Shown here: positions 1 through 25,752 of the stretch, one piece after another
Layout of the letters: each line of letters starts with the position of its first letter
How positions within the stretch are numbered: the first letter of the stretch is position 1
Virus record (IMG/VR): IMGVR_UViG_3300023297_001550
Coordinates: 1 to 25,752 of that record
Length of the DNA: 25,752 bases
Direction: 5' to 3' (one strand)
Source: a virus
The notes under the pieces: generated by a model
Databases searched by the model: none
What the model saw: the letters and a program-made list of their open reading frames with translations, nothing else
What the model was told of the DNA's origin: nothing
Translations under genes and position numbers: made by a program

Positions 1-75
1 CGTATCTGGAAGAAAAAAGCCCGCCGCGAGGGCCAAGATATTATCAAAAGGGAGATGGCTAATGGATCGATATGA
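1..75 (+). CDS. C-terminal end of an upstream gene (partial)
   Basis: The frame starting at base 1 is open for 24 codons and stops at TGA 73-75. The visible tail is basic (WKKKARREGQDIIKREM) and could form an amphipathic helix. It would overlap the next gene by 14 bases, in line with the overlapping style of this genome. The frame starting at base 2 is also open to the left edge, so an N-terminal extension of the next gene is an alternative. Too little is visible to assign a function. Confidence 0.35.
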   Translation, partial: RIWKKKARREGQDIIKREMANGSI

Positions 76-592
76 AAAATATGAAAAATTGGTTTATAAG
101 CTGGCCTGGCGGTATGTGCGGGTTGGTTTTGAATTTGATGATTTGTTTTCGGAAGCCAATATGGCCTATATTGAAGCCCTCAGGACATACGATCCTGATA
201 CCAGCAAATGCGGATTTTGTACCCATTTGTATAACCTGATTAATTGGAGATTATGCAAATTCACCAAGCCGTCTATAAGGCCAGATTTCAATCCGGAATC
301 ACTTTCCAAAAGCAATTACAACCAACAGAAATTTTTAGAATGTCATGCAGATCAACTCAAACGAGTTATATTTAAGGATCAAATTGAAAAATCCGATTCA
401 GATGTAATTATTATTATTAACCTGATTTTCGATATGCCCGACCGATTGTATAGGATGTGTCGTGAAGTAACATGCCCTAAAATCACCCGGAGGCGTTTAT
501 TAAGGTACTTGACTGAAGAAATAGATTGGAGCCCGAAACGAGCCAATCTGGCCCTATCAACCATACATAATCTTATAAGGAGGAATGAATAA
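62..592 (+). CDS. Sigma-70 region 2-like phage protein (putative sigma factor)
   Basis: 176 residues. Residues about 6-70 resemble sigma-70 region 2: an aromatic-rich helix (YEKLVYKLAWRYV), then FDDLFSEANMAYIEALRTYD and a helix starting at TSKCGFCTHLYN. This is the pattern that binds core polymerase and the -10 element in sigma factors and small phage sigma-like proteins. The C-terminal 50 residues are basic and helical (RRRLLRYLTEEIDWSPKRAN) and could be a divergent region 4, but no clear helix-turn-helix is visible. AGGGAG at 49-54 stands 7 bases before the ATG, supporting this start. It overlaps the next gene by one base (TAATG). Inferred role: redirecting RNA polymerase to phage promoters such as the TTTAAA-17-TATAAT sites found here. 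A non-sigma DNA-binding role is possible. Confidence 0.6.
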   Translation: MDRYEKYEKLVYKLAWRYVRVGFEFDDLFSEANMAYIEALRTYDPDTSKCGFCTHLYNLINWRLCKFTKPSIRPDFNPESLSKSNYNQQKFLECHADQLKRVIFKDQIEKSDSDVIIIINLIFDMPDRLYRMCREVTCPKITRRRLLRYLTEEIDWSPKRANLALSTIHNLIRRNE

Positions 593-789
593 TGGCAATG
601 AAGGCTAAGAAAAAAATAAAAGCTGCACAAACAATAATTCTTGAACTCGTTAACGACAATTTTAATTGGAATAACGATTATTATCTTAAAAAAGCAGGAA
701 TAACCAACAAAGAATACGTTGAAGAAGTTGAAGAAGAGATAGAAAATCAAATTGAAAAAATCAGAGCTTTATTTACCCTGTTATCGTAA
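592..789 (+). CDS. Small hypothetical protein, charged C-terminus
   Basis: 65 residues, not recognised. The N-terminus is lysine-rich (MAMKAKKKIKAAQ). The C-terminal half has an acidic run (EYVEEVEEEIENQIEKI) likely to be helical or coiled-coil. Its ATG overlaps the stop of the sigma-like gene by one base (TAATG), and AAGGAGG sits about 8 bases upstream, so translational coupling is likely. No signal peptide or membrane segment is visible. Confidence 0.6.
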   Translation: MAMKAKKKIKAAQTIILELVNDNFNWNNDYYLKKAGITNKEYVEEVEEEIENQIEKIRALFTLLS

Positions 790-801
790 AGGAGAAAAAT
801 A

Positions 802-888
802 ATGGTAAGAATATATTGTGCATTGACTTTGATTGGATTAGGTTTTTATTTAATCTGGGGGTTTCTATCAATTTTAATCAACAAATAA
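802..888 (+). CDS. 28-residue single-span membrane peptide
   Basis: A short frame begins at ATG 802, preceded by AAAGGAG (788-794) in the same spacing used by neighbouring genes, and stops at TAA 886-888. The product is almost wholly one hydrophobic segment (CALTLIGLGFYLIWGFLSIL) with a basic residue near the N-terminus and INK at the end, so it should insert in the inner membrane with the N-terminus inside. The function is unknown. The ribosome binding site and tight position between two genes are the main support. Confidence 0.55.
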   Translation: MVRIYCALTLIGLGFYLIWGFLSILINK

Positions 889-911
889 AATCACAAAAGG
901 AGAAATGAATA

Positions 912-1106
912 ATGTTTAAAATTTATATCAAGTGTAGCTGGTGCGGAAAAGACATGGGCAGCAAGGCAACAAATATTAAACAAGAACCCGGCATGGATAT
1001 CACACACGGCATATGCAAGGAATGCTTTAAAATTGAAATAGCAAAATTAGAAAATAAAAAAGGAGAAATGAATAATGAAAAAGTTTATGCTCAAGATCGA
1101 AAATGA
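912..1106 (+). CDS. Small zinc-ribbon protein
   Basis: 64 residues with two CxxC pairs, CSWCGKDMG near residue 9 and THGICKECF near residue 31. This is a four-cysteine zinc ribbon of the kind frequent in small phage proteins. AAAGGAG precedes the ATG. The last ten codons overlap the start of the next gene, whose AAAGGAG at about 1059-1065 lies inside this frame. The family is common in phage early regions but has no assigned role. Confidence 0.6.
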   Translation: MFKIYIKCSWCGKDMGSKATNIKQEPGMDITHGICKECFKIEIAKLENKKGEMNNEKVYAQDRK

Positions 1107-1605
1107 TATGACCAAGGCCGATGAGATAGCAATCATCGACCGGCTGGAACGGGAGTACCTGCTGCACCCCAATAATTATTTACATGATTTTTTTACCGGA
1201 CCTAATGCAGAATGGCTGAGACAGAAAATTCTGGACGATATCTTTCCGGCCCTGCCCTACAAAATGGAAATGGCAATCATAAGCAGTGGGCTCGAAATCA
1301 TCAGTCTCCAAAATGAACTCAAAATTCGAAAAGATAGAGGACTTGACGACCTTCTTATGATTACAGATCTCGAAAATCAAAATGAAAATATGGAAGCCAA
1401 ATTCCATAGAAAAGAAAGAGAATTAGACATAGAAAAATTAGCCCACAACCACACCAAAAACAAACTAACCCAGACAGAAGAACAACGCGAAGCGAATAGA
1501 TTGGGTAAAATCGAATCGGACGAAAAAGTGAAACATCTTGACCAAAGACTTGAAAAAGCAACCGAACAAATCAGAATCGCCGCCAAATATATTGGGGCCA
1601 TTTAA
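1075..1605 (+). CDS. Hypothetical protein with C-terminal coiled coil
   Basis: 176 residues, not recognised. The N-terminal 90 residues look globular (HDFFTGPNAEWLRQKI and following). From about residue 85 to 168 the sequence is highly charged with regular hydrophobic spacing (ENQNENMEAKFHRKERELD; DEKVKHLDQRLEKATEQI), a probable long coiled coil that suggests oligomerisation or a scaffold role. AAAGGAG lies 8-10 bases before the ATG, inside the preceding zinc-ribbon gene, so the two genes overlap by 32 bases. No catalytic motif is visible. Confidence 0.65.
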   Translation: MKKFMLKIENDMTKADEIAIIDRLEREYLLHPNNYLHDFFTGPNAEWLRQKILDDIFPALPYKMEMAIISSGLEIISLQNELKIRKDRGLDDLLMITDLENQNENMEAKFHRKERELDIEKLAHNHTKNKLTQTEEQREANRLGKIESDEKVKHLDQRLEKATEQIRIAAKYIGAI

Positions 1606-1643
1606 CATCAACTCATCCATAAAGCCTACAAAGGAGCTGGATA

Positions 1644-3686
1644 ATGACAAAAGACAAATTGAAAAAACTAATCAAAACCGATGATAGCTGGGCAATCGGA
1701 GTACTGGTTGCCATTTACAATAATCAGGAATCAGACGAACAAGCCGGACACTATACGGTTCATCAAAATTCAATTGGCTTTAATTCTGCTGATGCAAATT
1801 TTATGACCTCCATTGCTCGGAACTTCTTGAATCGAGGCCGATTATCCGAAAAGCAGATGGTGTACGTCAGACGGAACATGGTTAAGTATGCCGCGCAGGC
1901 AATAGATGCCGAAGCAAAAGCCATCCCCGTTGAAGTTGTCGGTGATAAAATCAAGAATGCCAAGACTACAAAAAAACCTGAAACTGAACAAAAAGCCATT
2001 CAGGAAGCAACTGTTGAGGGCCTCAATCTCGTAATGAAATTCTCCTATCCACGCGGGGATTCAAGATTTCAGCAAACATTAAACAATGTCAAATCCCTGG
2101 ACGGGCGGAAATGGGACAGTGGGACCAAAAAATGGTCTGCTCCGCTGTCCTTAGAAAATATTGAGAACCTGAGATATTGGGGTTTCGATCTTTCTCCGGA
2201 TGTCGATAAATGGTATAACAAATATCAGCACAAAGACATTGATATAAACGAAATCGAAGGCTTGCCGGAAGGTCTGACCCCAAGGCCCTACCAAGTAAAA
2301 GGCGTTGAATATGTCGAATCCCGCAACGGCAGAGCATTGATAGCGGATGAGATGGGACTTGGAAAAACTATTCAGGCGTTATGCTGGCTTCACCGGCATC
2401 CTGAAGCAAGACCCGCAATCGTTGTCTGCCCTGCATCTTTGAAGGCTAATTGGATCAAGGAAACAAATAAATGGTTGCCTAATGAACCTGTTTATTCCTT
2501 GACAGGCAGATGGACAAAAACAAAAAAGACCCCTACCGACGGAATAATTGTTATTAATTATGACATCATTCCGAACAAATATGAAAAAGTAAAAGACGAA
2601 TATACCGGGAAAATAAAATCAGTAGAGCAGAGAAATACCGGCTGGGGTGATCAATTAGTCAAAATGAATCCACAATCCATTACTTTTGATGAGATCCAAT
2701 ATATCAAAAATCTGAAATCGAACCGGGGCAAAGCCTGTACGCGGCTGGCAAAAAAGATACCCAATGTTATGGGGTTGTCTGGAACTCCAATCGAAAACAG
2801 GCCGGTGGAATTTTTTAATCCGATCAAAATTATCAATCCAACAATATTTCCTTCCTATTGGAAATATGCCCAAGAATTTTGTGGTGCCAAACATAATGGA
2901 TTTGGATGGGATTTCAGCGGAGCAACCAACACCAAAGAGCTTTATGAAAAACTGAGCAGAACTATTATGGTCAGGCGGTTAAAAAAAGATGTATTGCCGG
3001 AATTGCCGCCCAAGAACCGGATGGTGGTTACTGTCGATATCAACAACCGAAAACAATACGATATCGCCGCAGGGGATATCCTGGCCTACATCAAGGAAAC
3101 AAGTGGGCAGGAAGCCGCAGACAAAGCCGCTGAAGCAGAACAATTGGTGGCTATCGAGAAGCTGAAACAACTATCCATTGAAGGCAAAATTGATGGATGT
3201 ATTGAATGGATCGAAAGATATCTTGAAATGAATGATAAACTGGTTGTATTCTGTGTCCATACCAAAATCCTTGAAAAATTAATGGAACATTTTAAGGATA
3301 TTGCCGTTTCAATATATGGCAAAACCTCATTAAAAAAACGGGAAGCAAACAAGGATGCATTCCAGGAAAATCCCAATGTCAGATTGCTGATAGGCAATGT
3401 TAAGGCCGCTGGTGTTGGCCTGACCTTGACCGCTGCCGCTGCAACAGTAACAATCGAATTAGGATGGAAACCAGCAGAACATATTCAAGCTGAAGACCGA
3501 GTGCATAGAATTGGGCAGGAAGCCGATTCAGTATTTGCATATTATCTGATTGCAAAAGGCACCATTGAGGAATCAATTGCCACATTACTTGATTCCAAAA
3601 TGAAAGTTCTGGGCCAGGTATTGGACGGTGAAGAAGTTTCGAAAACATCCCTGTTAACCGAATTAATAAAAGAATTGGAGGCGTAA
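1644..3686 (+). CDS. SNF2-family helicase/translocase with HARP-like N-terminal region
   Basis: 680 residues, a superfamily 2 ATPase that translocates on double-stranded DNA. Motif I is DEMGLGKT with Lys241. Motif II is DEIQ at 349-352, a DEAH-box variant. Motif III region is GLSGTPIENRP. Motifs IV-VI include VVFCVHTK, GNVKAAGVGLTLTAA and DRVHRIGQ (618-625). Residues about 120-200 (FSYPRGDSRFQQTL, then KKWSAPLSLENIENLR) resemble the HARP-type region of annealing helicases such as SMARCAL1, where it binds forked DNA. By analogy it may anneal or remodel phage replication forks or recombination intermediates; that is inference. AAAGGAG stands upstream of the ATG. The stop abuts the next ATG (TAAATG). 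A second, different SNF2 helicase is encoded at 19310-21670. Confidence 0.92.
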   Translation: MTKDKLKKLIKTDDSWAIGVLVAIYNNQESDEQAGHYTVHQNSIGFNSADANFMTSIARNFLNRGRLSEKQMVYVRRNMVKYAAQAIDAEAKAIPVEVVGDKIKNAKTTKKPETEQKAIQEATVEGLNLVMKFSYPRGDSRFQQTLNNVKSLDGRKWDSGTKKWSAPLSLENIENLRYWGFDLSPDVDKWYNKYQHKDIDINEIEGLPEGLTPRPYQVKGVEYVESRNGRALIADEMGLGKTIQALCWLHRHPEARPAIVVCPASLKANWIKETNKWLPNEPVYSLTGRWTKTKKTPTDGIIVINYDIIPNKYEKVKDEYTGKIKSVEQRNTGWGDQLVKMNPQSITFDEIQYIKNLKSNRGKACTRLAKKIPNVMGLSGTPIENRPVEFFNPIKIINPTIFPSYWKYAQEFCGAKHNGFGWDFSGATNTKELYEKLSRTIMVRRLKKDVLPELPPKNRMVVTVDINNRKQYDIAAGDILAYIKETSGQEAADKAAEAEQLVAIEKLKQLSIEGKIDGCIEWIERYLEMNDKLVVFCVHTKILEKLMEHFKDIAVSIYGKTSLKKREANKDAFQENPNVRLLIGNVKAAGVGLTLTAAAATVTIELGWKPAEHIQAEDRVHRIGQEADSVFAYYLIAKGTIEESIATLLDSKMKVLGQVLDGEEVSKTSLLTELIKELEA

Positions 3687-3953
3687 ATGAAAATTACAAA
3701 AACCATAAATACTTGCCGGGCCTGTCATCATGTTGGCCATAGTGGATCCTTCACCTATGGTGGAGCAAGAACTATCTGTGAACATGATAATGCTTGCAAA
3801 ATAAGAGAAAGTAAAAACAAATTCAAAAGGGAATACCCAGAATATCGTTCAGAATGCAAAGACAAAGACTGGAAGTTTCATTGGTATCATAGAATTATAA
3901 ATCATGATGTAATACCCGATTGGTGTCCATTGAAAAACGGCTCCGATTATTAA
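3687..3953 (+). CDS. Cys/His-rich small phage protein
   Basis: 88 residues with CRACHHVGHSGSF near the N-terminus, then CEHDNACK, and a C-terminal IPDWCPLKNGSDY. The Cys and His spacing suggests bound zinc. Similar small proteins with a CxxCxHxGHSG start and a PxWCPL end occur in many phages and prophages, but I know of no assigned function. It starts directly after the helicase stop, with GGAGG inside the end of that gene, so it is probably co-translated. Confidence 0.7.
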   Translation: MKITKTINTCRACHHVGHSGSFTYGGARTICEHDNACKIRESKNKFKREYPEYRSECKDKDWKFHWYHRIINHDVIPDWCPLKNGSDY

Positions 3954-3970
3954 CTGAAAAAGGAGGGCGA

Positions 3971-4135
3971 ATGATCAGGAATATATTATGTGGAATGTGC
4001 TTCTGTTTCGGACTGTGCCTGGCCGGGGCAGAGGCTGACCACTGGATATGGAATTTAGCAGGATTAGGAATCTTTTCAGGAATCTTTATTTTCAAACCAA
4101 AAGGAGAATTAAATCATGGGAAAGCAAAAAACTAA
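3971..4135 (+). CDS. 54-residue membrane protein
   Basis: The ATG at 3971 follows AAAGGAGGGCG with ideal spacing, so it is preferred over an in-frame upstream ATG at 3920 that lies inside the previous gene and has no ribosome binding site. The product has a Cys/Gly-rich hydrophobic stretch (CFCFGLCLAGAEA), a tryptophan pair, and a second hydrophobic segment (LAGLGIFSGIFIF), consistent with one or two membrane passes. The last 20 bases overlap the next gene. Function unknown. Confidence 0.55.
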   Translation: MIRNILCGMCFCFGLCLAGAEADHWIWNLAGLGIFSGIFIFKPKGELNHGKAKN

Positions 4136-4409
4136 GGGACAGAGGCGGCTGATGGCAAGGAAGCAGAAGAGAAACAAAGCCCAAAAAGCAACAAATCTCC
4201 GGGAAACTTTGTTTCGTGACTTCAGCGATATGACGCCTATGCCCGTGTATATGCTATCACGACTAAAAAAATTTAAGGCAGCAGGAAAAAGAATTAAAGC
4301 AATGAACGTACAGCGAGAAAAAATCAGAATTCAGGCACTGGCTGTTGCAAAAATTTTGAAAGAAGCAAAGGAAGCCAAACACGAAATCCTGTTCCGCAAA
4401 TTCAGTTAA
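4116..4409 (+). CDS. Very basic small protein
   Basis: 97 residues, strongly basic throughout (MGKQKTKGQRRLMARKQKRN; RLKKFKAAGKRIKAMNVQRE), with little acidic content, so nucleic-acid binding is plausible. It has no recognised domain. AAAAGGAG lies upstream of the ATG, inside the end of the membrane-protein gene. It is the last gene before a promoter-bearing gap and so probably ends the transcription unit that starts upstream. Confidence 0.6.
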   Translation: MGKQKTKGQRRLMARKQKRNKAQKATNLRETLFRDFSDMTPMPVYMLSRLKKFKAAGKRIKAMNVQREKIRIQALAVAKILKEAKEAKHEILFRKFS

Positions 4410-4410
4410 T

Positions 4411-4439
4411 TTTAAATTTATCGCGTGATAATCTATAAT
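4411..4439 (+). promoter_or_regulatory. Promoter, TTTAAA-17-TATAAT class
   Basis: TTTAAA at 4411-4416 and TATAAT at 4434-4439 are separated by exactly 17 bases. The same hexamers with the same spacing occur at 6922-6950, 11431-11459 and 24207-24235, each in a gap before a gene block. The -10 box is perfect for the sigma-70 consensus; the -35 box departs from TTGACA. It would drive the primase block. The spacer and -10 overlap the left arm of a long inverted repeat. Confidence 0.65.
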
Positions 4440-4476
4440 ACATATATAGCCTTTAAAAATAGATTATCGTGCGATA
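4419..4476. repeat. 17-18 bp inverted repeat around the promoter
   Basis: Arms 4419-4436 and 4459-4476 pair along their full length with only two G-T wobbles in the middle and enclose about 22 bases. The left arm overlaps the -10 box; the right arm lies in the expected leader. It could be an operator for a dimeric regulator, or an RNA hairpin (terminator or processing site) formed in transcripts reading through from upstream. The paired wobbles lean slightly toward an RNA role. A related arrangement occurs at 8464-8522. Confidence 0.7.
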
Positions 4477-4502
4477 TACGCTAAATGCATTGGAGGAAAC
4501 AT

Positions 4503-4718
4503 ATGAAATCAAAAGCACAACAGAAAGCAGAACACATAAAAGATGAGCGACTGAAGAAATGGCGGGCAAAATATAATCCGCTGAAAAGAACCTTTAAAAC
4601 AAAGGAAGACGAGATGAGTTATTGCTTGCATAGGATGACCGGGCTTGTAATGCTCAAAACCTTCCCATGGCGAACTTGGATGGCCGATTACGATATAACA
4701 AACCCAGGAGTAAAATAA
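4503..4718 (+). CDS. Small basic hypothetical protein
   Basis: 71 residues, not recognised. ATG 4503 is chosen over the in-frame ATG 4485 because TGGAGG at 4491-4496 stands 6 bases before 4503. The N-terminal half is lysine-rich and likely helical; the C-terminal half has tryptophans and aromatic residues (FPWRTWMADYD). It is first in the unit behind the 4411 promoter, and its stop is immediately followed by the primase ATG, suggesting coupled expression. Confidence 0.6.
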   Translation: MKSKAQQKAEHIKDERLKKWRAKYNPLKRTFKTKEDEMSYCLHRMTGLVMLKTFPWRTWMADYDITNPGVK

Positions 4719-5600
4719 ATGTTTGATGCCAAGATATTTTTAGAAAATTATGGGGTCGATCATACAGACAATGACCCCAAACATTCCCGGAGAGGATGGG
4801 TTCAGATCCACTGTATTTTCTGCTCAGGAAATCCGGGCTGGCATGGGGGTTTCTGCATTGCTGGTGGGTTTTATGCCTGCTGGCGATGCGGGGGCCATTC
4901 CCTGTACAAAGTCATATCAACCCTGCTCAAGACCAGCCCAAAAGAAACCAATGAAATTATCAAAAAGTATTCATCAGGAGAACCAGGACCAAGATTCAAA
5001 AATAGAAAATATGCCGATGAATTGGAGTTGCCCTCATTAATGCCCCTGGGACCGTTCGCCCGAGCATATCTTGAAAACAAAAATTATGATCCTGATAAAT
5101 TAGCCACCATATGGAATTTGAAAGCAACAGATCATATCGGGCCGTATGCCTTCAGGATTTTCATCCCTATATTTAATAAACATAAAATGGTCAGTTTCAC
5201 TACCAGAGCCGTTCAATCCGGAACAAAACCCAAATACAAATCTTGTCCGGAAGACAACGAAATATACCACCATAAATTTTTGCTATATGGCCAAGATCAA
5301 GTGCCCGGAGATACCTGTATTGTCGTAGAAGGCCCGCCCGATGTCTGGAGATTAGGGCCGGGGGCAGTAGGATTATTCGGCATCGGCTTTTCAGAACCGC
5401 AGATGCAATTATTGTCACAATATAAAAAAGTCTTTATTTTTTTTGACCCAGAAGAACAGGCCCAGATTCAGGCTGAGAAACTTTACTACCAACTAACCGC
5501 AAGAGGTGTAGAATGTCAGATATTAGAGGACGACAAAGGAAAAGATCCGGGAGAGTTAGGACAAAAGGAAGCGAACCAATTAATGCACGACCTACTTTAA
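4719..5600 (+). CDS. Phage DNA primase (zinc finger plus Toprim)
   Basis: 293 residues. An N-terminal zinc-binding domain of the CHC2/DnaG type has Cys32, Cys35, Cys54 and Cys57 (HCIFCSGNPGW and FYACWRCGGH). A C-terminal Toprim domain has the catalytic Glu204 in VVEGPPDVW, an FFDPE motif with Asp243 in place of the usual DxD, and KDPGEL with Asp276. These are the metal-binding residues that make RNA primers in DnaG-type enzymes. At 293 residues it is much shorter than bacterial DnaG and lacks its helicase-binding domain, as is usual for compact phage primases. It should work with the DnaB-like helicase at 8838. The last 88 bases are also read in another frame as the start of the next gene. 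A diverged copy of its tail is present at 6092-6217. Confidence 0.88.
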   Translation: MFDAKIFLENYGVDHTDNDPKHSRRGWVQIHCIFCSGNPGWHGGFCIAGGFYACWRCGGHSLYKVISTLLKTSPKETNEIIKKYSSGEPGPRFKNRKYADELELPSLMPLGPFARAYLENKNYDPDKLATIWNLKATDHIGPYAFRIFIPIFNKHKMVSFTTRAVQSGTKPKYKSCPEDNEIYHHKFLLYGQDQVPGDTCIVVEGPPDVWRLGPGAVGLFGIGFSEPQMQLLSQYKKVFIFFDPEEQAQIQAEKLYYQLTARGVECQILEDDKGKDPGELGQKEANQLMHDLL

Positions 5601-6145
5601 AAGAATTTTTTAACCTTGGATTATCCCCAAAAGAACAAAAAATCTATCTCTTAGCGGAGATAGACAAGGCCATAACCGAGTATGCTGGTGATAAACCGTA
5701 TTCAGATGGAAATGGATTACGGCCAAAGGATGAATATGAAGGGGATCTCTGGTTTGAGTTTAAAATCCCGGACAGCATCGAATATAACATATGGTCTGGA
5801 GCGTTACTTGATTTTAGAAAAAATGCCGTCAAAATGTCAGTGACAGTAACGAACAAAAAGAATAAAAAACCAAGATCTCTTGAGCAAATAAATTACGGCG
5901 CAAGAACAAGGCTATATAAAAAATTAATCGGGAAACCATTGTCAAAAGCTACCATTGACGATATCAAAGAAGCACTTGAACAAGGTGATATTTTGACAAA
6001 TAATGTTTTAAGTCAATTAGCATTAGATGAAGATTTCCAAATTTTCAACCCAAACGATTTTTTAAATTGGATTCTGAGTGGGGCTATTTCTAAAAATGTA
6101 TATAACGCCTTAAAAAAAGAGGCAACAAAATGTCAACTACCATAA
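5513..6145 (+). CDS. Hypothetical protein overlapping the primase tail; Toprim-like C-terminus
   Basis: 210 residues. It starts inside the primase gene in another frame with only a weak AGAGGTG site, so the exact start is uncertain. The first 29 residues are dictated by the primase-coding overlap and are basic (RQRKRSGRVRTKGS). The central part (residues 30-190) matches nothing I recognise. The last 17 codons (KNVYNALKKEATKCQLP) align with the primase segment EKLYYQLTARGVECQIL, and the stop TAA falls where the primase has a Glu codon. After that stop the same frame continues as the rest of a primase tail (to 6217). The gene may therefore be a chimera whose end came from a second primase. Function unknown. 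Confidence 0.6.
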   Translation: MSDIRGRQRKRSGRVRTKGSEPINARPTLKEFFNLGLSPKEQKIYLLAEIDKAITEYAGDKPYSDGNGLRPKDEYEGDLWFEFKIPDSIEYNIWSGALLDFRKNAVKMSVTVTNKKNKKPRSLEQINYGARTRLYKKLIGKPLSKATIDDIKEALEQGDILTNNVLSQLALDEDFQIFNPNDFLNWILSGAISKNVYNALKKEATKCQLP

Positions 6146-6217
6146 AACAACCAAGGAAAAGATCCCGGCGAACTAAGCCAGGAGGAAGCAAAAAAACTGA
6201 TGTGGGATTTGCTATAA
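6092..6217 (+). pseudogene. Diverged second copy of the primase Toprim tail
   Basis: Read in the frame of the 5513-6145 gene and through its TAA stop, this stretch gives KNVYNALKKEATKCQLP, stop, NNQ, then GKDPGELSQEEAKKLMWDLL and a stop at 6215-6217. The primase ends GKDPGELGQKEANQLMHDLL after EKLYYQLTARGVECQIL-EDDK. Matching codons differ mostly at third positions (CCG/CCC, GGA/GGC, GAG/GAA, CTT/CTA), so the copy evolved as a functional Toprim before it was broken. It has one stop in place of Glu and Asn-Asn in place of Asp-Asp. The segment is now covered by the end of one gene and the start of another in a different frame. Confidence 0.75.
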
Positions 6218-6357
6218 AATCTGTTGACCTGGCCGCAGTCCATTGTGGTGATAAACCACTATACTGTAAAAAACATAGTCTATGGTACATGTCCTGGCTG
6301 GATGAATGCCCAATATGCGCCGGCGAAAATATGACCCCTGCAACAAAGGAGAAATGA
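6130..6357 (+). CDS. Small putative zinc-binding protein overlapping the primase-tail copy
   Basis: 75 residues. AAAGAGG lies upstream of ATG 6130. The first 29 codons overlap the decayed primase tail in another frame, giving a basic start (QPRKRSRRTKPGGSKK) that mirrors the N-terminus of the 5513 gene: both begin ATGTCA, and RKRS is at residues 9-12 in both. The unique part has HCGDKPLYCKKHSLWY and DECPICAGENM, a likely zinc site of Cys/His pairs. It overlaps the previous gene by 16 bases. Function unknown. Confidence 0.55.
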   Translation: MSTTIKQPRKRSRRTKPGGSKKTDVGFAIKSVDLAAVHCGDKPLYCKKHSLWYMSWLDECPICAGENMTPATKEK

Positions 6358-6360
6358 ATT

Positions 6361-6603
6361 ATGGCAAGAAGAGGTTTAAATTCTGTTTGGTTGAATAAAA
6401 TACGCGATAAATTGAATGCGATTGAGTCCAATGGTTTTGACCCAATAATCCTTTCTTACAATCCCGCTGCCCAATGGTTAATAACAAATATAGCAAAAAT
6501 GGGATATATTCCAAAGGTTGAAAATCTCGGAGCCGGAGTCAAACGAATAAGCATAAAAGGAACCTGCTGCAAAACTTGTGGGCAAACAACAAAGGAGAAA
6601 TAA
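6361..6603 (+). CDS. Small hypothetical protein with CCxxC end
   Basis: 80 residues, not recognised. It follows AAAGGAG and starts three bases after the previous stop. The N-terminal half is helical and basic (MARRGLNSVWLNKIRDKL); the C-terminus carries GTCCKTCG, possibly a metal site or half-site for dimerisation. No membrane segment or catalytic motif is visible. Confidence 0.55.
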   Translation: MARRGLNSVWLNKIRDKLNAIESNGFDPIILSYNPAAQWLITNIAKMGYIPKVENLGAGVKRISIKGTCCKTCGQTTKEK

Positions 6604-6605
6604 AA

Positions 6606-6905
6606 ATGGATAGTAAAACAAGAGAAGAATTAACAGAAAATGTAATTGATTGTATTCACTCCCTGGATCATTCCTTACAACAATGCAAAGGCGGAGATAT
6701 GGAAAGCACAGAAACCTTAAAATCTATGACCATGTTTAATTTCATTTGTCATGTAGCCGCCCCAAACGGGATCAGGTTTCACTATGAAAGCCGGTCCTAT
6801 GAAGAACAAACCAAAGAAAAATATTCAACAGCGGGCGGAAAAATGATACAAGTAAAATCAAAAGAGGATCTGAATGATATCGAGGTCCACACCCAGCCAG
6901 ATTAA
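6606..6905 (+). CDS. Hypothetical protein
   Basis: 99 residues. ATG 6606 is chosen because AAAGGAG ends about 10 bases before it; an in-frame upstream ATG at 6576 lies within the previous gene and lacks a site. The N-terminal half is acidic and helical; the centre has FICHVAAPNGIRFHYESR, and the C-terminus looks like short beta strands. It resembles no family I can name. It is the last gene before the 6906-7067 gap. Confidence 0.6.
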   Translation: MDSKTREELTENVIDCIHSLDHSLQQCKGGDMESTETLKSMTMFNFICHVAAPNGIRFHYESRSYEEQTKEKYSTAGGKMIQVKSKEDLNDIEVHTQPD

Positions 6906-6921
6906 TAAAAATTAAATTATT

Positions 6922-6950
6922 TTTAAAATTATTTAAAAAATTTATATAAT
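6922..6950 (+). promoter_or_regulatory. Promoter, TTTAAA-17-TATAAT class
   Basis: TTTAAA at 6922-6927 and TATAAT at 6945-6950 with a 17-base spacer, identical in hexamers and spacing to the sites at 4411, 11431 and 24207. The surrounding gap is extremely AT-rich. The expected start near 6957 would give a leader of about 110 bases that contains the cloverleaf-like element at 6971-7031, before the initiator gene. Confidence 0.65.
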
Positions 6951-6970
6951 ATAAAAGTAGATGTATTTTT

Positions 6971-7031
6971 CGGGCGTGTCATATGGCCATATGACCAGCG
7001 AAGGGATCGCTCATCCCTTCGCCCACGCTTG
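6971..7031 (+). promoter_or_regulatory. Cloverleaf-like element (two hairpins closed by an outer stem)
   Basis: An 18-base perfect palindrome at 6978-6995 (GTCATATGGCCATATGAC) is followed by a 10-bp stem 6998-7007/7013-7022 with a 5-base loop. The flanks 6971-6978 and 7024-7031 pair over 8 positions (6 Watson-Crick, 2 G-U), closing a three-way junction of 61 bases. It lies in the expected leader of the replication initiator gene, 28 bases before its AGGAG. It could be a leader RNA controlling translation or a DNA structure at a replication origin; no U-run follows, so it is not a terminator. Confidence 0.6.
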
Positions 7032-7067
7032 ATTATCAATAATGAGCAAATGGACTTCAGGAGAATT

Positions 7068-8432
7068 ATGAGCAATCAAAAAAGAGAGAGAATTTTAGCG
7101 GGTGGTGGTTTTTTATCAATAAATAAAATCTTTTTGAAACATCTTGGTGCGGATATGTCATGTTTTTTATCTATCCTTCTTGAATGGCATAATTATTTAA
7201 TCGAAAAAAATAAAATGCCAGAAGATGGATATTTCTTTTTAGAACAAGTCCGTATTGAAAAAACAATCAGGTTATCAAGTTTCCAACAACGTCAAATTTT
7301 AAACTCTTTTAAAGAATGGGGTTTTATACTTGCAGAACGCAGAAACATCCCTCCTAAATATTGGTATTTCATTAATGAAGATCGGCTAATACAGTTTTTT
7401 AATTACTTAAACTTTAAAGGTTTAGAAATTAAAGGTTTAAACATTAAAGAACTAAATCTATATTATAATAAGACTAATTTTAATAATACTAATATAGATA
7501 CTAATACTTCTAAAGAAGTATTTAAAAGGGTTTCTAACGAAACCCCAAATGATTCTTTAATTCCAAGAAGGAAAAGAACTTCCAGAGACAGATTACAATT
7601 ACAACAAAAGTTTAGAAGAAAAGATATAAGAAAAACCTCCATTAATCATTCCATACCCGGTTACGTGATAAATATAATTAATCAATGGAATAAAAATCTA
7701 TCAACAACAACCCATAAATTAGATTTAGAAAATCCCTCCAAAACAATCAAATCCATTCATCAATATTTAACTCAATTAAAGACCGGTAAAATGTCCGGTT
7801 TAAATTCTATCTGGTTAAAAAAGAATAAAATTCCAAATTCCTTTTTAACCCGTAAATGGACCGAAGAAGAATTATGTACTGGAATTGAGCATCTATCTAA
7901 ATATTCTCAGAACGATTATTGGCCCCCAAATAAAATAAATAATCCCTGGATCAAATCCCTGCCAGGTTTATTATATAATTCGACGCAAAGAAATTCCCTG
8001 TTCTTGCAAGTCATGAATAATCCACCAAAGAAATTATCAGAACAAAAAATAATTAATCATCCAAATATGGCAGCATTATTTATCAAGGCAAATATATGGA
8101 TGGATAGAACCCCTCCAAGTGAATGTGATGTTGACCGGGTTTTGGATGGCCTATTCCCTTTTGTCCGCGAAATGAAAATAAAAATTAAAAGGATGGAGGG
8201 CAAGGTTGATCCAAGAAGTCTAAATGGGTCAGGCCGGTTCACATCTATGTTTTGGCAGCGTTATATCGAATTTATTGAAACCTCCAGTATTGTTTTGAAT
8301 GATGCCTGGCAACTAAACATAAAAGGCTGGGTGTTTGAAAAATATTTAAAAGACATCTGGGATCAGATACAATCCGATGGTTCCACCCTAAATCCTCTAA
8401 TAGTTCTAAAAAAGCTTTTAAATAACCTTTAA
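7068..8432 (+). CDS. Putative winged-helix replication initiator / replisome organiser
   Basis: 454 residues from ATG 7068, which has AGGAG at 7059-7063; earlier in-frame starts (TTG 7029, ATG 7050) lack a site and 7029 overlaps the cloverleaf. The N-terminal 100 residues (SCFLSILLEWHNYLIEK; DGYFFLEQVRIEKTIRLSS; QILNSFKEWGFILAERR; PPKYWYFIN) follow the pattern of phage replication proteins of the O/DnaD/RepA type: a winged helix with a conserved tryptophan/tyrosine wing ending in a WYxIN strand. A basic Thr/Asn-rich linker follows (about 135-195), then a helical C-terminal domain that I do not recognise. Its position just before the DnaB-like helicase suggests origin binding and helicase loading, by analogy only. 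Confidence 0.6.
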   Translation: MSNQKRERILAGGGFLSINKIFLKHLGADMSCFLSILLEWHNYLIEKNKMPEDGYFFLEQVRIEKTIRLSSFQQRQILNSFKEWGFILAERRNIPPKYWYFINEDRLIQFFNYLNFKGLEIKGLNIKELNLYYNKTNFNNTNIDTNTSKEVFKRVSNETPNDSLIPRRKRTSRDRLQLQQKFRRKDIRKTSINHSIPGYVINIINQWNKNLSTTTHKLDLENPSKTIKSIHQYLTQLKTGKMSGLNSIWLKKNKIPNSFLTRKWTEEELCTGIEHLSKYSQNDYWPPNKINNPWIKSLPGLLYNSTQRNSLFLQVMNNPPKKLSEQKIINHPNMAALFIKANIWMDRTPPSECDVDRVLDGLFPFVREMKIKIKRMEGKVDPRSLNGSGRFTSMFWQRYIEFIETSSIVLNDAWQLNIKGWVFEKYLKDIWDQIQSDGSTLNPLIVLKKLLNNL

Positions 8433-8441
8433 ACCCTTACT

Positions 8442-8464
8442 TACGGCCAAAGGATAGGGCCGTA
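8442..8464 (+). terminator. Short GC hairpin after the initiator gene
   Basis: TACGGCC (8442-8448) pairs perfectly with GGCCGTA (8458-8464) around a 9-base loop, 10 bases after the initiator stop. Only three T residues follow before AAA, so termination would be weak; it may instead protect the 3' end of the upstream transcript or lie just ahead of the next promoter. Confidence 0.45.
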
Positions 8465-8522
8465 TTTAAACGATCTACTATAAATGTATATAAGGGTATA
8501 GATAAAAAATTATCGTTTAAAT
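8464..8522. promoter_or_regulatory. Promoter-like region bracketed by an 11-bp inverted repeat
   Basis: ATTTAAACGAT (8464-8474) and its perfect complement ATCGTTTAAAT (8512-8522) flank an AT-rich core. The left arm contains TTTAAA (8465-8470), and TATAAG at 8489-8494 lies 18 bases further on, a near match to the TTTAAA-17-TATAAT promoter class. As at 4419-4476, a CGAT/CTA arm precedes the core and TAGAT/ATCG follows it, suggesting a shared regulator or a shared RNA fold. It would serve the helicase-queDE block. Confidence 0.5.
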
Positions 8523-8550
8523 TTGAGCGAATAACAAAGGGAGAGCAAAA

Positions 8551-8838
8551 ATGAAGATAGAAGAATATATTAATAAACGCGAAAAAATAAAACAAAAGGC
8601 ATTTAAAGATATAACTAAATTAATGTATCAATATGCAGAAAAAAATAATTCTGTAAAAATTGGAGATATAATCACAGATCATATTGGATCTATAAAGGTC
8701 GAAAAAATATTTTTATATAGAAGTGAATTAGAACCATCTTTTATTTATTCGGGGAAAAGATATACTAAATTCAACAAGCCGTTTAAATCAGGAGAAAAGA
8801 CCCGCATATATCAAATAAATTTGAGAGATAATTCATAA
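8551..8838 (+). CDS. Hypothetical protein ahead of the helicase
   Basis: 95 residues, not recognised. AAAGGGAG precedes the ATG. A lysine-rich helical N-terminus (EYINKREKIKQKAFKDITKL) is followed by a beta-rich part (VKIGDIITDHIGSIKVEKIF) that reads like a small SH3-like or barrel domain. The stop overlaps the helicase ATG by one base (TAATG), so the two are probably translationally coupled. Confidence 0.6.
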   Translation: MKIEEYINKREKIKQKAFKDITKLMYQYAEKNNSVKIGDIITDHIGSIKVEKIFLYRSELEPSFIYSGKRYTKFNKPFKSGEKTRIYQINLRDNS

Positions 8839-10370
8839 TGGCAATTAATCGACGAAACCCTCCGGATGCTAAAATTGAGCGGAATATATTAACGGGCATG
8901 ATCATCAGTAATGATTTTCTATCGGGTATTAGGTCAATGTGGACCCCGACCTGCCTGCTGGCAAAGGACTCGCAAATAATAGGGCAATGGTGCATAGAAT
9001 ATTTTGACCAATACGAAGGTGCCCCCGGCCAGCATATTGAGGATATTTTCAGAAGCAAAAAAGACACAGATATATCCCCAGAAGTAGCAGACAATATTGA
9101 ATCATTCCTATCACAATTATCGGAAGAATATTCCAGAGGCCCAAAATTCAATGCCGCATATGCTTTGGATAGTGCGGAAAAACATTTCAGATTGTCTCAT
9201 CTGCAAAGTATCAAATATGATCTATCCAGGGCTGTAACAGCTGGCAGGATAGAAGAAGCAGAGGCATTGCTAAAAGGATTTGAAAGAGTTGAGAGGGTGA
9301 GAGCAAAAGGTGTTGATCCTTTACGAGATAAAGAAGCTTTGAAAAATGCATTCAATCCTCAATCCTCAGATATTCTTTTTCAATTACCCGGCGAACTTGG
9401 GGCAACAATCGGGCCATTTGAACGTAATCATTTATTCGGAGTCATAGGACAACAGGGAATTGGCAAAACATGGTGGCTATGGTGGATAGCTGAACGAGCT
9501 GCTATGGCTGGGCTAAATGTCGTCTTTGTGTCTTTGGAAATGACAGAGCGACAAATGATCAAACGAATTCAATCAGGGATAACCGGTCTACCCAAGAAAA
9601 AGTATGCCGGGAATATAAGGGTGCCGGTGTTTGATTGCACTTTGAATCAAATCGGTGAATGTTCAAAAAGAGAATCAAAAATACCGTTATGGAATCCGAA
9701 TAAAGAGGATGGTGAGAAACCCACTTTTGAAACAGCTCCCAGGAATTATGTTCCATGCACCAAATGCAAAGGCACCTACAAATTTGATATGAATTCCTGG
9801 TGGAGAACAATTACCAGGGAAGAAATAAGTGCCGCCAAAGTTCTGAAAAAAGCAAATAAAATGCAACAGTTTTTAAAACGATCTGGTAAAATTAAATTGG
9901 TTTCATATCCGCCCCAGACCTTAACAATATCCGAAATGAAAGCCTATCTATATAATTTAGAGCATTACGAAAATTTTATTGTGGATGTATTGGTGACAGA
10001 TTATGCCGATGAATTCTTACCGGAGGATCAATATGGTCAGTATCGACATAGCATCTCCGGCATATGGGCCGGACATAAGGCTATTGCAGGGGATAGGAAA
10101 ATTGCAGTAGTGACTGGCTCACAATCAAACACTGCCCGGACTGGTAAGGATATTCAAAAAGGGGACTGGGCTGAAGATATTTCTAAACTTGGGAAGATTG
10201 ATGGGGCAATGGCGATTAACCAACCCGAATGTGATAAAAAACGAAACCTGGCAAGAATCAAAATGCTGAAACTAAGGCATGATGAAGAAATTGAATCAAC
10301 AGTTACGGTTTTACAACAGCTTCAAATTGGCAAGATATACCTTGATAGCTGCGTAGGAGAAATAAAATAA
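8838..10370 (+). CDS. DnaB-like replicative helicase with a zinc-finger insertion
   Basis: 510 residues. The N-terminal helical domain (residues 1-150) resembles the DnaB N-domain/linker. The RecA-like core has Walker A GQQGIGKT at 204-211, followed by NVVFVSLEMTERQM, the DnaB/RadA-type H1a pattern, and Walker B VLVTDYADE with Asp388. Unusually, four cysteines (267, 275, 307, 310; the last pair in PCTKCKG) lie between these motifs in a segment absent from standard DnaB, suggesting a zinc-binding insert. The conserved C-terminal core continues with TGSQSNTARTG and KMLKLRHDEE. It should unwind the phage fork as a hexamer and pair with the primase at 4719 and the initiator at 7068. ATG overlaps the previous stop. 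Confidence 0.87.
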   Translation: MAINRRNPPDAKIERNILTGMIISNDFLSGIRSMWTPTCLLAKDSQIIGQWCIEYFDQYEGAPGQHIEDIFRSKKDTDISPEVADNIESFLSQLSEEYSRGPKFNAAYALDSAEKHFRLSHLQSIKYDLSRAVTAGRIEEAEALLKGFERVERVRAKGVDPLRDKEALKNAFNPQSSDILFQLPGELGATIGPFERNHLFGVIGQQGIGKTWWLWWIAERAAMAGLNVVFVSLEMTERQMIKRIQSGITGLPKKKYAGNIRVPVFDCTLNQIGECSKRESKIPLWNPNKEDGEKPTFETAPRNYVPCTKCKGTYKFDMNSWWRTITREEISAAKVLKKANKMQQFLKRSGKIKLVSYPPQTLTISEMKAYLYNLEHYENFIVDVLVTDYADEFLPEDQYGQYRHSISGIWAGHKAIAGDRKIAVVTGSQSNTARTGKDIQKGDWAEDISKLGKIDGAMAINQPECDKKRNLARIKMLKLRHDEEIESTVTVLQQLQIGKIYLDSCVGEIK

Positions 10371-10391
10371 CCAATAAAAAGGAGAAAGAAA

Positions 10392-10775
10392 ATGGTATCA
10401 ATAACAAAGATTTATGAATTTGAAGCCGCCCATCATTTGCCCCATCATAAAGGAGCTTGCCATCAACTGCATGGGCATTCGTATCGTTTAGAAATAACGA
10501 TATCAGGGTCAATTCAGGTTGACGGTCCAAGCAGAGGAATGATTATGGATTTTTCTGTATTGAAAGGAATGATTGAAAACCTACCAATAGCTACACTTGG
10601 CAAATTAGATCATAGCAATCTCAACGATTATTACGACAATCCAACCGCCGAAATCATGGTGCATAAAATAGCAAGAGATATAGAATTAATGCTGTGGGAG
10701 GAATCAATTACACTTGAGCGGGTGCGGCTGTGGGAAACAAAAACCTCATACGCAACATGGGAGAATTACAAATGA
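10392..10775 (+). CDS. queD: QueD, 6-carboxytetrahydropterin synthase
   Basis: 127 residues, the usual length for the 6-pyruvoyl-tetrahydropterin synthase family. The zinc ligands are His14 in FEAAHHLP and His27 and His29 in QLHGHSY; catalytic Cys23 lies in ACHQLHGH. The LDHSNLND motif supplies His74, PTAE and VRLWET (Glu115) complete the active site, all matching the bacterial QueD pattern. It converts dihydroneopterin triphosphate to 6-carboxytetrahydropterin, the second step toward 7-deazaguanines (preQ0). AAAAGGAG lies 7-10 bases before the ATG. It overlaps queE as ATGA, so the two are coupled. In phages these genes usually serve 7-deazaguanine DNA modification rather than tRNA queuosine. 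Confidence 0.93.
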   Translation: MVSITKIYEFEAAHHLPHHKGACHQLHGHSYRLEITISGSIQVDGPSRGMIMDFSVLKGMIENLPIATLGKLDHSNLNDYYDNPTAEIMVHKIARDIELMLWEESITLERVRLWETKTSYATWENYK

Positions 10776-11425
10776 TAAATATAAACGAAATATTCCAAAG
10801 CATCAATGGCGAAATTACTGCTTGGCATCAAGGATCATTGACGACATTCATCAGATTTGCCGGGTGTAATCTCTCATGTACCTACTGCGACGCCGCATCT
10901 GCCAGCGAGATCAATTCCAAATTATTACCATATCAGATTGTGGATATTGTTGAAAAGACAGGATGCAAACAGGTAACAATAACCGGAGGCGAACCCACCT
11001 TACAATATGATGAATTGCAGGAATTGCTCTATGGTTTAGTTTTGGCATTGCAATGCAAAATAACCGTTGAGACAAATGGAACCCATCCAATCCCGGAATG
11101 GATGGAAGATCATATTTCCTGGATAGTTGATTACAAATTTGACTATTCCCACAAAATGATTTATGGCAATTTTGAAAGATGCATCGATAATAATTGGTTG
11201 AAATTTGTAATAGATAAGGAACAGGATTTGCCTATGCTTGAATATTTATTTTCTACTCACCCAATTTTGCATAAAGCAAACGTCGCCATCGGCACCACCG
11301 GCAATGTTCCTCATGCTCAGATTGTTGATTTTCTGATAGACCGGAAACTTTTTAATTGTGTCCTAAACTATCAAATTCATAAGAAAATCTGGCCGATCAG
11401 AAAGGAGGGCAAAAAAATATTGTAA
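10772..11425 (+). CDS. queE: QueE, 7-carboxy-7-deazaguanine synthase (radical SAM)
   Basis: 217 residues from ATG 10772; an upstream in-frame ATG at 10730 lies inside queD and is not needed. The N-terminus INEIFQSINGE and the CxxxCxxC cluster motif (Cys32, Cys36, Cys39 in GCNLSCTYCD) are typical of QueE, as are TITGGEPTLQ, VETNG and the C-terminal QIHKKIWP. It uses SAM and a 4Fe-4S cluster to contract the QueD product to 7-carboxy-7-deazaguanine. The ATGA overlap with queD indicates coupled translation. QueC, FolE and a DNA-inserting DpdA are not in this window, so later steps would come from elsewhere in the phage or from the host. Confidence 0.93.
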   Translation: MININEIFQSINGEITAWHQGSLTTFIRFAGCNLSCTYCDAASASEINSKLLPYQIVDIVEKTGCKQVTITGGEPTLQYDELQELLYGLVLALQCKITVETNGTHPIPEWMEDHISWIVDYKFDYSHKMIYGNFERCIDNNWLKFVIDKEQDLPMLEYLFSTHPILHKANVAIGTTGNVPHAQIVDFLIDRKLFNCVLNYQIHKKIWPIRKEGKKIL

Positions 11426-11430
11426 GAAAA

Positions 11431-11459
11431 TTTAAATTTTTTTGATTTAAAACTATAAT
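11431..11459 (+). promoter_or_regulatory. Promoter, TTTAAA-17-TATAAT class, for the structured RNA
   Basis: TTTAAA at 11431-11436 and TATAAT at 11454-11459 with a 17-base spacer, then ATAGAT as in the site at 24207. It lies just after queE and would start transcription near 11466, giving an RNA of about 300 bases up to the intrinsic terminator at 11710-11767. Confidence 0.65.
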
Positions 11460-11465
11460 ATAGAT

Positions 11466-11767
11466 GAAAGGTATTTTAATTAATTTTATTTCAACGTAAA
11501 AATTGACGTAGCGAAAGGAGGATGTCATGCACCAATAAATTTGGTAACACCCTGCTCAAGTAGCAAATAGATTGCTTGTGCGGCCGACGGAACAAGATTG
11601 ACGACCGTCCTTGCCGCCTGGTCCCGGATGATTCATCGACATTGGCTGCACCGGTTAAATCCGGCAGAACCAACCGGGAAATCTAAGCAATAGCACTTGG
11701 GCAGGTTCCAATCCTGCCCCGGCCAAAGGAACAATCACCCATAGGGGTTGCCGGGGCAGGATTTTTT
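11466..11767 (+). ncRNA. Unassigned structured RNA (about 300 bases) in a 400-base gene-free gap
   Basis: No convincing gene lies between 11426 and 11827. The stretch 11550-11765 is clearly richer in G and C than the surrounding DNA and folds into successive stems: 11531-11535/11541-11545; 11562-11566/11572-11576; 11580-11584/11613-11617 enclosing 11586-11590/11605-11609; 11622-11627/11674-11679 enclosing TTGG-CTG..CCGG/CCGG-CAG..CCAA (11642-11673); and 11699-11705/11713-11719. It has its own promoter and ends in a strong terminator. AAGGAGG at 11515-11521 is followed by ATG 11527, encoding only MHQ before a stop; this may be a leader peptide or a decoy ribosome site. I do not recognise a known RNA class: it lacks the conserved cores of tmRNA, RNase P and group I introns as far as I can see. 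Confidence 0.6.
11699..11767 (+). terminator. Intrinsic terminator with a competing hairpin
   Basis: AATCCTGCCCCGGC (11710-11723) pairs perfectly over 14 bp with GCCGGGGCAGGATT (11750-11763), and a T run follows (11762-11767): a strong intrinsic terminator. The 5' arm can instead pair with GGGCAGG at 11699-11705 to make a 7-bp hairpin with loop TTCCAAT (11706-11712). The two hairpins are mutually exclusive because both use 11713-11719, the layout expected of an attenuator or riboswitch. It may simply be the end of the structured RNA, or it may control read-through into the gene at 11828. Confidence 0.75.
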
Positions 11768-11827
11768 AAAAAACAAAAATAAATAACCAATATAATAACC
11801 GAACAAAATTAAAAGGAGAATTTGAAA

Positions 11828-12430
11828 ATGCTTAAAAAAGACGTAACAAAGAAAATGCTGGTAGAAATCGCAGGCGCACTGAACAAGGTGATGGCCTATG
11901 AATCACCCATCGCCACTGACCGGAAAGTCCTCCGGAAAGACCTGTATGATGAAGTCGCAGATGCCGCCCAGGATATTGAACCCGCCGATCTTGAAAACGA
12001 AGCATTTACCCCTGACATCGTGACCTGGCTGAAAGTGATAGGCTGGGAAGCACCTGTTGCAACATCTGATGAGGAAACCGAGCCCGATCCCACAGAGATT
12101 GAAACTGAACCAGAAGAAACCGAGCCTGAAGATGCCCCGGAGCCCAAAAAGGAACCGGCAAAAGAAAAAAAGACTCCTGCCAAAAAGACTCCTGCCAAAA
12201 AGACTCCTGCCAAAGCAGACCCCGACGCCAAAAAAGATGAATTCGGATTTGGTATCGGCACCAAAAGAAACCTTTTTGCAGAATCCATTCGGGAAAATCC
12301 CATGACAATGGCCGAAGTTAAACAGGAAGACTGGAATGACCCGCCGCAATCATTTTATCAGGCATGGAGTGTTATCAAGGCGTCCGGCAAGGGTAAAACT
12401 GACGACAAAACAATGTCGATTTCGGAATAA
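11828..12430 (+). CDS. Acidic/lysine-rich linker protein with KKTPA repeats
   Basis: 200 residues. ATG 11828 lies about 9 bases after AAAGGAG; an in-frame TTG at 11822 is too close to it. An N-terminal helical domain (residues 1-75) is followed by a very acidic Glu/Pro/Thr stretch (about 80-112), then a basic repeat (KKTPAKKTPAKKTPAK) reminiscent of histone H1-like tails. A C-terminal domain follows (FGFGIGTKRNLFAESI; EDWNDPPQSFYQAWSVI). The opposed charges suggest a flexible linker that binds nucleic acid or partner proteins, but no function is recognised. It sits between the structured RNA and a hairpin at 12449, so it could be expressed alone. Base composition is more GC-rich than the following methyltransferase gene. 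Confidence 0.7.
   Translation: MLKKDVTKKMLVEIAGALNKVMAYESPIATDRKVLRKDLYDEVADAAQDIEPADLENEAFTPDIVTWLKVIGWEAPVATSDEETEPDPTEIETEPEETEPEDAPEPKKEPAKEKKTPAKKTPAKKTPAKADPDAKKDEFGFGIGTKRNLFAESIRENPMTMAEVKQEDWNDPPQSFYQAWSVIKASGKGKTDDKTMSISE
12167..12211 (+). repeat. Three tandem 15-base repeats
   Basis: AAAAAGACTCCTGCC occurs three times head to tail (12167-12181, 12182-12196, 12197-12211) without a mismatch, encoding the KKTPA repeat of the surrounding gene. Perfect identity at third codon positions points to recent expansion by replication slippage, so copy number probably varies between related phages. Confidence 0.9.
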
Positions 12431-12448
12431 TTCTTCCCCTTTCCAAAT

Positions 12449-12494
12449 ATTAATCCACCTATGATAATACAAAAAATGTTATGGGTGGATTAAT
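12449..12494 (+). terminator. 14-bp hairpin after the KKTPA gene
   Basis: 12449-12462 pairs with 12481-12494 over 14 positions with one G-T wobble (core TAATCCACC/GGGTGGATTA), with an 18-base AT-rich loop. TATTAT follows rather than a clean T run. It lies 18 bases after the stop of the gene at 11828 and 30 bases before the methyltransferase, so it is probably a terminator or mRNA-end stabiliser; both strands could use it. Confidence 0.6.
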
Positions 12495-12523
12495 TATTAT
12501 CCTGCATAGGAAATAACCAAATA

Positions 12524-13513
12524 ATGGGCATGATTCAAACAAATGAATTTAAAGGGTTACTTGGCGATATTATCCCGGAGACTCCAAAAATTAATAGGGA
12601 TAAATTATCTAATTTTCTTTATGAGAATTTAAAAGATATTTCTTTGATTGAGTTAGTTGGGTTATTAACAAATAAATATTCTGAAATCATAGAATATGTT
12701 AATTTATGCAAGGGGCTGAATACCTGCCAAAAAACATCTTTATTATTTAATCCACATCGACTTGATACAAAAACAAATTATTCAAAAGCATCCATTTATG
12801 AATCTTTAAAAAACAAATCATTTATAAATGGATTAGCACGGGCTTCTATCTTTAAAAATGGGAAAGTCAATGAATTATTATATCAAGTTCTTCAATTAGG
12901 AATAAATGGGATATCATATATAAATGAGTTCCCTCCACATAAATCAAGAGATTTGGCATATCAATTTGGGCTAAATTCAGAATCTAAAATATTAGACCCA
13001 TGCGCAGGTTGGGGTGGCAGAATGATCGGATTTTCCATTGTTTGTAATAATTATGAAGCGTTTGAGCCCTCTATAAAAACATATAATGGATTATTGAAAT
13101 TAGGAAAATTTATTCAAGGATTTAGAAATGAATTTAATCCTATTGTCCATTGCCTCCCATTTGAAGAATCAAGATTAAGAAAAAATAAATATGATTTCGC
13201 TATGACTTCACCTCCATATTATGACACAGAAAGATATTCTGGCGAAGAAACAAATTCATTAAACAGATATAAAACTTTTGAAAAATGGACAAATAATTTT
13301 TATTTACCATTAATCGAGAAAACAATGGGGTCCTTGAAACCAAATTGCACATTTGTTTTAAATATCGGATCAAGAAAATACCCATTAAATAAATTATTAT
13401 TATCTAATTTTACCAAGCAATACGAAATAAAAAAAATGAAATTTTCAATTAGTGGCAAGGCCGGATTAAACAAAAAAGGCGAAGGCGAAACATTCTATTC
13501 TATAACCAAATAA
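12524..13513 (+). CDS. DNA methyltransferase (amino-methylating, motif I before motif IV)
   Basis: 329 residues. The SAM-binding motif I is ILDPCAGWGGRM with Asp158, and the catalytic motif IV is TSPPYYDTERY at 228-233. The order I then IV differs from the beta-class enzyme encoded at 22794. SPPY-type motifs methylate exocyclic amino groups (N4-cytosine or N6-adenine); the target sequence cannot be read off. The first 150 residues are helical and may carry target recognition. No cognate nuclease is adjacent, so self-protection or regulation is more likely than restriction. It is markedly AT-richer than its neighbours and its ribosome site is weak (AGGAAA about 10 bases upstream), which suggests later acquisition. 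Start could also be ATG 12530. Confidence 0.85.
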   Translation: MGMIQTNEFKGLLGDIIPETPKINRDKLSNFLYENLKDISLIELVGLLTNKYSEIIEYVNLCKGLNTCQKTSLLFNPHRLDTKTNYSKASIYESLKNKSFINGLARASIFKNGKVNELLYQVLQLGINGISYINEFPPHKSRDLAYQFGLNSESKILDPCAGWGGRMIGFSIVCNNYEAFEPSIKTYNGLLKLGKFIQGFRNEFNPIVHCLPFEESRLRKNKYDFAMTSPPYYDTERYSGEETNSLNRYKTFEKWTNNFYLPLIEKTMGSLKPNCTFVLNIGSRKYPLNKLLLSNFTKQYEIKKMKFSISGKAGLNKKGEGETFYSITK

Positions 13514-13526
13514 GGAGAAAATAAAC

Positions 13527-14594
13527 ATGGCAAGACAAAGAAGGAAAGCAGCACCACAACAAACCAAACCAGCCCAAAAAGAAAACATTGTATTGAAAAA
13601 GGATATCACCAAAGCCCTGGAAGCGGTCAAACCGGGAATTGCCGGGTGTAACGACCTTTCTGATCAATCAGAATTGGTGATATTTGCCGATGATAAATTG
13701 ATATCTTTCAATGATCAATTATCGATATCATACCCAATTCAAACAGGATTAACAGGGAGTATTTATGCAAATGAAATTCTTCAATTTGTAAAAAAAGCCC
13801 CGGAAAATGAAATCAAGATTGAGCTGGATGAATCCAATGAAAAAGGAAACCAATTCATTTTCCAATCAGGCAAGGTCAAGGCCGGATTTTATATTTCAAT
13901 TGTCGATCCTCCCAAATTAGACATTGGGAAAAAATGGGAAGAACTACCTCCGAATTTTTCAGACGCCATTTCTCTTTGCTACCCAACAGCAGCAACCAAA
14001 TCAGATAGAGGAGTTTTAACCTGCATCCAAATAACCGACAACCTGGTCATAAGTTGTAATAATTATCAGGCGTCCAAATACCAGTTAGCTGATTGCCCCG
14101 TGTCCGGATTAATACAGGCCGAATCAGCAAAAATCCTTGCCGCCTTTAAACCTGTTGATTATCAAAAAGGAACGGGCTCCTGGAACCATTACCGGTCAAG
14201 CGACAATGCAATAATTTCAATTCTGTCTATTGGAGAAGAATACCCGACAGACAAAGTTATGTCGTTATTCGCAATAGACGGGGAGTCAATTGAATTGCCG
14301 GATAATCTGAAAGAAGTTATTGAGCGCCAGGAAATCATGGCAACCGATTCGGATTCATCCCCGTTAATAGAAATTAAGATCAACAAAAACACCATGGAAT
14401 TCAATGCTGCTAATATTAAAGGGTGGATTTCCGAGACTGTTGAAACGACTAAAAACAAAAAGGAATTGAGTTTTCATGTGAACCCAATAACCTTGAAAAG
14501 TGTGTTGGCTGATATCCAGGACGTTACGGTGAATGAATCCATCCTGAAAATTGATTCTGATATTTTTTCTTATGCCATAGCCCTGAAGGTGTAA
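13527..14594 (+). CDS. Beta sliding clamp-like protein
   Basis: 355 residues, close to the roughly 366 of bacterial DnaN. After a basic N-terminus (MARQRRKAAPQQTKPAQK) the sequence follows the clamp pattern of repeated strand-helix units: SIYANEILQFVKKAPENEIK, then ISLCYPTAATKSDRGVLTCI with LVISCNNYQASKYQL, the region that in DnaN reads as DERPVLNGV plus TDGHRLA. A third unit runs from about residue 205 to the end. The similarity is of pattern rather than close sequence. Its place directly before the PolIII alpha gene and the presence of a clamp-loader ATPase at 24565 support a processivity role. AAGGAG lies 9 bases before the ATG. Confidence 0.75.
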   Translation: MARQRRKAAPQQTKPAQKENIVLKKDITKALEAVKPGIAGCNDLSDQSELVIFADDKLISFNDQLSISYPIQTGLTGSIYANEILQFVKKAPENEIKIELDESNEKGNQFIFQSGKVKAGFYISIVDPPKLDIGKKWEELPPNFSDAISLCYPTAATKSDRGVLTCIQITDNLVISCNNYQASKYQLADCPVSGLIQAESAKILAAFKPVDYQKGTGSWNHYRSSDNAIISILSIGEEYPTDKVMSLFAIDGESIELPDNLKEVIERQEIMATDSDSSPLIEIKINKNTMEFNAANIKGWISETVETTKNKKELSFHVNPITLKSVLADIQDVTVNESILKIDSDIFSYAIALKV

Positions 14595-14597
14595 ATT

Positions 14598-16886
14598 ATG
14601 AATTTTTGCCACTTGCATTTACACACGGAATATTGTCTTGCCGGGGATACAATAATTTATAATTGCATCCAAAATGGCAAAAAGAATAGAAAAGATTATA
14701 CTCTGCCTCATAATTGCAAAACAATAAAATATTTATATGAGGCAGAGTATTCAAAAGAAAGAGGAAGAACAGCAAAAAAATATCCAATAAAAGTCTGGAA
14801 TGGATCTAAATTTGTAAGATCAAAAATAAAAAAAATCTCCAGATCATGCCCAAAACAGCTATATGAAATTTTAACAGAAAATGGAAAAAAAATAAGAACA
14901 TCTAAAAATCATAAATTTCTTAGCGCAATGGGTTGGAGAAGATTGTCTGAATTAGAAGTTGGTGATTTATTAGCGTGCAACGGACAAAAAAAATATGAAG
15001 ACAAAGAATGGTTGCTTAAAAAATATATTGAAGAAAATTTAAACCAACAACAAATAGCAGATATTTATAATGTCAGTAGAGACGTTATAAAGAAATTTCT
15101 AAAAAAATATAACATCCATAAAACAAAAAATGAATGGATGAAAGGCCATTTTGTTTCAGATCAATGTCGGGGAAAAATAAGCAAAATAAAATTAGAAATA
15201 AGAAAAAATTTAATTAATGAAATTCCATCTTCATTAAGCACAAGCAGAAGTCGGGTTAATCGTAGATGGTATTTAGAAAAAAAGAAATGCAATAGATGTG
15301 AATCAAAGAAGAATCTGCTTATTCACCATAAAGACCGAGACCCCATTAATAATAAAATTGAAAATTTAGAAGTCTTATGCAAATCATGCCATGAATTTGA
15401 ACACGCCAGATGTCCACTCACCATAAGATACGAAAAAATTATTTCGATAAAAAAGGATAAAATAGAAGAAACATACGACATAGAAGTATTCCATCAATCG
15501 CATAATTTTATTGCCAATGGCTTTGTGGTTCACAACTCACAATTGGATGGGGTCGGTTCCCCAAAACAGTATGCCAAACGAGCCAAAGAAATGGGCTTTG
15601 AATATCTGGCTATGACTGATCATGGAAATTGCGATGGAGCTATCCAATTCCAGAAGGCTTGTAAGGCAGAAGGCATCAAATCCGTAATCGGTTGTGAAAT
15701 GTATATTGTGCCTTATATGGACGCGAAACACAAGGGCGAAAAGCGAGGGCATATAACGGTATTAGTCAAGGACTTATCGGGCTGGGAAACTCTTCTAAGG
15801 CTGCTTACCAAGGCAAATTTAGAAGGGTTCTACCACAAACCCAGGATAGATTATGAATCCATGCTCAATGTTGATTTATCCGGCCTGATTATTATGACCG
15901 CCTGTGCGGGATCATTTTTACATTTAGATGGATCGATTGATTTTTTATGTGATCTTATCCAAAATAAAGTTGAATGTTATTACGAAATAATGCCTCATAA
16001 TATTCCTGCCCAAGAAAAAATACATAAAATTATTGAACAAGTTTATGACGAAATAGATTTACCATTCGCCGCAACCAATGACACCCACTATATTAATCGG
16101 GGTGATTGGCAAGCCCAGGAAGTATTATTGGCTATTCAATCCAAGGCAAAATGGAAGGATGAAAACAGGTTTAAATTTGGATTCAAGGGTTTGCATCTAC
16201 GATCTGAAAAAGAGATGGTCCGGGCATTTCAAAAACAAGGTTATTGGTCAAATAAAATTATAAAAGAAGCAATGGACAATACGATTAAAATTGCTGAAAA
16301 ATGCTGTGATTTTGTTATCCCAAAACAAGATATATCTTTGCCAGAGCCTCCAGGAACGAAACATCGAAACAAAGATCATATTACGGCCTCCGCCAATGAT
16401 GATCAAGAATTATCTTATCTTATTTACAGTAGCAATAAAGAACCCTTATTGGAGAATAAAATTTATTCAGATAGGCTTGATTACGAATTTGATATTATTT
16501 CCCAAAAGGGATTTTCAAGATATTTTCTCATTGTTGTTGATCTCCTTAATTGGTGTGATAAAAATGATATCATGTTTGGCCCCGGCAGGGGTTGTTTTAC
16601 TCCGGATTCAAAAATAATTTGTTCATCTCATAATAAAATAGAATATAAAAATATATCAAGTATCGAAACTGGAGATAATGTTATTTGTCATGATGGAACA
16701 ACAAATAAAGTCATTGATAAATTACAATATGATATTGAAGAAGAAATTATTGAAATAGAAACGATAGACGGTAGAATTATTGAATGCACATTAGACCATA
16801 AAATAATGACAGATAAAGGATGGATTGAAGCGCAATATTTGAACCCGACTTATCAAATATTAGATTGGAGAAAAAACAATGGATGA
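14598..16886 (+). CDS. dnaE: DNA polymerase III alpha, N-terminal gene: PHP domain, intein 1, and N-half of intein 2
   Basis: 762 residues. Residues 1-12 (CHLHLHTEY) and 314 onward (SQLDGVGSPKQY; LAMTDHGNCDGAIQF; SVIGCEMYIV) form the PHP domain of a C-family polymerase, interrupted by intein 1 at residues 13-313. The polymerase domain then starts (FSRYFLIVVDLLNWCD; FGPGRG). At residue 666 intein 2 begins directly after GPGRG, and its N-half ends at the stop 16884-16886. Host-type extein in this gene is 364 residues. The rest of the enzyme is in the gene starting at 16879, in another frame. AAGGTG precedes the ATG, 3 bases after the clamp stop. Without splicing of both inteins the polymerase would be non-functional. 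Confidence 0.9.
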   Translation: MNFCHLHLHTEYCLAGDTIIYNCIQNGKKNRKDYTLPHNCKTIKYLYEAEYSKERGRTAKKYPIKVWNGSKFVRSKIKKISRSCPKQLYEILTENGKKIRTSKNHKFLSAMGWRRLSELEVGDLLACNGQKKYEDKEWLLKKYIEENLNQQQIADIYNVSRDVIKKFLKKYNIHKTKNEWMKGHFVSDQCRGKISKIKLEIRKNLINEIPSSLSTSRSRVNRRWYLEKKKCNRCESKKNLLIHHKDRDPINNKIENLEVLCKSCHEFEHARCPLTIRYEKIISIKKDKIEETYDIEVFHQSHNFIANGFVVHNSQLDGVGSPKQYAKRAKEMGFEYLAMTDHGNCDGAIQFQKACKAEGIKSVIGCEMYIVPYMDAKHKGEKRGHITVLVKDLSGWETLLRLLTKANLEGFYHKPRIDYESMLNVDLSGLIIMTACAGSFLHLDGSIDFLCDLIQNKVECYYEIMPHNIPAQEKIHKIIEQVYDEIDLPFAATNDTHYINRGDWQAQEVLLAIQSKAKWKDENRFKFGFKGLHLRSEKEMVRAFQKQGYWSNKIIKEAMDNTIKIAEKCCDFVIPKQDISLPEPPGTKHRNKDHITASANDDQELSYLIYSSNKEPLLENKIYSDRLDYEFDIISQKGFSRYFLIVVDLLNWCDKNDIMFGPGRGCFTPDSKIICSSHNKIEYKNISSIETGDNVICHDGTTNKVIDKLQYDIEEEIIEIETIDGRIIECTLDHKIMTDKGWIEAQYLNPTYQILDWRKNNG
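14634..15536 (+). mobile_element. Intein 1: in-frame HNH intein in the DnaE PHP motif
   Basis: 301 residues inserted between Tyr and Ser of HLHTEY/SQLDG. It starts with Cys (CLAGDTIIYN) and ends GFVVHN before Ser+1, the residues needed for splicing. Block B is present as IRTSKNHKFLSAMGWRRLSE. A helix-turn-helix-like segment (QQQIADIYNVSRDVIKKF) and an HNH nuclease follow: CNRC at 231-234, LLIHHKDRD, NKIENLEVLCKSCH ending at 265. Block F is ETYDIEVFHQSHNFIANG. All parts are in one frame, so this looks like a normal, potentially mobile large intein. The N-terminal extein is only 12 residues. Confidence 0.92.
16593..16886 (+). mobile_element. Intein 2, N-terminal half
   Basis: 97 residues beginning with Cys (CFTPDSKIICSS) right after GPGRG of the polymerase. 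Block A, the middle strands (ISSIETGDNVICHDG) and block B (GRIIECTLDHKIMTDKGWIE, with TLDH) are intact. The frame ends 20 residues later at TGA 16884-16886. The point of breakage, after block B, is where natural split inteins are divided and where endonucleases normally sit. The C-half is at the end of 16879-17622. Confidence 0.9.
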
Positions 16887-17622
16887 AATTTGGAAGGATG
16901 TCAATTTTATCGACAACAAAGGAGATATAATTAATTTTTCGGGATTGTACCAAATTTCAAATATGGGAAGAATTAAAAGTCTTTCTCGCGATATAAAAGC
17001 AAGCGAATCTGGAACCTTGAGAAAAACCGAAGAAAAAATTATACGAGGATCGTCTTCTGGTTTAAATAATTATATTGACGTTAATTTATGGTGGAACAAT
17101 ATTTCTTACACAATCCAAAAAAGCAGGTTAGTAGCTTATATGTTTTTAACCAATCCGGATAATAAGCCATGTGTAGAACATCTAAATACAATAAGGACAG
17201 ACGATAGAGTTGAAAATTTAAGATGGTGTACATATTTAGAAAATAACAATAACCCAATAACCAAACAAAAACAGCGTGTATCAAATAGAATTGCAAATAC
17301 CCCCAAGAAAAGGAAAAAGATTTCCAAAACATTAAAAAAATATTTTCTAAAAAACAAAAACCCATGGGCAACAGAAATAATAAATACAAAAACAAATGAG
17401 AAATTTGACTCTATAAAAAAGGCGGCTAACAGTATAAATAAAGACAGCGAATGGCTTGCAAGAAAATTAAGAGGTCGTTGTAAAAACAATACTGATTTTC
17501 AATATGTTAAAAAATACGCACAAATAAAATCGGTTAAAAGAAAAAAATATAAAGGGTTGGTATATGATTTAACAGTCAAAAACAAACACAGCTATAATAT
17601 TGAAGGATTAGCTGTTCATAAT
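16879..17622 (+). mobile_element. Homing endonuclease (NUMOD4-HNH-NUMOD1) joined to the C-half of intein 2
   Basis: 248 residues at the front of the second dnaE gene. A NUMOD4-like start (IWKDVNFIDNKG; GLYQISNMGRIKSLSRD) is followed by an HNH motif of the VEHLNTIRTDDRVENLRWCT type near residues 95-115. A lysine-rich linker leads to a NUMOD1-like DNA-binding segment (FDSIKKAANSINKDSEWLAR). The last ~35 residues are intein block F and G (GLVYDLTVKNKHSYNIEGLA, then VHN before Ser+1). No in-frame ATG separates endonuclease from C-intein, so they are expected to be one polypeptide. Confidence 0.88.
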
Positions 17623-19275
17623 TCAGTCGGTGGAAGTCTTATCGCATATTTATTAGGATTTACAGAAACAGATCCAATCAAATATGGATTATATTTTTCC
17701 AGGTTTATTTCAGAGGAACGCAACGATCTCCCGGATATTGACATCGATTTTGAGGATCGGAAAAGACATCTGGTAATTGAATATCTTGAAAAGACTTATG
17801 GCAAATATAACACTGCTGGAATATCCACTTTCCTGAGAATGAAAGATCGGGCTATAATCCACGATGTTGGCAAGGTGTTTGATGTGCCATACAAAACAGT
17901 AAATGAATTCGCCCAAAGTATTGTTCCTTACCGGGACGATATGAATACCCTTGAAAAGGTTTTGGAACTGGATGAAGGGCAGGAATTCAAAAAGCAATAT
18001 CCAGAAGTGGTCCGCAATGCACTAAAATTAAAAGGAACCATAAAATCAAGTGGTCAACATGCTGCTGCTGTTGTCATATCTAAAGAAGACCTCCGGAAAA
18101 CTAATCGCTGTAATTTGGCTGTCAGATCCAAGCGAATTATGGTTAATTTTGATATGGAAGATAGTGAGTATTGCGGCTTGATGAAACTCGATATATTGGG
18201 CTTGAATACATTATCTGTGCTTGCTCAGACTAAAAAATTGATCAACAAAAAAGATTTCGAATTCAGAAATATTCCACTTGACGATCAAAATATTTTTACA
18301 ATGCTTTCCAGGGGCGAGACAGCGGGCGTATTCCAGTTGTCTGCCGTCCCATCTACAAAGTTATGTAAGGATATGGGGGTCAAGGAGTTCGTTGATATAC
18401 CGGCCATTCTGGCCCTTGTACGGCCTGGTCCGTTCTACTCCGGTATGACCGAAATGTATATTGAAAGATATCACGGGAAGAAGTATCAGAAAACCCATCC
18501 TATTTACGATTCCATTACAAAAGAAACATATGGACTTCTTGTCTATCAAGAACAAGTAATGGCTGTCATTTCTAAGATGGCCGGATTGCCGGAATCAACA
18601 GCGGATAAAATCAGAAAAATAATTGGCAAGAAAAGGGATTCGTCGGCATTTGAAGAATATAAAAAAATATTTATTAGAGGATGTTTGAAACAGAAAACTT
18701 TTTCCCGTAAACAAGCCCTCCAATTTTGGGCAGGACTTTTGGAATGGGCAAGCTACGGATTCTCGAAAAGTCACGCAACAGAATACGGGTTAATCTCATA
18801 CTGGACAGCATGGTTAAAATATCATTATCCATCTGAATTTATGGCTGCTGAATTAACATATGGGACAGGTAAAGAAGATATTGCAAACGAAGCCAGGAAA
18901 CGGGGTATCAAAATCATTACACCCAAAATAGGTTTTTCCGATGCTATTGAATGGAGGGTTGCTGATAAAATATTGTACGCTCCATTTATCGAAATAAAAG
19001 GTGTTGGTGAAAAGGAAGCCCATAAAATATTAAATCCAATATCCCAAAATTCGGGTGGTTTTTTTAATTTAAAAGATGTCGTGGCTATTTCAAAATCTTC
19101 TTTTTCGGGAACAACAGCCATAACATTGAGCAAAATAAAAGCCCATGATCAACATGAAGTTCCAGAAGAAAAGATTTTAAAGGAATATTTTTCAGAAGGA
19201 TTATTTATTACTCAAAAAGAATCTCCTATAAGTCGAAGGCCAAGAAGAAAAAACAGAGATGAGATCCCTTTCTAA
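16879..19275 (+). CDS. dnaE: DNA polymerase III alpha, C-terminal gene: endonuclease, C-half of intein 2, polymerase core
   Basis: 798 residues. ATG 16879 overlaps the upstream stop by 8 bases (ATGGATGA) and has GGAG at 16867-16870 with an 8-base gap, so it can initiate on its own. Residues 1-248 are the endonuclease and C-intein. From residue 249 (SVGGSLIAYLLGFTETDPI) the C-family polymerase core continues: PDIDIDF with Asp286 and Asp288, SGQHAAAVVIS, and KLDILGLNT with Asp438, the three catalytic aspartates. VRPGPF, YQEQVM and FSKSHATEY follow. Total extein from both genes is about 914 residues, shorter than E. coli DnaE (1160), lacking much of the C-terminal OB/tau-binding part. No proofreading exonuclease is visible in the window. 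Confidence 0.9.
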   Translation: MDEIWKDVNFIDNKGDIINFSGLYQISNMGRIKSLSRDIKASESGTLRKTEEKIIRGSSSGLNNYIDVNLWWNNISYTIQKSRLVAYMFLTNPDNKPCVEHLNTIRTDDRVENLRWCTYLENNNNPITKQKQRVSNRIANTPKKRKKISKTLKKYFLKNKNPWATEIINTKTNEKFDSIKKAANSINKDSEWLARKLRGRCKNNTDFQYVKKYAQIKSVKRKKYKGLVYDLTVKNKHSYNIEGLAVHNSVGGSLIAYLLGFTETDPIKYGLYFSRFISEERNDLPDIDIDFEDRKRHLVIEYLEKTYGKYNTAGISTFLRMKDRAIIHDVGKVFDVPYKTVNEFAQSIVPYRDDMNTLEKVLELDEGQEFKKQYPEVVRNALKLKGTIKSSGQHAAAVVISKEDLRKTNRCNLAVRSKRIMVNFDMEDSEYCGLMKLDILGLNTLSVLAQTKKLINKKDFEFRNIPLDDQNIFTMLSRGETAGVFQLSAVPSTKLCKDMGVKEFVDIPAILALVRPGPFYSGMTEMYIERYHGKKYQKTHPIYDSITKETYGLLVYQEQVMAVISKMAGLPESTADKIRKIIGKKRDSSAFEEYKKIFIRGCLKQKTFSRKQALQFWAGLLEWASYGFSKSHATEYGLISYWTAWLKYHYPSEFMAAELTYGTGKEDIANEARKRGIKIITPKIGFSDAIEWRVADKILYAPFIEIKGVGEKEAHKILNPISQNSGGFFNLKDVVAISKSSFSGTTAITLSKIKAHDQHEVPEEKILKEYFSEGLFITQKESPISRRPRRKNRDEIPF

Positions 19276-19289
19276 GTTTTTTTAAAAAT
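19258..19289 (+). repeat. 32-base repeat, copy 1 (end of dnaE and following spacer)
   Basis: This stretch, the codons for DEIPF, the stop and AAGTTTTTTTAAAAAT, recurs at 24184-24215 with two mismatches, both silent third-position changes. In both places it ends a gene and leads into a promoter-like AT-rich spacer. At this copy TTTAAA (19281) is only 8 bases from TATAAT (19295-19300), so the promoter spacing is spoiled; the copy at 24207 keeps 17 bases. Confidence 0.85.
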
Positions 19290-19309
19290 CACTTTATAAT
19301 AAGGATACC

Positions 19310-21670
19310 ATGATAAAAAAATACGAAGAATATCTTAAAAAAAAAGTAAATGTCGCAATGCCCAGTGGATTCGATACCCCATTAAAAAAATTGAATCCCA
19401 TGCTTTTTGATTGGCAAGCCATCCTTACAAAATGGGCAATTGCCAGAGGCCGGGCAGCTTTATTTGAGGATTGTGGCCTGGGCAAAACATGCCAATTACT
19501 CGAATGGTCAAAGCAAATTCATAAAAAAGAAAAAGAACCAATTTTGATTCTCGCACCATTAGCCGTATCAGAACAAACACAAAGAGAAGGCAAAAAATTT
19601 GGAATAGATGTAAATATTTGTGTTAATGATAGTGATGTAATTAATGGAATAAATATCACCAATTATGAAAAACTTCATAAATTTGACCCTGATAGATTTG
19701 TTGGAATTGTACTGGATGAATGTTTTTCTCCTGACACTCCAATAGATGTTTTTAATATTGACAATTCTTTAGGATCGAAGTATATTAAAGATGTCACCAT
19801 TGGGGATAAAATTTATAATGCAGGAGGAATTGATCATGTATATAATATCTGTAAAAGACCCATCGACAGGGCGGTTCAAATTCGTATCAAAGGAAGGCCG
19901 TTTACCTGTAGCGAACATCATCCATGGTTTACCTTGCATGGATGGAGATTCGCAAAAGATTTACAACCCGAAGATTGTCTCATGGCAACAGAAGAGACAA
20001 TGCGCTTGGTGCGGGGTGATTTTTCGTCCAAAATATGTGGCGAACAAAATGGCGAGGTTTTGCGGGACATCTTGCTCAGCGAAATGGAGGATGAATACTC
20101 CAGAACACAAAGCAAAAGTACATACCCCAGAGATAGCGGCCAAAAGGGGAATTTCGAGATCAAAATGGCTTCGAAGCGGAGATCCCAAAGCGATAAAAGA
20201 AATGGATCGAATAGCCAATTTAAATCCAATGTCAAATCCCAAAACAATCGAAAAAATGATTCAAACCAAAACAGCCAACGGAACATTTCGGCAATGGAAA
20301 GGAAAAAAGGGAGGCAACGGTCGACCATTCTCAATCCCGCAACAAATAATGATAGAATGCCTGTCAAAAAAATGGATTCCAGAATATCCAATTTCTTTAG
20401 GAAAAAGGCAACCTGGATATCCAACCTGTTACAAAGTGGATGTAGGAAATCCAACTCTAAAAATAGCAATAGAAATAGATGGGGCAGGACACGTGAACAA
20501 AAAAGTACAAATTATCGACAAAAAGAAAGATCAAAAATTGATATCTTTAGGGTGGAAAGTATTGAGATTTTGGAACAAGGACATCCTGAATTGGAAAAAT
20601 ACAGGGATGAATCAGGCATCGTATATTTCTATGACATTGAAGCAGAACGGCATCCATCTTTCAGCGTAAACGGATGCCTTGTTCATAATTCCAGTATTTT
20701 GAAAAATTTCTCCGGAGCAATTCGAAATGAAATTATTGGTTCTTTCCAAAAAACTAAATATCGCCTTGCTTGTACTGCAACCCCAGCCCCCAATGATTAT
20801 ATGGAGTTGGGAAACCATTCTGAATTTTTAGGAGTGATGACAAGATCAGAAATGCTATCAACCTTTTTTATAAACGATACTGACAAAGTTGGCCATTGGC
20901 GATTAAAGGGACATGTAAAAAATAATATATTTTGGAAATGGATGGCATCATGGGCAATCATGATTAATAAACCATCTGATATCGGATTTGATAATAGCGG
21001 ATTTGAATTACCAGAAATTGAATATCATGAACATATTATAAAATCAGACGCAAAACCAACAGAAGGATTATTATTATTACAAACAGCATCAACATTAGAT
21101 GAACGTCGGAAAGTAAGACGGGAAACAGTTGAAATTAGATGTCAAACAGCGGCAGATATAATTAACCCAACTGATAGTAGATGGGTCTGTTGGGTTAATT
21201 TAAACCCAGAAGGTGAGGCAATCACAAAAAAAGTTAATTACGCCAAAGAAGTTGCAGGTAGACATTCTAATGATATCAAAATCCAGAGAATGATTGGATT
21301 TGCTTCCGGCGATTTGAAACGGATAGCGACCAAACCAAAAATAGCAGGCCTTGGTATGAATTGGCAAGTTTGCAATAAAGCGGCATTTATTGGACTGAGT
21401 GATAGTTGGGAACAATTCTATCAGGCAGTAAGGCGCATATGGAGATTTGGGCAAAAAGAGAAAGTCGATATTCATATTTTTATTGAAGAGCGGGAAGGAT
21501 CTGTTTTAAAAAACATTAGGCGTAAAGATAAACAGGCAAAATTAATGACTGAAAATATGATAAATCATACAAAAGATTTTGCTAAAATAGAATTGGAACA
21601 ATCCAAAAAAACATTTATTGATTATTCACCTACTAAAAAAATGAGGTTGCCAAAATGGATAACAGGGTAA
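19310..21670 (+). CDS. Second SNF2-like helicase, interrupted by intein 3 in Walker B
   Basis: 786 residues, of which 463 are extein. Motif I is FEDCGLGKT with Lys59. Motif II is VLDE (136-137) directly followed by intein 3, and resumes as SSILKNFSG, so the spliced protein reads VLDESSILKNF. LACTATPAPNDYMELGNHSE is motif III. The C-terminal half has KIAGLGMNWQVCN and QAVRRIWRFGQKEKV, motifs V-VI. It is a compact DNA translocase of the kind often next to methyltransferases in phages; its substrate is unknown. TAAGGAT precedes the ATG weakly. Its last 16 bases overlap the radical SAM gene. The intein is required to leave before ATPase activity is possible, because it splits the catalytic DE from its loop. 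Confidence 0.88.
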   Translation: MIKKYEEYLKKKVNVAMPSGFDTPLKKLNPMLFDWQAILTKWAIARGRAALFEDCGLGKTCQLLEWSKQIHKKEKEPILILAPLAVSEQTQREGKKFGIDVNICVNDSDVINGINITNYEKLHKFDPDRFVGIVLDECFSPDTPIDVFNIDNSLGSKYIKDVTIGDKIYNAGGIDHVYNICKRPIDRAVQIRIKGRPFTCSEHHPWFTLHGWRFAKDLQPEDCLMATEETMRLVRGDFSSKICGEQNGEVLRDILLSEMEDEYSRTQSKSTYPRDSGQKGNFEIKMASKRRSQSDKRNGSNSQFKSNVKSQNNRKNDSNQNSQRNISAMERKKGRQRSTILNPATNNDRMPVKKMDSRISNFFRKKATWISNLLQSGCRKSNSKNSNRNRWGRTREQKSTNYRQKERSKIDIFRVESIEILEQGHPELEKYRDESGIVYFYDIEAERHPSFSVNGCLVHNSSILKNFSGAIRNEIIGSFQKTKYRLACTATPAPNDYMELGNHSEFLGVMTRSEMLSTFFINDTDKVGHWRLKGHVKNNIFWKWMASWAIMINKPSDIGFDNSGFELPEIEYHEHIIKSDAKPTEGLLLLQTASTLDERRKVRRETVEIRCQTAADIINPTDSRWVCWVNLNPEGEAITKKVNYAKEVAGRHSNDIKIQRMIGFASGDLKRIATKPKIAGLGMNWQVCNKAAFIGLSDSWEQFYQAVRRIWRFGQKEKVDIHIFIEEREGSVLKNIRRKDKQAKLMTENMINHTKDFAKIELEQSKKTFIDYSPTKKMRLPKWITG
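19721..20689 (+). mobile_element. Intein 3: intein frame with an endonuclease gene nested in another frame
   Basis: 323 residues (helicase residues 138-460). It starts CFSPDTPIDVFN and ends VNGCLVHN before Ser+1. N-side blocks are clear: KDVTIGDKIYN and RPFTCSEHHPWFTLHGWRFA (block B). The C-side has IVYFYDIEAERHPSFSVNG (block F). Between about 19995 and 20535 the intein frame codes for a low-complexity Ser/Asn/Lys/Arg/Gln chain (KSNSKNSNRNRWGRTREQ and similar) with no recognisable domain, yet without a single stop. The conserved endonuclease is in the overlapping frame (19836-20669). The intein therefore seems to be a splicing domain with a long neutral insert. Confidence 0.9.
19836..20669 (+). 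CDS. Vsr/DUF559-like homing endonuclease nested out of frame within intein 3
   Basis: 278 residues, wholly inside the intein, +1 relative to its frame. ATG 19836 has a perfect AGGAGG (19822-19827) 8 bases upstream; an in-frame ATG at 19791 has none. Its first ~50 residues overlap intein-coding block B and look unconserved. From about 20000 there is a zinc finger (QCAWCGVIF and ARFCGTSCSAKWR), a linker with NPMSNPKTIEKM and KKGGNGRPFSIPQQ, and a nuclease domain: GYPTCYKVDVGNPTLKIA, IEIDGAGH, then KKDQKLISLGWKVLRFWNKD. This matches the Vsr-fold DUF559/EDxHD-type homing nucleases known from phages, including those found in fractured, split-intein genes. It would cut intein-less alleles of the helicase gene. 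Confidence 0.87.
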   Translation: MYIISVKDPSTGRFKFVSKEGRLPVANIIHGLPCMDGDSQKIYNPKIVSWQQKRQCAWCGVIFRPKYVANKMARFCGTSCSAKWRMNTPEHKAKVHTPEIAAKRGISRSKWLRSGDPKAIKEMDRIANLNPMSNPKTIEKMIQTKTANGTFRQWKGKKGGNGRPFSIPQQIMIECLSKKWIPEYPISLGKRQPGYPTCYKVDVGNPTLKIAIEIDGAGHVNKKVQIIDKKKDQKLISLGWKVLRFWNKDILNWKNTGMNQASYISMTLKQNGIHLSA

Positions 21671-22791
21671 TTAACGAAAATCAATTAATTGAAATGCTCA
21701 AAAAAGCAAAAAATATTTTATTAATAGAACCTCCATATCGGCGGAGTTATATTCCATTAGGATTGGCTAAAATATCCACATTTGCAAAATCTAATGGAGC
21801 GAAAATAACTTATTCAAGGGGAATTATTCCTGGCAATTTTAATTTGATTTGTATCACTTCTATGTTCACCAATGATTCCGACAAAGTTTTAAAAGTCATA
21901 CATGATTGTCAAAATGGCCTACTTTTAAATAATGTGCCTGTTATTGTTGGTGGAATATATGCCTCAATAATGTCAAAACACGTATTAAAAAACACATCAA
22001 AAAATCTTTACGTTTTTACGGGTCATTCAAAAATACTTGATTCTTATTTACCGGATTATGATCTTGATTATGGTATGAGTGGATTTTTTAATAATGTAAT
22101 GACTTTATTTACGACAAGGGGATGCGTAAATAAATGCGCGTATTGCATGGTCTGGCGGATGGAGCAAGAATATTATATCTGTCCAAATTGGAAGGGAAAT
22201 ATTGAAAATATAGACCGAGAAGTTTGCATGGTTTCAGATAATAGCTTTTTATCCGCCCCACATGAGCATATTAAAAATGTAATCCATTGCCTGAATGAAA
22301 ATAATAAAAAAGTGATATTCAATAATGGCATGAATTGTAGAGAAATTAATGATAAAAATGCAAAGTTGCTTGCTTCTTTAAAATATACAAGGCAGGGGTT
22401 TAGAATTGGATTTGATAGAATAAAAGATGATGGTCATTATCAAAAAGCCATGGAGAAATTGCAAAAAGCTGGATTAAAATTATCAGGCAACTCTTATACA
22501 TATGTTTTATATAATTTTGAAGAAACTCCGCAAGATGCTTATTACAGGGCAACTGAAGCATGGAAATTTAAAAGCAATCCATATTTAATGCGATACCGGC
22601 CTTTAAATCAAACCCATAAAAAATTAGATTATATTGGAAAATATTGGACAAAAAATCTTATTAGAGCCTTTTCTTATTACGGTTCGACATTTGGATATAA
22701 TAGGGGTGATAAAACTTTTGAAGGATGGATGAAAAGTTCCGATATAAAATTGACTAATGAAGATTGGGATAAATGGAATTACAGGAGATAA
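21655..22791 (+). CDS. Radical SAM protein with B12-binding-like N-terminus
   Basis: 378 residues. The N-terminal 130 residues (NILLIEPPYRRSYIPLGLAK; VPVIVGGIYASIMS) look like the Rossmann-type cobalamin-binding fold found before some radical SAM domains, but the diagnostic DxHxxG is not seen, so cobalamin binding is doubtful. The cluster motif is Cys157, Cys161, Cys164 (GCVNKCAYCMVW). The rest shows barrel strands (VCMVSDNSFLSAP; FRIGFDRIKDDG). The substrate is unknown. It overlaps the helicase end by 16 bases and is followed by a DNA methyltransferase, so a role in DNA or nucleotide modification is an inference from context. ATG 21655 has GAGG about 9 bases upstream. Confidence 0.78.
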   Translation: MDNRVINENQLIEMLKKAKNILLIEPPYRRSYIPLGLAKISTFAKSNGAKITYSRGIIPGNFNLICITSMFTNDSDKVLKVIHDCQNGLLLNNVPVIVGGIYASIMSKHVLKNTSKNLYVFTGHSKILDSYLPDYDLDYGMSGFFNNVMTLFTTRGCVNKCAYCMVWRMEQEYYICPNWKGNIENIDREVCMVSDNSFLSAPHEHIKNVIHCLNENNKKVIFNNGMNCREINDKNAKLLASLKYTRQGFRIGFDRIKDDGHYQKAMEKLQKAGLKLSGNSYTYVLYNFEETPQDAYYRATEAWKFKSNPYLMRYRPLNQTHKKLDYIGKYWTKNLIRAFSYYGSTFGYNRGDKTFEGWMKSSDIKLTNEDWDKWNYRR

Positions 22792-22793
22792 AA

Positions 22794-23840
22794 ATGACAA
22801 CTGAAATCGTGCAAAACATAATCAACGAAACAGAATTCTACAAACAAAAATTAAAAGAAGCCGATGCAAAATTATTTGAATATAATAACAATAAAAAGAA
22901 ATATGTTCCCAAAATTATCAGTCAAGAAATAACAGATCAATGGTCGGTATATCATGGAGATGCTATAGAAGTTATAAAGGGATTGCCATCAAATTCAATT
23001 CATTACTCCTTGTTTAGTCCGCCTTTTAGTTCTCTTTTTACATATTCTGCATCCATCAGGGATATGGGGAATTCCACGGATCAGCAATTTTATGATCATT
23101 TTTCATTTTTAATTCCTGAATTATATCGCATAACAATGCCGGGCCGGTTATTGAGTTTTCATTGCTCCGATATCCCGGCCATGAAAGAGCGGGATGGATA
23201 CATCGGGCTAAAAGACTTTCCAGGAATATTATTAAGAGAATTTGAAAAAGTAGGATTTATTTACCATAGCAAAGTACAAATTAAAAAAAATGAATTATTT
23301 GAAGCCGTAAGAACAAGAGCCATAAGTCTTGCCCATAAACAAGTTGTAAAAGATTCGGCCATATGTAGACAGGCCCTCCCGGATTATATTGTAACAATTC
23401 GAAAGCCCGGTAATAATCCGGAACCAATTTCAAGAAAAAATGGATTTGAGCATTATGTTGGCTCAAAACAACAACCGGACAGGCCAAAACACAAAGAACA
23501 TAATTTAAATAGATTTAGCCAAAAAATATGGCAAAGATATGCATCGTCTATTTGGCTTGATATTCGACAATCTGATACCTTAAATGTTAAACAGGCAAGG
23601 GAGAAAGATGATGAACGCCATATCTGTCCTTTGCAGCTTGATGTAATATCAAGATGTCTTGAGCTATGGACAAATAAAGGAGATATTGTTTTTTCGCCTT
23701 TTGCGGGTATTGGATCAGAAGGATATGAAGCGTTAAAAATGAAGAGAAGGTTTATTGGATGTGAATTGAAAAAATCTTATTACAATGTCACGGTTAAGAA
23801 TCTGAAAGAAAACAAGAAGCAAATTAAACCATTCTTTTAA
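22794..23840 (+). CDS. DNA methyltransferase, beta-class type with SPPF motif
   Basis: 348 residues from ATG 22794, which has AGGAG at 22783-22787; the in-frame ATG 22773 lies in the radical SAM gene. WSVYHGDAIEVIKGLPSNSI precedes motif IV, FSPPFSS (SPPF 75-78), and motif I comes late as FSPFAGIGSEGYEA near 301-314, followed by RRFIGCELKKSYY. This order is beta-class N4-cytosine/N6-adenine methyltransferase. Phe replaces the usual Tyr of SPPY, seen also in some active phage enzymes. Residues 130-250 would hold target recognition. It forms a block with the SNF2 helicase and radical SAM gene. No endonuclease partner is seen. Confidence 0.86.
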   Translation: MTTEIVQNIINETEFYKQKLKEADAKLFEYNNNKKKYVPKIISQEITDQWSVYHGDAIEVIKGLPSNSIHYSLFSPPFSSLFTYSASIRDMGNSTDQQFYDHFSFLIPELYRITMPGRLLSFHCSDIPAMKERDGYIGLKDFPGILLREFEKVGFIYHSKVQIKKNELFEAVRTRAISLAHKQVVKDSAICRQALPDYIVTIRKPGNNPEPISRKNGFEHYVGSKQQPDRPKHKEHNLNRFSQKIWQRYASSIWLDIRQSDTLNVKQAREKDDERHICPLQLDVISRCLELWTNKGDIVFSPFAGIGSEGYEALKMKRRFIGCELKKSYYNVTVKNLKENKKQIKPFF

Positions 23841-23862
23841 CATAAAATAAAGGATTGCAATA

Positions 23863-24201
23863 ATGAAAAAAGTATATATTGCAGGACCATATTCTGCCGA
23901 CAATATTACTGATTGCCTTGAAAATATGCGGAACGGAATGCGAATGGGAGCAAAGGTATTGCTTGCCGGATTTGCTCCATGGGTGCCCTGGCATGATTTT
24001 CATCATCATCTTATGCTTCACAATAATGAATCATTATCGATTAATGATTATTATAATTTTTCAATTGAATGGTTGAAGGTCTCCGATTGCATATTGGTGA
24101 TTCCAGGTTGGGAAAATAGCAAAGGTACTTTAGCCGAAATTGAAATTGCAAATCAACTTAACATTCCAATATATTATAGCCTGGACGAAATCCCTTTCTA
24201 A
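23863..24201 (+). CDS. DUF4406 / nucleoside 2-deoxyribosyltransferase-like protein
   Basis: 112 residues. KKVYIAGPYSADN at the N-terminus, APWVPWHDF in the middle, and SDCILVIPGWENSKGTLAEI toward the C-terminus are the pattern of DUF4406 and related nucleoside deoxyribosyltransferase-fold proteins, including the Glu near the end (AEIEIA) that is catalytic in transferases. Phages carry many of these; they may hydrolyse or exchange bases of deoxynucleotides. With queD, queE and two methyltransferases nearby, a nucleotide-pool role in base modification is a reasonable guess. AAAGGATTG precedes the ATG. It ends with the DEIPF-stop repeat shared with dnaE. Confidence 0.78.
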   Translation: MKKVYIAGPYSADNITDCLENMRNGMRMGAKVLLAGFAPWVPWHDFHHHLMLHNNESLSINDYYNFSIEWLKVSDCILVIPGWENSKGTLAEIEIANQLNIPIYYSLDEIPF

Positions 24202-24215
24202 GTTTTTTTAAAAAT
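24184..24215 (+). repeat. 32-base repeat, copy 2 (end of the DUF4406 gene)
   Basis: Matches 19258-19289 with two mismatches, covering codons for DEIPF, the TAA stop and the T7-A5 run. Two unrelated genes sharing their last five codons and the spacer points to copying of a promoter cassette by recombination. Confidence 0.85.
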
Positions 24216-24235
24216 ATTTAAAAAATATATATAAT
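24207..24235 (+). promoter_or_regulatory. Promoter, TTTAAA-17-TATAAT class
   Basis: TTTAAA at 24207-24212 and TATAAT at 24230-24235, 17-base spacer, followed by ATAGAT as at 11431. It would drive the small zinc proteins and the clamp-loader gene. Confidence 0.65.
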
Positions 24236-24255
24236 ATAGATACAAGGAAATTAAT

Positions 24256-24423
24256 ATGGAAACATGTGAACAATGCGGAGCGATGCTTTTAGATGATGAA
24301 ATAGAAAATTGCGATGGTATGTGCCAAGACTGTTGTGAAGAAGATCACTTGGAAGAAAATATAGAATGCGATAACAAAATCTGCCCGTATAAATCAGATT
24401 GCAAGGCAAGAAAGACATTATGA
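24256..24423 (+). CDS. 55-residue cysteine-rich acidic protein
   Basis: The frame from ATG 24256 to TGA 24421-24423 encodes a very acidic protein with CEQCGAM, then MCQDCCEED, then ICPYKSDC: at least two zinc-binding sites. AAGGAA lies just upstream. It overlaps the next gene as ATGA, typical of real coupled genes here. The first CxxC with the CQDC pair reads as a zinc ribbon. Function unknown. Confidence 0.6.
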   Translation: METCEQCGAMLLDDEIENCDGMCQDCCEEDHLEENIECDNKICPYKSDCKARKTL

Positions 24424-24620
24424 ATATATACTGCAAAAATTGCCAGGCTTTTGTTAACGGGAGAGAGCTTCCCAGCGGCCCGATCAAATGTACTGAGGGC
24501 AATGTTATTTACCCAGGAACTCGGGCCTGTGAAAAATATAATAGAATAAAAAGGAGAAGGAATAATGCCCCTGCACATAGATTATCGACCAAAAGAGTTA
24601 GACGACGTTATCGGGAATGA
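24420..24620 (+). CDS. Small zinc-binding protein, family with a CTxGNxIYPG motif
   Basis: 66 residues from ATG 24420, which overlaps the previous stop as ATGA; an in-frame ATG at 24399 lies in the previous gene. IYCKNCQAF, IKCTEGNVIYPGTRACEKY give four cysteines. Similar short proteins with this spacing occur in phage early regions without known function. The basic C-terminus (RIKRRRNNAPAHR) overlaps 56 bases of the clamp-loader gene, whose AAGGAGAAGG lies inside this frame. Confidence 0.55.
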   Translation: MNIYCKNCQAFVNGRELPSGPIKCTEGNVIYPGTRACEKYNRIKRRRNNAPAHRLSTKRVRRRYRE

Positions 24621-25482
24621 TGAAACTAAAAAAAAGCTTTCAACTATATTTGGACGTAAATCAAAAGATTATCCTCATAGTTTTTTATTTTCTGGATCTT
24701 CTGGTTGTGGAAAAACTACATTTGCCCGAATTATTAAAGATATGGTCAAATGCGTCGGCAACGACTTCATAGAAATGTCTCCTCCATATGGAGTCGATCA
24801 TGCAAAATCAATAAAAACATCCATGAGACTATCTCCAATGTATGGAAAATCACGAATTTATTTAATGGATGAATTCCATCGTTGTTCTAAGGATTTTCAA
24901 GATTCAATGTTGAAACCAATGGAAGATGCCCCGGCTCATGTTTTTTTTATTATTTGCACGAATGAACCACAAAAAGTTATTTTTCCAATAAAAAGAAGAT
25001 GTTCCAGCTTTGAAGTAGAAAAACTATCTATAAACTATCTTAAGGAACTTATAAGCAAAATTCTGGATTCTGAAGGAATTGATGATATACCCGATTCCGC
25101 TATTACCAAAATAGCTGATGTTTCTGATGGGTGCCCAGGTATGGCTCTAGTAATATTGGATCAGGTGATTGATCTTGACCCGGATGAAATTGAAGATGCA
25201 ATCAAAAACCTTTCCATATCGGAAGACCCTCAAGTATTGGAATTATGTCAAGCCCTGGTAAAACAGGCAGAATGGAAAGAAGTAACCCGAATATTAAAAG
25301 GATTGAAAAAAGATCCGGAAGGAGTACGGCAAGCAATCATTGGGTATTTCAGAAATTGTATTTATAATTCGCCACATCCAGATCCATATTTTGCTCTTGT
25401 TTTTGAATGCTTCCGGGAACCCAATTATGCCAATGGCACAGCCGGATTAGCCTTTGCGTGTTTGGAGGTGATTGAAGGATGA
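24565..25482 (+). CDS. Clamp-loader ATPase (DnaX/RFC small-subunit-like)
   Basis: 305 residues, an AAA+ protein. The N-terminus DYRPKELDDVIGNDE is the standard clamp-loader box II. Walker A is SGSSGCGKTT with Lys50, Walker B is YLMDEFHR with Asp102-Glu103, sensor 1 is CTNEP, and KRRCSSFEV replaces the SRC motif. The C-terminal 110 residues are helical. The four zinc cysteines of bacterial DnaX are absent, which makes it closer in layout to the small subunit of phage and archaeal loaders. No second loader subunit is seen, so it may form a homo-oligomer or use host subunits. Its partner should be the clamp at 13527. AGGAGAAGG precedes the ATG; the stop overlaps the next start as ATGA. Confidence 0.87.
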   Translation: MPLHIDYRPKELDDVIGNDETKKKLSTIFGRKSKDYPHSFLFSGSSGCGKTTFARIIKDMVKCVGNDFIEMSPPYGVDHAKSIKTSMRLSPMYGKSRIYLMDEFHRCSKDFQDSMLKPMEDAPAHVFFIICTNEPQKVIFPIKRRCSSFEVEKLSINYLKELISKILDSEGIDDIPDSAITKIADVSDGCPGMALVILDQVIDLDPDEIEDAIKNLSISEDPQVLELCQALVKQAEWKEVTRILKGLKKDPEGVRQAIIGYFRNCIYNSPHPDPYFALVFECFREPNYANGTAGLAFACLEVIEG

Positions 25483-25679
25483 AAGTAACAAAAAAGCCAA
25501 AAAGGGTGGTTGTCAGACACAAAGAAACGGTGTGTGAGCAATCAAGCTATTATTGCCCGACCTGCCACACTACGTTTATTGGAGCCGGTATAAGCCGCAG
25601 AATATCACGCTTTAGGTGTACGTGCGGGCAGGAATTAATCGTTGATACCCATACCCCGCAGAAGGCAAAAAGCAAATGA
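25479..25679 (+). CDS. Small zinc-ribbon protein
   Basis: 66 residues with YYCPTCHTTF and FRCTCGQEL, a two-strand CxxC...CxC zinc ribbon between basic ends. The ATG overlaps the clamp-loader stop (ATGA) with GGAGG about 13 bases and AAGG 2 bases upstream. Possibly a transcription or replication accessory, but no family is identified. Confidence 0.6.
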   Translation: MKVTKKPKRVVVRHKETVCEQSSYYCPTCHTTFIGAGISRRISRFRCTCGQELIVDTHTPQKAKSK

Positions 25680-25752
25680 ATCCAACCAAAGCATACCTGC
25701 TGGTAATAGCGCTGTGTATAATTGGCCTTTTCGTGACCCTGTACGCCTGTAA
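25676..25752 (+). CDS. Start of a membrane peptide gene (cut by window end)
   Basis: ATG 25676 overlaps the previous stop as ATGA. The 25 visible codons encode MNPTKAYLLVIALCIIGLFV and then TLYAC: a basic start and a hydrophobic span, so a membrane anchor or signal sequence. The LYAC ending resembles a poor lipobox. The stop is beyond the window. Confidence 0.5.
   Translation, partial: MNPTKAYLLVIALCIIGLFVTLYAC

Follow-up and report, generated by a model that had tools for sequence, protein, structure and literature searches.

A conserved structured RNA with an intrinsic terminator upstream of a phage gene for a probable winged-helix protein

Architecture of the RNA and its flanking signals

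A conserved, structured RNA, well supported by sequence comparison, occupies the gap at positions 11426 to 11827 of the 25,752-nucleotide viral stretch analyzed here (the window; IMG/VR record IMGVR_UViG_3300023297_001550). Reading and folding of this gap recovered every feature named in the initial annotation, and the element exceeds that description, in which the long closing helices P1 and P2 had been missed. With modest confidence, we favor a structured leader RNA whose terminator gates the downstream gene (11828 to 12430) for a probable winged-helix protein. The location, fold, conserved core, and covarying terminator come from sequence comparison, and we infer that the leader is transcribed, terminated, and regulated.

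Scans of the viral contigs, run with QueE, the helicase, the polymerase, and the downstream protein, yielded seven that extend to the 5′ end of the 11828 gene: the window, 3300023435_001141 (L002), 3300025669_002761 (L003), 3300023257_001428 (L004), 3300033145_002283 (L010), 3300031227_015115 (L091), and 3300005915_004153 (L092). The RNA is present in all of these except L010 (6/7), and each of the six carriers has it directly 5′ of the same gene. Because L002, L003, and L004 are identical (320/320), the carriers comprise four distinct RNA sequences (window, L002, L091, and L092), referred to below as the four variants.

All parts of the element lie on the plus strand. The promoter-like site (TTTAAA-17-TATAAT, 11431 to 11459) matches at 10 of 12 positions and is the best of 11 promoter-like matches in the scanned 2.1 kb, where 5.6 were expected, which bears out the promoter annotated earlier. 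Its TATAAT and the upstream TTTTTTGATT are kept in L002, L091, L092, and L010. The exact 11-mer TATAATATAGA precedes genes at three places (window 11454 to 11464, window 24230 to 24240, and L010 6007 to 6017) and possibly belongs to a promoter consensus of the phage. Downstream, a Shine-Dalgarno sequence (AGGAGG, 11516 to 11521) and a mini-ORF encoding MHQ (ATG-CAC-CAA-TAA, 11527 to 11538) are present as annotated. All four variants have GGAGG, an ATG, and two or three further codons before a stop, with the peptides MHQ in the window, MHH in L002, and MKLH in both L091 and L092; the length difference is 3 nucleotides and in frame. The open reading frame is thus kept and the peptide is not.

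In the minimum-energy fold, a single three-way-junction domain with a 155-nucleotide core spans 11551 to 11705, P1 and P2 closing it and P3 and P4 forming its arms. The local hairpins belong to one domain because the long helices P1 and P2 enclose them. The 5′ strand of P1 (strand 1, 11551 to 11564, with a bulged A11562) pairs with its 3′ strand (strand 2, 11693 to 11705), and the 5′ strand of P2 (11571 to 11577) pairs with 11685 to 11691. The nested stems reported before were found in both arms: P3 (11580 to 11617) has the stem 11580-11584/11613-11617 and a variable tip, P3b (11586-11590/11605-11609), and P4 (11622 to 11679) has the stem 11622-11627/11674-11679 and a variable tip at 11628 to 11673. 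The annotated 14-bp intrinsic terminator follows at 11710 to 11767, with its stem at 11710-11723/11750-11763 and a tract of six T at 11762 to 11767; the T tract is poor in L091 (ATTATTCC). Our terminator scan admits loops of 3 to 8 bases only and therefore did not list this terminator. The promoter scan found no plus-strand promoter-like site between the terminator and the gene; a weak TATAAT 3′ of the terminator, near 11790 to 11796, was read from the sequence.

The fold of 11466 to 11767 has an energy of −101 kcal/mol (z = −3.42), and none of 100 shuffles was as stable. On both strands of all four variants z ranged from −2.7 to −5.8 (60 shuffles each), and across the folding tests of both strands a shuffle was as stable in 1 of 16 tests, with one such shuffle there. 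P1 together with the terminator makes up the minimum-energy fold in all four variants. Folding alone cannot pick the strand because both strands fold better than nearly all shuffles; the strand of the RNA is set instead by the U tract, the Shine-Dalgarno sequence, and the promoter. The equally good folding of both strands is also what an element acting in single-stranded DNA would display, for example a primosome site or a hairpin origin of replication next to the DnaB-like helicase, and in the window the region does adjoin the DnaB-like helicase and an O-like replication protein. We regard such a DNA-level element as very improbable. RNA-type signals are present (promoter, Shine-Dalgarno sequence, and a U tract behind a stem with covariation), P1 has a U-G pair in the window where L091 and L092 have U-A, there is no GC-skew switch here, and L010 lacks the element at the corresponding position. 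A replication origin was likewise rejected, with no skew switch and no iteron array in 6900 to 8900.

Core conservation, covariation, and the queDE neighborhood

Between the window and L091, the core is identical at 84 of 90 positions (segments of 33/36, 18/18, and 33/36), and unpaired bases share in it: the junction strands CTGG and AAATCT are retained, as are 4/5 positions of the AAATR bulge. The helicase of the same two contigs is identical at 390/509, 434/509, and 242/509 of codon positions 1, 2, and 3 (77, 85, and 48%). The tips are far less alike (4/26 in P3 and 20/40 in P4), and the folds indicate that they are replaced freely by other hairpin-forming sequence. A fixed core with free tips suggests an RNA that binds a ligand or a protein.

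The homologous gaps were aligned and examined for covariation, as had been proposed, and the result differs among the helices. The terminator stem is paired in 98.2% of cells and has four pairs changed on both sides; none of 500 shuffles matched its covariation score, and no slid register comes near the true one. P1 contributes one compensatory pair (U-A to G-C), besides the U-G of the window that is U-A in L091 and L092. P2 is invariant except for one end pair, and P3 and P4 are almost invariant, so covariation neither supports nor opposes P2 to P4, where there is hardly any variation; the score of the whole structure was equaled by 96 of 500 shuffles. Slid registers of the whole structure pair at 30 to 46%, compared with 98.4% in the true register. 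The structured RNA is thus kept in the homologues, with the fold retained and with covariation in the terminator and P1.

The initial annotation had raised a 7-deazaguanine ligand on account of the neighboring queD and queE, and this suggestion did not hold. In the window group, queD-queE lies upstream of the promoter, and the RNA stands downstream of the genes that a preQ1/preQ0 riboswitch should precede. L091 and L092 have neither queD nor queE at the locus and retain the RNA, while another contig (L017) has helicase-queD-queE followed immediately by a different gene and has no copy of the RNA. The RNA and queDE are thus linked by position alone, and no Rfam preQ family matches the element. 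Despite the adjacency in the window, a 7-deazaguanine riboswitch of queDE is largely refuted, and we assign it a negligible probability. The last 25 bases of queE (AAAGGAGGGCAAAAAAATATTGTAA, window 11401 to 11425) recur exactly in L091 (∼1987 to 2011) and L092 (∼2214 to 2238), which suggests either that queDE was deleted or that those bases have a conserved role.

Searches for known families and further copies

The absence of a match to a known RNA class, noted from the sequence before any database search, was sustained by the Rfam covariance search proposed at that time. At the gathering thresholds of Rfam 15, there were no matches in the window, L091, L092, or L010, and at E < 10 the window, L091, and L092 gave only sub-threshold, chance-level matches (scores of 10 to 17 against cutoffs of 40 to 93). 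ARAGORN predicted no tRNA or tmRNA genes. A TTCCAAT loop that had been described as T-loop-like does occur in the window and is not conserved (8 bases in L002, absent from L091 and L092), and a T-loop or tRNA-like identity was rejected on these two grounds. BLAST against 50,697 phage records and 72,556 plasmid records returned no homologue. A retron was discarded, no reverse transcriptase being recognized among the window genes scanned, which were a subset of its ORFs. An RNA antisense to the phage's own genes was discarded as well, there being no shared word longer than 12 nucleotides. None of the open-licence papers listed in literature searches on phage structured RNAs appears to describe the element.

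Pattern scans added no members. An exact pattern of the TTCCAAT hairpin had no matches in the viral contigs. The pattern GGAACAAGATTGACGACC had four, among them one in L006, which falls in a coding frame and was dismissed as chance. The pattern CCTGGTCCCG-N30-60-CCGGGAAAT had six matches in the viral contigs, four of them known members; the candidates L122 and L123 were rejected, having no match to R1, the model described below, and, by eye, unrelated sequence. A slightly longer pattern gave 31 matches in the genome contigs, about the number expected by chance on our own estimate. The best two of the 31 by the model (L134, E = 0.098; L153, E = 0.11) lie largely or wholly inside reading frames and were also rejected.

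R1 was built from the four distinct RNA sequences. Against 87 loci it matched L091 and L092 only, with one match per strand in each, and a further 54 loci yielded nothing credible. The 13 loci outside both scans (L001 to L009, L089, L090, L093, and L121) are the window's own locus, duplicates of known contigs, and L006. None of 21 whole virus records matched R1; of nine further records, five are known carriers, one had a chance-level match (E = 0.32), and three had no match.

Leader function, competing hairpins, and the exchanged island

The leader reading is built on a comparison of gene order. Behind the helicase of L010 stands a similar promoter (TTTTTTTGATT...TATAATATAGA) that leads straight to the gene, ∼50 bases on, with no RNA at the corresponding point. 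In the window, L002, L003, L004, L091, and L092, a similar, conserved promoter is followed by the RNA, the terminator, and the gene, which places the RNA inside the leader of the 11828-12430 gene. Against a leader function stand L010, which does without the RNA here, the poor T tract of L091, the weak TATAAT beyond the terminator, and an antiterminator at chance level in L091 and L092. We propose that transcription would start at the 11431-11459 promoter, that the nascent RNA would fold into the three-way junction closed by P1 and P2, and that the 14-bp terminator would then stop most transcripts before the gene. Readthrough would be the sole route to expression of the gene, and termination would release a stable RNA of ∼300 nucleotides. 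In the window and L002, opening of P1 could favor readthrough because the 3′ strand of P1 also pairs with the 5′ arm of the terminator; candidate openers are ribosomes on the mini-ORF, a phage protein, or a ligand.

The competing pairing, described earlier as mutually exclusive hairpins, is clear in two of the four variants. Strand 2 (11693 to 11705) can pair either with strand 1, as P1, or with strand 3, the 5′ arm of the terminator. In the window, the competing hairpin joins 11699 to 11705, the antiterminator 5′ arm, to 11713 to 11719, its 3′ arm within strand 3, across the loop TTCCAAT. The energy of the 2:3 duplex was matched by 512 (window) and 1,460 (L002) of 20,000 shuffles of strand 2, compared with a chance level of 6,139 (L091) and 5,918 (L092). 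When strand 1 was blocked and the transcript was cut before strand 4, the window and L002 were the two variants in which the antiterminator formed. When the whole RNA was folded, the terminator won in all four variants, even with the first 30 nucleotides or strand 1 blocked, and a switch would therefore need cotranscriptional kinetics. The mutually exclusive hairpins thus appear real in the window, and as a conserved mechanism they are a candidate. Between P1 and the terminator (strands 2 and 3), L092 carries a hairpin-rich insertion of ∼80 bases (∼2531 to 2620) whose ends repeat GCCGG/CCGGC; read by eye, it could preserve the strand alternation.

In attenuators of the trp type, a leader mini-ORF is followed by strands that pair as 1:2, 2:3, and 3:4, and the same succession is seen here. 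However, the mini-ORF ends ∼12 nucleotides before strand 1, its codons are not conserved, and L091 and L092 do not retain the 2:3 pairing. Counted from its first base, the stop is 15 to 16 bases 5′ of P1; a ribosome terminating there would be expected to leave strand 1 uncovered, which disfavors a trp-type mechanism. Protection or pacing is a possible role for the mini-ORF. Of the broader earlier suggestion of an attenuator, a riboswitch, or an abundant RNA, the structured RNA without an Rfam match stands and the 7-deazaguanine link does not; the mutually exclusive pairing is clear in the window and L002, and the T-loop is not conserved. The lambda 6S RNA/tR′ leader also consists of a promoter, a short terminated RNA, and a gene beyond. 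The order of promoter, RNA, and gene is the same here, but no recognized antiterminator gene is tied to the RNA.

That the default fold terminates would also suit a free-standing phage small RNA of ∼300 nucleotides that acts in trans, its core binding a host or phage protein or RNA and the gene being a mere neighbor. The RNA has its own promoter and a strong, covarying terminator, and the conserved unpaired bases of the core suggest a binding partner. This alternative is possible but doubtful: the RNA always stands directly before the same gene (6/6 carriers), and it has no match longer than 12 nucleotides elsewhere in the window, sense or antisense.

The 200-amino-acid product of the downstream gene belongs to no Pfam, PHROG, or PADLOC family. 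A weak AlphaFold2 model built from five sequences (pLDDT 67.7) has a helical N-terminal domain, a disordered Lys-rich linker, and a winged-helix-like C-terminal domain (helix-helix-helix-strand-strand). Its best PDB match is the T4 MotA activation domain, a weak one (E = 0.14), followed by many other winged-helix proteins, and the model suggests that the product is probably a winged-helix DNA-binding protein. Among close relatives the gene after the RNA (window 11828 to 12430, L091 2413 to 2994, and L092 2746 to 3345) keeps its N-terminal domain and has unrelated C-terminal domains, consistent with modular exchange. The window and 3300023435_001141 have no mismatches in 5800 to 11299 and ∼14800 to 18444, and between these stretches lies a sharply bounded divergent island of ∼3 kb, running from the leader to the clamp gene (window 11470 to 14300 versus L093). 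It contains the RNA, the downstream gene, a DNA methyltransferase of a different type, and the start of the clamp gene. Recombination between co-occurring phages, or strain mixing in the assembly, would explain it.

That the RNA, the protein, and the next methyltransferase share one exchanged island between mismatch-free stretches would fit an RNA that is a partner of the downstream protein, either in autoregulation through the core or in a pair resembling abiF or type III toxin-antitoxin systems. The parts also follow the order of the RCd22-abiF leader of a Clostridioides difficile prophage, which consists of a phage promoter, a short structured RNA, an intrinsic terminator, and a protein gene reached by readthrough (PMC12373285). 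RCd22 (RF03085) is ∼100 to 130 nucleotides long, contains two abiF motifs, and is paired with a toxin gene, whereas our element has no sequence match to it, a downstream protein that is not Abi, and a 155-nucleotide three-way-junction core. A protein-partner role is unlikely: the protein has no match among toxin, Abi, or PADLOC families, Rfam includes the abiF motif yet gave no match, L010 has the protein without the RNA, and the C-terminal domains differ in L091 and L092 while the RNA core stays.

For the preferred leader RNA, a second comparison is the putRNA of phage HK022, a nascent folded leader RNA that acts on transcription in cis (PMC9378689). The put RNA binds RNA polymerase and thereby suppresses termination at early genes; the comparison extends to the general logic only. 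Among the phage structured RNAs in the open-licence papers listed, the abiF RNA and putRNA appear to be the closest in logic. Tentatively, the element may represent a new class of phage structured RNA. Its three-way-junction core, with conserved unpaired bases, would bind one particular ligand or protein, its tips would exchange fast, and its terminator would serve as output, controlling a module of DNA-binding protein and DNA methyltransferase that co-occurring phages swap as a whole. It would then be a phage RNA regulator outside the Rfam 15 families, with freely replaced tips and a core that is better conserved than the adjoining replicative helicase is in its coding sequence. It would also allow two questions to be put to a defined example: which signals phage leader RNAs respond to, and why exchange joins a regulator to a DNA-binding protein and a methyltransferase.

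Beyond the island, the ORF list indicates that two overlapping frames (window 14598 to 16886 and 16879 to 19275) share the DNA polymerase III alpha sequence and are interrupted by inserts resembling inteins or homing endonucleases, and the helicase gene that follows the polymerase (window 19310 to 21670) contains another insert of this kind.

What the first reader, a model, noticed from the sequence alone, without database searches (positions are those of the whole stretch)
16593..17622. DnaE intein split at its endonuclease site, with the HNH endonuclease fused to the C-half
Seen: after GPGRG of DnaE, intein blocks A and B are followed by a stop at 16886; ATG 16879 (GGAG 8 bases upstream, 8-base overlap) starts a NUMOD4-HNH-NUMOD1 endonuclease that runs on without another ATG into intein blocks F and G and then SVGGSLIAY of the polymerase. 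Known: natural split inteins (cyanobacterial DnaE, phage fractured genes) have separated halves, sometimes with free-standing endonucleases between. Here the halves are still adjacent and the nuclease stays on the C-precursor, which looks like an early or intermediate step in split-intein evolution. Active phage polymerase would depend on trans-splicing. Caveat: the break lies at a run of six A (16871-16876); one A fewer would fuse everything into one frame.
Basis: partly seen in the sequence, partly recalled or inferred. Interest (0 to 1): 0.82.

Follow-up and report, generated by a model that had tools for sequence, protein, structure and literature searches.

The report
Split DnaE intein carrying fused endonuclease
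In this phage the DNA polymerase is made as two separate proteins, each carrying half of a self-splicing intein that should stitch them together, and the intein's DNA-cutting enzyme is fused to the second half instead of being a separate gene as in its relatives.

Summary
DnaE is broken inside an intein inserted at the catalytic GPGRG|SVGGS site. The N-precursor (14598-16886) ends after intein blocks A and B. The C-precursor (16879-19275) starts with a NUMOD4-HNH-NUMOD1 nuclease (best fold match I-HmuI) and runs in frame into blocks F and G and the polymerase. A sequencing error is unlikely. A second contig with diverged flanks has the same DNA, the break lies at the native first Met of the nuclease family, an SD-like GGAG precedes the ATG, and the N-half stops where its relatives stop.

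I found about 27 other distinct split DnaE inteins at this site in viral contigs. In every one the C-half has its own start (2-33 residues upstream), with either no nuclease or a separate PD-(D/E)XK-type ORF between the halves. The window alone carries a 219-residue nuclease extension. The splitting is therefore an established family trait ("fractured genes"); the fusion of the nuclease to the C-half is the new variant. Whether it is primitive or derived is unresolved. Trans-splicing is inferred, not shown. Noticed nearby: a second intein (SNF2-like gene) is overprinted by an out-of-frame nuclease ORF.

The parts
14598..16886 (+). DnaE N-precursor: PHP/N-extein + intein 1 + N-extein to GPGRG + N-half of intein 2
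   Evidence: ORF; Pfam PHP 1.4e-30, DNA_pol3_alpha 1.5e-12
14634..15536 (+). Intein 1 (contiguous, with its own HNH), at HTEY|C...HN|SQLDG
   Evidence: Pfam Intein_splicing 1.4e-20; boundaries
16593..16883 (+). N-half of intein 2 (97 aa): Cys1, block B CTLDH, acidic (net -10); stop 28 residues after the block B His (family mostly 23-31)
16867..16870 (+). SD-like GGAG, 8 bases before ATG 16879
16871..16876 (+). A6 run at the frame break
   Evidence: same in L002
16879..16886 (+). ATGGATGA start/stop overlap, suited to coupled re-initiation
16879..19275 (+). C-precursor: HNH nuclease + C-half of intein 2 + DnaE C-extein
   Evidence: ORF 798 aa
16879..17514 (+). NUMOD4-HNH-NUMOD1 homing endonuclease domain, I-HmuI-like
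   Evidence: Pfam; PHROG HNH 2.4e-19; Foldseek 1u3e E 1.1e-5, prob 1.00
17515..17622 (+). C-half of intein 2 (blocks F, G, terminal HN), basic (net +6)
17623..19272 (+). DnaE C-extein (SVGGS..., catalytic PDIDIDF)
   Evidence: Pfam DNA_pol3_alpha 8.8e-55, finger 8.2e-43; PHROG 405 6e-174

Best explanation
It is a naturally split intein of a phage-borne family at the DnaE GPGRG|S site. Two precursors are made from overlapping genes, the second by coupled re-initiation or from its own SD. The acidic N-half and basic C-half associate and splice in trans, joining the 364- and 550-residue exteins into active DnaE. They release a 97-residue IntN and a 248-residue HNH-IntC. The HNH domain, still tied to IntC, acts as homing endonuclease on intein-free dnaE alleles. 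Shown: gene layout, domain identities, family membership, intact extein junction. Inferred: translation from ATG 16879, trans-splicing, nuclease activity and homing.
For: Intein motifs on both halves. About 27 other split inteins at the same site, with the same N-half end. Clade support 95/94. Charge segregation -10/+6, like the split group and unlike the contiguous one (p 0.0007; relatedness not corrected). The C-ORF begins exactly at the first Met of free-standing NUMOD4-HNH proteins. GGAG at spacing 8. Second contig with the same break. Exteins under purifying selection against the 74%-identical L013 (dN 0.19; dS 2.2 for the C-extein, saturated for the N-extein). HNH model matches I-HmuI. 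Identical 4.4 kb tract with diverged flanks fits recent homing or recombination.
Against: No experiment. Only two contigs carry this exact form and they are identical here, so selection on the break itself cannot be measured. The SD is weaker than that of most genes in the contig. AlphaFold confidence for the C-intein part is low (about 50), since the halves could not be folded together.
Confidence: 0.8

Rival explanations
1. Assembly or sequencing error in the A6 run of an ordinary contiguous HNH maxi-intein.
For: One base fewer would fuse the frames. A one-base frameshift of this sort exists elsewhere: MAG locus L254 breaks inside a LAGLIDADG domain with no start codon at the break.
Against: Second contig with diverged flanks has the same A6. 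Unlike L254, the break sits exactly at a nuclease start Met with an SD-like site and at the family's N-half end.
Confidence: 0.07
2. The two frames are also joined by transcriptional slippage or +1 frameshifting at the A run, so that some intein is made in one piece and splices in cis.
For: A6 at the break.
Against: The in-frame slippery heptamer A AAA AAC favours -1, which does not reach the downstream frame (sequence); a net +1 is needed. A6 is short for polymerase slippage (general knowledge). Not needed, since ATG 16879 gives the C-precursor.
Confidence: 0.08
3. Decaying gene: dnaE has been inactivated by nuclease insertion and the phage uses the host polymerase.
For: Homing nucleases do break genes (general knowledge); no polymerase or splicing activity has been shown here.
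Against: Both exteins are full length, conserved and joined exactly at intein borders; dN is far below dS. Many phages keep split dnaE at this site.
Confidence: 0.05

Closest known systems
Fractured genes / split inteins with free-standing endonuclease (Dassa et al. 2009, NAR, doi 10.1093/nar/gkp095; paper itself not readable here, content from memory, citation seen)
   Same: Phage DNA-metabolism gene broken by a split intein with a nuclease gene in the break; loci such as L116, L167, L294, L298, L396 fit this pattern directly
   Different: Here the nuclease is HNH and fused in frame to the C-half; in the relatives found it is a separate PD-(D/E)XK-type ORF or absent
Cyanobacterial split DnaE inteins (Ssp, Npu)
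   Same: Split intein in dnaE with N-half and C-half on separate precursors; similar half sizes
   Different: As I recall, a different insertion site, distant genes and no nuclease
I-HmuI-type NUMOD4-HNH homing endonucleases (PDB 1u3e)
   Same: Domain order and fold
   Different: Usually intron-encoded or free-standing; here fused to an intein C-half
Salmonella phage STP4-a uvsW helicase split intein (KJ000058)
   Same: N-half ending in a stop, ORF between, then second helicase part
   Different: Different gene; intervening ORF separate
Lactococcus phage 949 DnaE intein
   Same: Same insertion site, cultured phage
   Different: Contiguous; nuclease region looks LAGLIDADG-like

Membership tests
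Naturally split intein | Blocks A and B on one ORF, F and G on another, broken between B and F | tested here: met
   break rule between B and F, PMC4031507
Naturally split intein | Nucleophile Cys1, terminal His-Asn, +1 Ser | tested here: met
   C at 16593, HN ending 17622, S at 17623
Naturally split intein | Half sizes about 100-120 and 35-50 aa at the endonuclease insertion point (PMC13014065) | tested here: met
   97 aa (just under the range) and about 36 aa, the latter extended by the nuclease
Naturally split intein | Opposite charge on the two halves | tested here: met
   -10 and +6
Naturally split intein | Trans-splicing activity | not testable with these tools
   needs expression
Fractured gene (Dassa type) | Split intein breaks a DNA-metabolism gene of a phage, halves adjacent | tested here: met
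Fractured gene (Dassa type) | Endonuclease gene free-standing between the halves | tested here: not met
   nuclease continuous with the C-half, no stop and no later start
NUMOD4-HNH homing endonuclease | NUMOD4, HNH_3, NUMOD1 in order; I-HmuI fold | tested here: met
   (on the 248-aa piece NUMOD4 and HNH_3 pass their Pfam cut-offs, NUMOD1 does not)
NUMOD4-HNH homing endonuclease | Cuts the intein-free allele | not testable with these tools
   empty sites exist (L013 and others); cleavage untested
Contiguous maxi-intein | One reading frame through both halves | tested here: not met
   TGA at 16884, +1 frame afterwards

The most novel reading that the evidence does not exclude
A split maxi-intein in which the homing endonuclease is an obligate, covalent part of the C-precursor of an essential polymerase, so that nuclease supply is tied one-to-one to the C-half of DnaE. 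It would be a third state beside contiguous maxi-inteins and fractured genes, and would mark either the missing step from one to the other or a reversal by capture of an HNH gene.
Probability: 0.5. Interest if true: 0.62.

Novelty: new variant of a known kind. Interest (0 to 1): 0.5.

Why it matters
How contiguous inteins become split is an open question. The DnaE GPGRG|S site now shows, within one homologous phage family, contiguous mini-inteins, split pairs without nuclease, split pairs with a separate nuclease, and this fused form, so the order of steps can be tested. The family is also a source of about 27 uncharacterised split inteins for protein ligation.

Tried and rejected
Search of 50,697 phage records with the window's N-half: no match; relatives came from IMG/VR. 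H44 (99% cover by HNH query) proved to be a free-standing HNH, not an intein. L254 first looked like a second nuclease-C-half fusion; its break is a one-base shift inside LAGLIDADG without start, so it is not counted. Folding N-half plus C-half as one chain was dropped because no single four-letter codon word shifts the frame only once. dN/dS inside the intein is impossible because window and L002 are identical there. The first, smaller tree put L122 as sister of the window; the larger one leaves this open. The Dassa 2009 paper and the 2025 actinobacteriophage intein preprint are not held.

Full report
Observation. The upstream ORF 14598-16886 ends after blocks A and B of an intein that starts at Cys 16593. 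The downstream ORF starts at ATG 16879, overlaps by 8 bases, carries NUMOD4, HNH and NUMOD1, and runs into blocks F and G and the polymerase. The downstream frame is +1 to the upstream one. Two details differ: there are internal ATGs in the nuclease (16963, 17140), but none that could start the C-half alone; and the N-ORF also contains a full first intein.

Is the break real? A second contig, L002, is identical over 14616-19049 (4434 bases, no difference), with the A6 and the overlap, while the flanks carry 52 differences in about 1.1 kb upstream and 19 in about 0.3 kb downstream, and a different methyltransferase gene lies upstream. An exact 4.4 kb repeat would not be kept in two contigs of one short-read assembly, so I infer separate assemblies. 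The ATG is the usual first codon of free-standing NUMOD4-HNH nucleases (MDEIWKDV...; note that the scan used this peptide as one of its patterns, so the exact letters are favoured). The N-half ends 28 residues after the block B His; 22 of 25 other distinct split relatives end after 23-31. As a contrast, locus L254 shows what a plain frameshift looks like: inside the domain, without a start.

Family. All DnaE relatives from the C-extein scan with a readable N-part lack this intein (apart from L012, which is the L002 contig again), including the nearest at 74% identity (L013), with the exteins contiguous. Pattern and profile scans for GPGRG followed by Cys, for the C-half and for the N-half gave many inteins at the same site. 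They include bacterial and viral contiguous LAGLIDADG forms, a contiguous mini-intein (L122), and a viral group of split forms. In the split group from the N-half scan, 28 distinct C-halves have 2-33 residues before them in their frame, except the window with 219. In the break lies either nothing large (L111, L139, L379, L389, L402) or a separate ORF with mostly weak TnsA-like, DUF7487 or other PD-(D/E)XK matches. In the tree the window falls with 25 other split inteins and L122 (95/94), outside an all-split group of 24 (96/93); L396 is nearest by path.

Mechanism. The charges of the halves (-10, +6) are those of split inteins; in this data set split and contiguous forms differ, although the test ignores relatedness and trimmed ends. 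The exteins are under purifying selection. The nuclease model is confident over NUMOD4 and HNH (block pLDDT mostly 85-96, with a weak loop near residues 38-60) and matches I-HmuI first (Foldseek E 1.1e-5, prob 1.00). I conclude: two precursors, trans-splicing to active DnaE, and a released HNH-IntC that promotes homing. Translation, splicing and cleavage are inferred. The identical tract, which begins within 20 bases of intein 1 and ends 1.4 kb after intein 2, is what a recent homing or recombination event would leave; it does not prove which nuclease acted.

Known or new. The overall plan is that of the fractured genes of Dassa et al. 2009 (known to me from memory and from citations). The defining free-standing nuclease is not met; the nuclease is fused to the C-half. 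I found no description of that in the papers held, which is weak evidence because most papers are not held. So: a new variant of a known kind.

A neighbouring surprise. The SNF2-like gene 19310-21670 has an intein at DE|C...HN|SS; the relative L425 lacks it. Inside, in the +1 frame, lies a 292-residue nuclease-like ORF (DUF559 3.8e-10). The intein frame has no stop across it, where 12-20 would be expected from synonymous reshuffling (0 of 5000). The DnaE intein of L124 shows the same arrangement independently. A hidden out-of-frame HNH is known in a phage methylase (ShiLan domain, PMC11855218), but that element is not an intein. This deserves its own study.

Noticed in passing
window 19310-21670 with nested ORF 19791-20669; also L124 6258-8459 with 6532-7479: Inteins whose middle is overprinted by an out-of-frame (+1) nuclease-like ORF while the intein frame stays open (0 stops, 12-23 expected, 0 of 5000 reshufflings). 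Two independent genes (SNF2-like and DnaE). Possibly more novel than the given finding; the nested window ORF has no clear SD.
   Followed up: partly
window 14616-19049 against L002 3738-8171: 4.4 kb base-identical tract covering both DnaE inteins between flanks that differ by 5-7%: footprint of recent homing or recombination.
   Followed up: partly
L397 4304-4888: An extra ORF resembling an MT-A70-type adenine methylase (by eye) lies between the split DnaE intein half and the nuclease ORF.
   Followed up: no
L401-L405: Same split DnaE N-half end, but C-half at different distances (gap differs by 95 bases between L402 and the others), perhaps stages of nuclease loss.
   Followed up: no
L096 3298-7482: A phage DnaE split at another intein site, with a short ORF between the halves overlapping both.
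   Followed up: no
L094 4504-7942: Terminase-like gene with intein pieces in several frames around an HNH-like region.
   Followed up: no
window 10392-11425, 12524-13513, 22773-23840: QueD-like and QueE-like genes plus DNA methylase-like genes, hinting at modified bases in the phage DNA (read by eye).
   Followed up: no

What the first reader, a model, noticed from the sequence alone, without database searches (positions are those of the whole stretch)
19721..20689. Intein whose homing endonuclease is encoded in a different, overlapping reading frame
Seen: intein 3 in the SNF2 Walker B motif has clear N- and C-splicing blocks in one frame, but the only recognisable nuclease (zinc finger plus IEIDGAGH-type Vsr/DUF559 domain) is in the +1 frame, fully inside the intein, with AGGAGG 8 bases before its ATG. 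The intein frame runs about 180 codons through the nuclease region without a stop, yielding a Ser/Asn/Lys/Arg-rich chain. In such AT-rich DNA an unselected frame should meet several stops, so both frames appear to be under selection. Known: intein endonucleases are normally in-frame domains; out-of-frame endonuclease genes are typical of introns; EDxHD-type nucleases have been described as separate genes in split-intein fractured genes. Inference: a free-standing endonuclease gene invaded a mini-intein and was kept nested, which uncouples splicing from nuclease translation.
Basis: partly seen in the sequence, partly recalled or inferred. Interest (0 to 1): 0.88.

Follow-up and report, generated by a model that had tools for sequence, protein, structure and literature searches.

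The report
Inteins with a hidden overlapping nuclease
A self-removing protein insert (intein) in a phage helicase carries its DNA-cutting spreading enzyme as a separate gene in an overlapping reading frame of the same DNA, and the same two-frame design recurs in about a hundred related phage and bacterial inteins, which suggests how 'split' inteins may arise.

Summary
The intein (19721-20689) sits in the Walker B motif of a phage SNF2 helicase and has all splicing residues. A 277-aa zinc-ribbon/DUF559 (EDxHD/Vsr-type) nuclease lies wholly inside it in the +1 frame, with AGGAGG 8 nt before ATG 19836. An independent contig (74% nuclease identity) has the same layout, excluding compensating sequencing errors. 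Searching with the nuclease alone gave 111 nested loci (cultured Vibrio, Pseudomonas and Corynebacterium phages, IMG/VR phages, bacterial contigs of ten phyla), all at exactly +1. In 102 distinct ones the intein frame has 0 stops, 964 expected under synonymous-codon shuffling; free-standing and fractured relatives have as many stops as expected. Substitutions follow helicase codon position 3 in exteins but nuclease position 3 in the linker, whose own amino acids are not conserved beyond staying open. Vibrio phages give a homing footprint (intein 94-97%, adjacent exteins 74-75% identical; empty alleles exist). Two relatives are fractured genes with the nuclease between in-register intein halves; three have a free nuclease beside an intein-less helicase. 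Splicing, nested translation and cleavage are untested. The only out-of-frame precedent found in searchable open literature is the non-splicing ShiLan element.

The parts
19310..19720 (+). SNF2-family helicase, N-extein, up to Walker B ...VLDE
   Evidence: empty-site homologue L003 reads ICIDE|SSIMKSF
19721..20689 (+). intein, 323 codons, C1 to N323, +1 residue Ser, stop-free in the helicase frame
19721..20017 (+). IntN part of the splicing domain (about residues 1-99; block B ...TCSEHHPWFT)
   Evidence: AlphaFold2 pLDDT 95-98 over residues 1-90
19822..19827 (+). AGGAGG ribosome-binding site of the nested gene, 8 nt before ATG
   Evidence: identical in L002; SD enrichment in the family
19836..20669 (+). 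nested +1-frame nuclease gene, 277 aa, zinc ribbon plus DUF559/EDxHD-type domain
20001..20075 (+). zinc-ribbon cysteines C56, C59, C76, C80 of the nested nuclease
   Evidence: alignment
20430..20603 (+). DUF559 (Vsr/EDxHD-like) catalytic region of the nested nuclease
   Evidence: Pfam; I-Bth0305I and Vsr structural matches
20018..20536 (+). intein-frame linker opposite the nuclease: open but not conserved in sequence, predicted disordered
20537..20689 (+). IntC part of the splicing domain (blocks F and G, ...VYFYDIEAERHPSFSVNGCLVHN)
20690..21670 (+). SNF2-family helicase, C-extein, starting SSILKNF

Best explanation
This is a mobile intein in which two proteins share one stretch of DNA. Read in the helicase frame, ribosomes make a helicase-intein precursor; the HINT splicing domain folds around a long, disordered, sequence-free linker, cuts itself out and rejoins the helicase Walker B motif (inferred from conserved residues and fold). 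Read in the +1 frame, from an internal ribosome-binding site inside the intein, the same mRNA makes a separate zinc-ribbon/EDxHD (DUF559, Vsr-like) homing endonuclease (start signal seen; translation inferred). That enzyme presumably cuts intein-less helicase alleles at the Walker B codons, and repair copies in the whole intein with its nested gene (homing footprint shown in Vibrio phages; cleavage inferred). Selection keeps the nuclease sequence intact and the outer frame free of stops so that splicing in cis still works (shown as a selection pattern). When the outer frame loses openness the result is a fractured gene: a split intein with a free nuclease ORF between its halves (arrangement shown in two relatives; direction inferred).
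For: Both frames open in the window and in independent contig L002; synonymous-shuffle tests both ways. 102 distinct nested loci: 0 stops in the intein frame against 964 expected; free or fractured relatives show 29/29.4, 9/10.9, 21/19.7, 19/26.6, 39/33.3, 26/28.5, 23/28.0 observed/expected. Offset +1 in 98 of 98 nested scan loci and 13 others. Pooled substitutions by outer codon position 1:2:3 are extein 1196:814:3042, IntN 133:89:293, linker 640:272:229; linker outer position 1 is nuclease position 3. Intein residues C1, T6, H67, P68, H322, N323 invariant in 43 inteins; model matches the gp41-1 intein and other HINT structures. Nuclease domain aligns with homing endonuclease I-Bth0305I (Z 10.2) and Vsr (Z 9.9). 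SD at a nested start in 60 of 96 loci, control 16.2 +/- 3.5. Homing footprint, empty alleles and a mini-intein at the same site. Fractured relatives L071 and L107.
Against: No experiment shows splicing, nested translation or cleavage. 36 of 96 nested loci lack an SD of 4 nt or more, so initiation may vary. Loci were classed as nested because the outer frame is open, so the zero count is partly by definition; the argument rests on the gap (0, or 9 and more, never between) among full-length relatives found by nuclease protein alone. Related loci are not independent, although 93 four-mer clusters remain among 111. The route from free to nested to fractured is not resolved by the tree.
Confidence: 0.88

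Rival explanations
1. The nuclease is made by programmed ribosomal frameshifting from the helicase frame, giving a helicase-N/IntN-nuclease fusion rather than a separate protein.
For: The two frames overlap for the whole nuclease, and the nuclease frame is open upstream of ATG 19836 to 19773.
Against: A strong SD precedes ATG 19836 and SDs are enriched across the family; the helicase-frame linker would not need to stay open if frameshifting were the only use of the region, yet it is stop-free in all nested loci; fractured and free relatives use their own starts. No slippery site was searched for systematically.
Confidence: 0.05
2. The insert no longer splices; like the ShiLan domain it stays in the helicase as a tolerated loop, and the outer frame is open only so that a full-length helicase with a loop is made.
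For: ShiLan-type insertions of this kind are described in phage methylases (PMC11855218).
Against: Splicing residues C1, T6, H67, P68, H322 and N323 are invariant in 43 inteins, the model has a confident HINT fold, +1 is Cys or Ser at every junction listed although the empty Vibrio allele has Ala, and the insert sits in the Walker B motif, where an unspliced 323-aa loop should be damaging.
Confidence: 0.04
3. Artefact: two compensating indels in the assembly moved a normal in-frame endonuclease domain out of frame, and the openness of the outer frame is a composition effect.
Against: The same offset occurs in independent metagenome contigs and cultured phage genomes; exact-codon shuffles expect about 10 stops per locus; non-nested relatives of the same nuclease have the expected number of stops; substitution phase switches at the linker.
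Confidence: 0.01

Closest known systems
ShiLan domain and Pacc40 gp60 insertion: out-of-frame HNH endonucleases in phage methylases (Arsenault, Gosselin, Gogarten 2025, PMC11855218)
   Same: Homing endonuclease hidden in an alternative frame of an in-frame, stop-free insertion in a phage gene; patchy distribution.
   Different: Those have no splicing domain and no recognisable ribosome-binding site, and the nuclease is HNH. Here there is a complete intein, an SD, and a DUF559/EDxHD-type nuclease, mostly in SF2 helicases.
Fractured genes / split inteins with EDxHD endonuclease genes (Dassa et al. 2009, doi 10.1093/nar/gkp095; citation seen, text not held, content from general knowledge)
   Same: A nuclease gene separate from the splicing domain lies between intein halves; same catalytic fold class; L071 and L107 have this layout.
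   Different: In the window and 110 other loci the intein frame is continuous and overlaps the nuclease, so splicing can act in cis and the host gene stays whole.
Bifunctional inteins with an in-frame homing endonuclease domain (PI-SceI type)
   Same: HINT splicing domain plus homing endonuclease in the same DNA insert.
   Different: The nuclease is not part of the intein polypeptide; it is a separate +1-frame gene with its own start.
I-Bth0305I (EDxHD homing endonuclease) and Vsr endonuclease
   Same: Catalytic domain fold (3r3p Z 10.2, 1cw0 Z 9.9); a DUF559 gene has been assigned to EDxHD in print (PMC9403480).
   Different: Location: nested inside an intein, with a zinc ribbon ahead of the catalytic domain.

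Membership tests
Intein (HINT protein-splicing element) | Cys/Ser at position 1, block B T..H, penultimate His and terminal Asn, Cys/Ser/Thr at +1 | tested here: met
   C1, T6, H67, P68, H322, N323 invariant in 43; +1 Ser in the window. The motif search fixed Asn and C/S/T by construction.
Intein (HINT protein-splicing element) | HINT fold | tested here: met
   gp41-1 intein E=1.4e-6 and many other inteins
Intein (HINT protein-splicing element) | Precise insertion at a conserved site, with intein-less homologues | tested here: met
   L003; L146, L148
Intein (HINT protein-splicing element) | Protein splicing occurs | not testable with these tools
   needs expression
EDxHD/Vsr-type homing endonuclease | Vsr/I-Bth0305I catalytic fold | tested here: met
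   Z 10.2 and 9.9 over about 90-100 residues; Pfam DUF559; Foldseek alone is weak
EDxHD/Vsr-type homing endonuclease | Conserved acidic and His active-site residues | tested here: met
   D202, D215, H219, D228 invariant, E213 nearly so; their catalytic role is by analogy
EDxHD/Vsr-type homing endonuclease | Cleaves the empty insertion site | not testable with these tools
   only the homing footprint is seen
Bifunctional intein with in-frame endonuclease domain | Endonuclease and splicing domains in one reading frame | tested here: not met
   nuclease in +1 in the window and in all nested scan loci
Fractured gene / split intein | Host gene broken into two ORFs with the nuclease between | tested here: not met
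   window ORF 19310-21670 is continuous; the feature is met in relatives L071 and L107
ShiLan-type out-of-frame insertion | Insertion lacks splicing motifs and fold | tested here: not met
Group I/II intron with an out-of-frame ORF | Ribozyme structure | tested here: inconclusive
   no Rfam match up to E=1 in 19300-21700; the open frame and splicing blocks also argue against an intron

The most novel reading that the evidence does not exclude
Overlapping-frame inteins are a large, unrecognised class of mobile intein and the missing link between free-standing homing endonucleases and split inteins: a free nuclease gene that cuts a helicase gene is captured by a mini-intein in the +1 frame, and loss of the outer frame's openness then yields fractured genes with naturally split, trans-splicing inteins.
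Probability: 0.5. Interest if true: 0.9.

Novelty: new variant of a known kind. Interest (0 to 1): 0.86.

Why it matters
Mobile inteins are normally described as one polypeptide doing two jobs. Here splicing and mobility are uncoupled into two overlapping genes in more than a hundred loci, including sequenced culturable phages whose records annotate only the helicase. It is a clear long overlapping-gene system in prokaryotes with a natural control set (nested, free and fractured relatives), and it makes the origin of split inteins and fractured genes testable. It also means that intein surveys which look for in-frame endonucleases would misfile these as inteins with an unknown insert.

Tried and rejected
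Sequencing-error hypothesis: rejected by independent contigs and cultured phage genomes. Composition by-product: rejected by exact-codon shuffles and by non-nested relatives. Outer-frame linker as a functional domain: similarity between relatives is not above what nuclease conservation forces (the first null, did not enforce openness properly; the corrected null, gives similarity at or below expectation in the linker and above it in the splicing-block overlaps; that script stopped with an error at its eleventh comparison, so the last three were not run). Intron: no Rfam match. Plasmid collection: no relatives. Early IMG/VR scans with single proteins or the two-sequence intein alignment returned one locus each; the pattern method misses distant relatives. 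The Dassa 2009 text is not in the library, so that arrangement is compared from its citation and general knowledge. Literature searches cover open-licence PMC only; absence there is not proof of novelty. Foldseek hits of the nuclease to mitoribosome proteins are taken as a shared fold without functional meaning. A promoter-like match (TTGACA-17-TATATT, 19758-19786) lies upstream of the nested gene, but the scan as a whole finds no more than shuffles (10 against 8.7), so nothing is built on it.

Full report
WHAT IS THERE. The window is a phage record (G000, 25,752 bases). ORF 19310-21670 (786 aa) is an SNF2-family helicase interrupted after Walker B ...VLDE by a 323-codon intein, 19721-20689, from C1 to ...NGCLVHN, followed by Ser. 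Pfam finds the intein splicing domain in this frame and DUF559 in the +1 frame. The +1 ORF starts most plausibly at ATG 19836, 8 nt after AGGAGG, and ends at 20669, inside the intein. Both coding frames are free of stops; the third forward frame has 27 stops over the same stretch.

IS IT MORE THAN CHANCE. Permuting synonymous codons within the nuclease, which keeps its protein and exact codon set, gives 12.6 stops on average in the intein frame (none of 20,000 shuffles had zero). Keeping the intein protein instead gives 6.8 stops in the nuclease frame. Both observed values are 0. An IMG/VR contig from another metagenome, L002, has the same two frames, 74% nuclease identity and a single 3-nt indel in the intein. 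Between the two, substitutions fall mostly on helicase codon position 3 in the exteins (51 of 87 in the N-extein, 156 of 287 in the C-extein) but on nuclease position 3 in the linker (74 of 149), and the rate falls to 0.07 and 0.11 per site in two 81-nt stretches where the nested gene overlaps the splicing blocks.

THE FAMILY. tblastn with the nuclease found 40 records in the phage collection, all under an annotated CDS, many called helicase. Nine representatives were opened: Vibrio phages 1.088.O, 1.194.O, 104E43.1, K391, 159E43-1b, Rostov M3 and CP-T1, Pseudomonas phage MR14 and Corynebacterium phage phi673. In each the nuclease is in +1 inside the helicase CDS, at a Walker B DE|C intein, and is not annotated. 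Scans with a ten-sequence nuclease alignment gave 80 kept of 194 IMG/VR loci, and 50 genome loci. Of these 130, 98 are nested, all at +1; most of the others are generic DUF559 proteins matched only over the catalytic domain. Outer ORFs show DE|C...VHN|C or S, at a few neighbouring positions in some helicases and in one terminase-like ATPase (L081; assigned by eye, Pfam shows only its intein). Bacterial contigs with nested loci are labelled with ten phyla; some may be prophages.

STOP AVOIDANCE ACROSS THE FAMILY. In 102 distinct nested loci the intein register has 0 stops against 964 expected (median 9.2 per locus, lowest 3.1). Seven full-length relatives that are not nested in a continuous frame have 29, 9, 21, 19, 39, 26 and 23 stops against 29.4, 10.9, 19.7, 26.6, 33.3, 28.5 and 28.0 expected. 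Loci were called nested because the outer frame is open, so the zero is partly definitional; what is informative is that loci fetched by nuclease protein alone fall into two classes with nothing between, and that the open class is the class with continuous inteins.

WHICH FRAME IS SELECTED WHERE. Pooled over 15 related pairs (some sharing members), substitutions at outer codon positions 1:2:3 are 1196:814:3042 in exteins, 133:89:293 in IntN, 640:272:229 in the linker and 45:23:57 in the IntC overlap. Linker outer position 1 is nuclease position 3, so the dominant frame switches at the linker. With nuclease conservation and openness built into the null, outer-frame similarity in the linker is at or below expectation, but above it (BLOSUM z +0.35 to +2.6 in six comparisons) where the nested gene overlaps splicing blocks. 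So the linker seems selected only to stay open.

STRUCTURE. AlphaFold2 on 40 aligned inteins gives a confident splicing domain (block means 95-98 for residues 1-90, 85-96 for 271-323) and pLDDT under 50 for nearly all of 127-270; it matches gp41-1 and other inteins. The nuclease model (46 sequences, mean pLDDT 83.6) has a C-terminal domain aligned with I-Bth0305I (Z 10.2), a DUF559 protein, 3hrl (Z 10.2), and Vsr (Z 9.9); Foldseek alone gives only weak E-values. Two zinc-ribbon Cys and D202, D215, H219 and D228 are invariant.

TRANSLATION. An SD of 4 nt or more precedes a candidate nested start in 60 of 96 loci; drawing the same number of start-like codons from C-exteins gives 16.2 +/- 3.5. 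This differs from the ShiLan report, where no ribosome-binding site was found (PMC11855218).

MOBILITY. Between Vibrio phages 1.088.O and 1.194.O the intein is 95-97% identical in DNA while extein segments are 74-82%; against K391 the intein is 94-97% and the exteins 74-84%. L054/L055, L044/L047 and L078/L091 behave alike. Phages 1.285.O and 1.103.O have the same helicase without the intein (DE|AHH; 544 aa = 900 minus 356 for 1.285.O), and K459 has a 149-aa mini-intein without nuclease at the site. This is the footprint of homing.

RELATIVES THAT FRAME THE HISTORY. L071 and L107 are fractured: helicase-N+IntN ORF, nuclease ORF, IntC+helicase-C ORF, with the two halves still in register and the nuclease at +1 (Pfam). 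L051, L064 and L096 have the nuclease as a free gene overlapping the start of an intein-less helicase, which resembles collaborative homing, for which nuclease turnover has also been proposed as an origin (PMC10448857). The quick tree puts the two fractured loci together (SH-aLRT 100), the window in an SNF2-site group of eight (92), and free loci in three places; it does not fix direction.

VERDICT. The structure is real, conserved and widespread. Splicing, nested translation and cleavage remain untested. In the open literature reachable here the only precedent for a hidden out-of-frame endonuclease is the ShiLan type without splicing; subscription literature was not searchable, so novelty is stated with that limit.

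Noticed in passing
window 14598-16886 and 16879-19275: DNA polymerase III alpha is broken at its second intein: the first ORF ends in an IntN, the second (8-nt overlap, other frame) starts with NUMOD4-HNH-NUMOD1 fused to IntC and the rest of the polymerase; a different kind of split, HNH-carrying intein. A first intein near the N-terminus has an in-frame HNH match.
   Followed up: partly
L147 648-2729 (Vibrio phage K459): 149-aa mini-intein without nuclease at the same Walker B site; its IntC end is identical to that of phage 1.194.O but its IntN differs, which suggests recombination between inteins.
   Followed up: partly
L081 1815-4802: Nested-nuclease intein in a terminase-like ATPase (CDELSF|CFVSGT...LVHN|CPSG), so the element is not confined to helicases.
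   Followed up: partly
L051 2941-5209, L064 2917-5209, L096 2977-5036: Free-standing nuclease gene overlapping the start of an intein-less helicase gene; possible collaborative-homing ancestor or remnant.
   Followed up: partly
window 19758-19819: Two promoter-like matches (TTGACA-17-TATATT and ATGTCA-17-TATAAT) just upstream of the nested ribosome-binding site; no excess over shuffles in the whole scan, so only a hint of a separate nuclease transcript.
   Followed up: no
window 10392-11425: Adjacent ORFs look like QueD- and QueE-type genes (by eye, not searched), which would point to deazaguanine DNA modification in this phage.
   Followed up: no
window 19918-20469, minus strand: A 183-aa reverse ORF spans the overlap; probably a side effect of stop avoidance and low T on the coding strand.
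   Followed up: no
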